Shown in pieces: positions 1 to 64,000 of a stretch of DNA of 64,000 nucleotides. This DNA comes from Muricauda sp. SCSIO 64092 (lineage in GTDB: Bacteria > Bacteroidota > Bacteroidia > Flavobacteriales > Flavobacteriaceae), in NCBI RefSeq assembly GCF_023016285.1, contig NZ_CP095413.1, positions 62,001 to 126,000 of the forward strand. The letters are read 5' to 3'. Position 1 is the stretch's first letter. Each line of letters starts with the position of its first letter. Both the position numbers and the translations under genes were made by a program. The notes beneath the pieces are model-generated. The model was not told where the DNA came from. It worked only from the letters and a program-made list of their open reading frames with translations, and made no database searches.

Positions 1-587
1 TCGGAGCTATTGTAGTTGACCCCAAAACTCGAAGACCAATTTCCAGTACCAAAACTATTGCTGTAATTCAGGCTACGGGTATCAAAACTGCCATAGCCTG
101 TCACCACTTGATGATCTGAGTGCTTTTCGAACTTTAAATCATTATTTAAATGAACGGAACCTCCTATGGCTCCGGTACCAAACTGGACGCTACCGCCACC
201 GCTACGTATCGCTACCGAACTATAGTTCAAAGGATTGACCGTATTGAAATCTACCTGACCATTGAGCTGGGAGTTGATATTGATGCCGTTCCATACAACG
301 GCCGTATGGGAAGCATTGGTCCCGCGAAACGACGGGGAGGAAACCATTCCCAAGCCGTTTTCCTTAAAATAAATGGCACTGTTAAAATGTAAAAGGGAGG
401 TAAGGAATGTACCATTACGTTGTATGGTACTGTCCTTTAATTCAGTAACCTTATGACCTTCCGCATAACGCCTTACACGTACATCCGAAACGGTAACCTC
501 ATCCAAACGATGGGTTGTCATTTCCTGTGCGCTTAACCTAAAAAGCGATAGTAGTACCAGTGATATAAAGAGATGTTCAGTCTTCAT
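1..587 (-). CDS. btuB: TonB-dependent outer membrane receptor, BtuB-like (partial, 3' end outside window)
   Basis: The frame reads inward from ATG at 587 and stays open to the window edge, giving about 195 N-terminal residues. It starts with a signal peptide (hydrophobic FISLVLLSLF, then LSAQ). The TonB plug domain follows, recognisable from SFRGTNASHTAVVWNGI and the glycine-rich RSGGGSVQFGTGAIGGSV, and then the first barrel strands. Such receptors move substrates across the outer membrane using TonB-ExbBD energy. The cobalamin riboswitch directly upstream on the same strand and the divergent BtuFCD-like transporter point to vitamin B12 or another corrinoid as the substrate; that is inference from context. 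The C-terminal barrel is not visible. Confidence 0.9.
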   Translation of the reverse strand, partial: MKTEHLFISLVLLSLFRLSAQEMTTHRLDEVTVSDVRVRRYAEGHKVTELKDSTIQRNGTFLTSLLHFNSAIYFKENGLGMVSSPSFRGTNASHTAVVWNGININSQLNGQVDFNTVNPLNYSSVAIRSGGGSVQFGTGAIGGSVHLNNDLKFEKHSDHQVVTGYGSFDTRSLNYSNSFGTGNWSSSFGVNYNSS

Positions 588-593
588 AACAGC

Positions 594-614
594 AAACCTT
601 TATCCCGAAGGTTT
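594..614 (-). promoter_or_regulatory. Hairpin between the riboswitch and the receptor start codon
   Basis: AAACCTT (594-600) and AAGGTTT (608-614) form a 7-bp stem ending 7 nt before the ATG at 587. It follows the aptamer, so it could be the expression platform that hides the translation start when cobalamin binds. There is no T-run after it, so a translational effect is likelier than termination. The stem is seen; the function is inferred. Confidence 0.45.
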
Positions 615-627
615 TTAAGTTTTAATC

Positions 628-835
628 GAATCAGGCAGGTCTCCTGGCTTTCAATTTGTTATTCTACCTTCCCATCCCAATAGGTATCGGAACAGTGGTA
701 TTGAAGACAATAACAACTCTTTGCAGAGATGCTGAAAATGCTTCAGCATATGATTACAGTTGCGGGAACAGCTCCGGATTTACACCGAATTCCCTTTTAA
801 TTGAAGAACTCTATTTATTAGGAATCCTTCAAACC
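628..835 (-). promoter_or_regulatory. Cobalamin riboswitch
   Basis: On the minus strand the sequence holds the B12-box signature. GGGAATTCGGTGT is followed by AATCCGGAGCTGTTCCCGC and AACTGTAA, and about 100 nt later by GCCAGGAGACCTGCCTGAT. These are the conserved core elements of the AdoCbl aptamer. It lies between 40 and 250 nt upstream of the BtuB-like receptor and is transcribed with it. The btuFCD operon runs the other way and is not downstream of it. The 5' limit is approximate. Confidence 0.95.
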
Positions 836-880
836 TAAATCTTGAACGAAAGTACGTATTTAAATTCAACTGCGGATTCT

Positions 881-911
881 TTTCCCATAATTTTCAATTC
901 GTCTAATTTTG
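881..911 (+). promoter_or_regulatory. Candidate Bacteroidota promoter of btuFCD
   Basis: TTTC (881-884), 19 nt, then TAATTTTG (904-911) resembles the -33 TTTG / -7 TAnnTTTG promoter, with one mismatch in the -33 box. The -7 box ends 5 nt before the ATG at 917, so the transcript would have almost no leader. Confidence 0.4.
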
Positions 912-916
912 GGGCC

Positions 917-2059
917 ATGATAAAAACGAGAATTTTACCACTGCTACTTCTTGGGCTGGTGATCTCCTGTAAGAAAAATGTAAGACCCGTCAAGCAAGTT
1001 CAGGTCCCGGATACCACCACAAGCTACGCCAAAAGCTTCTCCATGGAAAGCAGCGATGGATTTACCGTGCTTCAAGTAAACCGCCCCTGGCCAGGGGCTT
1101 CCAAAGCGTTTCGCTATTTAGTGGTTCCCAAGGAAAAACTGGCCACTATGACCTTCCCTTCCGATGCCTATGATGCTGTGATTGCCACCCCCATTACCTC
1201 TTTGATAGCTACCTCAACAACGCATATTCCAGCTTTGGAAAGTTTAGGGGGATTGGATAAATTAATTGGATTTCCCGACACAAAATACATTTCCTCCATG
1301 CCCGCCAGGGAATTGATTTCCACTGGAAAAATTAAGGAATTGGGTACCAATGAAAGCCTTAACACAGAAATGGTTTTGGAATTACGACCTGATGTGATCA
1401 TTGGTTTTGGTATCAACGACCAAAACAGCGCATATCACGTTTTCCAGAAAGCCAATATCCCTGTGGTATTCAATGGGGATTGGACGGAAGAAACCCCATT
1501 GGGCAAAGCCGAATGGATCAAATTCTTTGGGGTGCTATTGGATAAACAAAAGGAAGCCGATAGTATATTCAGGGCAATTGAAACTTCTTATCAAGAAATG
1601 AAAAAAATAGCCGCTAAAGCCGCCAAAAAACCTACGGTATTGAGTGGGGCCCTGTTCAAGGACGTCTGGTATTTACCCGCTGGGGAAAGTTGGGCCGCCC
1701 AATTCATCAAAGATGCCAATGGGGAATATCTTTATCAAGCGACCTCGGGAACCGGTAGTTTATCCTTGAGCTTGGAAAGCGTTTTGGAAAAGGGGCAACA
1801 GGCCAATGTTTGGATCGCCCCTTCACGGTTCACATCGTATCAGGAAATGGAACAGGCCAATGCGCACTATCAACAGTTCAAAGCTTTTAAGGCCAAAAAG
1901 ATATATACTTTTGCCAATACCCGGGGGGCTACCGGGGGCCTTCTGTACTATGAGCTGGCTCCGCAACGGCCCGATTTGGTATTGCAGGATCTGGTACATT
2001 TTTTCCATCCAGAAGTCCTACCGGACCATAATCCCTACTTTTTTACACCTTTGCAATAG
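917..2059 (+). CDS. btuF: ABC transporter substrate-binding lipoprotein, cobalamin type (BtuF-like)
   Basis: A 380-residue periplasmic binding protein of the helical-backbone (FecB/BtuF) class. The ATG at 917 gives a lipoprotein signal with lipobox LVISC (Cys18). A longer frame from TTG at 842 would bury that signal, so 917 is preferred. The mature part shows the two-lobe pattern of the family, including YDAVIATPITSLIATSTTH early and the typical ELRPDVIIGFG before the linker helix. It is the first gene of a three-gene set with overlapping stops and starts (btuF-btuC-btuD). The substrate is inferred from the divergent riboswitch-controlled receptor. An iron-siderophore binding protein would look similar. 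Confidence 0.85.
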   Translation: MIKTRILPLLLLGLVISCKKNVRPVKQVQVPDTTTSYAKSFSMESSDGFTVLQVNRPWPGASKAFRYLVVPKEKLATMTFPSDAYDAVIATPITSLIATSTTHIPALESLGGLDKLIGFPDTKYISSMPARELISTGKIKELGTNESLNTEMVLELRPDVIIGFGINDQNSAYHVFQKANIPVVFNGDWTEETPLGKAEWIKFFGVLLDKQKEADSIFRAIETSYQEMKKIAAKAAKKPTVLSGALFKDVWYLPAGESWAAQFIKDANGEYLYQATSGTGSLSLSLESVLEKGQQANVWIAPSRFTSYQEMEQANAHYQQFKAFKAKKIYTFANTRGATGGLLYYELAPQRPDLVLQDLVHFFHPEVLPDHNPYFFTPLQ

Positions 2060-3078
2060 TGCAGACCATAGCATCCCATAAGCCGCAATTTATAGCCTTG
2101 TTCCTGATTTTATTGGTATCGGGCCTGCTAAATATTAGTCTGGGATCGGTAACAATACCCCTGTCCCAAACCTTTAAGGCCCTTTTTGGAGAAGCTATGG
2201 AGAATGCTTCATGGGAATACATTATTTACAGTTATCGCTTGCCAAAGGCCGTAACGGCTATTTTGGTCGGGGGCGGGCTTTCCTTAAGTGGCCTTCTCAT
2301 GCAGACATTGTTTCGAAATCCATTGGCGGGACCGTTTGTATTGGGTATTAGTTCCGGAGCCAGCCTTGGAGCGGCCCTTCTTCTGATGGGGGCAACACTT
2401 CTGGGCAGCATTTTGGTATCCGATGTTTCCTTGGTAGTGGCTGCCAGTGTCGGTAGTTTTTTGGTCCTATTGGTGGTGGTTCTGGTAGCCAATCGCGTTA
2501 GGGATACAATGGCTTTGCTGATCATAGGTTTAATGTTCGGGAGTATCACAGCTGCCATAGTAAGCGTATTGGCCTATTTTTCGGATGCGGAACAATTGCA
2601 GCGCTTCATTTTTTGGACCTATGGAAGTGTGGGAAACCTCTCCTGGAACCAAAATGCCTTGCTCGGTGCAGTAGTTATTGTTGGCGTGGCCCTAAGTGTG
2701 CTCCACATTAAAAGCTTAAACGCCCTCCTATTGGGAGAACAGTACGCCCAAAGCCTGGGGATAACCTTAAAAAAATCACGCTTGGGAATAATTCTGGTTA
2801 CAGGCTTATTGGCCGGTAGCATAACCGCATTTGCGGGTCCCATTGCCTTTGTAGGCCTTGCCGTTCCCCATTTAACCCGGCAAATATTCAAGACCATGGA
2901 CCATAAGGTGTTGGTCCCTGCAGTCTTTTTGTACGGTGCCATTTTATTGTTGCTCTGTGATACCATTGCCCAATTGCCTTCATCGGCCCAGGTTTTGCCC
3001 ATTAATGCCATTACATCCATTGTAGGGGCTCCAGTGGTCATTTGGTTATTGGTGAGAAAACGTAAACTATTCTTTTGA
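2059..3078 (+). CDS. btuC: FecCD-family ABC transporter permease (BtuC-like)
   Basis: A 339-residue polytopic inner-membrane permease with about ten hydrophobic segments. Family landmarks are YRLPKAVTAILVGGGLSLSG near residue 50, MQTLFRNPLAGPFVLGISSGA next, and the cytoplasmic coupling motif GPIAFVGLAVPHLTR near residue 260. Translation starts at GTG 2059, sharing one base with the btuF stop TAG, so the two are translationally coupled. It should form the channel for the BtuF cargo, driven by the ATPase encoded next. Confidence 0.9.
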   Translation: MQTIASHKPQFIALFLILLVSGLLNISLGSVTIPLSQTFKALFGEAMENASWEYIIYSYRLPKAVTAILVGGGLSLSGLLMQTLFRNPLAGPFVLGISSGASLGAALLLMGATLLGSILVSDVSLVVAASVGSFLVLLVVVLVANRVRDTMALLIIGLMFGSITAAIVSVLAYFSDAEQLQRFIFWTYGSVGNLSWNQNALLGAVVIVGVALSVLHIKSLNALLLGEQYAQSLGITLKKSRLGIILVTGLLAGSITAFAGPIAFVGLAVPHLTRQIFKTMDHKVLVPAVFLYGAILLLLCDTIAQLPSSAQVLPINAITSIVGAPVVIWLLVRKRKLFF

Positions 3079-3845
3079 TGCAGCACCTCATTTCCATAAG
3101 GGACTTGTCCGTTGGTTATAAATCCAAGGCCGTGGTCGAACATATCAATTTTCAACTTGAACAAGGGGAACTGTGTGGAATTGTTGGTGTTAATGGCATA
3201 GGAAAGTCTACCCTATTAAGGACCATGGCAAAGCTACAATCCAAAATCGCCGGTGAGATACGTATAGGAACAAAACCGTTATCCAGCTTTTCGCCACTGG
3301 AGCTCGCAAAGCAACTATCCTTGGTCCTTACCGAGTCCATTGCCACAAAGAATCTAACCGTTCAAGAGTTAATTGCACTCGCCAGGCAGCCCTATACCAA
3401 TTGGTTGGGAACATTGACCGAAGGGGATAAGGAACAAATTGAAGGAAGTATCCAACAATTTTACTTAGGTGGACTAAAAACCAAAAAATGCTTTGAACTT
3501 AGTGACGGCCAGTTGCAACGGGTTTTGATTGCACGGGCCATGGCACAGGATACCCCCTTATTGTTTTTGGATGAGCCTACCACACATTTGGATCTTTCCA
3601 ATAAGGTCCAGATTTTTACACTGCTACGGCAAATGGCCCATGAGCATCAAAAAACAGTGGTCTTCACTACCCACGAAATCGATTTGGCCATTCAGCTTTG
3701 TGATAAAATCCTGATTTTGGATGGAAAAACCAACCCTTTTGCCGCTCCCTGTGAATTGATTGAAAAAGGAAGTTTTGAGCGCATATTCCCTTCGGAATTG
3801 GTACAATTTGATGCCAAAACCGGCTCTTTTAAAATAAAGAAGTAA
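3078..3845 (+). CDS. btuD: ABC transporter ATPase, cobalamin/siderophore type (BtuD-like)
   Basis: A 255-residue nucleotide-binding subunit. The Walker A motif GVNGIGKST is at residues 37-45, the signature LSDGQLQRV near 141, and Walker B LLFLDEPT near 160, followed by the H-loop VFTTHEID. The signature has D where LSGGQ is usual, a common variant in this subfamily. ATG at 3078 overlaps the btuC stop TGA by one base. A TTG three bases upstream is also open but less likely. It completes the btuF-C-D transporter. Confidence 0.9.
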   Translation: MQHLISIRDLSVGYKSKAVVEHINFQLEQGELCGIVGVNGIGKSTLLRTMAKLQSKIAGEIRIGTKPLSSFSPLELAKQLSLVLTESIATKNLTVQELIALARQPYTNWLGTLTEGDKEQIEGSIQQFYLGGLKTKKCFELSDGQLQRVLIARAMAQDTPLLFLDEPTTHLDLSNKVQIFTLLRQMAHEHQKTVVFTTHEIDLAIQLCDKILILDGKTNPFAAPCELIEKGSFERIFPSELVQFDAKTGSFKIKK

Positions 3846-3941
3846 CAAACCACAGATAGGAGTCCAGGAACACCCATTTTTTGGTTTCCGCATCAAGTGC
3901 GGAATGACAATTCAACTATCTTTACGTTAAGATTTTACTTT

Positions 3942-5297
3942 ATGAGTCAAGAACTGATGTATTTGCTTGTTGGCCTTCTGGCCATTGTTGTAGGTATTTT
4001 GGTGGGCATCTACATCCAAAAACTGAAAACAAGGTCCAACGAAAGTATTTGGCTGGAACGTGAACAACAACTAAATCAATCCCTTACGACCCTCAATGCG
4101 AAGCTGGACCTTGAAAACGAGGAAAAAAAACAGATTCAAAACGAAAAAGAACAGTTGGGCCATCAACTGGTACGCTATCAAGCTGACTTGGAGAACCTGG
4201 AGCGTATCAATACCGAGCAAAAGGAAGAAGTAGAAAAACTTCAGGAAAAGTTTACCAAGGATTTTGAAAACTTGGCCAACAAAATCCTGGATGAAAAAAG
4301 CAGCAAATTTACCGAGCAAAATCAAAAAAACATCAAGCAAATCTTAAGTCCGCTGCAGGAGCGGATCCAATTGTTTGAAAAGAAGGTCGAGGAAACGCAA
4401 AAAGAAAACATTAGCATCCATTCTGCTTTAAAAGAGCAATTGCTCAATCTCCAAAATCAAAACCTAAAGATCACGCAAGAAGCGGAAAACCTTACCAAGG
4501 CGCTTAAAGGGGACAGTAAAATGCAAGGGAACTGGGGAGAATTGGTTTTGGAACGTGTTTTGGAAAAATCCGGATTGGAAAAGGACCGGGAGTATAGCGT
4601 ACAGCAAAGTTTTAAACGGGAAGATGGGGCCCGGGTGATGCCCGATGTCATCATTCATCTTCCCGACGGGAAAAAAATGGTGGTCGATTCCAAGGTTTCC
4701 CTAACGGATTACGAGCGCTATACCAATGCTCCCCAAGATGAAAAACCCAGATTCTTAAAAGACCACATCAATTCCCTTCGCAAACATGTGGAACAACTCT
4801 CTGCCAAAAAATATGAGGATTTGTACGAAATGGAAAGCCCTGATTTTGTATTGATGTTTGTACCCATAGAGCCAGCTTTTGCCGTGGCAATCAATGAGGA
4901 CAACACCATTTACAATAGGGCCTTTGAACAAAACATAGTTATTGTTACGCCCTCTACCCTATTGGCGACCTTACGCACCATAGATACGATGTGGAGCAAT
5001 GAAAAACAACAGCGTAACGCTATTGAAATTGCACGGCAGGCCGGGGCCCTTTATGACAAATTCGAAGGTTTTGTGTCGGACCTTACCCGCGTGGGGAAAA
5101 AGATGGACGAAGCCAAAAACGAATACCGTGGGGCCATGAACAAGTTGGTGGAGGGCCGCGGAAATATTGTTACCAGTATTGAAAAATTAAAGAAAATGGG
5201 GGCCAAGGCCAAAAAGTCGATTCCAGAACCCATTCTAAAACGGGCAGAAGAAGATGACCACGAATTGGAAAATGAACAACCTAAATTAAAACTTTAG
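3942..5297 (+). CDS. rmuC: RmuC family DNA recombination protein
   Basis: A 451-residue protein with an N-terminal membrane anchor (LLVGLLAIVVGILVGIYI) and a long coiled coil (about residues 30-175, rich in E, K and Q). The RmuC nuclease-like domain follows, with KMQGNWGELVLERVLEKSGL, DVIIHLPDGKKMVVDSKVSL and APQDEKPRFLKDHI. RmuC proteins limit recombination between inverted repeats in E. coli. The D-x-K-V-S core resembles PD-(D/E)XK nucleases. ATG 3942 is chosen over GTG 3897 because it places the anchor at the N-terminus. The next gene starts directly after the stop. Confidence 0.9.
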   Translation: MSQELMYLLVGLLAIVVGILVGIYIQKLKTRSNESIWLEREQQLNQSLTTLNAKLDLENEEKKQIQNEKEQLGHQLVRYQADLENLERINTEQKEEVEKLQEKFTKDFENLANKILDEKSSKFTEQNQKNIKQILSPLQERIQLFEKKVEETQKENISIHSALKEQLLNLQNQNLKITQEAENLTKALKGDSKMQGNWGELVLERVLEKSGLEKDREYSVQQSFKREDGARVMPDVIIHLPDGKKMVVDSKVSLTDYERYTNAPQDEKPRFLKDHINSLRKHVEQLSAKKYEDLYEMESPDFVLMFVPIEPAFAVAINEDNTIYNRAFEQNIVIVTPSTLLATLRTIDTMWSNEKQQRNAIEIARQAGALYDKFEGFVSDLTRVGKKMDEAKNEYRGAMNKLVEGRGNIVTSIEKLKKMGAKAKKSIPEPILKRAEEDDHELENEQPKLKL

Positions 5298-5663
5298 ATG
5301 CGTAAAATTGTCTTTATTCTCATCTCGGTCATCCTACTGGGTAGTGCCATTTACTTTGCTTTTGTGTATTATGTTCCTTTTAGCGAAGGCTATCGGTCTG
5401 GGGAACTGATGAAATTCAGCAACAAAGGGGTATTGGCCAAAACCTGGGAAGGAGAACTAAGTCAGGGGATTTCCGGAGTACGTATTTTTAAGTTTTCCGT
5501 ACAGGATTCGGAAGAGGAAATCATCCAGAAACTAATAGCATATCAAGGAAAATACGTTAAGGTCACCTACAAAGAGCTGTATGCCACTTTTTTTTGGCTG
5601 GGGGACACCAAATATTTTATTACTGATGTGGTATTGGAAAAGTCGCCCCATTTCAACAAATGA
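5298..5663 (+). CDS. Small membrane-anchored protein, unknown function
   Basis: 121 residues. It has an N-terminal hydrophobic helix (IVFILISVILLGSAIYFAFVY) and a soluble domain of about 95 residues with GYRSGELMKFSNKGVLAKTWEGEL and a C-terminal YFITDVVLE. I know similar short proteins from other flavobacteria but no established function. It starts immediately after rmuC and overlaps the thioesterase start by 4 bases (ATGA), so the three are probably co-transcribed. Confidence 0.8.
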   Translation: MRKIVFILISVILLGSAIYFAFVYYVPFSEGYRSGELMKFSNKGVLAKTWEGELSQGISGVRIFKFSVQDSEEEIIQKLIAYQGKYVKVTYKELYATFFWLGDTKYFITDVVLEKSPHFNK

Positions 5664-6205
5664 AAAAGTTTAAAACCTCAAAAGAGTCCTGGGTATCGAT
5701 TACGGAACTGATGCTTCCCTCCCACTCCAATTTTGGAGGTAAGGTACATGGCGGGCATATCTTGAACCTGATGGACCAAATTGCATTTGCCTGTGCCAGT
5801 AAACATTCGCAGGCCTATTGTGTAACGGCCTCCGTAAATCGGGTCGATTTCCTGAACCCGATAGAAGTTGGTGAATTGGTTACCCTTAAAGCCAGTGTGA
5901 ACTACACCGGACGGACCAGTATGGTCATTGGGGTTCGGGTAGAGGCCGAAACCGTGACCACCGGGGAAAAACGGCATTGCAATTCTTCCTATTTTACCAT
6001 GGTGGCCAAGGATGGCAAAGGAAACAATGTAAAGGTACCGGGGCTATTGATTACCGACAAACAGGGACTACGACGGTATGCTAGAAGTGTGGAACGCAAA
6101 ATGGCCGTGCGGCAACGGGATACCAAATACCACGGCAAAATGTTCAAGGTAAATGAATATTTAAAATACCTGGAAAATGAGAACGTGAAATTGGATTTGG
6201 ACTAA
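5660..6205 (+). CDS. Acyl-CoA thioesterase, hotdog fold (YciA/BACH-like)
   Basis: 181 residues. The single hotdog domain shows the family landmarks NFGGKVHGGHILNLMDQIAF (active-site region with the conserved Asp) and the strand pair ASVNRVDFLNPIEVGELVTL. The C-terminal extension (about residues 125-181) is basic. Enzymes of this family hydrolyse acyl-CoA thioesters in the cytoplasm; chain-length preference cannot be read from sequence. The start overlaps the preceding stop as ATGA. Confidence 0.9.
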   Translation: MKKFKTSKESWVSITELMLPSHSNFGGKVHGGHILNLMDQIAFACASKHSQAYCVTASVNRVDFLNPIEVGELVTLKASVNYTGRTSMVIGVRVEAETVTTGEKRHCNSSYFTMVAKDGKGNNVKVPGLLITDKQGLRRYARSVERKMAVRQRDTKYHGKMFKVNEYLKYLENENVKLDLD

Positions 6206-6240
6206 CGGCCGCTTTTAGGAGTTTGGAAATGATTACGAAT

Positions 6241-6261
6241 GGGAAATAAAACTTCCCTTTT
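6241..6261 (+). terminator. Weak candidate terminator after the thioesterase gene
   Basis: GGGAA (6241-6245), a 7-nt loop, TTCCC (6253-6257) and TTTT. It lies 36 bp after the stop, in the short gap before the convergent pgl. The stem is only 5 bp, so support is modest. Confidence 0.35.
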
Positions 6262-6283
6262 CGGATTGAAATTGACTTAGGTG

Positions 6284-6994
6284 CTAGGGATTAGGGGCCG
6301 CCGCCTCATCCAAAAACCAAACCAGTTTTCCAGATTTTGGATGTACCAGGGAGGCGGGATAGGTTTTATAGCCCTCCCTTGTATTGTGGATTTCATCAAC
6401 TTTCTCTGCTTTAGTGGCACCGGTTACCAAAAAGGCAACTTCCTTGGCCATATTGATGACCTTGCCATTAATGGAAACCCGCTTTTGACCAGAATCCGGA
6501 TGTGTAGCTACAACACAATGGTCCTTGGCTTCCCAGAGTTGAATTTCATGGGGAAAAATGGAAGCAGTATGGCCATCGTCTCCCATACCCAGGATAATTA
6601 AATCAAATTGGGGAATGCCTTCCTCCCTATCCAAATAAATCTCCAACAAATTGGCATAACGCATGGCCTCCCGTTGCGGATCCGATTCCCCTAAAATTCT
6701 ATGGATATTTTTTTCCGGGACATTGATTTTCGAGAATAAATGCTCCACGGTCATCTTATAATTGTTTTGATCATCGGTCGGGGGCACGCAACGTTCATCT
6801 CCCCAGTAAAAATGGATTTTGGACCAATCAATAGTGTCCCCATAGGCCAAAGCCAATTCATCAAAAACAATCTTTGGGGTGCTCCCTCCAGAGAGGGCCA
6901 CATGGAAAACCTCCTTCCCTTTTGTCAATTCAGCAAAATAGGCCGAAAACTGTTTGGCAACCTCTTGTTTGTCCTTAAAAACCCTTATCTCCAT
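6284..6994 (-). CDS. pgl: 6-phosphogluconolactonase
   Basis: 236 residues of the SugarP isomerase/NagB-like fold. VALSGGSTPK (about residues 32-41) is the phosphate-binding loop, FYWGDERCVPP carries the conserved WxDER-like motif, and LGMGDDGHTASIFP is the catalytic loop with the His. It hydrolyses 6-phosphogluconolactone, the second step of the oxidative pentose phosphate pathway. zwf lies upstream on the same strand and gnd is divergent, so all three enzymes of the branch are here. The 487-bp gap to zwf is unusual and holds the heptamer array. Confidence 0.95.
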   Translation of the reverse strand: MEIRVFKDKQEVAKQFSAYFAELTKGKEVFHVALSGGSTPKIVFDELALAYGDTIDWSKIHFYWGDERCVPPTDDQNNYKMTVEHLFSKINVPEKNIHRILGESDPQREAMRYANLLEIYLDREEGIPQFDLIILGMGDDGHTASIFPHEIQLWEAKDHCVVATHPDSGQKRVSINGKVINMAKEVAFLVTGATKAEKVDEIHNTREGYKTYPASLVHPKSGKLVWFLDEAAAPNP

Positions 6995-7097
6995 AGTATA
7001 TTTTCCCTTTATTTTAAAACCGTCTTAAGCCAAGGAATACATTAAAATCTATCGGTTAGTGCAACCTTTCCCAATACCATTTCCCCTTACCTTATAT

Positions 7098-7475
7098 CTA
7101 ACACCTAACACCCAACAACCAACAACCAACAACCAACAACCAACAACCAACAACCAACAACCAACAACCAACAACCAACAACCAACAACCAACAACCAAC
7201 AACCAACAACCAACAACCAACAACCAACAACCAACAACCAACAACCAACAACCAACAACCAACAACCAACAACCAACAACCATCAACCATCAACCATCAA
7301 CCAACAACCATCAACCAACAACCATCAACCAACAACCATCAACCAACAACCATCAACCAACAACCATCAACCAACAACCATCAACCATCAACCAACAACC
7401 ATCAACCAACAACCATCAACCAACAACCATCAACCAACAACCATCAACCAACAACCAACAACCATCAACCATCAA
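7098..7475. repeat. Heptanucleotide tandem array, 54 units of CCAACAA/CCATCAA
   Basis: Units of exactly 7 bp in perfect register. There are two degenerate CTAACAC units (7098-7111), then 24 identical CCAACAA units (7112-7279), then 28 units (7280-7475) mixing CCATCAA (T) and CCAACAA (A) in the order TTTATATATATAT, then ATTATATATATATA-like alternation, ending AATT. It lies between zwf and pgl, and both are read from the minus strand, so the transcript would carry UUGUUGG repeats just upstream of pgl. A 7-bp unit cycles through all frames, so the apparent reading frames here are artefacts. Such arrays change length by slippage. Confidence 0.97.
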
Positions 7476-7481
7476 CAACTC

Positions 7482-9014
7482 CTAACAAATCACACAAAAG
7501 CCAGGGTCATCCGTTAAATTGGGACCGGGATTGCGCCAAAAACCAATACCATCGATCAGTTCATCCGCATTTTCAGGCCCCCAGACCCCAGCCGCATAAC
7601 CGTACATGCGAACATTTTTTCCATTCTTCCAATAGTCCAAAATGGGGTCGACAAATTCCCAGGCCGCCTCCACTTCATCTGCTCGTGCATATAGTGTTGC
7701 ATCGCCTTGCATACAATCCAATAATAAGCGTTCATAAGCCTCCATGACATGGGTCTGTGCCAAATTGGAATAGTAAAAATCCAAGTTGGCCCGTTCCACT
7801 TTAAATCCTTGACCAGGCACTTTTACACCAAACTTGATTAAAATTCCCTCGTCCGGCTGGATTCGAATCACCAATTTATTATCCTTACTGTTCATCCCTG
7901 AGTCTTGAAATATTTGGTGATGGGGTGTTTTAAAATGGATGACCGCTTCAGTCACTTTGGTTGGCATCCGCTTGGCCGTACGCACATAAAAAGGTACACC
8001 TTCCCACCGCCAATTGTCCACAAAAAACTTAATGGCCGCATAGGTTTCCGTAGTTGAATCGGAATCCACACCTTCCTCTTCCCGATATCCCTGCACCTGC
8101 TCCCCATCGATTGACGAAGCCATATATTGTGCTCTAATGGTTTGTATATGCAAGGTTTTTTCATCCTTCATGATACGCAATGATTTCAATGCCTTTACTT
8201 TTTCGTTGCGAATATCCTCCGGGGCATCACTAATTGGGGGCTCCATCACGATCAAGGAAACAATTTGTAACAGGTGGTTTTGGAACATATCCCTCAAGGC
8301 CCCTGATTTATCATAGTATCCACCCCTTTTTTCGACCCCAACACTTTCGGCGTTGGTAATCTCCACATGATGGATATAGTTTCTGTTCCACAAGGGCTCA
8401 AAAATACTATTGGCAAATCGGGTCACTAAAAGGTTTTGAACTGTTTCCTTCCCCAAATAATGATCTATTCTATAAATCTGCTGTTCCCGAAAATGGTGCT
8501 GCAAGCCTTCGTTCAATGCCTTTGCCGTATCCAGACTGTAGCCAAACGGCTTTTCCACGATCAAACGTTTCCAACCGTTCCTTTGGGTATTTAACCCTGC
8601 TTTGGCCAAGTTTTTGGCAATGGTCTCATATAGGGTGGGCGGAGTGGATAAGTAGTAAATGATGTTCCCAGAGGTGTTGTGCTCATTTTTTAAATCCGCT
8701 ATCCGTTTACGAAGACCGTCGTACGAAGTGTCATAGTCGCTTCCCAAATCCTCATAAAAGAATTGGTCTGAAAACTTGGAAATATAGTTCGACTTTAAAT
8801 TCGCTATTCGTTCCTTCAGGTACGTACTTTCCAAAACCACTTTATTCCGGAAATCCATATCCGTCATGTCACTGCGGCTCACTCCCAAAACCACGAAGTT
8901 TTCAGGTAGTTGCTGCGCTATGAAAAGATTGAAAAGTGCAGGTACCAACTTCCGGGCCGTTAAGTCGCCGGAGGCACCAAAGATCACCAACATTTGATTT
9001 TCGGTTTTTTTCAT
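7482..9014 (-). CDS. zwf: Glucose-6-phosphate 1-dehydrogenase
   Basis: 510 residues, full length for the family. The N-terminal Rossmann motif is VIFGASGDLTARKLVPALF (about residue 10). The substrate site RIDHYLGKETVQNLL carries the catalytic His pair context, and EPLWNRNYIHHVEIT and GYYDKSGALRDMFQNH follow. It oxidises glucose-6-phosphate to 6-phosphogluconolactone with NADP+. The stop lies only 6 bp from the heptamer array, so the array is the 3' flank of zwf. The start is divergent from gnd with 110 bp between. Confidence 0.97.
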   Translation of the reverse strand: MKKTENQMLVIFGASGDLTARKLVPALFNLFIAQQLPENFVVLGVSRSDMTDMDFRNKVVLESTYLKERIANLKSNYISKFSDQFFYEDLGSDYDTSYDGLRKRIADLKNEHNTSGNIIYYLSTPPTLYETIAKNLAKAGLNTQRNGWKRLIVEKPFGYSLDTAKALNEGLQHHFREQQIYRIDHYLGKETVQNLLVTRFANSIFEPLWNRNYIHHVEITNAESVGVEKRGGYYDKSGALRDMFQNHLLQIVSLIVMEPPISDAPEDIRNEKVKALKSLRIMKDEKTLHIQTIRAQYMASSIDGEQVQGYREEEGVDSDSTTETYAAIKFFVDNWRWEGVPFYVRTAKRMPTKVTEAVIHFKTPHHQIFQDSGMNSKDNKLVIRIQPDEGILIKFGVKVPGQGFKVERANLDFYYSNLAQTHVMEAYERLLLDCMQGDATLYARADEVEAAWEFVDPILDYWKNGKNVRMYGYAAGVWGPENADELIDGIGFWRNPGPNLTDDPGFCVIC

Positions 9015-9031
9015 TTAAAGTGTCGGATTAG

Positions 9032-9062
9032 TTGAGCGTAACGAATATAACGTTTATTTTAG
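9032..9062 (+). promoter_or_regulatory. Possible gnd promoter
   Basis: TTG (9032-9034), 20 nt, TATTTTAG (9055-9062): a loose match to the -33/-7 pattern, about 60 bp before the gnd ATG. The last bases of the -7 box deviate from consensus. Confidence 0.25.
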
Positions 9063-9070
9063 GTAGCGAT

Positions 9071-9100
9071 TTAAGGACATCCCTTACTTAGCGATGTCTT
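9071..9100 (+). promoter_or_regulatory. Inverted repeat in the gnd leader
   Basis: TTAAGGACATC (9071-9081) and GATGTCTTAA (9093-9102) form a 10-bp inverted repeat with one bulged G, ending about 22 bp before the gnd start in the zwf/gnd divergent region. It could be an operator or a leader hairpin. No T-run follows, so it is not a terminator. Confidence 0.4.
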
Positions 9101-9124
9101 AACAGATAAATTAACGGGAATACG

Positions 9125-10534
9125 ATGGCAGATACATACGATTTTGGACTGGTAGGCCTTGGCGTCATGGGCAGGAACTTTATTTTAAACGTGGCCGATA
9201 ATGGCTTTTCGGCCTTTGGAAATGACCTGGACCAGGAAAAAGTAAGTGCATTGATCGAGGAAGGAGGTAATCCCCAAAAAGTCAATGCCACTACCGATGC
9301 ACAAGTATTTGTCAATGCCCTAAGTACCCCCAGGAAAATAATGCTGTTGGTCCCCGCTGGGAAGATTGTGGATGCGGTCATCGAAAGCCTGTTGCCCCTT
9401 TTGGATGATGGGGATATCATTATTGATGGGGGAAATTCCTTCTTTACGGATACGGACCGTAGGGAAGCCTATCTTAAGGAAAAGGGCATTAATTTCTTCG
9501 GTGCCGGAGTATCCGGTGGTGCCAAGGGCGCACGTTTGGGTCCTAGTATCATGCCCGGTGGCTCCCGGGAGGCCTATCAACATGTAAAACCCATTTTTGA
9601 AGCCGTAGCCGCCAAATACAAGGATGAACCCTGCGTGACCTATTTAGGGCCCAAATCCGCAGGAAACTATGTAAAAATGGTACATAATGGTATTGAATAT
9701 GGACTAATGCAATTGACCTCGGAGATTTACGATTTGCTCAAAAAGGCTGGCAAACTCACCAATAATGAACTCCATAGGACGTATGCTGACTGGAATGGAG
9801 GTCGTTTGCAGTCCTTTTTAGTGGAGATTACCTCCGAAATCCTTACCCAAAAGGATGATCTTACCGATAACGATTTGGTGGATATGATTTTGGATAAGGC
9901 CAAACAAAAGGGTACGGGGAAATGGACCTCCCAAAATGCCATGGACCTGGGAATTCCCGTCCCCACCATAGATATTGCCGTAAGCATGCGTGAAATCTCT
10001 GCACTGAAGGAAGAACGGACCAAGGCAGATTCACTTTATGACCGACCCACTCCAGAAGAGACTGTGAAATCCTCCTTGGTGGACCAATGCGAACAGGCAC
10101 TTTACTTTGCTTTTATCATGGCCTACGCCCAGGGCATGCACCAATTGGCAGATGCCAGTAAGGAATACGGTTATGGGCTGGATTTAGGGGAAATCGCAAA
10201 AATATGGCGTGCCGGATGTATTATCCGTGCAGCCTTACTGGCGGATATTACCGAAGCTTACCGAGCAGAACCGGAATTGCAAAACCTGTTGCTCTCAAAA
10301 TCCTTTATCGGAAAAGTACAGGGTACCGTAAAGGCCGCCAGGGAATTGGTCAGCTATGGGGCCCTCAATGGAATACCCTTGCCAGGACTTTCCAATGCAC
10401 TCACTTACTTTGATGCCTATACCTCACAACGCCTGCCCTTGAACCTGATTCAGGCCCAAAGGGATTATTTTGGATCCCATACCTATGAACGTATTGATAG
10501 GGAAGGCATTTATCATACACAATGGGAGGAATAA
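9125..10534 (+). CDS. gnd: 6-phosphogluconate dehydrogenase, decarboxylating
   Basis: 469 residues, the usual length of the long-chain NADP enzyme. GLVGLGVMGRNFILNVADNG (residues 8-27) is the dinucleotide fold. DIIIDGGNSFFTDTDRR and GVSGGAKGARLGPSIMPGG are the signature loops, and GNYVKMVHNGIEYG holds the catalytic Lys and His-Asn. It converts 6-phosphogluconate to ribulose-5-phosphate and CO2. The gene is divergent from zwf-pgl. AACCC/GGGTT (10533-10546) overlaps the stop as a very small hairpin. Confidence 0.97.
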   Translation: MADTYDFGLVGLGVMGRNFILNVADNGFSAFGNDLDQEKVSALIEEGGNPQKVNATTDAQVFVNALSTPRKIMLLVPAGKIVDAVIESLLPLLDDGDIIIDGGNSFFTDTDRREAYLKEKGINFFGAGVSGGAKGARLGPSIMPGGSREAYQHVKPIFEAVAAKYKDEPCVTYLGPKSAGNYVKMVHNGIEYGLMQLTSEIYDLLKKAGKLTNNELHRTYADWNGGRLQSFLVEITSEILTQKDDLTDNDLVDMILDKAKQKGTGKWTSQNAMDLGIPVPTIDIAVSMREISALKEERTKADSLYDRPTPEETVKSSLVDQCEQALYFAFIMAYAQGMHQLADASKEYGYGLDLGEIAKIWRAGCIIRAALLADITEAYRAEPELQNLLLSKSFIGKVQGTVKAARELVSYGALNGIPLPGLSNALTYFDAYTSQRLPLNLIQAQRDYFGSHTYERIDREGIYHTQWEE

Positions 10535-11175
10535 CCCAAAAGGGTTAAGATACCTATAAGGCATTCACATCTTGTTTCCCTTAATACTGATAGGAACAAA
10601 GATTTCCCTAAACTAGATCGGTACCTTTATAGGGACATAGGGCCAGCGGCATCGGACGGCTCTTCCATGGCCATAAACCCAATTTCATGACAAATCCCGT
10701 TCCCAAGTATACAGTTGGGTGGTAAACTCCTCAGGATCTCCCACTTATTATCAAATAAAAGCACTTCTTACACTGAAAGAAAACACTTGTTACATCACTG
10801 TTAAAGTATTGTCTTCAAGGGGATACCTTTACATGATATAGTGTCGTACAATACTTCCGATAGGTAACCTTCCCGTCTTGCAAACCTTGGAATACTTCGG
10901 ATCCAAAGCAACGGGTTCGTTCCGTTGGATGAGTTAAAAAGATTGGCCTACAAGGGATTGACCGTTTTGGAAAACCATGGGAAAACAATGTCTGGGATGT
11001 CGTGCAGTATGGGGTGCTTGGAAGTTACAGGGCATCCCTGGGATTTTTTGCGCCCATTTCCGGCCCTTAAGTCAGATCCATGGCCCTTTCGTTGGGATCC
11101 GAAGTTCCCTTTTTGCCATGCGGCAATACCAATCAATCCAAGAACCATTGCTTTCTACCAATACCTTGATAAGTT
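10535..11175. other. 641-bp gap before the giant gene, no convincing gene
   Basis: Open stretches exist in several frames, for example 84 codons from a TTG at 10925 on the plus strand. None has a recognisable domain, a good start or a clear promoter. A TACCTTTA box at 10824-10831 is a weak -7 candidate for the giant gene but has no -33 partner at the right distance. The sequence may be a long leader or decayed coding DNA. Confidence 0.5.
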
Positions 11176-14100
11176 ATGAGAACAAACTACCCAACGGGCC
11201 CAAAGGGGTCCGTGCTTCCCTTTTTTATATGTCTATGGATGACTACGGGCCTCTTTGCCCAAAGTGAATTCATCACGACTTGGGATACCACCAAACCCGG
11301 CACGACCGGCAACAACTCCATCCACATCCCCGCCAGGGGGATGTACGATGTGGACCTGGGCAATGACGGCACCTATGAACTGAAGGACCAGGAAGGGGCA
11401 ACCGAGATAGATGTCACCCTCTTTAACTATCCCGCCGGGGAGATACAGGTGGCCCTGCGCAATGCGGTCTCATCACCGAGCGATAACCTGACCAGGATAT
11501 ATTTCAACAATACGAATGATCGGCAAAAGCTACTTTCCGTGGATCGATGGGGCAGCAGCATAGCCTGGAGCACTATGGAGGGGGCATTTCACGGCTGTTC
11601 CAATCTGGAGGTCAAAGCGTACGATACCCCTGATCTTAGCAGTGTGGGTGATATGTCCAAGATGTTCATGGGATGCAGTTCACTTAAGGGGAGTAGAAGT
11701 TTCGACACCTGGGATGTGAGCAACGTGAGCAATATGCGATGGATGTTTTCCGATGCAAGCGCCTTTAACGGGAACATCAGTTCCTGGAACACGACCAAGG
11801 TGGAGAATATGTTCGATATGTTCCGGAACGCGGGTTCCTTTAACGGGGCGATCGGTTCGTGGAAAACGGGCAGTGTGACCGACATGGAAAGGATGTTTTT
11901 TAATGCAAGCGCTTTTGACCAGAACCTGGGTGGGTGGAATCTGGCGCAGTTGACCAATGGTACCGATATGCTCTACAACTGTGGGCTCTCCATAGAGAAC
12001 TGGGACAACACGCTCAAGGGTTGGTACGGGCAGGATTTTAAGAATACCACCCCCATCGGGGCCTCCGGACTGATCTACTGCACCGCCGCTCCCGAGCGTG
12101 CCGCACTGACCCTCAGTATTACCGGCGATAGCAGGGCAAATACCCTGCCAACGGCGCGGTGCCAGGAGGCGGCAATCCGACTGGACGCCAACGGCACGAT
12201 GACCCTGGATCCCTCCCTGGTGGAAAACGGCAGCGATAGCTGCGGGATTTCCTCGCTGAGCGTTTCCCCGAACAGTTTTACGACCGCCAACCTCGGGGAG
12301 AACACGGTCACCCTTACCGTGACCGATTTCAATAGCAATACGGACACCTGCCGGACCACGGTAAACGTGTTGCCCTATGCCCTCACTATGTTCGTCACCA
12401 CCTGGGATACCACCAAGGCCGGCACATCCAAAGGGAACTCCATTACCATCCCCGCCAGGGGGACCTATGATGTGGACCTGGGCAATGATGGCACCTATGA
12501 ACTGGTGGACCAGACCGGTGAAATTACCGTGAATGTCACCGAGCATAACTATGCCGTTGGGGAGATAAAGGTGGCCCTGATCAATGCTACCTCCGGAAAA
12601 GGGACCCTGACCGGGATATATTTTAACAATACGGGTGACCGTCGAAAGCTACTCTCCGTGGACCAATGGGGCAGCAATATGGCCTGGAGCACCATGGAGG
12701 ATGCATTCAACGGCTGTAGCAATCTGGATGTTAAGGCGACCGATGTTCCCGACCTGGCCAAGGTGACCGATATGACCGGGATGTTCCGGGGGTGTTCGTC
12801 ACTTAAGGGGACGGCGGGCTTCTCCAATTGGAACACAAGCAGCGTGACCGAGATGGACTACACCTTTATGGACGCAAGCAACTTTGACCGGGACATCGGT
12901 TCCTGGAACGTGGCCAAGGTGACCACTATGCAGGCCATGTTTTATGGCGCAGATGCCTTTGACCGGGACATCGGTTCCTGGAACGTGGTCGAGGTGACCA
13001 CTATGCAGGCCATGTTTTTTGGCGCAGGTGCCTTTGACCGGGACATCGGTCTGTGGAATGTGGCCAAGCTGGCCAATGGTACCGATATGCTCAAATACAG
13101 TGGGCTATCGGTTGCCAACTGGGACGCCACGCTCAAAGGTTGGCACAAGCAGGACCTTACCAACACGGCCACCATCGGCGCCTCCGGACTGGTCTATTGC
13201 GGGGCCGTTGCCGAACGTGCCGCGCTGACCCTGGACATCACCGGCGACAGAGCGGAAATCCCCCTACCGAAGGCACAGTGCAAAACGGCGACGATCCAAC
13301 TGGATGCCAATGGTACGGCCACCCTGGATACCTCCCTTCTGGACGATGGCAGCGAAGGCTGTGGGATCTCCATAAGTGCGTCCCAGAACAGTTTCACGAC
13401 CGCCGACGTCGGGGCGAACACGGTCACCCTTACCGTGACCGATGGCAATGGGAACACGGACAGCTGCCAGGCCAAGGTGATCGTAAGGAAGGACGGGGAC
13501 GATCCCGAAAGCCTGTTCATCACCACCTGGGACACGACCAAATCCGGTTCGTCCGACAGCAACTCCATCCGCATCCAAGCCAGGGGAACTTATGATGTGG
13601 ACCTGGGCAATGATGGCAGCTTTGAATTGTTCGATCAGAGCGGAACCATCGAGATAGATGTTACCGTCTATAATTATACCGCCGGAGAGATACAAGTGGC
13701 CCTTCGCAGTGCCATCTCCGGGGCCGGAACCCTTGGTGGGATATTTTTTGTCAATAAACACGACAAGCTGAAAATACTTTCCGTGGACCAATGGGGAACC
13801 GATACATCGTGGAGCGGTTCCATTTATGGTGCATTTTGGGGCTGTGCCAATTTGGATGTTGTGGCGACCGATGCCCCCGACGTAAGCCAGGTGACCAGTA
13901 TGGAAGGTATGTTTGGCGAGTGTACCTCACTTAAGGGGAATGCAAGTTTTGACTCCTGGGACGTGAGCAACGTGCGGAGTATGCGATGGGTGTTCTTGAA
14001 CGCAACTTCTTTTAACGCGTACATCGGTTCCTGGAATGTGGCCAAGGTCACCAATTTTGGTTCGATGTTTGAGGGTGCAACAACCTTTAACCAGGATATT

Positions 14101-17100
14101 GGTTCCTGGAACACCAGCAGCGCCAACGGTATGACAGAAATGTTCAAAGGCGCGACCTCCTTTAATCAAAACCTGGGCAATTGGTACCTGGGTGAACTTT
14201 ACGATGCGTACTCAGGTCCAGGTCCACATCAAAATGGTACCGGTATGCTTGACAACAGTGGACTTTCCGGTTCAAACTGGGATGCCACGATTATCGGTTG
14301 GTACGTTCAGAACTTTACCAACACACCTACCATAGGTGCCGAAGGACTGTTCTACTGCAACGCTGGACCATACCGTGACGCGATGAGCTTCATTTTTGTT
14401 GGCGACAAAGAGAAAGTTGGTGGGCCTGTTGCCCAGTGCAAGCAGAAGGTAACGCTTCATTTGAATGCCAGTGGAACAGCGACGTTAACACCCGATCTTG
14501 TGGACAATGGGTCCTATGATACCTGTGGTATAAAGTCGCTAAGCGTGTCCCAGAGCAGCTTCTCGACCAATGACCTTGGGGAAAACACGGTCACCTTAAT
14601 TGCGTTTAACAATCGTACTTGGGGATCTTCCTGCACCACAACGGTAAATGTGGAGCCTCGCGCAAGCGTATTTATGACCACCTGGGATACGTCCAAAACT
14701 GGCACTGGCACATCCGACGCGAACTCCATCACCATCCCCGCTTTGGGGACCTACGATGTGGATTTAGGCAATGATGGCAGCTTTGAATTGTTCGATCGGA
14801 GCGGAACCATCGAGATAGATGTTACCGACTATAATTATACCGCTGGACAGATACAAGTGGCCCTTCGCAATGCGGTCTCCGGAACGTTGACCGGGATACG
14901 TTTCAGCACTACGGCCGATCGTCAGAAGTTGCTCTCCGTGGATCAATGGGGCAGCAGCATCGCCTGGAGCACCATGGAGGATGCATTTAGCGGCTGTAGC
15001 AATCTGGACGTTAAGGCGACCGATGTTCCCGACCTGGGCAAGGTGACCGATATGACCCGGATGTTTCGAGGGTGTACCTCCCTTAAGGGAACTGCGAGCT
15101 TCTCCAATTGGAACACCAGCGGTGTGACCGATATGGACTATATGTTTATGAACGCAAGCATGTTTGACCAGGACATCGGTTCCTGGAACGTAGCCAAGGT
15201 GACCACTATGCAAAGCATGTTTTCTGGCGCAAGCGCCTTTGACCAGAACCTTGGGAACTGGGACCTGGGACAGTTGACCGATGGCGACGTTATGCTAAAG
15301 AACAGTGGACTTTCTGTGGACAACTGGGATGCCACACTGATCGGTTGGCACAAGCAGGACCTTACCAACACGGCCAATATCGGTGCCCAGGGACTGGTTT
15401 ATTGTAAGGCCGTAACAGAGCGTGCCGCGCTGACCCTCACCATCAGTGGCGATAGCAAGGCAACCATCCTGCCGATGGCGCAGTGCCGGGAGGCGACAAT
15501 CCAACTGAACTTCAACGGCACCACTGCCCTGGATGCCTCCCTGGTGGACAACGGCAGCGATGACTGTGGAACCTCCCTGAGTGTGTCCCCGAGCGGTTTC
15601 ACCACCAACGATATCGGCACGAACACGGTCACCCTTACCGTGAAGGACACCACCAGCGGGGAGACGGGCACCTGCCAGGCCACGGTGACCGCATTGGCCT
15701 ATCCCACAACCGCATTTGTCACCACCTGGAACACGGCCAAGACCAATACCCACTCATCCAGGAGCAACGAGATCACCATCCCCGCCACGGGGACCTACGA
15801 TGTGGACCTGGGCGCTGATGGCAGCTATGAACTGACGGACCAGACCGATGAAATTACCGTGGATGTCACCGACTATACCGATTCCGACGGTAACAACTAT
15901 GCGGCAGGAGAGATACAGGTGGCCCTTCGCAATGCCATCTCCGGAAAGGGGGACCTGACCAGGATACATTTCGACAATGGGGGTGACCGGGAGAAGCTGC
16001 TCTCCGTGGACCAATGGGGCAGCAGTATCCCTTGGAGCACCATGGAGGATGCATTTTACGGCTGTAGCAATATGGACGTTAAGGCGACCGATGCCCCCGA
16101 CCTAAGCAACGTGACCAGTATGGAATACATGTTTACCGGCACGGCACTCAAGGAAGGGACGGGCTTCTCCACCTGGAACACGGCCAACGTGACCAATATG
16201 AGAAATATGTTCAGTGGTGCGAGTGCCTTTAACCAGGATATCGGTTCCTGGGACACCAGCAATGTTACCGATATGATCGGCATGCTTTTAGGCACCACCG
16301 CTTTTGACCATAACCTGGGCGCATGGGACCTGGGAAAGTTGACCAATGGTATCGCCATGCTCAACAACAGTGGGCTCTCCGTGGAGAACTGGGACAACAC
16401 GCTGATCGGTTGGCACGGCCAGGACTTCACCAATACCCCCACCATTAACGCTTTGGGGTTGACCTACTGCAGGGCCTACAAAGAGCGGGCCGCGCTGACC
16501 CTTGACATTTCCGGTGACCTCCTGTCGGATGCCGATCCGGAGGCGGCGTGCAAGGCGGCGGTGACACTCCGACTGGGCCCCGACGGTACGGCCACCCTGG
16601 ACCCCTATCGTGTGGACGACGGTAGCACGGGTTGTGCAGGCATCTCGCTAGGCTTGTCCAAGAGCGAATTCTCCACTGGCGATATCGGCGAGCACACGGT
16701 GACCCTGACGGTCACCGATGGCAACGACAAGACGGTCACCGATGGCGACAACAAGACGGACGAATGCCAGACCACGGTGACCGTGGAGCATCCTCCCACG
16801 GACCTGTTCATCACCACCTGGGACACGGCCAGACCCGGTTCCGATGCGAACTTCGTCCGTATCCCCGCCACGGGGACCTACGATGTGGATCTCGGCAACG
16901 ATGGCAGCTATGAACTGCTGGAGCGGACCGGGGCCATCGAGATAGATGTCACCTACCATGACTATCCCGCTGGGAAGATACAGGTGGCCCTTCGCAATGC
17001 CATCTCCGGCAACGGGAACCTGACCAGGATACATTTTAACGGTACGGGCGACCGAAAGAAGCTGCTCTCCGTGGACCAATGGGGCAGCAGTATCCCCTGG

Positions 17101-20100
17101 AGCACCATGGAAAACGCCTTTTGGGGCTGTACCAATATGGACGTTTTGGCAACCGATGCCCCCGACCTGGGCAAGGTGGCCACTATGGAGCAGATGTTCC
17201 GCCTGTGTACATCACTTACGGGGACGGCGGGCCTCCCCACATGGAACACCGCCAGCGTGACCGATATGGACAACATGTTCATGAACGCGACCGCCTTTAA
17301 CGGGAACATCGGTTCCTGGAACGTGGCCAAGGTGACCACCATGCAAAACATGTTTGCAGGTGCAAGCACCTTTGACCGGGACATCGGTTCCTGGAACGTG
17401 GCCGGCGTGACCAATATGTTGGGGATGTTCGCCGGGGCAGTGGCCTTTAACCAGGACATCGGTTCCTGGAACACAAGCAGCGTGTCCGATATGGGCTACA
17501 TGTTCGCTGTCGCAAGCGCCTTTGACCAGGATCTGGGTTCCTGGGACACAAGCGGGGTGACCAATATGGGCGACATGTTCCGGGACGCCAGCGCCTTCAA
17601 CGGGAACATCGGTCCCTGGAATACAAGCAAGGTGACCGATATGGGCCAGATGTTCAATGGCGCAACGGCCTTTGACCAGAGCCTGGGGGGCTGGGACCTG
17701 GAGCAGTTGACCAATGGTACCGATATGCTCGATAACAGTGGGCTCTCCCAGGACAGCTGGGACGCCACGATCAAGGGTTGGCATAGTAAGGAATTTACCA
17801 ACACCGTCACTATTGGCGCGGATGGCCTGATCTACTGCAAAGCCTATGCCGAGCGTGCCGAACTGACCCTTGACATTGTCGATGACCGCGCGGAAACCAC
17901 CCCTCCGGATGCACGTTGCAAATCAGCGACAATCCAACTGGATCCTACCGGCACGGCCACCCTGACGGCCGATCTTGTGGATGATGGTTCCAGCGATGCC
18001 TGTGGGATTTCTTTGAGTATATCCAAGGACAGCTTCACTACGGACGATATTGGTGCGAACACGGTCACCCTTACAGTAACCGACTCCAATGGAAACAAGG
18101 ATACCTGCCCGGCCACCGTCACCATAGAGGAGAAATCCACAAACCCTTTTGTTACCACCTGGGATACGACCAAATCCGGCACCTCCAATGGGAATTCCAT
18201 CCAAATCCCCGCCATAGGGACCTATGATGTGGACCTTGGTAATGACGGTACCTATGAACTGCGGGATAAGACCGGAACCATTGAGATAAATATCACCGAA
18301 TATAACTATACCGCCGGCGAAATACAGGTGGCCCTCCGCAATGCCCTCACCGGAAACCTCACCGGAATACGGTTCAACAATACGGGCGACAAGCAGAAGC
18401 TGCTCTCCGTGGACCAATGGGGAGACGGTATCCCCTGGAGCGCCATGGGAGGGGCATTCCATGGCTGTACCCAACTGGAAATAGAGGCCACCGATGTTCC
18501 CGACATGAGTGGTGTGACCAATATGGTTTCAATGTTCAACGGGTGCAACTCACTCACCGGGAGGACGGGCTTCGCCAACTGGAACACGGGCAATGTGACC
18601 CATATGGGCTACATGTTCTCTGGGGCAAGCAATTTCAATGGAGATATCGGTTCTTGGAACACGGCCAAGGTGACCACTATGGAACGGATGTTCTCCGGCG
18701 CAAGCACTTTTAACGGTGATATCGGTTCATGGAATGTCGCCAAAGTGACCTCTATGGATCGGATGTTCTTCAGGGCAAGCACCTTTGACCAAGATTTGGA
18801 TTGGAACACGGGCAACGTAACCGATATGGGCCTCATGTTTCAGAAAGCAAGTGCCTTTAACGGGGACATCCGTTCCTGGAACACGGCCGGCGTAACCGAT
18901 ATGGCCAATATGTTTGTCGATGCAACCGCCTTTGACCAGAACATCGGTTCCTGGAGCACGGGCAAGGTGGTTAATATGGCCGGCATGTTTTGGAGGGCAA
19001 GTGCCTTTAACCAGGACATCGGCTCCTGGAATGTGGGTAACGTGACCAGTATGCGCGCGATGTTTCGGGGGGCAAGTGCCTTTGACCAAAACATTGGTAA
19101 CTGGAACACAAGTGAAGTTACCGATATGACCGGCATGCTGGCGGACGTAACTGCCTTTGACCAAAACCTTGGCGCATGGAACCTTGGGAAGTTGACCAAT
19201 GGCATGGATATGCTGGACGGCAGTGGGCTCTCCATGGACAATTGGGACGCCACCCTAATGGGTTGGCACGGCCAGGACTTTACCAACACCCCTACCGTTG
19301 GCGCTGAAGGGTTGGTTTACTGTAGAGCCGCTATAGAGCGTGCCGATTTGATACAAAATAGCCTCAAAATCTCCGATGACACCCTGTCAAATATCCAACC
19401 GAAAGCGGAGTGCAAGGATGTGCAAGTCCGACCGGACATCAACGGCGTGACCTATCTGGATCCTTCCCTTGTGGACAACGGTAGCGATGGCTGCGGGATT
19501 TCACTGGAACTGTCCCATACCAGCTTTACTGAAGTCGATGTTGAAAAAACGGTGACCCTTACAGTGACGGATATCAGCGGCACCGAGGACAGCTGCACGG
19601 CCACGGTGAAAATTGTAGAACTTGATACAGACCTGTTTCTGACCACCTGGGACACGACCAAACCCGGCACCTCCAGTCGGAACTCCATCACCATCCCCGC
19701 CATGGGGACCTATGATGTGGATCTGGGCAATGACGGTAGCTACGAACTGCGGGGCCAGACCGGAACCACAGAAATCGATGTCACCACTTATAATTATCCT
19801 GCCGGGGAAATACGGGTGGCCCTTAGCAATGCCGAATCCGGAAACCTGACCAGGATATGGTTCAACAATACGGGCGACAGGCGGAAGCTGCTCTCTGTGG
19901 ACCAATGGGGCAACGAAATGGCCTGGAGCACCATGGAGGGTGCATTCCATGGCTGTTCCAATCTGGAGATCAAGGCAATCGATGCTCCTGACCTGGGCAG
20001 TGTGACCAATATGGGCGAGATGTTTGCCGGGTGCATTGCACTTACAGGGACAACGGGCCTTTCCACCTGGAACACGGCCAAGGTGACCAACATGTCAGGG

Positions 20101-23100
20101 ATGTTTGCCAGCGCGATCGCCTTTAAGGGGGACATCAGTTCCTGGAACACAAGCAGCGTGTCCAATATGGGCCATATGTTTGCTGTCGCAACCGCCTTTG
20201 ATCAAAACATCGGTTCCTGGGACACCGGCGGGGTGACCGATATGACCGGCATGTTTCTAAGTGCAAATACATTTAACCAGGACATCGGTTCCTGGAACGT
20301 GGCCAAGGTGGAAAATATGGACTTTATGTTCCAGGGCGCAACCGCCTTTGACCAAAACATCGGTTCATGGGAGACGGGCAACGTGGCCAACATGTCAGGA
20401 ATGTTCCGGCAAGCAACCGCATTTGATCAAAACATTGGTTCATGGAATATGGCCAGCGCAACCAATATGGGATCCATGTTCCGGGAGGCAAGGGCCTTCA
20501 ACCAAAACATCGGTTCCTGGAATGTGGCCAGCGTAACCAATATGGGCCATATGTTTTTTCTTGCAACGGCTTTTGACCAAAACGTTGGTTCCTGGAATGT
20601 GGCCAAGGTCACCACAATGCAAACCATGTTTTCTGGGGCAACGGCCTTTGACCAAAACATTGGTTCCTGGAATGTGGCCAGAGTGGAAAATATGGGATCG
20701 CTATTCCAGGACGCAACCGCCTTTAACCAGGATATCGGTTCCTGGAATGTCGGCAATGTAACTACTATGGGCTCCATGTTCAAGGGCGCAACCGCTTTTA
20801 ACCAAAGCATTGGTTCCTGGAATGTGGGCAATGTGACCAATATGGTCTCCATGCTCGATGGCGCGAGCGCCTTTGACCAGAATCTGGGGGCTTGGAACCT
20901 GGGGAAACTAAGCCTTGGCGGCTCCATGCTCAACGGTACTGCACTCTCTGTGGACAATTGGGACAACACCCTCATCGGTTGGTATGGGAAGAACCTTACC
21001 AACACCCCCACCATCGGGGCCTCCGGCCTGACCTACTGCAAGGCTTACGAAGAGCGTGCCGCGCTCACCCTCAAAATTACCGGCGACAGCCCGGAGGACA
21101 CCGATCCAACGCCCCGGTGCAAGTCGCTAGTGACGCTCACACTGGGTACCAACGGCACGGCCACCCTGGATCCCGCCCTTGTGGACAACGGTTCCAGCGA
21201 TACCTGCGCAAGCGTCTCGCTGAGCATTTCCCCGAACAATTTCACGACCTCCAATACCGGCGTAAATACGGTGACCCTTACGGTGACCGACGGCAATGGG
21301 AACTCGGATACCTGCCAGGCCACGGTAAACGTATGGGAGGAAGATCCCACAAGCGTATTTGTCACCACCTGGAACACGACCTATTTTGGCAGGTCCGACG
21401 ATAACTCCATCACCATCCCTGCCACGGGGACCTACGATGTGGACCTCGGCAACGATGGCTCCTTTGAATTGGTGGACCAAACCGACATCACCGAGATAAA
21501 TGTCACCACCTATAATTATCCTGCCGGGGAGATACAGGTGGCCCTCCGGAATGCCATCTCTGGGAACGGGACCCTGGAAAGGATAAGCTTTTGGACATAC
21601 GCCTATGCGGCCGATAGGGATAAACTGCTCTCCGTGGACCAGTGGGGCAGCAGTATCTCCTGGAGCACTATGAGGTCTGCATTTGACGGCTGTAGCAATC
21701 TGGACGTTAAAGCGACCGACACGCCCAACCTGGGTAGCGTGATCGGTATGTCCAGTATGTTTTCCGGGTGTACCTCACTTAAGGGGAATACGAGCTTCTC
21801 CAACTGGAACACCAGCAAAGTGACGAATATGCGCAATATGTTCAGTGGTGCAAGCGCCTTTGACCAGGACATCAGTTCCTGGAACACCGGCAACGTGGCC
21901 AGTATGGCCAATATGTTCAAAGGGGCAACCACCTTTGACCGGGACATCGGTTCCTGGGACACAGGCCAGGTGGAATCCATGAGCGGCATGTTTTACGGGG
22001 CAACCGCCTTTAACCAGGACATTGGTTCCTGGAACACCTCCAAGGTATATTATATGACCAACATGTTCAATGGCGCAACCGCCTTTGACCAGGACCTGGG
22101 CAATTTGAGCCTGAAAAAGCTGGCCTATGGCGCCCATATGCTGGACAATACAGCGCTTTCCGTTGACAACTGGGACGCTACACTGATCGGTTGGCACAAT
22201 CAGGACCTAAGCAAGATCAATACTGTAAACATCGGTGCCCTGGGACTGGTCTATTGCCATGCCTATAGACAGCGCCAAGAGTTGGAGTTGGAGTTTGATT
22301 TCAACTTTATCGGCGACAGCCCAAAGGTTTCCCGGCCGGTGGCATATTGCAAGACGGCCTCAGTCCAACTGGGTACCAATGGCACGGTCACCCTGGAACC
22401 ATTACTTGTGGATAACGGTTCCTACACTTTCTGTGGGGTCGAGTCCTTGTCCTATTCCGTGTCCCCAAACATCTTTTCCACCAACCATCTTGGCCCAAAC
22501 ACCGTGACCCTTACCGTGAAATCCGCCTCCGGCCATACGGACACCTGCCGGACCACGGTAAATGTAATGTATCATGATCCCAAAAGCGTATTTGTCACCA
22601 CCTGGGACACCACCAAAACCAGCAACGGCTCGTCCGAGAGCAACGAAATCGCAATCCCCGCCATTGGGACCTACCATGTGGACCTTGGCAATAACGGGTT
22701 TTATGAACTGACGAACAAGACCGGGACCATAACCGTGGATGTCACCAAATATTTCAACCATACTACCGGTAATAAATTTACCGCCGGGGAGATCCAGGTG
22801 GCCCTTCTTAATACCGCTTCCGAGAACAAGAAACTGGAGGGGATACAGTTCAACAATACAGGCGACAAGCATAAGCTACTCTCCGTGGACCAATGGGGAA
22901 GTAGTATTGCGTGGACCTCCATGGAGAAAGCATTTCACGGCTGTACCAACCTGGAGGTCAAGGCCACGGATGCCCCGGATCTTAGCAAGGTGACCAGTAT
23001 GGAAAGCATGTTCCGCGGGTGTTCCTCATTTATGGGGAATGCGAACCTCTCCAAGGTGACCCTCTCCAACTGGGACACCGGCAACGTGACCGATATGAGC

Positions 23101-26100
23101 TACATGTTCGCTGGCTGTAGCGCGTTTACTGGAACAGCAACGGACTTTTCCAACTGGGACACCCGTAAGGTGACCAATATGACTGGCATGTTCAATGGCG
23201 CAACCGTCTTTGACCGGGACATCGGTTCCTGGGATGTGGGCAAGGTGACCACTATGACGTGGATGTTTGAGGATGCAACTTCCTTTAATCAGGACATCGA
23301 TTCCTGGAATACAGAAAGCGTATCTGACATGACCGGCATGTTTTCCATCGCAAGCGGCTTTAACCAGGACATCGGTTCCTGGAATGTGGGCAACGTGACC
23401 AACATGACCAACATGTTCAATTACGCAACCGCCTTTGATCAGCACCTGGGGGATTGGAACCTGGGGGCCCTGGTCACAAGCATGCGTATGCTGGATGGTA
23501 GTGGGCTCTCGATTGCCAACTGGGACGCGACGCTCAAAGGCTGGCACAAACAGGACTTTACCAACACGCCCACCATCGGTGCCGATGGCCTGGTCTACTG
23601 CACCGCCTATGCCGAGCGTGCTGCGCTGCCTTTCAACTTTGTCGGGGACAGCCCGGAAATCCTGCCAAATGCCGAGTGCCATCCATCGCTGACATTGCAA
23701 CTGGACCTGGACGCCAGCGCCACGGCCACCCTTACGACCGACCTTGTGGACAATGGTTCGAGCAAGACTACCTGTGGACCCGTTTCGCTGAGCCTGTCCC
23801 AGAGCAACTTTACCACCGCCGATCTCGGCACAAAAACGGTGACCCTTACCGCAACGGACCCCAATGGGAATACGGACACCTGTACCACCACAGTGACCGT
23901 GGAGAGTTATGCTGTCTCCACCTTCGTAACCACCTGGGACACGACCAAGACCAATGTCCACTCATCCGCGAGCAACTCCATCACCATCCCCGCCACGGGG
24001 ACCTACGATGTGGACGTGGGCAATGATGGTATCTATGACCTGTTCGATCAGACCGATGAAACTACCGTGAATGTCACCAACTATAGCGATCCCGACGGCA
24101 ACAACTACGTGGCAGGGGAGATACAGGTGGCCCTTCGCAACCACTCCAGTACCGAAAAACTGACCAGGATACATTTCAACAATGTGGGTGACCGGGAGAA
24201 GCTGCTCTCCGTGGACCAATGGGGCAGCAGTATCCCCTGGAGCACCATGGAGGATGCATTTTACGGCTGTAGCAATCTGGAAGTTACGGCAACCGATGCC
24301 CCCGACCTGAGCAACGTGACCAGTATGTACTGGATGTTTACCGGATGCACGAAACTCAAGGGAGAGACGAGCTTCTCCACCTGGAACACCAGCAATGTGA
24401 CCGATATGACCAGCATGTTTAGTGGTTTGACCGCCTTTAACGGGGACATTGGTTCCTGGAACACCGGCAACGTCACCACTATGGTCGGCATGCTTTTGGG
24501 CACAACCGCCTTTGACCAGAACTTGGGCAAATGGGACTTGGGGGCATTGAGCAGTGACAGTTTCGGTGGTGGTTTCGCCATGCTCAACCACAGTGGGCTC
24601 TCCGTGGACAACTGGGACAACACGTTGATCGGTTGGCACGGGCAGAACTTCACCAACACGCCCACTATTAACGCTTTAGGGCTGGTCTACTGTAAGGCCT
24701 ATGCCGAGCGTGACGCCCTGACCCTCAACATTTCCGGTGACCTCGTGTCAGATGCCGATCCGGAGGCGGTATGCAAGGAAGCGGTGACGCTCCGATTGGG
24801 CCCCGACGGTACGGCCACCCTGGCCCCCGCTCTTGTAGACGACGGTAGCGTGGGTTGCGGAGGCACCTCGCTGAGCTTATCGAAGAACAGCTTTACCACT
24901 TCCGATATTGATGATAAGCACACAGTGATCCTGACGGTCACCGGTGGCAACGGCAAGACGAACTCCTGCACGGCCACGGTAACCGTGGAGGATGCCGCAA
25001 GCGTATTTGTGACCACCTGGGACACGACCAAATCCGGTATATCCGACGGGAACTCCCTCAACATTCCTTTGTCAGGGACCTACGATGTGGATCTGGGCAA
25101 TGACGGCAGCTATGAACTGCTGGACCAGGGCGGGACCCTTAGCGTGGATATCACCGAACATAACTATACCGCCGGGGAAATACAGGTGGCCCTCCGCAAT
25201 GCTACCTCCGGTTCCGGGGACCTGACCGGGATACGTTTCGCCCTAAATCAGACGAATGACAAGCTGAAGCTGCTCTCGGTGGACCAATGGGGCAGCAGCA
25301 TAGCCTGGGGCTCCATGAACAATGCATTTGCCCAATGTTCCAATCTGGACGTGCTGGCAACCGATTTTCCCGACCTGAGCAATGTGACCAACATGGGCTA
25401 CATGTTTTTCGGGTGTACCGCACTCAAGGGAACAACAACGAACAACTTCTCTGGTTGGAACACAAGCAATGTGACCAATATGGGATCCCTATTTTCGGGT
25501 GCAAGCAACTTTAACCAGGACATCGGTTCCTGGAACACCAAGAACGTGACCCATATGGGCGACATGTTTCGGAATGCCACCGTCTTTGACCAGGACCTCG
25601 GTTCTTGGAATACCAGCAGGGTCACCAATATGGGTGGCATGTTCAATGGTGCAACAACCTTTAATCAGGACCTCGCTTCCTGGGATACCGGCAATGTGAC
25701 CAATATGTTTTACATGTTCTCCAGTGCAAGTGCTTTTAACGGGAACATCAATTCCTGGAACACCAACAAAGTGACCAGTATGGCCAACATGTTCAATGGC
25801 GCAAGCGCCTTTAATCAAAACATTGGTTCCTGGGACACGGGCGAGGTACTCAATATGGAAGACATGTTTGCCAGGGCGAGTGCCTTTAACGGAAACATCG
25901 GGTCCTGGAACACGGCCAGGGTGAAAAATATGTCCGATATGTTCCGGAGCGCGAGTTCCTTTAACGGCGCAATTGGTTCGTGGAATGTGGGCAACGTGAC
26001 CAACATGCAAAGGATGTTTTTTAATGCAAGCGTCTTTGACCAGAATTTGGGTGGCTGGTATGTGGAGCAGTTGGCCAATGGAACCGATATGCTCTACAAC

Positions 26101-29100
26101 TGTGGGCTCTCCATGGAGAGCTGGGACAACACGCTGATCGGTTGGAAGAATCAGGACTTCACCAACACGGTCACCATTGGCGCCTCCGGACTGACCTACT
26201 GCACCGCCGGCACCCAGCGTGCTGCGCTGACCCTCAACATAACCGGCGATAGCGCGGGAACTCCCCTGCCACTAGCCCTGTGCCAGGAAGTGGTCGTGCT
26301 CCAACTGGACACCAACGGTACGGCCACCCTGACGACCGACCTTGTGTACGACGATCCTGGTGATGCCTGCGGGATTGCCTCACTGAGCCTGTCCCAAAGC
26401 AGTTTCACCATCTCCCACCTGGGTGCGAACACGATTACCCTAACGGTGGCCGAGGGCAACGGCGACACGGCCACCTGTCAGACCACGGTGAATGTAATGG
26501 CGGATGATCCCGCAAGCGTATTTGTGACCACCTGGGACACCACCAAATCTGGCTCCTCCAAAAGTAACTCCATCACCATCCCCGCCACGGGGAACTACGA
26601 TGTGGACCTGGGCAATGATGGCTCCTTTGAATTGGTGAACCAGGAAGGGACAACCGAAATCAATGTTACCACCCATAATTATCCCACAGGGGAGATAAAG
26701 GTGGCCCTCCGCAATGCCGCCTCCGGTTCCGGGAACCTGACCGGGATACGTTTCGCCCTAAATCAGACGGACGACAAACTGAAGCTGCTCTCGGTGGACC
26801 AATGGGGCGGCAGCATCGCCTGGAGCACTATGGAGGAGGCATTTCTCCAATGTTCCAATCTGGATGTGCTGGCAAGCGATGTTCCCGACCTGAGCAATGT
26901 AACCAATATGAGCTGGATGTTCGCCGAATGTACCTCACTTAAAGGAACGGCGACGAACAACTTCTCCGGTTGGAATACCGGCAATGTGACCGATATGGAG
27001 GGCATGTTTTCCGGTGCAAGCACCTTTAACCGCGACATCGGTTCCTGGGACACCAGTAGTGTGACCAATATGAAAAACATGTTTTCTGACGCAAGTGCTT
27101 TCAATACAGACATTGGTTCCTGGAATGTTTCCAGCGTGACCTATATGGACTTCATGTTCCGGAACGCAAGCGCATTTGACCAGGACATTGGTTCCTGGGA
27201 CACCAGCAGTGTGAGCAGTATGTGGGGCATGTTCTATGGCGCCACGGTCTTTGACCAGGACATCGGTTCGTGGAACACGGCCAGCGTGACCCGTATGGAC
27301 GGCATGTTTTATGAGGCAATCAACTTTGACCAGGACATCAGTTCCTGGAACACAGAAAGCGTGATCAATATGCGCTACATGTTCCACTCCGCAAGCACCT
27401 TTAACCGGGACATCGGTTCCTGGAACACCAGCGAGGTGACCGATATGGGCAACATGTTTTATGATGCAAGTGCCTTTGATCGGGACCTGGGGAATTGGGA
27501 TATGGCAAAGGTGACCAATGGCACTGGTATGCTTGACAACAGTGGGCTCTCGGTTGCCAACTGGGATGCCACGCTGATCGGTTGGTACGGCCAGAGGCAG
27601 GGCTTTACCAACGATGTGACCATCGGGGCTTCCGGCCTGGGTTACTGTACCGCCACTACCGAACGTGCCGCGCTGATAGATGAAGGCTTTAACATTACCG
27701 GTGATGGTGTGGAAACCGTTCCCCCGGAGGCCCTGTGCCAGCAAGTGGTCGTGCTCCAACTGGACACCAACGGTACGGCCACCCTGACGACCAACGATGT
27801 AGACAACGGTTCCAGCGATGCTTGTACGAAGGAGGACGTCACACTAAGTGTTTCCCAGAAAAATTTCACCACCGCCAACCTTGGCGCAAACGTGATCACC
27901 CTTACGGTGACCGATGGCAACAACAACACAAACACCTGTCAGGCCACGGTGAACGTATGGGCGGACGATCCCGCAAGCGTATTCGTGACCACCTGGAACA
28001 CCACCAAATCCGGCACGACCAATAGCAACTCCGTCCGTATCCCCGCTGTGGGGACCTATGATGTGGACCTGGGCGCTGACGGCAGCTATGAACTGACGAA
28101 CAAAAACGGGACTATCGATATAAATGTCACCGACCATAACTATGCTGCAGGTCAGATACAGGTGGCTCTCCGCAATACCTCCGGTTCCGGGGGCCTGACC
28201 GGGATACGGTTCAACAATGGAGGTGACAGGCGGAAATTACTCTCGGTGGACCAATGGGGCAGCGATATCCACTGGAGCACCATGGAGGACGCATTTCATG
28301 GCTGTATATATTTGGAGATCAAGGCCACTGATGCCCCCGACCTGTCCGGGGTGACCAATATGTCCAAGATGTTCAAATACTGTAGTAGATTCCTCACGGG
28401 GACAACAGGCCTCCCCGGTTGGAATGTGTCCACCGTGACCAATATGTCCGGTATGTTTTACATTGCAAGGGCCTTTAACGGGGACATCGGTTCCTGGGAT
28501 GTGGGTAATGTGACCAATATGAGTGAGATGTTTACCGGTTGTGAGTCGTTCGAGGGGACAACGGGCCTGTCCAATTGGAACGTGTCCGGCGTGACCGATA
28601 TGAGCTACATGTTTTCCGCAGCAACCCTCTTTAATGCAGACATCGGTTCGTGGAACACTGGCAACGTGACCGATATGAGCTGGATGTTCCGGTTTGCCGC
28701 TGCCTTTGACCAGGACCTGGATTCCTGGAATGTGGCCAAGGTGACCACTATGGTCAACATGTTCCGGGCCATGGACACCTTTGATCAGGATCTGGGTTCC
28801 TGGGACACCGGCAGCGTGACTGATATGTCCGGCATGTTTGCCTACACAAAAGCCTTTAACGGGGACATCAGTTCCTGGAATACAAGCAGTGTGAACAATA
28901 TGAGCGGCATGTTCCTGAATGCATACGCCTTTAACCGGGACATTGGTTCGTGGAACACCGGCAACGTGACCAATATGACCTGGATGTTTGGTACACTACC
29001 AAATGATACAAATAGCACAAGTACATTTAACCAGAACATCGGTTCCTGGAACACCAGCGGTGTGACCGATATAAGCTACATGTTTAGTGGCGCAGGCACT

Positions 29101-32100
29101 TTTGACCAGGACCTGGGCACATGGGACATGGGGCAGGTGACCAATGGCACCGATATGCTCAAAAACAGTGGGCTCTCGGTTGCCAATTGGGACGCCACGA
29201 TTATTGGTTGGGAAGATCAGGACTTTACCAACGATGTGACCATCGGGGCTTCCGGCCTGACCTACTGTTCCGCCGCTACCGAACGTGCTGCACTGATATC
29301 TGAAGGCTTTAACATTACCGGTGACAGCCTGTCAAATTTCGATCCGGAAGCTGCATGCAAGGAGGAGGTGACGCTCCGATTGGGCTCCGACGGTACAGCC
29401 ACCCTGGATGCTTCCCTTTTGGACGACGGTTCCTGGGATACCTGCGGGGACCTGGACTTCAAAGTATCCGATGGTAGTGGAGGTACTGTTGATAAGAGAA
29501 CCTTTACCACCTCCCACCTTGGCCCGAACCCGGTCACCCTGACGGTGACCGACCCCGATTTGAATACAGATGAGTGCGGGGCCACGGTAATCGTGGAGCA
29601 TCCCGCAAGCGTATTTGTGACCACCTGGGACACGACCAACGGCACCTCCATCACCATTCCGGCCACGGGGACCTATGATGTGGACCTGGGCAATGATGGA
29701 ACCTATGACCTGTTCGACCAGCAAGGGACCCTGACCGTGGATATCACTAACCATACTGCCGACAAGATACAAGTGGCCCTCCGTAATGCTGTATCTGGGA
29801 ATGGTGACCTGACCGGGATACAGTTTAATAATACAGGCGACCGACAGAAACTGCTTTCCGTGGACCAATGGGGCAGCAGCATAGCCTGGACCAACATGGA
29901 GGGCGCATTTTACGGCTGTAGCAAAATGGATGTCAGGGCAACCGATGCCCCCGACCTGAGCAATGTGACCCATATGGGCTACATGTTTTTCATGTGCTAC
30001 TCACTTCGGGGAACGGCAAGCTTCTCCAATTGGAACACCAGTAATGTGACCAATATGACCGCCATGTTTCAAGCGGCCGAATCCTTCGACCAGGACATTG
30101 GCAGCTGGAACGTAAGCAAAGTTACGAACATGAACTTCATGTTTGCGGATGCTGAATCCTTTAACAAGGGCATTGACGGTTGGGACGTAAGCAGTGTCAA
30201 AAACATGACCGAAATGTTTTCTAACGCATGGCGCTTTGATCAGGACATTGGTAGCTGGAACACCAGCGGCGTGACCGATATGGGCAAGATGTTCTACCTT
30301 GCCGAATACTTCAATCAGGACATCAACGGTTGGGATGTGAGCAATGTTAGAAATATGGAAGGGATGTTCTACCATGCTCAGGATTTCGACCAGGACATTA
30401 GCGGCTGGAGCACCGGCAGCGTGACTGATATGGAATCCATGTTCAATAACGCATACGACTTTAACCAGGACATTAGTTCCTGGGACACGAGCGAGGTGCA
30501 AAATATGCGTAATATGTTCATTGGCGCAAGGGTCTTTAACAGGGACATCGGTGATTGGAACACCAGCAAGGTGACCGATATGGGCAAGATGTTCTATGGT
30601 GCAAGGGCCTTTAACGGGGACATCGGTTCCTGGAACACCAGTGGCGTGACCGATATGAACTATATGTTCTCCCTTGCCGAATACTTCAATCAGGACATCA
30701 GCGGTTGGAACACCGGCAACGTGACCAATATGCTTTCCATATTCAATGGTGCAACTGCTTTTGACCAAAACTTGGGGGATTGGGGTATGGCAAAGGTGAC
30801 CGATGGCGCCAATATGCTGGACGACAGCGGCCTCTCGGTGGCCAACTGGGACGCCACCCTCAAGGGTTGGCACGGCCAAAACCTTACTAACACACCCGAT
30901 ATAGGCGCTCTCGACCTGGTTTACTGCACCGCCGGTACCGAGCGTGCCGCGCTGACCCTCAACATTGTCGGCGACAAAGCGGGAACTCCCCTGCCACTAG
31001 CCCTGTGCCAGCAAGTGGTCGTGCTCCAACTGGACACCAACGATGCGGCTACCCTGACGCCAGACCTTGTGTACAACGGCCCTGACAATACCTGTGGGAT
31101 TGCCTCACTGGGCCTGTCCCAAAGCAGTTTCACCACCTCGCACCTGGGTGCGAACACGGTCACCCTAACCATGATCGATGGCCACAACAACACAAGCACC
31201 TGCGAGACGACCGTGAACGTATGGGCGGACGATCCCGCAAGCGTATTCGTGACCACCTGGGACACGACCAATGATGGTCAGTCCAACAATAACTTCATCA
31301 CCATCCCCGCCATTGGGACCTACGATGTGGACCTGGGCGCTGATGGCGATTATGAACTGACGAACCAGACCGTGTCCGGGTCCCTGCTCGTGGATGTCAC
31401 CACCCATAACTATGCCGCCGGGGAGATACAGGTGGCCCTCCGCAATACCTCCGGTTCCGGGGGCCTGACCAGGATATGGTTCAACAATGAGGGGGACAAG
31501 AAGAAGCTGCTCTCGGTGGACCAATGGGGCAGCAGTATCTCCTGGAGCACCATGGAAAAGGCATTTTGGAACTGTAGCAATATGGACGTTCTGGCAACCG
31601 ACGCCCCCGACCTGAGTAATGTGACCAATATGGGCTATATGTTTGCCGAATGTACCTCACTTAAGGGAATAGCAACGAACAATTTCTCCGATTGGAATAC
31701 GAGCAGTGTGACCCATATGAAGGGCATGTTTGCCCTCGCCGCAACTTTCGACCAGGACATTGGTTCCTGGAACACCGACAGTGTGGAGAATATGTTCGAG
31801 ATGTTCTATGATGCAAGTGCCTTTAACGGGGACATCGGTTCCTGGAACACCAGCGGCGTGACCGATATGGGCAAGATGTTCCACTTTGCCGTAACCTTCA
31901 ATCAGGACATCAGCGGTTGGGATGTGAGCAATGTTAGCAATATGGAAGGGATGTTCTACCATGCTCAGGATTTCGACCAGGACATTAGCGGCTGGAACAC
32001 CGGCAGCGTGACCAATATGAAATCCATGTTCCAGAACGCATACGACTTTAACCGGGACATCGGTCCCTGGGACACGAGCGAGGTGCAAAATATGCGTAAT

Positions 32101-35100
32101 ATGTTCATTGGCGCAAGTGCCTTTAACGGGGACATCGGTTCGTGGGACACCGGCAAGGTGACCGATATGGGCTATATGTTCTATGGTGCAAGTGTCTTTA
32201 ACGGGGCCATCGGTTCCTGGAACACCAGCAACGTGACCAATATGGACTCCATGTTTGGTATATCAAGTAGTGCAACTGGCTCAAGTACATTTAACCAGGA
32301 CCTCGGTTCCTGGGACACCGGCAGTGTGGAGAATATGGCCGACATGTTCAATGGTGCAAGTGCCTTTGACCAGGACATCAGTTCATGGGACACGGGCGAG
32401 GTGCAAAATATGGCTAATATGTTCACAGGTGCAAGTGCCTTTAACCGGGACATCGGCGGTTGGAACACCAGTAAGGTGACCAATATGAGCGAGATGTTCA
32501 AGAATGCAAGCGCCTTTGACCAGAACTTAAAGGATTGGTACATGGGGGCATTGACCACTGGTGCCAATATGCTGGACAACAGCGGGCTATCCGTGGATAA
32601 CTGGGACGCTACGCTGATTGGTTGGCACAGTAAGGACTTTACCAACACACCCGATATAGGCGCACTTAACCTGATCCACTGCAGGGCCGCTATTGAGCGT
32701 GCAGATTTGATACAAAATAGCCTCAAAATTACCGGAGACAGCAAGGCAGCGACCCAGACAAAGGCAGATTGCAAGGCAGCAACACTAGAACTGGGTACCG
32801 ATGGTACGGCCACCCTGACTATCGAAGATGTGGACAACGGCAGTGATGGTTGCGGAATCTCCTTGAGCCTGTCCGAAACCAGCTTTGATGCCACCGACCT
32901 TGGTGGCAACACGGTGACCCTTACCGTGACCGATCCCGACAGCACCAGTAAGACCTGTACGGCTACGGTGACCATTGAGGACAACATGGCTCCCACACCC
33001 TCCTGTAAGGACATTACCGTGCAATTGGACACTTCGGGCAGCACAACGATTACTACATCGGACATCGACAACGGCTCCTCCGATAACAGTGGTACCACCG
33101 TATCGCTATCCTTGGACAAGACGACTTTCGGCTGTTCAGATGTGGGGGACAACACAGTGACCCTGACCGTAACGGATGGCAGCAGCAACTCGGATAGTTG
33201 CACGGCCACCGTAACCGCGGAGGATAAAACGGCCCCTACGCCAAGTTGCCAGGACATTACCGTACAACTGGACGCTTTGGGAAGTGCGACTATTGTGGCG
33301 GCGGACGTGGACAACGGTTCCAGTGATACCTGTGGTAGCGTCACCCTAGCGGTATCCGAAACCAACTTTGGCACTTCCGACCTTGGGAACAACACGGTCA
33401 CCCTTACCGTGACCGACCCCGGGGGCAACTCCGACAGCTGTACCGCCACCGTAACGGTGGAGGACAAGACCGCCCCCACCCCAAGTTGCCAGGACATTAC
33501 CGTACAACTGAGCGCCTCGGGCAATGCAACGATCGCCACATCGGACATCGACAACGGCTCCTCCGACAACAGTGGCACCACCGTATCGCTATCCTTGGAC
33601 ACCACCACCTTTGGTTGTTCCGATCTGGGGGACAACACGGTGACCCTTACGGTAACGGACACCAGCAACAATTCGGACAGCTGTACGGCCACGGTGACGG
33701 TGGAGGACAAAACGGCCCCCTCACCAAGTTGCCGGGACATCAGTGTACAACTGGGCGCCTCGGGCAGCGCAACGATCACAACATCGGACATCGACAATGG
33801 TTCCAGCGATACCTGCGGGAGCATTACCCTGGCCTTGTCCACGACCAGCTTCGGCGCCACCAACCTTGGGGACAACACGGTGACCCTGACGGTAACGGAC
33901 GGCAGCAGCAACTCGGACAGCTGTACGGCCACGGTGACCGTGGGGGACAGCACGCTCCCCACCCCAGGTTGCCAGGACATCAGCGTACAACTTAGCGCCT
34001 CGGGCAGCGCAACGATCGCCACCTCGGACATCGACAACGGCTCCTCCGACAACAGCGGTACCGCCGTTACCCTTTCCCTCTCCAAGACCAGCTTTGGCTG
34101 TTCCAATCTGGGGGACAACACGGTGACCCTTACCGTAACGGACGCCAGCAACAACTCGGACAGCTGTACGGCCACCGTGACCGTTGAGGATAAAACGGCC
34201 CCCACGCCAAGTTGCCGGGACATCAGCGTACAACTGGGGGCCTCGGGCAGCGCAACGATCACCACCTCGGACATCGACAACGGTTCCAGCGATACCTGTG
34301 GAAGCGTCACCCTGGGGTTGTCCAAGACCAGCTTTGGTGCCAACGACCTTGGGGACAACACGGTGACCCTCACGGTAACGGATGGCAGTAGCAACTCGGA
34401 CACCTGTACCGCCACGGTGACCGTGGAGGACAAAACGGTCCCTACCCCAAATTGCAAGGACATCAGCGTACAACTTAGTGCCGCGGGCAGCGCAACGATC
34501 ACAACATCGGACATCGACAACGGCTCCTCCGACAACAGCGGTACCGCCGTTACCCTTTCCCTCTCCGGGACCAGCTTTGGCTGTTCCAATCTGGGGGACA
34601 ACACGGTAACGCTTACTGTAACGGACGGCAGCAACAACTCGGACAGCTGTACCGCCACAGTGACCGTGGAGGACAAAACGGCCCCCACAACAGGTTGCCA
34701 GGACCTTACTGTGGAACTGAACGCCTCGGGCAGTGCAACGATAGCCACATCGGACATCAACAACGGTTCCAGCGATGCCTGCGGGAGTGTCACCCTGGCC
34801 TTGTCCAAGACCGGCTTTGCCGCCAACGATCTTGGGGACAACACCGTGACCTTGACAGTGACCGATCCCAGCGGCAACTCGAACAGTTGTACCGCCATAG
34901 TGACCGTGGAGGACAACACGGTCCCCACCCCAAGTTGCCGGGACATCATCATACAACTGGGCACTTCGGGCAGCGCAACGATTGCCACCTCGGACATCGA
35001 CAGCGGTTCCTCGGACAACAGTGGCACCGCTGTATCGCTATCCCTTGACAGAACAAGTTTTGGCTGTTCCGATTTGGGGGACAACACGGTAACGCTTACT

Positions 35101-38100
35101 GTAACGGACGCCAGCAACAACTCGGACAGCTGTACCGCTGTGGTGACCGTGGAGGACAAAACGGCCCCCGCACCAAGTTGCCAGGATATCAGCGTACAAC
35201 TGGGCGCCTCGGGCAGCGCAACGATCGCCACATCGGATATCGACAACGGTTCCAGCGATGCCTGCGGTAGCGTTACCCTGGCATTGTCCAAGACCAGCTT
35301 TAGCGCCAACGACCTTGGGGACAACACGGTGACCCTGACGGTGACCGACCCCAGCAACAACTCGGACACCTGTACCGCTATGGTGACGGTTGGGGACAGC
35401 ACACTCCCCACACCAAGTTGCAAGGACACCAGCGTACAACTTGGCGCCACGGGCAGCGCAACGATCGCCACATCGGATATCGACAACGGTTCCTCCGACA
35501 ACAGTGGCGCCGCCGTTACCCTTTCCCTGGACACCACCAGCTTTGGCTGTTCCGATTTGGGGGACAACACCGTGACACTTACCGTAACGGACGCCAGCAG
35601 CAACTCGGACAGCTGTACCGCCACAGTGACCGTGGAGGATAAAACGGCCCCCGCACCAAGTTGCCGGGACATTACCGTGGAACTGGATGCCTCGGGCAGC
35701 GCAACGATCACAACATCGGACATCGGCAACGGCTCCTCCGACAACTGCGGGAGCGTCTCCCTGGCATTGTCCAAAACCGGCTTTGATGCCAACGACCTTG
35801 GGGACAACACGGTAACCTTGACGGTGACCGACCCCAGCAGCAACTCGGACAACTGTACCGCTGTGGTGACCGTGGAGGACAGGACCGCACCTATACCAAG
35901 TTGCCGGGACATTACCGTACAACTTAGTGCGGCGGGCAGCGCAACAATCGCTGTGGCGGACGTGGACAACGGCTCCTCCGACAACAGCGGCACCGCCGTT
36001 ACCCTTTCCCTGGACACCACCAGCTTTGGCTGTTCCGATGTGGGCGACAGCACGGTGACCCTTACGGTAACGGATGGTAGCGGTAACTCGGACAGTTGCA
36101 CCGCCACCGTGACCGTGGAGGACAAGACCGTCCCTACGCCAAGTTGCCAGGACATTACCGTACAACTGGATGCCTCGGGCAGCACAACGATTGCAGCGGC
36201 GGACGTGGACAACGGTTCCAGCGATACCTGTGGGATTGCTTTCCTGGACCTTTCCGAGACCAGCTTTACGGCGACCGACCTTGGGGACAACACGGTGACG
36301 CTTACCGTGACCGATCCCGGCGGCAACTCGGACAGTTGTACCGCTGTGGTTACCCTAGAGGATAGCACTGCCCCTATCCCAAGTTGCCAGGACATTACCG
36401 TACAACTGGACACCTCGGGCAGCACAACGATTGCCACATCGGACATCGACAACGGCTCCTTCGACAACAGCGGCACCGCCGTATCGCTATCCCTTGACAG
36501 AACAAGTTTTGGCTGTTCCGACGTGGGCGACAACACGGTGACCCTTACGGTAACGGACGCCAGCAACAACTCGGGCAGCTGTACCGCTACGGTAACGGTA
36601 GAGGACGATACTGCCCCAACGGCGGTGTGCCAACAGCAGGGGGTCATATTCCAACTGGGTACCAATGGCCTGGCCATTCCGGATGTCGCCCTTCTGGACG
36701 GCGGTTCGAGCACTCCCTGCGGTAGCGTTTCGCTAAATGTAGTCCCGAACAGCCTCACCACTGTTGGCACACACACGGTGACCCTAAGGGCAATCAATGG
36801 CAACAACAAAATGCACAGTTGCACCACCGTGGTGACTGTGGAGGACAAGATCCTCCCCACCCCCATCTGCAAGGGCATTACCGTGCAGTTGGACGCCTCG
36901 GACGGTGCGACAATATCCGCATTGGACATGGACAACGGTTCCTCCGACAACAGCGGCACCGCTTTGGCCCTTTCCCTGGACAGGACAGACTTTGGTTGTT
37001 CCGATGTGGGGGACAACACAGTGACCCTTACCGTAACGGACGCCAGCGGCAACTCGGATGGTTGTACCGCTACCGTGACCGTGGAGGACAACACTGCCCC
37101 CACGGCCGTATGCCAACAACAGGGGGTTACATTCCAATTGGATGCAAATGGCCTGGCCATTGCGGATGCCGCCCTTCTGGACAACGGTTCCAGCGATACC
37201 TGTGGGAGCATTGCCCTAAGGGTGTCACCTAGCAGCTTTACAGCCGATGACCTTGGAGACAACACCGTGACCCTAATAGTGGACGATGGCAGCAACATTG
37301 CGACCTGCCAGACCACAGTCTCCGTGGTAGACGTCACGGCCCCCACGCCAAATTGCCGGGACATCAGTGTGGAACTGGGCGCTTCGGACAGCGCAACGAT
37401 TGCCATATCGGACATCGACAACGGCTCCTCTGACAACAGCGGCACCGCCCCTTCCCTTTCCCTCTCCAAAACAAACTTTGGCTGTTCCAATGTAGGGGAC
37501 AACACGGTGACCCTTACGGTAACGGACGCCAGCGGCAACTCGGACAGTTGTACCGCTACCGTGGCCGTGAAGGACAGGACCGCCCCTACGGCACTGTGCA
37601 AGACATCGGTAGCGCTGGAATTGGGCACCGATGGCATGGCCACCCTGGATGCTTCCCTGGTGGACGACGGTTCCAGCGATAACTGCGGTAGCGTTTCGCT
37701 GAACGTGTTCCCAAGTAGTTTTACAGGTTCGTTCCTCGGCACGAACACGGTAATCTTGAGGGTAATCGATGGCAGCAACAACTCGGACAGCTGCACGGCT
37801 TCGGTGACCGTGGTGGACAAAGAGGCCCCCAACGCCATCTGTAGCGACATCACCGTCCAACTGGATGCAGCGAACAGTGCGACGGTTTCTTCATTGGACA
37901 TCAACAACGGCTCGTACGACAACAGTGGTACCGCTATGTCCTTTTCCTTGGACAGGACCAATTTTGACTGCTCCGATGTGGGGAACAACACGGTGACCCT
38001 TAACGTAACGGATGCCGGCGGCAACCTAGCCGAGTGTACCGCTTTGGTGGCCGTCGAGGATAGGACCCCTCCCACGGCGAGCGATCCGGCACCGATGAGC

Positions 38101-40995
38101 GTACAGTGTCTTCCCGAAGCGGATATCACGGTAGTGACCGATGAAGCCGACAATTGTACGACCATCCCAACGGTCACCTTTATAGGCGATGCAAGCGATG
38201 GGAAGCAGAACCCGGGAACGATTACCAGGACCTATAGGGTGACCGATGCCTCAGGGAACAGTACCCATGTGTACCAGACGATTACGGTAAACGATACCCA
38301 GGCACCCACGGCCAGCAATCCATCACCAATCAACGTACAGTGCCCGTCCGATATCCCCGTTCCAAACATTACAGTGGTGACCAATGCCACGGACAACTGT
38401 ACGGCCAACCCAACAGTGGCCTTTGTAGGTGATACAAGCGATGGCAACAGCAACCCGGAAACGATTACCAGGACCTATAGCGTGACGGATACCGTTGGGA
38501 ACAGTACCACCGTCACCCAGACCATCACGGTGGAAGATACACAGGCCCCTACGGCAAGCGACCCGACACCGATCAATGTACAGTGTAGCGCCCCGGCGCC
38601 GGACACTGCAGTGGTGACCAATGCCACGGACAATTGCGGCACGCCAACCATCACCTTTGTAAGTGATATGAGCGATGGCAACAGCAACCCGGAAACGATT
38701 ACTAGGACCTACAGGGTGGGCGATGCCGCAGGGAACAGTACCACCGTGACCCAGACCATTACGGTAAGGGACACGACACCCCCTACGGCCAGCAACCCGG
38801 TAGCCGTAAGCGTACAGTGTTCCTCCAATGTCCCTGCCGTGGACACCGCGGTGGTGACCGATGTTACGGACAATTGCGGCACACCAACGGTCAGTTTTGT
38901 AGGTGATACAAGCGATGGGAAGCAAAATCCGGAGACGATTACGAGAACCTATCGGGTGAGCGATTTGGCTGGGAACAGTACCACCGTGACCCAAACTATT
39001 ACGATAAGGGATACCACCGCCCCTGCGGCCAGCAACCCAACGGCAGTGAGCGTACAATGTGCATCCAATGTCCCTGCCGTGGACACCACTGTGGTGACCG
39101 GAGTTTCGGACAACTGCACGACCAACCCAACGGTCGCCTTCCTAAGTGATGTGAGCGATGGACAAAGCAATCCAGAAGTCATCACACGGACCTACAGGGT
39201 GAGTGATTTGGCGGGGAACAGTACTACCGTGGCCCAGGTGATAACGGTTAACGACACCCAGGCGCCCATGGCGAGCGATCCGGCACCGATCAACGTACAA
39301 TGCAGTGCTCCACCACCGGATATCACAGTGGTAACCGATGAAGCGGACAATTGTACGGCCAGTCCAACGGTTACCTTTGTCAATGATACAAGCGATGGGA
39401 AACAAAACCCGGAAACAATCACCCGGACCTATCGGGTGAGCGATGTCGCGGGGAACAGTACCACCGTAATCCAGACCATCACGGTTAACGATACCCAGGT
39501 ACCTACGGCGAGCGATCCAGCTCCGATCAACGTACAGTGCAGTGCGCCGGCACCGGATATCACGGTGGTGACCGGTGGGTCCGACAACTGTGGGACACCA
39601 ACGGTGACCTTTGTCAATGATACAAGCGATGGGAAGCAAAATCCGGAAACGATTACGAGAACTTATCGGGTGAGCGATATCGCGGGGAACAGTACCACCG
39701 TCACCCAGACCATTACGGTAAGGGATACCACCCCTCCTACAGCATTGTGCAAGGCGGCAACAATCCAACTGGGTACCAACGGCATGGCCAATTTGGACGC
39801 TTCCATGGTCGATAATGAATCCAGCGATGCCTGTGGGAGCATTGGCCTGGGCGTGTCCCCAAGCAGCTTTTTGGCCACCCACCTTGGTGACAACACGGTG
39901 ACCCTGACCGTGAGCGACAATAGTGGTAATACGGACAGTTGTACCGCCACAGTTACCGTTAAGGACAGCACGGCACCAACGGCCAGTTGCCAGGACATTA
40001 CCGTGGAACTGGACACGACGGGCAGTGCAACGATTGCGGCAGAGGACGTGGACAACGGCTCGTTTGACAACAGCGGTACCGTGTCGCTTTCCCTGGACAG
40101 GACGGGCTTCGGTTGTTCCGATGTGGGGCAGAACACGGTTACCCTAACAGTCACCGAAAATAGTGGAAATACGACCAACTGTACCGCCACGGTAACGGTA
40201 CAGGGAACAACCGCACCGCTGGCCATTGTGACCAACAGCGGACCGATCTGCCAGGGCTCTACCCTACAGTTGAACGAAATAAGTGGCCTGGGAACCTCAT
40301 GGTCCTGGACCAGCGATGGAAATGCCACATTCAGCAATCCTGACGTACAAAATCCTGAAGTGACCAATGTTTCGGATGGGGAAGAGTTCACCCTAACGAT
40401 GGCACTGGCCAATGGATGTACCGTTACGGGCACTACCACTGTGTTTATTCTGGGGCTCCCCGTCCTGGAGACGGAGGACGAACAGGTATTCTGTACCCTG
40501 GAGAACCCTACGGTATCGGATTTGGCAGCTTCCGGCAACGGTACCCTGCGTTGGTATTCGGAAGCGAACAGTACTACGGAACTGGGGACCGATGTTTCCC
40601 TTGGGGACGGTGCCGTCTATTACGGATCGTTGGAGGATGGCAATGGATGTACCTCCGATAGGGTTGCCGTGACGGTAAGGATTTCCATGGAGGGTTGTGA
40701 CGAATTTCCGGACGCGGACAGACGCGGCTTCTCCCCGAACGGCGATGGGGTCAACGACACCTTTTCCATTTCCTGGCTGAAGAACGATTACCCCAATTAT
40801 AGCATGTCTGTCTATGACCGTAACGGTACTATGGTGTACCAAGGGAACATCAGCACACCGGAATGGGACGGCAGCGCGGACCAGGGAATTGTCCTGGGGG
40901 ATGGTAAACTGCCCAATGGGGTGTACTATTATACGATAGATTTCGGGGACGGCACTACACCGCCGGTCCAGGGAATCGTCTATTTGAACCGGTAG
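11176..40995 (+). CDS. Giant BspA/DUF285-HYR surface protein with T9SS type B sorting domain (9,939 aa)
   Basis: A single uninterrupted frame encoding a roughly 1 MDa secreted protein. A signal peptide ([14 protein letters not shown], residues 16-29) is followed by 16 modules (residues 32-7270). Each opens with F-x-TTW-[DN]-T and a PKD-like stretch ([15 protein letters not shown]), then carries 3 to 12 DUF285 repeats of 25 residues, and ends with an HYR-like cap. Next come 21 HYR-like domains (7271-8963), 7 of a second type (8964-9518), two more of the first, Ig-like domains, and a C-terminal domain starting [12 protein letters not shown] (about 9850-9939). That last domain is typical of gliding-motility-associated, T9SS-exported proteins. 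DUF285/BspA repeats are linked to adhesion in other bacteria; a role here as a giant adhesin or surface fibre is inference. GC content by eye is far above the neighbours (57-65% in sampled 60-base lines against 40-47%). Confidence 0.95.
11269..32985 (+). repeat. 16 tandem BspA/DUF285 modules within the giant gene
   Basis: Module starts (codon for F of F-x-TTW) are at 11269, 12391, 13516, 14671, 15715, 16807, 18148, 19636, 21358, 22591, 23923, 25006, 26521, 27982, 29614 and 31246, all in frame. Lengths run from about 1.04 to 1.74 kb. By my count the DUF285 units per module are 4, 4, 4, 3, 3, 7, 9, 12, 5, 6, 3, 9, 8, 10, 11 and 12, about 110 in all. The unit is W-[ND]-[TV]-x-x-V-x-x-M-x-x-MF-x-x-A-x-x-F-[ND]-x-x-I, 25 residues or 75 bp. 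Each module closes with an [IN]GA-x-GL-x-YC linker and one HYR-like cap of the C type. Confidence 0.92.
32986..38064 (+). repeat. 21 alternating HYR-like domains (S type / C type)
   Basis: Domains of about 80 residues with the frame [14 protein letters not shown] ... SDIDNGSSD ... [11 protein letters not shown] ... [12 protein letters not shown]. Odd-numbered domains read SSDNSGT and FGCSD (S type). Even-numbered ones read SSD[TAN]CG and F-x-A-[NT]-D (C type). The alternation holds for all 21. Each domain therefore has three cysteines, with the middle one at one of two places. The HYR-like label comes from the general pattern of such flavobacterial repeats. Confidence 0.9.
38065..39729 (+). 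repeat. Block of 7 second-type HYR-like domains
   Basis: Seven units of about 79 residues with frame [13 protein letters not shown] ... TDNC[GT]-x-PTVTFV ... [18 protein letters not shown] ... [12 protein letters not shown]. Each has two cysteines. The block lies between an S-type domain and a C-type domain of the other array, so the alternation resumes after it as if it had been inserted. Confidence 0.9.
39730..40995 (+). other. C-terminal end of the giant protein: two HYR-like, Ig-like, T9SS sorting domain
   Basis: Residues 9519-9677 are one C-type and one S-type HYR-like domain. Residues about 9680-9840 contain two Ig-like segments ([11 protein letters not shown], then a [10 protein letters not shown] region). 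From about residue 9850 the gliding-motility C-terminal domain reads [40 protein letters not shown] and [15 protein letters not shown]. This domain directs export by T9SS and surface attachment in Bacteroidota. Confidence 0.9.
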
Positions 40996-41065
40996 GCAGG
41001 GAAATGTAAAAAAAGTAAGACCAATGGGATTACTAAAAAAGTAAGAGAAATTGGAAAAGTCCTGA

Positions 41066-41329
41066 GGTGTCAACATTGAAGTAGCATTCAAGGGCCATCC
41101 GGACAACTGGAATGGCCCAACAAAAGATTGGAGCAGTTACAGATATTTCCAATGGGACGGGCCAGTTGGAAAATTGCCTACTACAAACTACAGTTTGCGT
41201 TATGTATGCGAACTATGTCCCTGTTTTGAAGTTCTAACAGGACTTAGCTCAGAAATCGACTGGGAATTTGTGGCCAATAAAATGGCCATGGAGTGCCCAA
41301 TAAATCTATTTTCAACTATAGCGGTCTAA
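41066..41329 (+). pseudogene. 87-codon open fragment without a start codon
   Basis: One plus frame is open from just after TGA 41063 to TAA 41327, with protein-like composition (GHPDNWNGPTKDWSSYRYFQ, then RYVCELCPCFEVLTGL) and a cluster of cysteines. There is no ATG, GTG or TTG near its beginning; the first ATGs are close to its end. It may be the tail of a decayed gene next to the giant gene. I recognise no family. Confidence 0.3.
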
Positions 41330-41398
41330 GCTAAGACAGGATAGAAAGCCGTGCATTCATCCAAACTATTTTTATTAGGTTTATGGACAAAAACCGTA

Positions 41399-41749
41399 AT
41401 GCCCAAAACCGAATACCGTATCTATGTTATTGAACTTTCAAAAAAGGTATTTACGGAACATCGCAGATTTCGGGAAGCCAATCCCCAATTTAATGGGGTT
41501 TTGGAATGTTTGTATGTTGGAATGACGAGCAAAACACCCAAAGAACGTTTTTTGCAACATAAAACAGGTTTTATCAATAAAAGAGGGCATAGCCTTTCCT
41601 CCAGTATCGTCAAAAAATATGGCAGCTACCTGCGGCCCAGTCTCTATAACCATATAGCCCCATTAACCAACAGGGAAGAGGCTTTACGAATGGAAGAGCG
41701 TTTGGCTTTGGAACTGCGCAGGAAAAGATATGCGGTTTGGTATAACTGA
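41399..41749 (+). CDS. GIY-YIG-like domain protein
   Basis: 116 residues from ATG 41399; a GTG at 41351 would add 16 residues of less typical sequence. YRIYVIEL near residue 6 and CLYVGMTSKTPKERFLQH near 35 match the two opening elements of a GIY-YIG nuclease fold (Y-x-Y ... YVG-x-T ... R). EEALRMEERLALELRRKRYAVW resembles the helix carrying the metal-binding Glu. Small stand-alone GIY-YIG proteins are common and mostly uncharacterised. Whether this one cuts DNA is unknown. Confidence 0.65.
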   Translation: MPKTEYRIYVIELSKKVFTEHRRFREANPQFNGVLECLYVGMTSKTPKERFLQHKTGFINKRGHSLSSSIVKKYGSYLRPSLYNHIAPLTNREEALRMEERLALELRRKRYAVWYN

Positions 41750-41779
41750 TTTAGGTGCCTTGGAACACCTCAAGTAATC

Positions 41780-42484
41780 TTACCCCCTTTTGGCCATTGC
41801 CTTTAACAACCCAAAAACATATTCCTTGTATTTTCCCCCAATGGGAATCTCTTTGTCCCCAATTTCTACATCAAGTGCCGTATAGGCCGTAATCTTGTTC
41901 GTATTCACCACATAGGAACGGTGCGTTCTAAGAAAATGCGAAGGTAATTGTTCCGCAAACCTCCCCAACTGTTCTTTGACCACCAGTCTTTTGTCCTCCA
42001 AATGGATACGGATATAGTCCTTTACACTTTCAATATAAAGCACTTGGTCCAACACTACTTTAATCCGCTTTTTATTGAAGGCCACATAAATATGCTCAAC
42101 GGGCAGTCCGTGTGTCCGAGATCCAACATCCTCGGAAAGGGGAAGAAGCTTGTTCACCGCCTTAAAAAAACGGGTAAAGGTGACGGGTTTTAAAAGATAG
42201 TCCACCGCCTCGTATTCATAACTTTCAAGGGCATATTCCCGGTAGGCCGTGGTGAATATCACCTTGGGAGGACTTGTAATGGTCTTTAAGACATCAATAC
42301 CCGTAAGCTTGGGCATTTGAATGTCCAAAAAAATAACGTCCACTGTGGTGGTCCGTAAAAAATCAATCGCCTCTACGCCGTCCTTGAAAGATCCCAAGTG
42401 CTCCAAAAAAGGAACTTCCGCAATGTGTCCTTCCAATAGGGAACGTGCCAACGGTTCGTCATCTACAACAATGCACTTAATCAT
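41780..42484 (-). CDS. LytTR-family two-component response regulator
   Basis: 234 residues. The receiver domain (1-120) has the acidic pair VDDEP at residues 7-11, phospho-acceptor Asp in VIFLDIQMP near residue 57 and the conserved Lys in VDYLLKPV. The C-terminal LytTR DNA-binding domain (about 130-234) has IYVAFNKKRIKVVLDQVLYIESVKDYI and FLRTHRSYVVNTNKI. It overlaps the upstream kinase gene by 8 bp, so the two form a coupled pair. Targets are unknown; the divergent serine hydrolase gene is a neighbour to consider. Confidence 0.95.
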   Translation of the reverse strand: MIKCIVVDDEPLARSLLEGHIAEVPFLEHLGSFKDGVEAIDFLRTTTVDVIFLDIQMPKLTGIDVLKTITSPPKVIFTTAYREYALESYEYEAVDYLLKPVTFTRFFKAVNKLLPLSEDVGSRTHGLPVEHIYVAFNKKRIKVVLDQVLYIESVKDYIRIHLEDKRLVVKEQLGRFAEQLPSHFLRTHRSYVVNTNKITAYTALDVEIGDKEIPIGGKYKEYVFGLLKAMAKRG

Positions 42485-43577
42485 AGGCGGATAAGGTGTT
42501 TATGACCAATTCAACTTCATACATCTCCTTTTGATCGTTATTTTGAAAACTGTACTGTTGATACAATTTAGACAATTGCTGCCTTAGGTTGGTTACTCCA
42601 ATTCCTTTGGTATAGCCCATACCATCATTGACCAAGTCTTGATTTTTGGTGTTCTTAACCCTAAAGTATAGTGTTTTTTCCGCTATGGAAAGCCGTATCC
42701 ATATTTTGGGTTGTTTTAGCTGGCCGCTGGCCCCATGTTTAAAGGCATTTTCCACAATGGAAAGTAACAGTAATGGAGCAATCCTTACATCTCCGTGGAT
42801 ATCCTTATCGTAGTCCAGGGAACAGTCCAGTTCAATAGCGTCCCCAAACCGCAAGTGTTCCAGGGCGATGTAGTCTTTGATTAGCTTGATTTCATTCCCA
42901 AGAGGTACAAACCTATCGTTGCATTGGTACAGAATATAGTCCAAAATGGACGCCAGGGCTTCCACCATTTTAGGGGCCTTATCCGATTTCTGTACGGTGA
43001 GGGCATAAAGGTTGTTCAAGGTATTGAACAAAAAATGCGGATGGATCTGCGCTTTGAGTGCATTGAGTTCCGCCCTGTTTTTATCCCGTTGTAACTCCAG
43101 TGCATGACGCTTTGTCTCGTTACTTTCATGGACTATATTGGTCAAGGTCATGACCAATGTTGCCGTTAACAGGGCCGGTATATAACTGGTGATCATATGG
43201 GATATATCACTAAAAATCTCCAATATGGATTCTTGCAAAAATGTTCCTTTTCTAAAAATGGGTTCGTAGAGGTAAACATTCACCATTCGATCAAAGGCCC
43301 CAGTGAAATAGAAAAGCAGACCGGACATGATCATAAAAACCAAATACCGCTTCTTTTTCCAAAATCTGGGAATCCAAACAAAATTGAATACATAGGCCGC
43401 AACAAGCATCGCAGGTACCCGTTTAAGATTCTGCAAAAAAATGAGGGCCATCCTTTGCTCGTTCCCATCTTTAAAGAACTGTATCAGGGTAAAACAGGTT
43501 AAAAGCAGGCACCAAAAAATTAAATGCCTTTTGAGCCCCAATCCCGTATTTGTGCTGTTGTACGACTCCCTTTTCAT
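42477..43577 (-). CDS. LytS/YehU-type sensor histidine kinase
   Basis: 366 residues. Four hydrophobic segments (about residues 15-170) without a large sensor domain are followed by a helix and the His_kinase domain. The phospho-acceptor His is in LKAQIHPHFLFNTLNNLYAL (near 190), the N box is SIVENAFKHG (near 285) and the ATP-lid glycines are in GIGVTNLRQQL. This is the usual kinase partner of LytTR regulators in Bacteroidota. The stop overlaps the regulator start by 8 bp. Confidence 0.93.
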   Translation of the reverse strand: MKRESYNSTNTGLGLKRHLIFWCLLLTCFTLIQFFKDGNEQRMALIFLQNLKRVPAMLVAAYVFNFVWIPRFWKKKRYLVFMIMSGLLFYFTGAFDRMVNVYLYEPIFRKGTFLQESILEIFSDISHMITSYIPALLTATLVMTLTNIVHESNETKRHALELQRDKNRAELNALKAQIHPHFLFNTLNNLYALTVQKSDKAPKMVEALASILDYILYQCNDRFVPLGNEIKLIKDYIALEHLRFGDAIELDCSLDYDKDIHGDVRIAPLLLLSIVENAFKHGASGQLKQPKIWIRLSIAEKTLYFRVKNTKNQDLVNDGMGYTKGIGVTNLRQQLSKLYQQYSFQNNDQKEMYEVELVINTLSAYD

Positions 43578-43773
43578 CGTTTCGAATCCCTAAAAATAGG
43601 GAAATACCCCTGCTCAGATGATGTTTGTGGACGAAACCCCGCCAAGCGACGACGGATACGGCGTAACCGCCCATAGCGTATCTCCATAGGTTATAACCGA
43701 CTTTCCGGTTGCACCCTACCGCAATTGGGCCATTTTTAGGATAGGCGATGCCCATCCATTTCATCTTTGAAGC

Positions 43774-45072
43774 ATGAAAAAGACACGATTGGACAAACCC
43801 AAAAGACGACTATTGCGCAGTATAGGTTTTATTTTCTGTATATGGCTTGGTTGGACCATTTATGATCATACCACATGGGTCCTATTTCCCAAGGACGCCT
43901 ATCCGTTTACCACAATGACGGTCAACAATGCATACACTACCCAAATTCAAAAAGCGGAAAAATGGATGAAAGGAGTGACCAAAAGACTTGATGTCCCTTC
44001 CTTTTCCATTGCCGTTGGCCATCAAGGCAACATAATCTGGTCCGCCACTGAGGGATATGCCCATATGAAATCTTTGACCCCCGCAACACCCCAGACCCAA
44101 TACCGTGTAGGAAGCACTTCAAAGGCCATAACCGCTACCGGAATTGCTTTATTGGTAAATAAGGGGCACATCAAACTGGACAATTATTTAGGTGATACCA
44201 TTGCCAATTGGCCCAAAAAGAGATGGAATTTTACAACGAGGCAACTGTTGAGCCATACGGCCGGTGTAGGTAACTATAAAGATTTTGGGATTGCTTCGGC
44301 AAGGTATACCCTGTGCAATTGCCACCAGTTCACTTCGGCATCGGAGGGCATCAAAGTATTCAATCGCTATCCATTGCTTTACCAACCTGGCAGCGATTTT
44401 AAATATTCCACTTTTGACATAAACCTGGCCAGCGTGGTGTTGGAACAGGCTGCTGATCAGCCTTTTTTGGAGTATATGCAAGAACATGTATTCCATCCCT
44501 TGACCATGGACAATACCTATGCCGATCATACCCGGCGGGGAACCCAACATTTGGCAACATTCTATGAAACCTCTAAAGGCTATTACAGGGAATATAGAAC
44601 CATGGGTATATTGGACGATGCTAACCTGAGCTATAAATGGGCCGGTGGGGGATTCATTTCCACTCCAACCGATTTGGTCAAAATGGGAAACGCTTGGTTA
44701 TCCGGTCCTTCATTTTTATCATCCGCAATCCTAAAGGAGTTTTGGAGCCCAGTGCAATTGGATGATGGCAACATCAATGAACAGGAATATGCCTTGGGCT
44801 GGCGTTCCTGGTTAGCCTATCAAAGTAAGGAGATTTTGGACAACACATCTGTTTGGATGGTGCACCACGGGGGAGTGAGTAAGGGATCGATGAATTTTCT
44901 GGTGATTTTTCCCCAATATGATTTGGTCATCAATGCCTCCATGAACGCAAGGGCCCAGACCTTTGGTGATTTTGCAAAAGAAGTACGACGACTGGCCAAT
45001 TACTTTTTAACCGATTTGCCAAAACAACCCTTACCACTCTATAAGGAAATCAAAGCAAAAACTTTTCCATAA
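43774..45072 (+). CDS. Serine beta-lactamase-like hydrolase (LACTB/PBP type)
   Basis: 432 residues. The N-terminal hydrophobic helix (SIGFIFCIWLGWTIYD) suggests membrane anchoring or export. The beta-lactamase/PBP-like domain has the nucleophile motif S-T-S-K in YRVGSTSKAITATGIALLV, the second motif Y-S-T in FKYSTFDINLASVVLEQ, and H-H-G-G in VWMVHHGGVSKG. SxxK, YST and HxG is the combination I associate with LACTB-like peptidases rather than with true class C beta-lactamases (Y-x-N). Function as a peptidase or esterase is inferred. It is divergent from the LytS/LytTR pair with 196 bp between. Confidence 0.88.
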   Translation: MKKTRLDKPKRRLLRSIGFIFCIWLGWTIYDHTTWVLFPKDAYPFTTMTVNNAYTTQIQKAEKWMKGVTKRLDVPSFSIAVGHQGNIIWSATEGYAHMKSLTPATPQTQYRVGSTSKAITATGIALLVNKGHIKLDNYLGDTIANWPKKRWNFTTRQLLSHTAGVGNYKDFGIASARYTLCNCHQFTSASEGIKVFNRYPLLYQPGSDFKYSTFDINLASVVLEQAADQPFLEYMQEHVFHPLTMDNTYADHTRRGTQHLATFYETSKGYYREYRTMGILDDANLSYKWAGGGFISTPTDLVKMGNAWLSGPSFLSSAILKEFWSPVQLDDGNINEQEYALGWRSWLAYQSKEILDNTSVWMVHHGGVSKGSMNFLVIFPQYDLVINASMNARAQTFGDFAKEVRRLANYFLTDLPKQPLPLYKEIKAKTFP

Positions 45073-45126
45073 GTCGAAAAAAATGTAGGCCAACAAAAAC
45101 TCAATCATATAATCCTAAAAAGGCTC

Positions 45127-46389
45127 TTATTGAAGAAGGTTCCATCGTTGTAGTTTATCCTCCAAAATTAACTCCCGTATTTCCCCCTGTCCTTCAAAAG
45201 TCCATTGCACCCCTCCTATCTTCCCTAAATCTACCTTAAGCTCTTTTTGGAAGGCAGTTTGACCATCCAAAATTACGGTGAGCATACCGTTGCTCACCTT
45301 CAATTCACATCGGGTCCATAGACTCATATCCCTACCAAAGGCGGAAAGGTCATGGTTTCTTCCAGAAATCATTTCATTATCCATAAAAAAGCCCAAATCG
45401 CCCACACATCCGGGAATACTGAACTCCAGGGAAATAACTTCCCGGGTTCCAGTGACCGTCATTCGTATGGAATGGCAAATACTATGTTCACTGGATTTTG
45501 GCATTCTAAAAGTGGTCGCCATTGAAAAATCAGTACCGTCAACACTGGGATTGGGGGAAAGCTGGGCCAAATAGAGTTCCCCGCCCTCCATACCGTCCAT
45601 CTTCTCCATAACCCCTGATCGTATCCCTAGATTTTTCCCATTGTAGAACTCTTCAGGTTTTAGATAGGTTATCTGTCCCCCGTCCCCCAATAGTGATGCT
45701 TGCCACCCTTGTGTAGGGATATACAGTTCCCGCTCCAATAGGATTTGTTCATTGGCTATCAATTTGGTGAGGAAATAACCGGGCAGGTAATAGGTGGAGG
45801 TCACCAATCCTCTGGCCTTATGTAAGGGAATACGTTTATCACTGTCCCAAGACTGTTGAATGTACATGCTGTCCGGTGAAAGTGTACCCAAATCATATTG
45901 AAAAATGACCGTATTGGGATATCCAATGGCTACTTTTTCAAATGAAAATGAAACATTTTCCATGGGGAATTCAACTTTGGGAGTGGTACGGGCCTCAGTT
46001 GGATTTTTCCCTCCCCGTAAAAAAAACAGGGCCAAAAATAGTATCACCGTACTTCCTATTCCCCATTTCCAAAAGCCATAGGGGATTTTGGACAATTTAT
46101 CCATGCTCCGACCGTTGGAATGCGCTTGCTGAAAATCCCGCCAACTTTCATAGCCCACAAATTCCGAAAGGATATCAAAAGTAGTAACGCTGGGATTGGC
46201 CACAACTTCCGCCCTTCCCCAAATGCGTTTTAGGGTAGTGACGCTTAACCTTTTACCGGTAACCTTAAAGATTTGATCACTAAGACCCTTAAAGTCCTTG
46301 TTGGTCCAGGAATCTCCAGTACCCCAACCCAAATGGGATTCGATACAAGTAACCAAATGCTTTTTCATACGTGAATCCTGCTTTTTCAT
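45127..46389 (-). CDS. Membrane protein with HTH-like N-terminus and extracytoplasmic ConA-like domain
   Basis: 420 residues. The N-terminal about 95 residues look like a cytoplasmic DNA-binding-like module (LSVTTLKRIWGRAEVVANPS is helix-turn-helix-like). A single transmembrane helix follows (about 115-135, STVILFLALFFLRGG), then about 280 extracytoplasmic residues whose last part (FRMPKSSEHSICHSIRMTV onward, ending TFEGQGEIRELILED) resembles a LamG/ConA-like sandwich. I have seen this plan in Bacteroidota proteins of unknown function. One-step membrane signalling is a guess. A second ATG lies seven codons downstream. It is divergent from a secreted ConA-like protein. Confidence 0.75.
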   Translation of the reverse strand: MKKQDSRMKKHLVTCIESHLGWGTGDSWTNKDFKGLSDQIFKVTGKRLSVTTLKRIWGRAEVVANPSVTTFDILSEFVGYESWRDFQQAHSNGRSMDKLSKIPYGFWKWGIGSTVILFLALFFLRGGKNPTEARTTPKVEFPMENVSFSFEKVAIGYPNTVIFQYDLGTLSPDSMYIQQSWDSDKRIPLHKARGLVTSTYYLPGYFLTKLIANEQILLERELYIPTQGWQASLLGDGGQITYLKPEEFYNGKNLGIRSGVMEKMDGMEGGELYLAQLSPNPSVDGTDFSMATTFRMPKSSEHSICHSIRMTVTGTREVISLEFSIPGCVGDLGFFMDNEMISGRNHDLSAFGRDMSLWTRCELKVSNGMLTVILDGQTAFQKELKVDLGKIGGVQWTFEGQGEIRELILEDKLQRWNLLQ

Positions 46390-46457
46390 AAATCTAGGAT
46401 ATTGAATTCTTTAACCCTGGATTGAACAGGATTAAACAAAATTGAACAAGCGAATCC

Positions 46458-46489
46458 TTGTAATTGAAAACACCCATAAATTACATTTG
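46458..46489 (+). promoter_or_regulatory. Candidate promoter of the secreted ConA-like protein gene
   Basis: TTG (46458-46460), 21 nt, TACATTTG (46482-46489). The -7 box is a full consensus match 22 bp before the ATG; spacing is two bases longer than typical. Confidence 0.4.
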
Positions 46490-46511
46490 GTCGTATCAAA
46501 TTTAATTCGAA

Positions 46512-47669
46512 ATGACAAAAGTTAACAGCATTATCAAAAAGCTTATTCACCTATTCTTCATTTTTCTTACCGTTACTTTATATGGACAGCGAAAAGAAAT
46601 TAGGATTCCAATGACCGCTGCGGGTTGGAAGTACAATACCGAAACAGTGGAGTTTGTGACCCATAGATCGGTTGCAGCGGTACGCCCAAAAGCTGGGGAG
46701 GACCTTAATATTCAACTAAAGAATCACCAATTTACCGATGGCACTATTGAATATGATGTGGAGTTTACAGGAAGAGGGTTTCCAGGCATTGGATTTCGAT
46801 CGTCCAACGATCAAAAATATGCCGAGCTCTTTTATATACGCTACTTTGGTACTGTAGACCCACTAAGTAGATACACCACCCAATACGCTACGGTAATCGA
46901 TGGTGTGAACATGTGGGATATGACCGATGAGTATCAAGCTGCGGCCACAATCTATGACGAAGGGTGGAACCATGTAAAACTGGTAATACATGGCAAACAG
47001 ATGCGGGTCTATGTAAATGACATGGACAACGTTGCCTTACATGTACCCAGTTTGGAAGGCACTGGAAAAAGCGGGAGTATCTACCTGACCGGTGATGTCA
47101 TCTATGCCAATCTCGTTATAAAACCAGATGCCGTAGGGGATTTACCGGAAGTTGAAGGCTATGACCCTACCTACAGTGACACCCGCTATCTAAAGAATTG
47201 GTTGGTATCTGCTCCTGTGGACCTGGCCTTTAATAGGGATATCATGAAACCCGGTATTGCAATCGATAGCACCTTGCTCAATGATTCCAGTTGGAAACCC
47301 CTGGTTACCGAACGCCGCGGGATGGTGAACCTTACTCGAGAATATGGGGCTACAGAAAATGGCAAACGACGTTTGGTATGGCTCAAAACCAAGATCAAAT
47401 CAGACGTAGATCAGGTTCGCAAGCTTCACCTTGGCTTTAGCGATGAAATATGGGTATTCCTGGATGGCCAGCCCCTACATATCGATAAAAACTACTATGC
47501 TTCGCCAGGTATGAAGGAACCCAGGGGAAGGTGTACCATAGAAAATAGTGAAATCATGGTACCCCTTAAGAAAGGTGACAATGAATTGCTGTTAGGTGTG
47601 GCCCATTACTTTTTTGGCTGGGGAGTCACTGCACGTTTGGATAGTACCGACAACCTGAAATTTGAATAA
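46512..47669 (+). CDS. Secreted protein with LamG/ConA-like domain, unknown function
   Basis: 385 residues. A signal peptide (LIHLFFIFLTVTLYGQ) is followed by a beta-rich domain to about residue 200 (GTIEYDVEFTGRGFPGIGFR, WNHVKLVIHGKQMRVYVNDM and GSIYLTGDVIYANLVI), typical of laminin-G/concanavalin-like lectin folds. Residues 230-385 form a second beta-rich domain (KLHLGFSDEIWVFLDGQPLH, VPLKKGDNELLLGVAHYFFG) resembling carbohydrate-binding or jelly-roll modules. No catalytic motif is visible. The divergent neighbour also carries a ConA-like domain, so the pair may act on the same ligand; this is inference. Confidence 0.75.
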   Translation: MTKVNSIIKKLIHLFFIFLTVTLYGQRKEIRIPMTAAGWKYNTETVEFVTHRSVAAVRPKAGEDLNIQLKNHQFTDGTIEYDVEFTGRGFPGIGFRSSNDQKYAELFYIRYFGTVDPLSRYTTQYATVIDGVNMWDMTDEYQAAATIYDEGWNHVKLVIHGKQMRVYVNDMDNVALHVPSLEGTGKSGSIYLTGDVIYANLVIKPDAVGDLPEVEGYDPTYSDTRYLKNWLVSAPVDLAFNRDIMKPGIAIDSTLLNDSSWKPLVTERRGMVNLTREYGATENGKRRLVWLKTKIKSDVDQVRKLHLGFSDEIWVFLDGQPLHIDKNYYASPGMKEPRGRCTIENSEIMVPLKKGDNELLLGVAHYFFGWGVTARLDSTDNLKFE

Positions 47670-47687
47670 TATCCATTGCACATCATC

Positions 47688-47729
47688 AAGGTGGAAGATG
47701 CTTATTTGCTTAAGTACATCTTCCGCCTT
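47688..47729. terminator. Strong hairpin between convergent genes, covering the carB stop
   Basis: AAGGTGGAAGATG (47688-47700) pairs with CATCTTCCGCCTT (47717-47729) over 13 bp with a single G-U wobble. The carB stop codon (47702-47704, minus) lies in the loop, so one arm is the end of the carB coding sequence. There is no long T-run on either side. It could end or protect both convergent transcripts. Confidence 0.55.
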
Positions 47730-50554
47730 GAATATAAATTATAGAATTCATCTTCCTTTAGACTGTCTATAAACAAGATACTTTCTCCCGTGCTCTTCAT
47801 CTCCGGACCCAAGTTCTTGTTCACATTGGGAAACTTGTTGAAAGAGAAAACAGGCTGTTTTATGGCATAGCCTTCCAAATGTGGGTTAAAATCAAAATCC
47901 TTGACCTTTTTTTCGCCCAACATTACTTTGGTGGCATAATTCACATAAGGTTCCCCATAGGCTTTGGCAATAAAAGGAACCGTTCTGGATGCACGTGGAT
48001 TGGCTTCAATGATAAATACGGTATCATCCTTGATCGCAAACTGAATATTGATCAAACCTACGGTGTTCAATGCCAATGCTATTTTTTTCGTATGGTCGCG
48101 TATCTGTTGGATAACAAATTCCCCTAAGTTAAATGGAGGTAGGGTGGCATTGGAATCACCGGAGTGGATACCGCAGGGTTCTATATGTTCCATAATCCCA
48201 ATAATATAAATATCCTCTCCATCACAAATCGCATCCGCCTCAGCCTCAATGGCACCATCCAAATAGTGGTCCAACAGCAGTTTATTGTTTGGGATTTTGC
48301 GCAATAGGTCCACAACATGGGCCTCCAAATCGTCTTTATTGATTACAATTTTCATGCCCTGACCACCCAAGACATAAGAAGGACGTACCAGTAAAGGGAA
48401 CCCTAACTCATCCGCAAGTGCCAAAGCCTCATCGGCAGTTTCCGCCGTACCGAATCTGGGATAGGGAATATCGTTTTCCTTCAACAGTGTGGAAAAGCTT
48501 CCCCTATCCTCTGCCAAATCGAGCGACTTAAAGCTGGTTCCAATAATATTGATTCCATACTTATCCAGCTTTTCGGCCAATTTGAGCGCCGTTTGTCCGC
48601 CCAATTGCACAATGACCCCCTCTGGCTTTTCATGAAGGATGATGTCATAGATATGCTCCCAAAAAACCGGCTCAAAATAAAGCTTATCCGCCGTATCAAA
48701 ATCGGTGGACACGGTTTCCGGATTACAATTGATCATTATGGTTTCATAACCACATTCCGCTGCCGCCAATACTCCGTGCACACAGCAGTAATCGAACTCA
48801 ATACCCTGTCCAATCCGATTTGGTCCCGATCCCAACACAACTATCTTTTTACGATCGGTGACTTCGCTATCGTTTGCTACGTAACGTTTGCCATCGGCAG
48901 TTTCGATTTCCTCCTCAAAGGTGGAGTAATAATACGGGGTCAACGCCTTAAATTCCGCCGCACAGGTATCCACCAGTTTGTACACCCTGTTGATTTTGAG
49001 CTCCATCCGCTTTTTATGTACTTCACTTTCGTAACAGTCCAGCATATGGGCAATCTGGCGATCGGCAAATCCCTTTTGTTTGGCTTCCAATAACAATTCC
49101 CTGGAAAGGGTGGCTATGGTATATTTTGAAATCTCCTGCTCTAAATAATGGAGTTCTTCATATTGTTTCAAGAACCACATATCGATCTTGGTGATATCAT
49201 GTATCCGTTGCAAGGGTACGCCTAATTGTATGGCATCATAAATTACAAAGACCCGGTCCCAACTGGGGACGGTCAATTTTTGGATAATGGTCTCATAATC
49301 CTTGTAGCCCTTGCCATCCGCACCAAGTCCATTTCTTTTGATTTCAAGGGATTGCGTGGCCTTGTGCAATGCTTCCTGGAAGGAACGCCCAATGCCCATG
49401 ACCTCACCAACGGATTTCATTTGTAGTCCCAGGGTCCTATCCGACCCTTCGAACTTATCAAAATTCCAACGGGGAATTTTTACAATGACATAATCCAATG
49501 TCGGTTCAAATAGTGCGGATGTGGATTTTGTGATCTGATTGCTCAATTCATCCAAAGAATAGCCAATGGCCAGCTTTGCGGCTATCTTGGCAATTGGATA
49601 TCCCGTGGCTTTGGACGCCAAGGCGGAAGATCTGGAAACCCTAGGGTTGATTTCAATGGCAATGATATCCTCTTTTTCGTCCGGGCTTACCGCAAACTGC
49701 ACGTTGCACCCCCCTGCAAAATCCCCAATGCTGCGCATCATATGGATGGCCATGTCCCGCATACGCTGAAAAGTCCTGTCCGACAATGTCATGGCGGGGG
49801 CCACAGTGATGGAATCACCGGTATGGATACCCATGGGATCCATATTTTCAATGGTACAGATAATGACAACATTATCATTTTTATCCCGAAGCAATTCCAA
49901 CTCGTATTCCTTCCAGCCCATCAGGGCCTTATCAATCATTACCTCGTGAATGGGGGATACTTCCAGTGCATGGCTCAATTGATTGTCAAACTTTTTGGGA
50001 TCGTACACAATGGATGCCCCTGCCCCGCCCAATGTAAATGAGGCTCGTATGACCAAAGGAAAACCAAACTCCTGTGCGATTTCCTTACCTTTTAGAAATG
50101 AGGTCGCAGAAGCTTGGGGGGGCATTCCAATACCAATTTTCAACATCAATTCGCGGAACTTTTCCCGGTCTTCCGTGATGTTGATGGCGTCTATGTCCAC
50201 CCCTATGATTTCCACTCCAAAATCTTCCCAAATGCCCTTTTCATCCGCTTCAATACATAGATTTAAAGCAGTTTGTCCCCCCATTGTAGGTAACACGGCA
50301 TCAATCTGCGGATGCTTTTTGAGAATCCCAATAATCGATTTTGTATTTAACGGCTTTAGATACACATGGTCGGCCATTGAGGGATCCGTCATTATGGTGG
50401 CCGGATTGCTATTGATCAAAATGGTTTCAATACCATCTTCCCGTAAGGAGCGTAAGGCCTGCGAACCTGAATAATCAAATTCACATGCTTGACCAATGAT
50501 AATGGGTCCTGAACCAATAATTAAAATTGATTTTAAGTCGTCTCTTTTAGGCAT
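47702..50554 (-). CDS. carB: Carbamoyl-phosphate synthase large subunit
   Basis: 950 residues with two ATP-grasp halves. The N half starts SILIIGSGPIIIGQACEFDYSG and the C half starts at about residue 570 with VVLGSGPNRIGQGIEFDYCC. Metal- and ATP-site motifs INPRVSRSSALASKATGYPIA and EANPRASRTVPFIAKAYGEP are intact. It makes carbamoyl phosphate from bicarbonate, ATP and glutamine-derived ammonia for pyrimidine and arginine synthesis. The protein is about 120 residues shorter than E. coli CarB and ends after the second ATP-grasp half, so the C-terminal MGS-like regulatory domain is absent. I believe this is usual in Flavobacteriia. carA is not in the window. Confidence 0.96.
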   Translation of the reverse strand: MPKRDDLKSILIIGSGPIIIGQACEFDYSGSQALRSLREDGIETILINSNPATIMTDPSMADHVYLKPLNTKSIIGILKKHPQIDAVLPTMGGQTALNLCIEADEKGIWEDFGVEIIGVDIDAINITEDREKFRELMLKIGIGMPPQASATSFLKGKEIAQEFGFPLVIRASFTLGGAGASIVYDPKKFDNQLSHALEVSPIHEVMIDKALMGWKEYELELLRDKNDNVVIICTIENMDPMGIHTGDSITVAPAMTLSDRTFQRMRDMAIHMMRSIGDFAGGCNVQFAVSPDEKEDIIAIEINPRVSRSSALASKATGYPIAKIAAKLAIGYSLDELSNQITKSTSALFEPTLDYVIVKIPRWNFDKFEGSDRTLGLQMKSVGEVMGIGRSFQEALHKATQSLEIKRNGLGADGKGYKDYETIIQKLTVPSWDRVFVIYDAIQLGVPLQRIHDITKIDMWFLKQYEELHYLEQEISKYTIATLSRELLLEAKQKGFADRQIAHMLDCYESEVHKKRMELKINRVYKLVDTCAAEFKALTPYYYSTFEEEIETADGKRYVANDSEVTDRKKIVVLGSGPNRIGQGIEFDYCCVHGVLAAAECGYETIMINCNPETVSTDFDTADKLYFEPVFWEHIYDIILHEKPEGVIVQLGGQTALKLAEKLDKYGINIIGTSFKSLDLAEDRGSFSTLLKENDIPYPRFGTAETADEALALADELGFPLLVRPSYVLGGQGMKIVINKDDLEAHVVDLLRKIPNNKLLLDHYLDGAIEAEADAICDGEDIYIIGIMEHIEPCGIHSGDSNATLPPFNLGEFVIQQIRDHTKKIALALNTVGLINIQFAIKDDTVFIIEANPRASRTVPFIAKAYGEPYVNYATKVMLGEKKVKDFDFNPHLEGYAIKQPVFSFNKFPNVNKNLGPEMKSTGESILFIDSLKEDEFYNLYSRRKMYLSK

Positions 50555-50592
50555 TCTTCTTGTTACTTTTACTTCAATCGTTAAAAATAGGT

Positions 50593-50626
50593 CAAAAAAA
50601 AGGTGCTGATTTTAAATACAGCACCT
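50593..50626 (-). terminator. Rho-independent terminator after rpmH
   Basis: On the minus strand, AGGTGCTG (50626-50619) pairs with CAGCACCT (50608-50601) and is followed by seven T (50600-50594). It lies 29 bp past the rpmH stop and before carB, so rpmH is a separate unit. Confidence 0.85.
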
Positions 50627-50654
50627 ATTAATTAACGAGTTATCGACAGTCCAT

Positions 50655-50813
50655 CTATTTTTTGTGTCTTGGTTCAGATGAAACTGTTAATTTTTTTCTT
50701 CCCTTGGCCCTTCTCCTCGCAAGAACCTTCCTGCCACTGGCAGTAGCCATGCGCTCTCTAAAACCATGTTTGTTTCTTCTTTTCCTCTTGGATGGCTGAA
50801 ATGTTCTTTTCAT
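50655..50813 (-). CDS. rpmH: 50S ribosomal protein L34
   Basis: 52 residues starting [20 protein letters not shown], the L34 signature, very basic with the conserved [20 protein letters not shown]. The true start is ATG 50813. A frame extends upstream to 50912 but covers the promoter and encodes unrelated sequence. L34 is a small component of the large ribosomal subunit. In many bacteria rpmH sits next to dnaA and rnpA; here it is beside carB. Confidence 0.97.
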
Positions 50814-50860
50814 AGTTAAAGGTATTTGTAAGGACCAAAAGGCCCTGAAAATTCTGGGCG

Positions 50861-50891
50861 CAAATATACAAAGAGTTTTTACTTTGACAAG
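50861..50891 (-). promoter_or_regulatory. rpmH promoter, consensus Bacteroidota type
   Basis: Read on the minus strand: CTTG (50891-50888), exactly 19 nt, TATATTTG (50868-50861). Both boxes and the spacing match the sigma-ABfr consensus. The start of transcription would be near 50855, giving a leader of about 40 nt. Confidence 0.65.
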
Positions 50892-50922
50892 CGTGTAAAA
50901 AAAATGTTTCAACTCTTTTTGT

Positions 50923-50930
50923 TACTTTTG
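50923..50930 (+). promoter_or_regulatory. -7 box upstream of the TPR-like membrane protein gene
   Basis: TACTTTTG matches TAnnTTTG. It lies between two possible starts (ATG 50904 and ATG 50979) and therefore supports 50979. No TTG at the right distance was seen. Confidence 0.4.
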
Positions 50931-50978
50931 CCTACTTCAAGAATATTTCATTCAAATCCACAAAATTCGAACCTAAAA

Positions 50979-51521
50979 ATGTTCCATAAGAATATAAAAT
51001 TGGTGATTGCCGTATTGATCAACGCGTATGCCGTGTATCAATTTGTTGAAGGGTATATAGGTAATGGAATATTCCTGATACTGCTCTCCTTGATCTTTAT
51101 TTTTTTGTATTTCAGGAATGAAATCATTCTTTTGGCGTTCCTACGAATGCGAAAACAGGATATGGAAGGCACCGAAAAATGGTTGTCAAGAATTAAGAAC
51201 CCAGAAGCGGCCCTGGTAAAGAAACAACAGGGTTACTATAATTATCTGCATGGTATTATTTACTCCCAAAAAAACCTGACCCAAGCTGAAAAATACTTTA
51301 GAAAGGCTTTGCGATTGGGGTTGAACATGGGTTATGATGAGGCCATGGCCAAAATGAGCTTGGCGGGTATTGCCATGCAAAAGGGAAGAAAACGGGAAGC
51401 CACCACTTTGCTACAGGAAGCGAAGAAATTGGATAAGAATGGCATGTTGACAGATCAGCTGAAAATGATGCAGCAGCAGCTGAAAAAGGGTCCGCAACAG
51501 GTACGGACACGATATCGCTAA
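50979..51521 (+). CDS. Small membrane protein with TPR-like repeats
   Basis: 180 residues. Two N-terminal transmembrane helices (IKLVIAVLINAYAVYQF and GIFLILLSLIFIFLYF) are followed by a helical segment with TPR character. YYNYLHGIIYSQKNLTQAEK with YFRKALRLGL, and then AMAKMSLAGIAMQKGRKREA, are two helix pairs. It probably works as an inner-membrane scaffold; no function is known to me. ATG 50979 is preferred over 50904 because a -7 promoter box lies between them. The gene is divergent from rpmH. Confidence 0.75.
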   Translation: MFHKNIKLVIAVLINAYAVYQFVEGYIGNGIFLILLSLIFIFLYFRNEIILLAFLRMRKQDMEGTEKWLSRIKNPEAALVKKQQGYYNYLHGIIYSQKNLTQAEKYFRKALRLGLNMGYDEAMAKMSLAGIAMQKGRKREATTLLQEAKKLDKNGMLTDQLKMMQQQLKKGPQQVRTRYR

Positions 51522-51524
51522 TCC

Positions 51525-52475
51525 TTATTTTGCAACGCTGTAATAGCCTTTTTTTGGAATTTCAATCACATATTTCTTTCGGGAGGCATTGTTTAAATGG
51601 GGTTCCCTTAGCCATGGATTGTGCCGTTTTAGAATCTTGTAGTTGATTTCATAAAGTTTGGCAAAATCCGCCCAACTTTTTACTACGGTATCCACTTCAA
51701 CGGTAAAGGTAGGGACCATTTCATAAAGGTCTTCCTGCTCCAGTTCAAATCCATACTTTTTAGGGTGGGACAGTATTTCCTTGATGGCCAAAATCCGAAA
51801 TACGTAACGTCCTGTTTCCTGGCCAAGGAGCAAATCATAATAATCATCCACTTTTTGGATTCCCATATATTTTTGAATTCCGGCCGGACCTGCGTTGTAA
51901 GCCGCCGCCGTTAAGGTCCATGTTCCAAACCTTTCCTTCCATTTATTGAGGTATTCACAAGCTGCCTGCGTGGATTTTCTAACATGATATCTTTCATCTA
52001 CATTGGCATTGACCTCCAAACCATATTCCCTTCCGGTTGCTTTCATAAAATGCCATAGGCCGGAGGCTCCGACGGGAGATGGCACATCCAGCAATCCACT
52101 TTCTGCAACGGCCAAATACTTAAAATCATCCGGTATCCCATTTTTGGCAAGGATGGGCTCAATAATGGGGAAATACTTATTGGCCCGTTTCATTAAAAGA
52201 ACCGCATTGGATTGCCAGTACGTATTGACCAAAAATTCACGATCTACCCGTTCCATAATTTCAGGATCTTCCAAGGGGACAGGTTCTCCGGCAAAATTAA
52301 GATCGGACGGAATGGCAATCGCCGTTATTTGGTAGCTGTCGGCCACATTTTTTTCGATACCAACTTCTTTTTCCATCGTCTTGGGTTCTTCGGTCTGCAG
52401 TTGGACTGCATAAATCAAACTTGCTAAAACGAACAAAAACCCAATTCCCGTCAAAATGTTTTTAAGATGTTTCAT
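51525..52475 (-). CDS. Membrane-bound lytic transglycosylase (MltD-like)
   Basis: 316 residues from ATG 52475. A membrane anchor or signal (LTGIGFLFVLASLIYAV) precedes the SLT domain. The catalytic Glu is in YLAVAESGLLDVPSPVGASG, and LTAAAYNAGPAGIQKYM completes the fold. The C-terminal third (about 245-316) is LysM-like in position but weakly conserved. It cleaves peptidoglycan glycan strands. An upstream ATG at 52523 overlaps the preceding stop as ATGA and would add 16 residues; translational coupling from there is possible. Confidence 0.88.
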   Translation of the reverse strand: MKHLKNILTGIGFLFVLASLIYAVQLQTEEPKTMEKEVGIEKNVADSYQITAIAIPSDLNFAGEPVPLEDPEIMERVDREFLVNTYWQSNAVLLMKRANKYFPIIEPILAKNGIPDDFKYLAVAESGLLDVPSPVGASGLWHFMKATGREYGLEVNANVDERYHVRKSTQAACEYLNKWKERFGTWTLTAAAYNAGPAGIQKYMGIQKVDDYYDLLLGQETGRYVFRILAIKEILSHPKKYGFELEQEDLYEMVPTFTVEVDTVVKSWADFAKLYEINYKILKRHNPWLREPHLNNASRKKYVIEIPKKGYYSVAK

Positions 52476-52519
52476 CAATCCCCGAATTTTAAAGCAAGAT
52501 ACCATTAAAATCATTCCCA

Positions 52520-53185
52520 TCATTCCAAAATAAGCCGGGGAAGGTTTTCATTGAACCATTTTGCCCGATGCAAAATCATGGTGTGCGTACCATTTTTTAC
52601 GGTGATGCAATTTTTTATGTGCGCAATGGGGAAAACGGCATCTTTTTCTCCATGAATGTGTACCAGATTTTTGGGGAACTGCGTTTGTTCCCAGTTTACA
52701 ATGGCATCTATGGACCAATCTATATAGTCTTTATCCCTTACGCCCAAGTATTGCTCATAAAGCTCAAGTCTTTTGGTCACCGTTTCACCAAAGGCATATT
52801 TGGCCAGAAGTTCCACATTATTGACCAATCCCGTTGGCAATAGCTTATGGATCTTGGTGTATTTCGCAAATAGCATCCGTTTGGGAAGTTCATGCTTTGT
52901 CTTGACACAGGAAATAGCAATCACTTTTTTGGTTTCCATGTGCCTGGCCATTTCCTGGACCAACATGCCTCCAAAGGAAACCCCAAGCAAAACGGGTTTT
53001 GGGTGTTTGATTTTTTTGCACATTTCCCACGCATATTCCGAGAGGGAAATTCCCTTTTTTGGTGGAAACCAATCCAATCTATGCAATTCAAAAAGAAAAC
53101 CATCCAATTTTAGGCCATCAAAAATGGCCGGACTGGCAGCCATACCGGGCATTAGGTAAATATGTGTTTTTGAGGTATCCAACAA
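52520..53185 (-). CDS. Alpha/beta hydrolase
   Basis: 221 residues. The first strand HIYLMPGMAASPAIF and the nucleophile elbow GVSFGG (G-x-S-x-G, near residue 92) are clear. HIHGEKDAVFP supplies the acid, and KNGTHTMI the catalytic His near 205. The size and lack of a large lid fit a small esterase or carboxyl-ester hydrolase. The first strand must be included, so the start is the TTG at 53185 or the next TTG codon. The stop overlaps a possible start of the lytic transglycosylase gene (ATGA), suggesting an operon. Confidence 0.82.
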   Translation of the reverse strand: MLDTSKTHIYLMPGMAASPAIFDGLKLDGFLFELHRLDWFPPKKGISLSEYAWEMCKKIKHPKPVLLGVSFGGMLVQEMARHMETKKVIAISCVKTKHELPKRMLFAKYTKIHKLLPTGLVNNVELLAKYAFGETVTKRLELYEQYLGVRDKDYIDWSIDAIVNWEQTQFPKNLVHIHGEKDAVFPIAHIKNCITVKNGTHTMILHRAKWFNENLPRLILE

Positions 53186-53228
53186 TTGCAGGGCTCTGAT
53201 TTTGCTAGGAAATTAGGGATTTTTTAAC

Positions 53229-53236
53229 TATCTTTG
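53229..53236 (+). promoter_or_regulatory. -7 box upstream of the GNAT-like gene
   Basis: TATCTTTG matches TAnnTTTG. TTTG at 53201-53204 is 24 nt upstream, longer than the usual 19. Confidence 0.3.
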
Positions 53237-53351
53237 CCTCCCGTTTATGTATAACCACACACATTTCATAGACAGAAACTGTCACCAAACCTAATAGCGT
53301 AACGTTTAGCTATTGCTTTATGGTATGGTGACCTCATTAAACCATAACTAT

Positions 53352-53645
53352 ATGAGAGAAATGGAAATCAAAGACAACAGTTTCCTTCGTCAGTTCGAGA
53401 CTAAAATCAATGGTCATTTGGCAAAGATTGAGTATTCTTCGCAAGAGCGTAAAGTCTTTTTGACCAAGTTGGTCATCCCTGAGGAAATTAACCAGGAAGG
53501 ATTTAAAGAAGACTTCATTAAAGAAGTTTTACACCACTTACAAGAGCAAAATGTTCGGGTAGTGCCTACAAGCCCACATATTGCTGGTTTTCTAAGAAAA
53601 AATAGGCAATATAAAGAAATGCTTCCCGTAGGAATCCGTATCTAA
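53352..53645 (+). CDS. Small GNAT-like protein (COG2388/YidJ type)
   Basis: 97 residues from ATG 53352; ATG 53361 is an alternative three codons on, and a longer frame from 53313 is less likely. Core elements NSFLRQFETKINGHLAKIEY and EEINQEGFKEDFIKEVLHHL then VRVVPTSPHIAGFLRKN match the short N-acetyltransferase-like family. In this family the second half carries the acyl-CoA pocket and a conserved P-x-x-P-x-h-x-x-F-h-x-x pattern. The substrate is unknown. Confidence 0.8.
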   Translation: MREMEIKDNSFLRQFETKINGHLAKIEYSSQERKVFLTKLVIPEEINQEGFKEDFIKEVLHHLQEQNVRVVPTSPHIAGFLRKNRQYKEMLPVGIRI

Positions 53646-53669
53646 CCTAAACGTATTTTACAAGAATAT

Positions 53670-53696
53670 ACCCTGCCCATTTCGGCAGGGTTTTTT
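53670..53696 (+). terminator. Rho-independent terminator after the GNAT-like gene
   Basis: CCCTGCC (53671-53677), six-base loop, GGCAGGG (53684-53690), then six T. An extra A-T pair extends the stem. It overlaps the very end of the convergent mtaB, whose stop is at 53695. Confidence 0.92.
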
Positions 53697-55023
53697 ATGC
53701 CAGGACATGTTCTGAAACAAAGTTGAACCGGACCAATCCATCTTCGGCGATTTCGGTAAGTTGCACTTGGTGCAATGTATTGACCAGTTCCGGGTTCCAT
53801 GGCGCCTTTACCTTTACATAATTTTCCGTAAATCCATGGATGTACCCTTCCTTGTTTTCCCCTTCGAACAAAACGGTCCGTGTACTTCCCAATTGGTCTT
53901 CGTAAAAGGCCCTTCTTTTTTTAACCGATAGCCCCCGTAACATCTTGCTGCGTTTAGATCTGATATGTTTGGGAACAACATTTTCCATTTCAGCGGCCAA
54001 GGTATTGTCCCGTTCCGAATAGGTGAACACATGCAAATAGGAAATATCCAGTCTGTTCAAAAAATGATAGGTTTCCAAAAAGTCCTCATCCGTTTCACCG
54101 GGAAAGCCCACAATGACATCCACCCCAATACAGGCATGGGGCATTGTTTGTTTGATGCGATTTACCCGATCCACATATAAATTCGATAAATATCGACGGC
54201 GCATCAATTTCAAAATCTTATCGCTTCCACTCTGTAATGGAATATGAAAATGTGGAACAAAACTGTTGCTCTGGGCCACAAAATCAATGGTAGCATTCTT
54301 CAACAGATTGGGTTCGATGGATGAAATGCGTAATCTATGGATTCCTTCTACCCTATCCAAGGCCTGGACCAGTTCAAAAAAAGTATGCTCGTGTTTTTTA
54401 TTGCCGAATTCCCCCTTTCCATAATCCCCAATATTTACTCCCGTGAGTACAATCTCCTTAATACCCTGGGAAGCAATTTCACTGGCATTTTGCAATACAT
54501 TTGCCAAAGAATCACTTCGAGAAATCCCACGTGCCAAGGGAATGGTGCAATAGGTGCATTTGTAGTCACACCCATCCTGCACTTTTAAAAACGCCCTTGT
54601 ACGATCTCCTATTGCATAACTGCCTACATAGAAGTCGGCCTCTTCAATTTCGCAGGAATGCACTTCCCCTTTATCGTTTTTGGATAGATCGTTCAGGTAA
54701 TCCGTTAATTTAAATTTTTCGGTTGCCCCTAAAACCAAATCAACCCCATCAACCGCGGCCAACTCCTCGGGTTTTAGCTGTGCATAACAGCCCACAGCGG
54801 CCACAAAAGCCTCTGGATTCCCCTTCTGGGCCTGTTTTACAATGGTTTTAAAACGTTTGTCCGCATTCTCCGTCACCGAACAGGTATTGATGACATAAAT
54901 GTCAGCTTTTTCGGCAAAGTCCACGCGGTCAAAACCTTCATTTTGAAAATTTCGGGCTATGGTTGAGGTTTCTGAGAAATTCAATTTGCACCCCAGCGTA
55001 TAAAAGGCCACTTTTTTGTTCAT
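53695..55023 (-). CDS. mtaB: tRNA (N6-threonylcarbamoyladenosine-37) methylthiotransferase MtaB
   Basis: 442 residues from ATG 55023 (a TTG at 55047 is upstream). The N-terminal UPF0004 domain has three cysteines (TLGCKLNFSE, INTCSVTENAD, VGCYAQ). The radical SAM core has CDYKCTYCTIPLARG (C-x3-C-x2-C), and the C-terminal TRAM domain ends near ENYVKVKAP. The G-C-K-L-N motif and overall length fit MtaB rather than MiaB or RimO. It adds a methylthio group to t6A at tRNA position 37. Confidence 0.93.
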   Translation of the reverse strand: MNKKVAFYTLGCKLNFSETSTIARNFQNEGFDRVDFAEKADIYVINTCSVTENADKRFKTIVKQAQKGNPEAFVAAVGCYAQLKPEELAAVDGVDLVLGATEKFKLTDYLNDLSKNDKGEVHSCEIEEADFYVGSYAIGDRTRAFLKVQDGCDYKCTYCTIPLARGISRSDSLANVLQNASEIASQGIKEIVLTGVNIGDYGKGEFGNKKHEHTFFELVQALDRVEGIHRLRISSIEPNLLKNATIDFVAQSNSFVPHFHIPLQSGSDKILKLMRRRYLSNLYVDRVNRIKQTMPHACIGVDVIVGFPGETDEDFLETYHFLNRLDISYLHVFTYSERDNTLAAEMENVVPKHIRSKRSKMLRGLSVKKRRAFYEDQLGSTRTVLFEGENKEGYIHGFTENYVKVKAPWNPELVNTLHQVQLTEIAEDGLVRFNFVSEHVLA

Positions 55024-55462
55024 AACCAACTGAAAATCGGCCTGCAAAGATAGTTATAAGAGGTTAGAATTTAGAATTCAGATTTTAGAAGTGATCATCC
55101 AATAGGAAAATACCGGCATGGAATTGTTCAGCTAACTTCGTAATCGGTCAATGCTCTTTACCAGTATTGAGCTCGCTTAAATGTTTTAACGGTAGCATAT
55201 CACTGCTAATAAAATATAAAGTTGGAAAAACTATGATGGGATCAAACCTGATAGCATGGAAGAAAACATTAAAGGAAACCCTCCTAAACGCTTGGTGCAT
55301 ACGAGAGGATATTAAACTTGTAAGACTACTAAAGAATTCAAATTCGACTACCTCCGAATCCAGTCGAAATTTTTAAAGTTGTAGGCTAAAGCCTGTGGTG
55401 TTTTGTAACCTTCGAAACAAATTTTATGTTTCAATGCATTTATGTATGGTAGGTTTAGCTTG
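55024..55462. other. 439-bp gap, no gene seen
   Basis: AT-rich sequence between mtaB (minus) and the DUF4198-like gene (plus). A 69-codon frame at 55167-55376 has no recognisable features and a poor start. AGGCTAAAGCCT near 55383 is a short inverted repeat. Nothing else was found. Confidence 0.5.
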
Positions 55463-55488
55463 TATATTTGGGGTCAAAATTTTGACCC
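55463..55488 (+). promoter_or_regulatory. -7 box and 18-bp perfect palindrome, operator candidate
   Basis: TATATTTG (55463-55470) is a full -7 match. GGGTCAAAATTTTGACCC (55471-55488) is identical to its own reverse complement and ends at the base before the ATG at 55489. The transcription start, about 6 nt after the -7 box, would lie inside it. The position suits a repressor site that blocks the promoter. Confidence 0.6.
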
Positions 55489-56538
55489 ATGCGTAAACCC
55501 CTATACCTACTGTCTGCCATTTTGGTATTATGCAGCCACGATCTGTATGTAAAAATGGACACCTATTTCCTGCAGCCCAATCAAGAAGCGACATTGAGCC
55601 TGTACAATGGAACTTTTGAAAAGAGCGAAAATATCATTGCCCGGGACCGCATGCTGGACGCCTCCGTTATCGCCCAAGGCGAAAGAACATTTATCGATCC
55701 AGATCAATGGAAAGATCAAGACAGTACCATTACCCAATTAACTTTTAATACGGGTAAAGCAGGAACGTATGTGGCAGGTGTTTCCACAAAAGCAAGAAAC
55801 ATTGAACTCACAGCTGAAAAATTTAACGACTACCTGGAACACGATGGTGTTTTGGACATGCTTCAACAACGTACCAATGACAGCTTATTGGATCAAGATG
55901 CGGTAGAGAGTTATGAAAAACATGTAAAGGCGATTTACCAGGTGGGTGATAATAGGACAAATGATTGGAGTTCTGCCCTGGACTATCCAATAGAATTTGT
56001 TCCCATGGAAAATCCCTATGAAAAGTACAGTGGTGAAAAGCTGGAAGTACAATTATTGCTGGATGCCAAGCCATTATCCAACCAACTGGTCTATGCGGAC
56101 TACCTGAAAAGTTCACACAGTCATACGCACCATACTTCCGGCCATGAACATGAACACGGTGGGGAAGGTCACTCCAATGACCATGAACATTCCGATGGTA
56201 ATCTTAGCCATTCCAACACGCCCGAAACTGCCGAATCACACACCCATACCAGCGGTCAACAATTACGAACCAATGACCAAGGTATGGTCACCGTAAATCT
56301 ACCTGAAGAAGGTATCTATTATCTAAGGACCATTTATATGATCAGAGTTACCGATAGTGATGAACTGACCCATAAATCCAAATGGGCGACACTTACTTTT
56401 GAAGTAAGCCACAAACATGGTCATGATACGCACACCCATGATCATGATCACGAGCATGGTTTTCCTACTTGGGTCTTTATTTTGGGTAGTCTTCTCCTTA
56501 TAGGAGTGTTGTTCCTGATCTTCAGAAAAAAGAACTAA
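55489..56538 (+). CDS. His-rich DUF4198-like exported protein
   Basis: 349 residues. An N-terminal hydrophobic segment (LYLLSAILVLCSHDLYVK) is followed by a beta-rich region like DUF4198 (HDLYVKMDTYFLQPNQEATL), a family often found with metal-uptake genes. At about residues 206-265 there is a His-rich loop (SHSHTHHTSGHEHEHGGEGH). A C-terminal helix (WVFILGSLLLIGVLFLIF) anchors it, preceded by a second His cluster. Metal capture outside the inner membrane is inferred. HupE follows after 2 bp. Confidence 0.75.
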   Translation: MRKPLYLLSAILVLCSHDLYVKMDTYFLQPNQEATLSLYNGTFEKSENIIARDRMLDASVIAQGERTFIDPDQWKDQDSTITQLTFNTGKAGTYVAGVSTKARNIELTAEKFNDYLEHDGVLDMLQQRTNDSLLDQDAVESYEKHVKAIYQVGDNRTNDWSSALDYPIEFVPMENPYEKYSGEKLEVQLLLDAKPLSNQLVYADYLKSSHSHTHHTSGHEHEHGGEGHSNDHEHSDGNLSHSNTPETAESHTHTSGQQLRTNDQGMVTVNLPEEGIYYLRTIYMIRVTDSDELTHKSKWATLTFEVSHKHGHDTHTHDHDHEHGFPTWVFILGSLLLIGVLFLIFRKKN

Positions 56539-56540
56539 CG

Positions 56541-57218
56541 ATGCATTCCAATTTAAGACGGGCACTGCTGCTGATTTTGCTGTTCGTTCCGCTTTTGGGA
56601 TTTGCCCACGATGTCACCAGTGCCGATCAGGAGCTTTTGCGTAACGGTGGTTTGTGGGCCTATATTCGAGTAGGTGCGACCCACATGCTCACTGGTTATG
56701 ATCACCTGCTTTTCCTGACCGGTGTTATATTTTACTTGAACAGCTTCAAGGACATCTTGAAGTTCATTACAGTTTTTACAATAGGGCATTGTATTACCCT
56801 AATAGGTGCCACATATACTGGAATCACGGCAAATGAGCATTTGGTGGATGCGGTTATCGCCCTAAGTGTTTTGTACAAGGGATTTGAGAATTTGGGCGGT
56901 TTTGAAAAAATAAAGGTCAAATCGCCCAATTTACTACTCATGGTCGGTCTTTTTGGGTTGATTCATGGCTTTGGGCTTTCCACAAGATTACAGTCCTTTG
57001 ACATGGGAAAGGAGCAATTTCTGGCAAAAATCCTGTGCTTTAATCTAGGTGTGGAGGTAGGACAGGTCCTGGCATTAATTCCAATCGTCTTTATACTCAC
57101 ACTTGCACGGAAGCACAAACAATTTCCTGCTTTTTACAAAGCAGTTAACGGGTACCTCATAATTGCGGGGATAGGCCTTTTTGTATATCAATTGTATGGC
57201 TACTTCACGGGGCACTGA
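56541..57218 (+). CDS. HupE/UreJ family membrane protein
   Basis: 225 residues with a signal-like first helix (ALLLILLFVPLLGFAHD) and about six further membrane helices. HMLTGYDHLLFLTGVIFYL and TIGHCITLIGATYTG carry the conserved His and Asp residues of the HupE/UreJ family. GLIHGFGLSTRLQSFDMG is also typical. Members are proposed nickel or cobalt permeases. The metal here is unknown, and zinc is possible given the His-rich partner. It is translated from the same operon as the DUF4198-like gene. Confidence 0.88.
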   Translation: MHSNLRRALLLILLFVPLLGFAHDVTSADQELLRNGGLWAYIRVGATHMLTGYDHLLFLTGVIFYLNSFKDILKFITVFTIGHCITLIGATYTGITANEHLVDAVIALSVLYKGFENLGGFEKIKVKSPNLLLMVGLFGLIHGFGLSTRLQSFDMGKEQFLAKILCFNLGVEVGQVLALIPIVFILTLARKHKQFPAFYKAVNGYLIIAGIGLFVYQLYGYFTGH

Positions 57219-57338
57219 TACTATGGGGAATAGGTTATATTGATAACAAAATAATCCAACCCTCTCCCGAACGACATGTAAAAATTAAAATGGCAAGGCT
57301 AGGATGCCATTATACGTGCATCTGCCAATAGTTAAAGA

Positions 57339-58511
57339 TTAATCCTTCCGCCACCTTTTGGTCAACTCAAAAACATGTTCCAAAATGTTTTGTTCCGTGG
57401 TGTCAAACCCGACCCCCTTCCTATCCATCATGGCTTTAGCGGTTTCAAAGGCTTTAGGGGTTCTATAGGTGGTAAAGCCGGAGGCGCCTCCCCAGGAATA
57501 GCTGGGAATAAAGTTCCGGGGAAAGCCACTACCGAATATATTGGCACTTACCCCAACAACGGTACCCGTATTGAACATGGTATTGATACCCGCCTTGCTG
57601 TGGTCTCCCATCATCAATCCGCAAAACTGTAAGCCAGTATGGGCAAAACCTTCCGTCCGGTAATCCCAAAGCCGCACTTTTGCATAATTGTTTTTCATGT
57701 TTGAGGTATTGGTATCGGCACCAAGGTTGCACCATTCACCAAGGACGGAATTTCCCAAAAAGCCTTCATGTCCCTTATTGGAATACGCGAACAATACGGC
57801 ATTGTTAACCTCTCCCCCTACCTTACTATACGGGCCAAAGGTGCTTGCCCCATAGATTTTGGCACCCATTTTTAGGACGGAATTATCACATAATGCCAAA
57901 CCACCACGGATAATACAACCTTCCATGATCAAAGCATTCCTTCCAATATAAATGGGACCGGTTGTGGTATTGAGAATACTGGCTTCCACTTGTGCCCCTT
58001 CTTCCAGAAAGATAGCATCACCAATGATCGTATTGGTCTCCGATATGGGTTGACTTTTTCTTCCCTGGGTCAATAATTCAAAATCGGCCCGAAGGGCTTC
58101 GTCATTTTTGGAAAATATATCCCATGTGTTTTTTATGGTCATACATTCGTCCTCATAAGCAATGGAATCATAGGCTCCAACGGTAAAATGTTCTCCCACA
58201 TCATTGGTTCGGTAAGCAATGATATCATCACCAAATACCAATGCCTGCTTGTTTTTAAGGGTCCCAATCTTTGCCTTTAAAGTGGAATTTGGCAAATACG
58301 CCGCATTAATGACCACATTATCGGCTGCTGTGACCAAGGGAAACCTTTGGACCAGATAGTCTTCCGTCCAATAGCTGATCTCAACTCCAAGGTGTTTTTC
58401 CCATTTTTCCGCAATGGTCAAAATTCCCACGCGTATTTCAGCTACAGGCCGGGTAAAGGTAAAGGGCAGCAGGGAGTTTCTTGTGTCTCCGTCGGCAAGG
58501 ATATAGTTCAT
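57339..58511 (-). CDS. GlmU-like putative sugar nucleotidyltransferase/acetyltransferase
   Basis: 390 residues. The N-terminal about 150 residues resemble a degenerate nucleotidyltransferase (MNYILADGDTRNSLLPFTFT, with FTRPVAEIRVGIL). The rest is a left-handed beta-helix acyltransferase with hexapeptide repeats (GDAIFLEEGAQVEASILNTT, IYIGRNALIMEGCIIRGG, GAKIYGASTFGPYSKVGGEV) and LGADTNTSNMKNNYAKVR. It matches the Bacteroidota alternative GlmU-type protein, thought to make UDP-GlcNAc. The usual LAAGxGTRM loop is not present in that form, so the activity needs caution. Confidence 0.8.
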   Translation of the reverse strand: MNYILADGDTRNSLLPFTFTRPVAEIRVGILTIAEKWEKHLGVEISYWTEDYLVQRFPLVTAADNVVINAAYLPNSTLKAKIGTLKNKQALVFGDDIIAYRTNDVGEHFTVGAYDSIAYEDECMTIKNTWDIFSKNDEALRADFELLTQGRKSQPISETNTIIGDAIFLEEGAQVEASILNTTTGPIYIGRNALIMEGCIIRGGLALCDNSVLKMGAKIYGASTFGPYSKVGGEVNNAVLFAYSNKGHEGFLGNSVLGEWCNLGADTNTSNMKNNYAKVRLWDYRTEGFAHTGLQFCGLMMGDHSKAGINTMFNTGTVVGVSANIFGSGFPRNFIPSYSWGGASGFTTYRTPKAFETAKAMMDRKGVGFDTTEQNILEHVFELTKRWRKD

Positions 58512-58533
58512 TGGCTATCAAATAGGGTTGGTC

Positions 58534-58572
58534 AAAAATAAAAAACGCCTCCGTGTTCGTAACGAAGGCGTT
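58534..58572 (-). terminator. Rho-independent terminator after rpmE2
   Basis: On the minus strand, AACGCCT (58572-58566) pairs with AGGCGTT (58550-58544), with an inner TTCGT/ACGAA stem, and is followed by TTTTTATTTTT. It lies 28 bp past the rpmE2 stop. Confidence 0.88.
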
Positions 58573-58599
58573 AAAAGTATATTTTCTAAATGTAGGAAA

Positions 58600-58860
58600 T
58601 TACTTTTCCTCTTTTTGGAATTTTTTGTATTTGTTCTTGAACTTATCAATCCTACCAGCGGTATCCACCAGTTTGGTTTTACCAGTATAGTAAGGATGGG
58701 AGGTTCTGGAAATTTCCAACTTTACCAATGGGTATTCCACACCATCTACAGTAATGGTCTCTTTGGCCTCTGCGGTAGACTTGGTGATAAAAACATCATC
58801 ATTGGACATGTCCTTAAAAGCTACCAATCTATAATTATCCGGGTGAATTCCTGCTTTCAT
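58600..58860 (-). CDS. rpmE2: 50S ribosomal protein L31 type B
   Basis: 86 residues starting [20 protein letters not shown], with [20 protein letters not shown] and a basic tail [13 protein letters not shown]. No cysteines are present, so this is the zinc-free (C-minus, YkgM/type B) form of L31. It has its own promoter and terminator. It is the only L31 in the window, so I cannot say whether a zinc-type paralogue exists. Confidence 0.95.
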
Positions 58861-58885
58861 CTCGTTACATCGATTTTTCGGACTG

Positions 58886-58916
58886 CAAATTTAGATAAAT
58901 TCCTTTTACAAACAAG
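58886..58916 (-). promoter_or_regulatory. rpmE2 promoter, consensus Bacteroidota type
   Basis: Read on the minus strand: CTTG (58916-58913), exactly 19 nt, TAAATTTG (58893-58886), the same layout as at rpmH. Confidence 0.6.
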
Positions 58917-58920
58917 TGGG

Positions 58921-58950
58921 TTTGGGCAAAAAACAAAAATTGTACTTTTA
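58921..58950 (+). promoter_or_regulatory. Promoter of the DUF4199 gene
   Basis: TTTG (58921-58924), 18 nt, TACTTTTA (58943-58950). The leader to ATG 59012 is about 55 nt. Confidence 0.45.
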
Positions 58951-59011
58951 AATTGTAGCAAAACCAGGGTAATTTCAACAAATAACAGGTAATCAACTAA
59001 AATTAAAACAA

Positions 59012-59533
59012 ATGGAAGGACAAGATTTAAAAACACAAAAGCATATTCTCACTTATGGGGGACTGGCCGGCCTGGTCGGTGTGGTTTTTGGCATAATGCT
59101 GTATACCCAAGGCTTACATTATGAACGTAGCTTTACAATTCAGGCGATACAGTACGGCATTTTGGCTGTTTTCATTGTTATTGGCATTGTCCAATACAAA
59201 AAATCCAATGAAAACTACTTAAAAATTGGACAGGCAATTAAAATTGGTGCCGGTATTGGTGTAATTGCAACAATAATCGGTATCATCTGGTTTTATCTGA
59301 TGTCCGGCGTCCTGGAACCGGATTATATGGACAAAGCAATGGAAATTGCCAAGGTAGAGGCATTTGAGGCAAATCCTAAAATGACACAGGAACAATGGGA
59401 CCAGGGTGTTGAGTTCCAGAAAAAGTTCTTTCCCATATTTATGGGTGTGGGGGTACTGTTAAGCGCTATCTTTGGATTGGTGGTGGGTTTAATTACCGGT
59501 GCAATAGTCAAAAAACCAAGGCCATCCTACTAA
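59012..59533 (+). CDS. DUF4199 domain membrane protein
   Basis: 173 residues with four hydrophobic segments: GGLAGLVGVVFGIMLYTQG, ILAVFIVIGIVQY, IGAGIGVIATIIGIIWFYLM and FMGVGVLLSAIFGLVVGLIT. A charged extracytoplasmic stretch (about residues 108-140) lies between the last two. The family is widespread in Bacteroidota and often precedes a GT2 gene, as here; its function is unknown to me. It ends 40 bp before the GT2 gene. Confidence 0.88.
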   Translation: MEGQDLKTQKHILTYGGLAGLVGVVFGIMLYTQGLHYERSFTIQAIQYGILAVFIVIGIVQYKKSNENYLKIGQAIKIGAGIGVIATIIGIIWFYLMSGVLEPDYMDKAMEIAKVEAFEANPKMTQEQWDQGVEFQKKFFPIFMGVGVLLSAIFGLVVGLITGAIVKKPRPSY

Positions 59534-59544
59534 GGAAAAAATAC

Positions 59545-59552
59545 TACTTTTG
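59545..59552 (+). promoter_or_regulatory. -7 box upstream of the GT2 gene
   Basis: TACTTTTG matches TAnnTTTG, 22 bp before ATG 59574. No TTG at the expected distance was found, so the gene may also be read through from the DUF4199 gene. Confidence 0.35.
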
Positions 59553-59573
59553 GGGAGTTTACCACGGTAGCAT

Positions 59574-60527
59574 ATGCAATTATCCCTTGTAATCCCCTTA
59601 CTTAACGAAGAAGAATCCATACAGGAATTGTACGATTGGATTGTATCCGTGATGCAATCCAATCGCTTTTTGTACGAGATTATTTTTATTGATGATGGGA
59701 GTACGGACAGGTCATGGGAAACCATCTTGACCATAGCCAAAAACGATGGCAACGTTAAAGGTATACGCTTTTCGAAAAATTTTGGTAAATCCCAGGCATT
59801 GCATGCCGGTTTTAAGGAAGCCCAAGGCGATGTCGTCATCACCATGGATGCCGATCTTCAGGACAATCCCGAGGAAATTCCAGAATTGTATCACTTAATT
59901 TCCAACCAGGGCTTCGATATTATCTCCGGATGGAAAAAGAAACGCTACGATTCCATTCTAACAAAAAACCTTCCTTCCAAACTTTTTAATTGGGCCGCCA
60001 GGCGAACCTCCGGTGTTAAGCTACATGATTTTAACTGTGGTCTAAAGGCTTTTAGGAATGAAGTGGTCAAAACCATTGAAGTTTCCGGGGAGATGCATCG
60101 CTACATCCCTGTCTTGGCCAAAAACGCAGGTTTTTCCAAGATTGGTGAAAAAGTGGTGCGGCATCAAGCCAGAAAGTACGGTTCCACCAAGTTTGGTGCA
60201 GAACGATTTATCAATGGTTTTTTGGATTTGACCACAATCTGGTTCGTATCCCGGTTTGGTAAAAGACCCATGCACCTTTTTGGCGCTTTGGGCGTTCTAA
60301 TGTTCGTGATTGGTTTTGGATTTTCCATGTACCTGGGGATAGATAAGCTTTTTTTGAATCCCATGGGACGCTTGATTACGGACAGGCCCCAGTTTTATAT
60401 TGCCCTTACCTGCATGATCATTGGAACCCAATTATTCTTGGCGGGTTTTCTAGGGGAATTGTTCATCCGCACCAAAAAACAAAGTGAACCTTATAAAATG
60501 CAGGAAACCATCAACATTATTGAATAA
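59574..60527 (+). CDS. Family 2 glycosyltransferase, DPM1/GtrB-like
   Basis: 317 residues. The GT-A domain has LVIPLLNEEESIQELYDW, FIDDGSTDRSWE and the metal-binding MDADLQDNPEEIPELY, with NCGLKAFRNEV further on. Two C-terminal helices (LFGALGVLMFVIGFGFSMYL and ALTCMIIGTQLFLAGFLGEL) anchor it. This architecture transfers sugar from a nucleotide donor to polyprenyl phosphate. It follows the DUF4199 gene and precedes a phosphohexomutase, which could supply hexose-1-phosphate for the donor. Confidence 0.92.
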   Translation: MQLSLVIPLLNEEESIQELYDWIVSVMQSNRFLYEIIFIDDGSTDRSWETILTIAKNDGNVKGIRFSKNFGKSQALHAGFKEAQGDVVITMDADLQDNPEEIPELYHLISNQGFDIISGWKKKRYDSILTKNLPSKLFNWAARRTSGVKLHDFNCGLKAFRNEVVKTIEVSGEMHRYIPVLAKNAGFSKIGEKVVRHQARKYGSTKFGAERFINGFLDLTTIWFVSRFGKRPMHLFGALGVLMFVIGFGFSMYLGIDKLFLNPMGRLITDRPQFYIALTCMIIGTQLFLAGFLGELFIRTKKQSEPYKMQETINIIE

Positions 60528-60545
60528 TCAAATTGGGTTTCTCCT

Positions 60546-60553
60546 TACATTTG
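60546..60553 (+). promoter_or_regulatory. -7 box upstream of the phosphohexomutase gene
   Basis: TACATTTG matches TAnnTTTG, 26 bp before ATG 60579. No -33 element at 19 nt. Confidence 0.35.
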
Positions 60554-60578
60554 TTTTTAAAGAGCAATAACAACACTT

Positions 60579-62288
60579 ATGGATACTTTTCTGACCACTG
60601 CCAAATCATGGCTTTCCAATTTTTTTGACCCCGAAGTACGACAAGAAGTCCAGAATTTAATGGATACCGATCACGAAGAGCTCAAAGAACGTTTCTACAA
60701 AAACCTGGAATTTGGCACCGGTGGTATGCGCGGCGTAATGGGCGTGGGAACCAATCGCATCAATAAGTACACCTTGGGGAAAAGCACCCAGGGCCTAAGC
60801 AATTATTTAAAGAAAACATATCCCAGCGAAACTATTAAAGTGGTCATTGCCTATGATTGCAGGCACAATAGTGACACGCTTTCCCAAACAGTGGCAGAAG
60901 TACTGTCCGCGAATGGAATAAGGGTATTTCGGTTTTCCGCGCTAAGGACGACTCCTGAGCTTTCCTTTGCCGTTAGGCACTTGGACTGCCATGCTGGTAT
61001 TGTGCTCACGGCTTCCCATAATCCACCGGAATACAATGGTTATAAAGTCTATTGGGGCGATGGAGGACAAATTGTACCACCACAGGACGGTGAAATAATT
61101 ACCGAAATCAATACCATCGCCTATGAGGATATCAAATTTGAAGCGGACCATAACCTAATTGAATCCATAGATACCAAAGTCGATAACGCTTTTTTTGATG
61201 CGTCTGTCCAGGCAGGAAATTTTAATGCAGCGGGGAAGGACAATTTTAAAATTGTGTTTACCTCAATCCATGGGACCTCCATTACGGCCATACCCCAAGT
61301 CCTAAAAATGGCAGGCTATCCCCATGTCACCGTTATTGAGGAGCAGGCCATTCCGGACGGTAATTTCCCAACGGTAAAATCCCCAAACCCCGAAGAGCCG
61401 GAAGCCTTGGCCATAGCTTTGAAAAAAGCCGAGGCCATTGGAGCGGATATGGTTGTGGGCACAGACCCGGACAGCGATCGTTTGGGCATTGCGGTCCGTA
61501 ATTTGAAGGGGGAAATGGAGCTGTTGAATGGAAACCAAACCATGGTGCTCATGACCAAGTTCCTTTTGGATAAATACAAAGAAAAAGGATTTAAGGGCAA
61601 TGAATTTATAGCGACTACCATTGTTTCCACTCCTATGATGGAGCAAATGGCTAAATCCTATGGCGTAGAATTCAAAACAGCCTTGACCGGTTTCAAATGG
61701 ATCGGTAAAATGATCAAGGATTTCCCGGATTCAAAATTTGTAGGTGGTGGCGAAGAGAGTTTTGGCTATATGGCGGGCGACTTTGTTCGCGATAAAGACG
61801 CCGTTACCGCTACACTTCTGGCTTGCGAGGTTGGCGCGGAAGCAAAAGCAAATGGCAGTTCCTTTTATGAAGAGTTGATCAATGCTTATGTGGAATTTGG
61901 TTTTTATAAGGAAAAACTGATCTCATTGACCAAAAAGGGAATCAGTGGTGCGGAGGAAATCAAGCAAATGTTGAAGGAATTTAAAGAAAATCCCGTGGAA
62001 ACGGTTCAAGGTTCAAAGGTGGTTTGGATTGAGGATTACAATACATCAATCGCAAAAAATGTGGTGACCGGTGAGGAAAAATCCATTGATTTGCCAAAAT
62101 CCAACGTACTGATCTACGAAGCCGAAGATGGTACTCGAATAGCGGCAAGACCTTCTGGTACAGAGCCTAAGGTGAAGTTCTACATGAGTACCAACGCTGT
62201 ATTGCCCAGTGCTTCGGAATTTAAATCCGTAAATTCGCAATTGGATGCCAAATTGGATGGCATTGTAGCCGAATTGAATTTAGGTTGA
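60579..62288 (+). CDS. Phosphoglucomutase/phosphomannomutase (alpha-D-phosphohexomutase)
   Basis: 569 residues, the long PGM/PMM form. The active-site phosphoserine is in VLTASHNPPEYNG (about residue 145), the metal loop is GTDPDSDRLGIAV (about 305), the sugar loop is GGGEESFGYMAG (about 390) and the phosphate loop is AARPSGTEPKVKFY (about 530). All four are intact. It interconverts hexose 1- and 6-phosphates for glycogen, nucleotide-sugar and polysaccharide synthesis. Its stop overlaps the next start (TGATG). Confidence 0.95.
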   Translation: MDTFLTTAKSWLSNFFDPEVRQEVQNLMDTDHEELKERFYKNLEFGTGGMRGVMGVGTNRINKYTLGKSTQGLSNYLKKTYPSETIKVVIAYDCRHNSDTLSQTVAEVLSANGIRVFRFSALRTTPELSFAVRHLDCHAGIVLTASHNPPEYNGYKVYWGDGGQIVPPQDGEIITEINTIAYEDIKFEADHNLIESIDTKVDNAFFDASVQAGNFNAAGKDNFKIVFTSIHGTSITAIPQVLKMAGYPHVTVIEEQAIPDGNFPTVKSPNPEEPEALAIALKKAEAIGADMVVGTDPDSDRLGIAVRNLKGEMELLNGNQTMVLMTKFLLDKYKEKGFKGNEFIATTIVSTPMMEQMAKSYGVEFKTALTGFKWIGKMIKDFPDSKFVGGGEESFGYMAGDFVRDKDAVTATLLACEVGAEAKANGSSFYEELINAYVEFGFYKEKLISLTKKGISGAEEIKQMLKEFKENPVETVQGSKVVWIEDYNTSIAKNVVTGEEKSIDLPKSNVLIYEAEDGTRIAARPSGTEPKVKFYMSTNAVLPSASEFKSVNSQLDAKLDGIVAELNLG

Positions 62289-64000
62289 TGAACAACATCC
62301 TTAAAAAACTGTTGCGGTTCGCTAAACCGTACAAACTTTATGGCATACTGAACATTATATCCAATGTATTGTATGCCTTTTTTAATGTGCTCTCCATTAT
62401 CATTTTCATCCCTACGTTGGGGATACTGTTCGATAATCAAGAGGAAGTTTTTGAAAAGCCCGTTTATCAGGGGTTTTCGAACCTAAAAGGATATGCCGAA
62501 GATTCCCTGAACTATTTTTTGACACAGAAGGTTACCGATGACGGGCCCATGGCCGCTTTGGTATTCATTTGCCTGGCCAGTATTGTGATTTTCTTCCTTA
62601 AGAACTTATTTCGCTATATGGCCATGTACTTTTTGGCCTTCTTACGTACCGGAATGGTAAAGGACATACAGGATTCCCTGTATCACAAAGTGGTGGATTT
62701 GCCAATTTCCTTTTTCTCGGAAAAGCGAAAAGGTGATCTGTTGGCTCGAATGACCTCAGATGTCAAAGAAGTGGAAAGTTCCATAATCAACTCTTTGGAG
62801 GCGCTGGTTCGGGAACCCATTACCATTGTTATTGTGTTGATTTCCATGTTGTTGATAAGTGCCAAACTGACTTTGTTTGTTTTCATCTTCCTACCCATTA
62901 CCGGATTTATAATCTCTGCGGTAGGGAAACGTTTAAAAGCACAATCCCTGGCCGCACAGAAGGAGAATGGGGTGTTCCTATCTTTTTTGGAGGAAACCCT
63001 TACGGGGTTAAAAGTCATTAAGGGCTTCAATGCAGAAGGTAAATTGGCAAAAAAGTTTACGGATTCCACGGAGCGATTCAAGAATATCATGAATTCCGTT
63101 CTACAACGAAAAGGGCTGGCTTCCCCATTGAGTGAGTTCCTTGGGGTTGCGGTGGTCATTACCGTGCTTTGGTATGGAGGAAGCTTGGTATTTGACGAAA
63201 ACAGTGGACTAAAACCACAGGATTTCATGGGCTACATTGGACTGTTCTATACCATTATCAATCCGGTCAAGGCCATAACAACGGTCAATTACAGCATTAA
63301 AAAAGGAAATGCGGCAGGAGAACGGATCTTTGAAATTCTGGAAACCGAGAACTCCATAAAAGAACCTGTAAATCCAACGGAAATTGAAAAGTTTGACACG
63401 GGGATTGATTTTAAAAATGTCTCCTTTGGATATGAAAATGAAAATGTTTTGGAGGGGTTCAACCTCAAGGTAAACAAAGGACATACCGTTGCTTTGGTCG
63501 GACAATCCGGGAGTGGCAAGAGTACCGTGGCCAACTTGGTGACCCGATTTTATGACGTGAACGAAGGAAGCATTGAAATTGACGGTATCAACATCAAGGA
63601 TATTTCAAAAAAATCGCTCCGCGAACTAATGGGCCTGGTAACCCAGGATTCCATTTTATTCAATGATTCGGTAAAGAACAATATCGGTTTGGGCAAAACC
63701 AACGCCACCGAGGAAGAAATTGTGGAAGCCGCCAAAATTACCAATGCCCATGATTTTATCATGGAACTACCTGAAGGCTATAACACCAATATTGGCGATG
63801 GTGGAAACAAGTTGAGTGGCGGGCAAAAACAGCGTTTGTCCATTGCCCGGGCCGTACTAAAAAATCCTCCCATCATGATTTTGGATGAAGCTACTTCGGC
63901 CTTGGACACGGAAAGCGAACGTTTGGTTCAGGATGCGCTGGAAAAAATGATGCGCAACAGGACCTCAATTGTTATTGCCCACCGATTGTCCACTATTCAA
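62288..64000 (+). CDS. ABC exporter, MsbA/lipid-A type permease-ATPase fusion (partial, 3' end outside window)
   Basis: 571 codons visible, still open at the edge. Six-helix transmembrane domain (about residues 15-330), followed by the nucleotide-binding domain. Walker A is GQSGSGKST (about 405), the Q-loop is VTQDSILF, the signature is LSGGQKQR and Walker B is IMILDEATSALD, with H-loop IVIAHRLSTI at the end. A fused half-transporter like this works as a homodimer and usually flips lipids or exports peptides. ATG 62288 overlaps the PGM stop by one base. Confidence 0.93.
   Translation, partial: MNNILKKLLRFAKPYKLYGILNIISNVLYAFFNVLSIIIFIPTLGILFDNQEEVFEKPVYQGFSNLKGYAEDSLNYFLTQKVTDDGPMAALVFICLASIVIFFLKNLFRYMAMYFLAFLRTGMVKDIQDSLYHKVVDLPISFFSEKRKGDLLARMTSDVKEVESSIINSLEALVREPITIVIVLISMLLISAKLTLFVFIFLPITGFIISAVGKRLKAQSLAAQKENGVFLSFLEETLTGLKVIKGFNAEGKLAKKFTDSTERFKNIMNSVLQRKGLASPLSEFLGVAVVITVLWYGGSLVFDENSGLKPQDFMGYIGLFYTIINPVKAITTVNYSIKKGNAAGERIFEILETENSIKEPVNPTEIEKFDTGIDFKNVSFGYENENVLEGFNLKVNKGHTVALVGQSGSGKSTVANLVTRFYDVNEGSIEIDGINIKDISKKSLRELMGLVTQDSILFNDSVKNNIGLGKTNATEEEIVEAAKITNAHDFIMELPEGYNTNIGDGGNKLSGGQKQRLSIARAVLKNPPIMILDEATSALDTESERLVQDALEKMMRNRTSIVIAHRLSTIQ

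What the first reader, a model, noticed from the sequence alone, without database searches (positions are those of the whole stretch)
32986..38064. Strict S/C alternation of HYR-like domains with reciprocal cysteine loss
All 21 tandem domains alternate. Odd ones have NSG in place of the middle NCG/TCG and keep a cysteine at FGC. Even ones keep the DTC/DNC/DAC cysteine and have A or another residue where FGC would be. From general knowledge of flavobacterial repeats of this sort (TVQLDASG...DNGSSDNCG...FDCSNVG...), the common form has both cysteines, so each type here seems to have lost the opposite one. The caps of the 16 upstream modules are all C type, so the alternation continues from module 16 onward. 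An odd cysteine per domain leaves the partners in neighbouring domains, so interdomain disulfides stapling S to C along the fibre are possible. The duplicated unit would then be a two-domain dimer of about 480 bp.
Basis: partly seen in the sequence, partly recalled or inferred. Interest (0 to 1): 0.75.

Follow-up and report, generated by a model that had tools for sequence, protein, structure and literature searches.

The report
Bacterial fibre with alternating disulfide staples
A giant bacterial surface protein is built from a chain of small domains whose cysteines appear to bond each domain to the next one at every second joint only, and the same head-to-tail cysteine rule holds in thousands of related joints from other genomes, so the position of each missing bond seems to be written into the sequence.

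Summary
In detail: 21 of 21 HYR-like domains alternate S (cysteine C3 only) and C (C2 only), after 16 of 16 C-type caps. The interdomain-disulfide idea is strongly supported and now has a direction: C3 of domain n with C2 of domain n+1. In relatives the common domain (B) has both cysteines, but they do not behave as an intradomain pair. In four homolog sets (386 protein entries, 8431 junctions) a C-terminal-pole cysteine in n matches C2 in n+1 at all but 18 junctions; 320 lack both. In the first held-out set 1 of 3101 junctions disagrees, against 117 expected by shuffling. Coevolution places C2 and C3 at opposite poles and makes C3(n)-C2(n+1) the strongest of 6400 interdomain couplings. C1-C4 is the intradomain bond. 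So the usual HYR array is inferred to be a continuous disulfide ladder; in this family every second rung is missing, both partners lost together. Inside the window the alternation spread by duplication of a 483-bp dimer, but the rule also holds in many other arrays. Not shown: the bonds themselves, any Cys-Cys distance, and what the missing rungs do (hinge is inferred).

The parts
11176..40995 (+). single ORF, 9939 aa: signal peptide (GLFAQ), 16 DUF285/BspA modules each with an HYR-like cap, 21 alternating HYR-like domains, 7 HYR_4C domains, a C-S pair, Cys-bearing tail, CHU_C T9SS type B signal
32680..32682 (+). cysteine near the end of the 16th DUF285 module (LIHC), proposed partner of the cap's C2
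   Evidence: 85 of 85 own modules counted and 42 of 42 modules in set-4 relatives have a Cys in the last 60 aa and a C2 in the cap; invariant, so not a covariation test
32761..32979 (+). 16th cap domain, type C
32980..38058 (+). 21 tandem HYR-like domains, S C S C ... S
   Evidence: PF02494 72-74 bits on two overlapping pieces of the array
33133..33135 (+). example staple, first half: C3 of domain 1 (S), C-terminal pole (EF loop)
   Evidence: position; pole
33331..33333 (+). example staple, second half: C2 of domain 2 (C), N-terminal pole (BC loop)
   Evidence: position; pole
38059..39723 (+). seven HYR_4C (PF23237) domains with NVQC/DNC cysteines between an S and a C domain; NVQC lies in the AB region, like the extra cysteine of classical HYR
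39724..39963 (+). C-type HYR-like domain after the HYR_4C run
39964..40203 (+). last S-type domain; next cysteine 16 residues downstream
40204..40992 (+). tail with five cysteines and CHU_C T9SS type B sorting domain

Best explanation
Each HYR-like domain has an internal disulfide, C1-C4. C2 sits in a loop (BC) at the N-terminal pole and C3 in a loop (EF) at the C-terminal pole, so C3 of domain n meets C2 of domain n+1 and the two form a disulfide across the joint. Ordinary arrays (B B B ...) are therefore continuous covalent ladders. A joint is left open by losing both partners together, which makes the domain before it type C (no C3) and the one after it type S (no C2). Classical HYR and HYR_4C domains do the same with an AB-region cysteine in place of C3. 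In the window protein and its paralogs every second joint is open, so the fibre is a string of S-C dimers, stapled inside each dimer and unstapled between dimers, probably alternating stiff two-domain rods with more flexible joints on a cell-surface or secreted T9SS protein. Shown here: the cysteine rule, its direction, the two-pole geometry from coevolution. Inferred: that the pairs are oxidised, and the mechanical role.
For:: set 1 (119 proteins) 7 of 2237 junctions discordant, shuffled mean 157, minimum 135; set 2 (96 proteins, not used to form the rule) 1 of 3101, shuffled mean 117, minimum 97; 49 of 50 variable runs perfect; reverse rule 101 discordant; 2 of 808; 8 of 2285. Read one by one, 11 of these 18 are not breaches (8 rows with C2 displaced by a longer loop or the alignment, 3 rows of P0039 flagged by another cysteine pair); 7 remain, all of them a C2 with no partner before it; 320 junctions lack both; they occur in 77 protein entries and form 104 clusters at 60% identity, C2 replaced by S, V, G, D, T or A. 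C1-C4 intradomain phi 0.98-0.99. Direction: array starts that carry C2 have a Cys in the 60 aa upstream in 204 of 221 cases, S starts in 28 of 55 (p 2e-11); ends with a C-terminal-pole Cys have one downstream in 236 of 253, C ends in 12 of 30 (p 1e-11); the two control groupings p 0.27 and 0.14. Own genome: 10 of 10 ORFs whose last domain is S have a Cys 15-17 aa downstream, 3 of 3 whose last domain is C have none before +113. C-N-S occurs in P0220. Coevolution: C3(n)-C2(n+1) ranks 1 of 6400; N-terminus, BC and FG loops form one pole, EF and AB loops link to the G-strand end, no cross-pole pair in the top 80; intradomain C2-C3 ranks 2763 of 2850; couplings 14-1, 53-66, 53-65, 14-2 remain when only joints with both cysteines and no other cysteine near the loops are used, and are weaker or absent in reverse. 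VKOR and SprA are in the genome.
Against: No coordinates, so no Cys-Cys distance. One breach in the genome, S-S in the 7958-aa ORF, and 7 in homologs. Within the strictly alternating arrays of this genome the reverse pairing fits almost as well (12 of 19 variable runs perfect, forward 17 of 19), and in coevolution the reverse pair C2(n)-C3(n+1) is also high (rank 7 of 6400; 13 sd in the stapled-only set). Total cysteine parity gives no support: 8 even and 5 odd of 13 ORFs, the window protein odd with 187. Many arrays begin or end with B and the outside partner is not identified (193 starts, 242 ends); 28 starts are C and 11 ends are S. AB-region cysteines were added to the rule after looking at set 1, though sets 2-4 were then tested unchanged. 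The sets share organisms and some proteins, so junctions are not independent. Acidic sites at the joint (columns 34, 64) are kept at open joints, so open joints may still be stiff.
Confidence: 0.88

Rival explanations
1. B domains carry an intradomain C2-C3 disulfide, and only at C-S joints do C2 of the C domain and C3 of the following S domain pair across the joint. Inside an array this gives the same strings as the best explanation.
For: Within runs C is almost always followed by S and S preceded by C (sets 1-3, runs of three or more: 197 CS, 5 CB, 5 BS, no CC or SS). Arrays of this genome run C ... S, and in the window and L009 HYR_4C domains are inserted at S|C and not C|S boundaries. The reverse pair is the 7th strongest interdomain coupling.
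Against: C2 and C3 fall at opposite poles: no BC-EF pair among the top 80 couplings, best rank 527; intradomain C2-C3 rank 2763 of 2850. Array ends behave as the best explanation predicts, with controls not significant. S-C followed by a DUF285 module and C-N-S would leave orphans.
Confidence: 0.05
2. The alternation has no structural meaning: a dimer that happened to differ at two cysteines was duplicated many times, and the odd cysteines are free or unimportant.
For: The unit of duplication in the window is a dimer: 21 of 21 nearest DNA relatives at even offset, 483-bp spacing.
Against: The same joint rule holds in 8413 of 8431 junctions of 386 homolog entries, with closed blocks from 2 to 29 domains, different residues replacing C2 in different proteins and 104 clusters of open joints at 60% identity.
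Confidence: 0.04
3. Odd cysteines bond between neighbouring fibres (intermolecular cross-links) and not along one chain.
For: Some cysteines have no evident partner, e.g. the S-S orphan and the fifth tail cysteine.
Against: The dependence is between adjacent domains of one chain and is directional; intermolecular bonding does not predict it.
Confidence: 0.03

Closest known systems
HYR domain (PF02494) arrays
   Same: A window S-C-S-C piece matches in four stretches (73.8 bits for the piece, cut-off 21.7); DNC motif and C-terminal cysteine present in C domains.
   Different: No paper found in the held library describes DNC as an interdomain cysteine. The window family has every second joint open; most joints in relatives are B-B.
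HYR_4C (PF23237), HYR-like domain with 4 cysteines
   Same: Seven such domains follow the array; those that fell in counted runs obey the same head-to-tail rule with NVQC and DNC.
   Different: The C-terminal-pole cysteine sits in the AB region instead of the EF loop.
SasG/Aap alternating E-G5 fibrils (alternation recalled; only the start of the abstract of PMC4458895 seen in the listing)
   Same: Two alternating domain kinds in a long surface fibre.
   Different: [quoted passage not shown] here both kinds are one family differing in joint cysteines.
Isopeptide cross-linked Ig-like domains of surface proteins (PMC5311914, PMC12617251: search listing only)
   Same: Covalent cross-links in Ig-like domains.
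   Different: Those are described as intramolecular isopeptide bonds; here the bond is inferred between domains and is a disulfide.
LDL receptor module array (PMC4500599, abstract start in listing)
   Same: Tandem Cys-rich extracellular modules.
   Different: Its native disulfides are described as intradomain.
Siglec interdomain disulfide (recalled, no call)
   Same: A disulfide between two adjacent Ig-like domains.
   Different: One joint only; no repeated ladder and no open-joint pattern.

Membership tests
HYR domain (PF02494) | Pfam profile match above curated cut-off | tested here: met
   72.4 and 73.8 bits against 21.7 for two pieces of the array
HYR domain (PF02494) | beta-sandwich of immunoglobulin type | tested here: inconclusive
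   [not shown]
DUF285/BspA-type (PARCEL) surface protein | DUF285 profile match in the N-terminal modules | tested here: met
   PF03382 339 and 398 bits on two pieces; TIGR02167 63 bits
T9SS type B cargo | C-terminal CHU_C / Bac_Flav_CTERM signal | tested here: met
   PF13585 70.6 bits; TIGR04131 45.5 bits against 35
T9SS type B cargo | signal peptide, and the T9SS channel SprA in the genome | tested here: met
   hydrophobic start ending GLFAQ, read by eye; SprA_N 445 bits
Interdomain disulfide ladder | co-presence of the two cysteines across each joint, not within a domain | tested here: met
Interdomain disulfide ladder | oxidised bond or sulfur distance under 10 A | not testable with these tools
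   no coordinates returned; no close solved relative by sequence

The most novel reading that the evidence does not exclude
HYR-type arrays are covalent disulfide ladders whose DNC cysteine is an interdomain bond as a rule, and the places where both partners are missing are a heritable code (blocks S B* C) that sets where and how often the fibre bends; in this genome the code has settled on an open joint at every second position in nine of the giant proteins examined.
Probability: 0.5. Interest if true: 0.85.

Novelty: new variant of a known kind. Interest (0 to 1): 0.74.

Why it matters
HYR arrays are frequent (3588 proteins alone scored under E 0.001) and have no close solved structure in the searches made here. 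A rule that reads the covalent connectivity of such a fibre from sequence makes stiffness, block length and hinge spacing of many giant surface proteins predictable, gives the DNC motif a proposed partner, and yields a direct test: S-C dimers should be stapled, C-S dimers not.

Tried and rejected
Total cysteine parity as a test of full pairing: 8 even, 5 odd of 13 ORFs, not informative and not used; for 3 of the 13 (L013, L015+L016 and the second L021 ORF) the script found no signal peptide and the whole frame was counted.

Distance check by structure prediction: one of two jobs used; the tool gives no coordinates, so the second was not spent. A solved relative by sequence: none close (best ColH E 0.006 and Bacillolysin E 0.013).

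The idea that within-array strings alone prove the direction was dropped: they fit the rival (self-contained B plus C-S pairs) equally well. Array ends and coevolution were used to separate the two.

Simple EF-only rule C3(n)=C2(n+1): holds one way (C3 without a following C2 in 1 of 2040, 1 of 2609, 0 of 633 and 6 of 1636 junctions) but leaves many C2 unexplained (108, 425, 128 and 529) until AB-region cysteines are counted.

All 18 discordant homolog rows were listed and read by eye. Eight look like C2 displaced by a longer loop or by the alignment (P0080, P0202, six rows of P0276). Three rows of P0039 are open joints that my AB flag caught because that protein has a further cysteine pair. 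Seven look real: P0063 (2), P0077, L054, L089 (W where its sister domain has the AB cysteine), P0233, P0304. Counts were left as computed.

Rows dropped before counts: domains with more than 14 of 80 columns gapped, junctions with more than 6 residues between domains, runs of one domain; AB-type domains were left out of the coevolution sets. Searches (first, last and transition counts; array ends) kept only runs of three or more domains; one search also dropped repeats of the same end. The listings are the best 120 of 3588, 1543 and 138 proteins; one search kept the best 80 of 521.

Papers: (search listings only) gave no description of interdomain disulfides in HYR arrays; PMC8286594 has no mention of HYR, disulfide or cysteine in its main text (term search); passages of PMC11674741 describe one disulfide linking its catalytic domain to an Ig-like domain, not a ladder. 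Most subscription papers are not in that library.
Full report
What is there. The finding lies in one open frame of 9939 aa (11176-40995 +): signal peptide ending GLFAQ, 16 DUF285/BspA modules each closed by an HYR-like cap, 21 contiguous HYR-like domains (32980-38058), seven HYR_4C domains, a further C-S pair and a T9SS type B tail. Every one of the 21 domains has C1 and C4; odd domains keep C3 (S type), even domains keep C2 (C type), 21 of 21. The 16 caps are all C type. The duplication unit is a dimer of 483-486 bp, and 21 of 21 domains have their nearest DNA relative at an even offset, so the window alone is weak evidence for selection on each domain.

The genome. PF02494 matches are spread over many giant ORFs of the same 5.69-Mb genome (150 of 286 candidates scored). 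Stretches holding 12 further large ORFs were taken; several smaller ORFs with matches were not. Stitched without double counting, 200 domains in runs are 96 C, 92 S, 8 with C2 plus an AB-region cysteine, 3 B (both) and 1 N (neither), with 181 junctions (an AB cysteine counted as the C-terminal-pole one): 91 CS, 77 SC, 5 BB, 4 BC, 2 SB, 1 CN, 1 SS. Nine of the ORFs hold runs with at least three S-C units in a row. The closest named relative met is Flavobacteriaceae bacterium GF1, whose giant proteins show the same alternation; 5 of 11 same-genus genomes searched, this one included, have matches.

The ancestral set. In homologs the usual domain is B. Set 1 is (120 proteins listed, 119 after one own-genome protein was left out), set 2 is (96 new non-own proteins), set 3 is 80 genome loci with record titles (81 translated frames with runs), set 4 is (108 new non-own proteins, 90 with runs). 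Domains counted, AB types left out, are 5260 B, 249 S and 287 C in sets 1-3. Intradomain C2-C3 association is about zero or slightly negative in every set, while C1-C4 is almost perfect (phi 0.98-0.99).

The junction rule. C3 in domain n is nearly always followed by C2 in n+1. C2 without a preceding C3 was almost always explained, in set 1, by a cysteine in the AB region of the preceding classical HYR domain (96 of 99). The rule 'C3 or AB cysteine of n if and only if C2 of n+1' was then fixed and applied to all sets: discordant 7 of 2237 (set 1, where it was formed), 1 of 3101 (set 2), 2 of 808 (set 3), 8 of 2285 (set 4). Shuffling domain order within each array, which keeps composition and relatedness, gave means 157, 117, 90 and 187 and minima 135, 97, 75 and 161 in 1000 shuffles each. 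Perfect runs among those with variation: 55 of 59, 49 of 50, 58 of 60, 113 of 121. Pooled: 386 protein entries, 8431 junctions, 320 lacking both cysteines, 18 lacking one. Read one by one, 8 of the 18 have C2 displaced in a longer loop or by the alignment, 3 (P0039) are open joints flagged because of another cysteine pair, and 7 look real, all of them a C2 with no partner before it. The sets overlap in organisms and partly in proteins, so these are not independent draws; the 320 open joints form 104 clusters at 60% identity and occur in 77 entries, and C2 is replaced by S, V, G, D, T or A in different proteins, which points to many separate losses. Arrays parse as closed blocks S B* C of 2 to 29 domains. 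Strict repeats of at least three S-C units occur in 13 runs of sets 1-3: P0003, P0006, P0010, P0038, P0069, P0071, P0130, P0131, P0200, L022, L023, L032 and L082, of which P0038, L022, L023 and L032 are GF1, and in set 4 (e.g. P0237). Linkers have the same length at stapled and open joints in this genome (C4 to C1 span 17 in 90 of 90 CS and 76 of 77 SC where the pattern matched).

Which way the bond runs. Within arrays the rule also fits a rival in which B is self-contained and C2(n) pairs with C3(n+1) at CS joints; in this genome's alternating arrays the reverse pairing is perfect in 12 of 19 variable runs against 17 of 19 forward. Three results separate them. First, array ends: unique starts that carry C2 have a cysteine within 60 aa upstream in 204 of 221 cases, S starts in 28 of 55 (p 2e-11); ends with a C-terminal-pole cysteine have one downstream in 236 of 253, C ends in 12 of 30 (p 1e-11); grouping by the other cysteine gives p 0.27 and 0.14. 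In this genome 10 of 10 ORFs whose last domain is S have a cysteine 15-17 aa downstream, and the 3 whose last domain is C, followed by another DUF285 module, have none before +113. Second, geometry: mean-field coevolution of 7153 single domains puts the N-terminus, BC loop (C2) and FG loop together, and links EF loop (C3) and AB loop to the G-strand end; no cross-pole pair of these classes is in the top 80 and intradomain C2-C3 ranks 2763 of 2850, while C1-C4 ranks 1. Third, across joints C3(n)-C2(n+1) ranks 1 of 6400 in 4988 pairs at 41.8 sd; the reverse pair ranks 7 at 11.9 sd. Using only joints that have both cysteines (6109 pairs), couplings 14-1, 53-66, 53-65 and 14-2 stay and are weaker or absent in reverse; in that set the C3-C2 columns are nearly constant and the reverse cysteine pair is the higher of the two (13.3 against 7.0 sd), as short S-C blocks would give. 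Removing every pair with a cysteine in columns 0-6 or 13-29 changes nothing (6101 pairs: 14-1 17.6 against 3.2 reversed, 53-66 12.5 against 0.1). These place EF and AB loops of n against the N-terminus and FG loop of n+1. In P0039 the coupled columns 14(n) and 1(n+1) are themselves cysteines at 19 of the 20 joints where column 14 has one, a second staple at a contact that coevolution predicts without it.

Beyond the array. All 85 DUF285 modules counted in this genome, and 42 of 42 in set-4 relatives, end with a cysteine in the last 60 aa and are followed by a cap with C2 (one own cap is B). The two never vary, so pairing there is a proposal. In the first ORF of L021 a DUF285 module with that cysteine is followed directly by HYR_4C domains with DNC, which fits the same proposal. 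HYR_4C domains lie between S and C in the window and in L009; where they fell in counted runs their NVQC and DNC obey the rule, and the S to HYR_4C step was read by eye only.

Mechanism and what is not shown. The likely picture is a fibre in which S-C pairs are covalently stapled rods and C-S joints are free to bend. Oxidation is plausible: a VKOR-family protein and SprA are encoded. Not shown: any disulfide, any distance (the AF2 model has pLDDT 96.3 and pTM 0.73 but no coordinates) and any mechanical effect. Acidic positions at the joint are kept at open joints (D at column 34 in 91% and column 64 in 96% of 304 open joints, 97% and 99% at stapled ones), while column 66 shifts from mostly N to mostly S, so open joints may be ion-stiffened or differently packed. 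That HYR-like acidic clusters bind calcium is an analogy with cadherins, recalled and untested.

Evidence against. One S-S joint in the 7958-aa ORF breaks the rule, and 7 homolog joints do. Cysteine parity is uninformative. Array ends of type B (193 starts, 242 ends), C starts (28) and S ends (11) leave partners unidentified.

Verdict. The larger result is a head-to-tail cysteine rule for HYR arrays, of which strict alternation is one setting. I found no description of it in the held library.

Noticed in passing
window 7107-7476: 370 bp of a 7-bp tandem repeat (AACAACC, about 53 copies) between the G6PD gene (7482-9014 -) and the 6-phosphogluconolactonase/glucosamine isomerase-family gene (6284-6994 -), i.e. 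upstream of the latter; a second tract lies at genome position about 644,600. Could be phase-variable.
   Followed up: partly
P0039 (set 1): A protein whose domains carry a second cysteine pair, VCL of domain n and DC of domain n+1 (19 joints), i.e. a likely second interdomain staple; it is present even at three joints that lack C3 and C2. P0177 and P0198 have one such joint each or two in one of them.
   Followed up: partly
L015 and L016 (one 7958-aa ORF, around aa 6099): The only S-S junction found in this genome; it leaves one C3 without a C2 partner, perhaps from loss of a C domain.
   Followed up: partly
window 32181-38177 (- strand): A 1998-aa open frame runs antisense to the repeats; it looks like a by-product of the codon make-up of the repeat, not a gene.
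   Followed up: no
window 40204-40992 and paralogs: Ten of ten S-ending ORFs have a tail with exactly five cysteines, while the three that end in a DUF285 module have a lone Cys (MDC/KDC) after it; tail cysteines seem matched to what precedes them.
   Followed up: partly
entry-domain column 66 (FG loop) and exit-domain column 53, sets 1-4: Column 66 shifts from N/S at stapled joints to S/G at open joints, and column 53 from V/I to L: the joint surface changes with the staple.
   Followed up: partly
P0175 (set 2): A protein of the choanoflagellate Salpingoeca rosetta (PTSG_08193) is among the set-2 homologs and was counted there; eukaryotic HYR-like arrays deserve their own test of the rule.
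   Followed up: no
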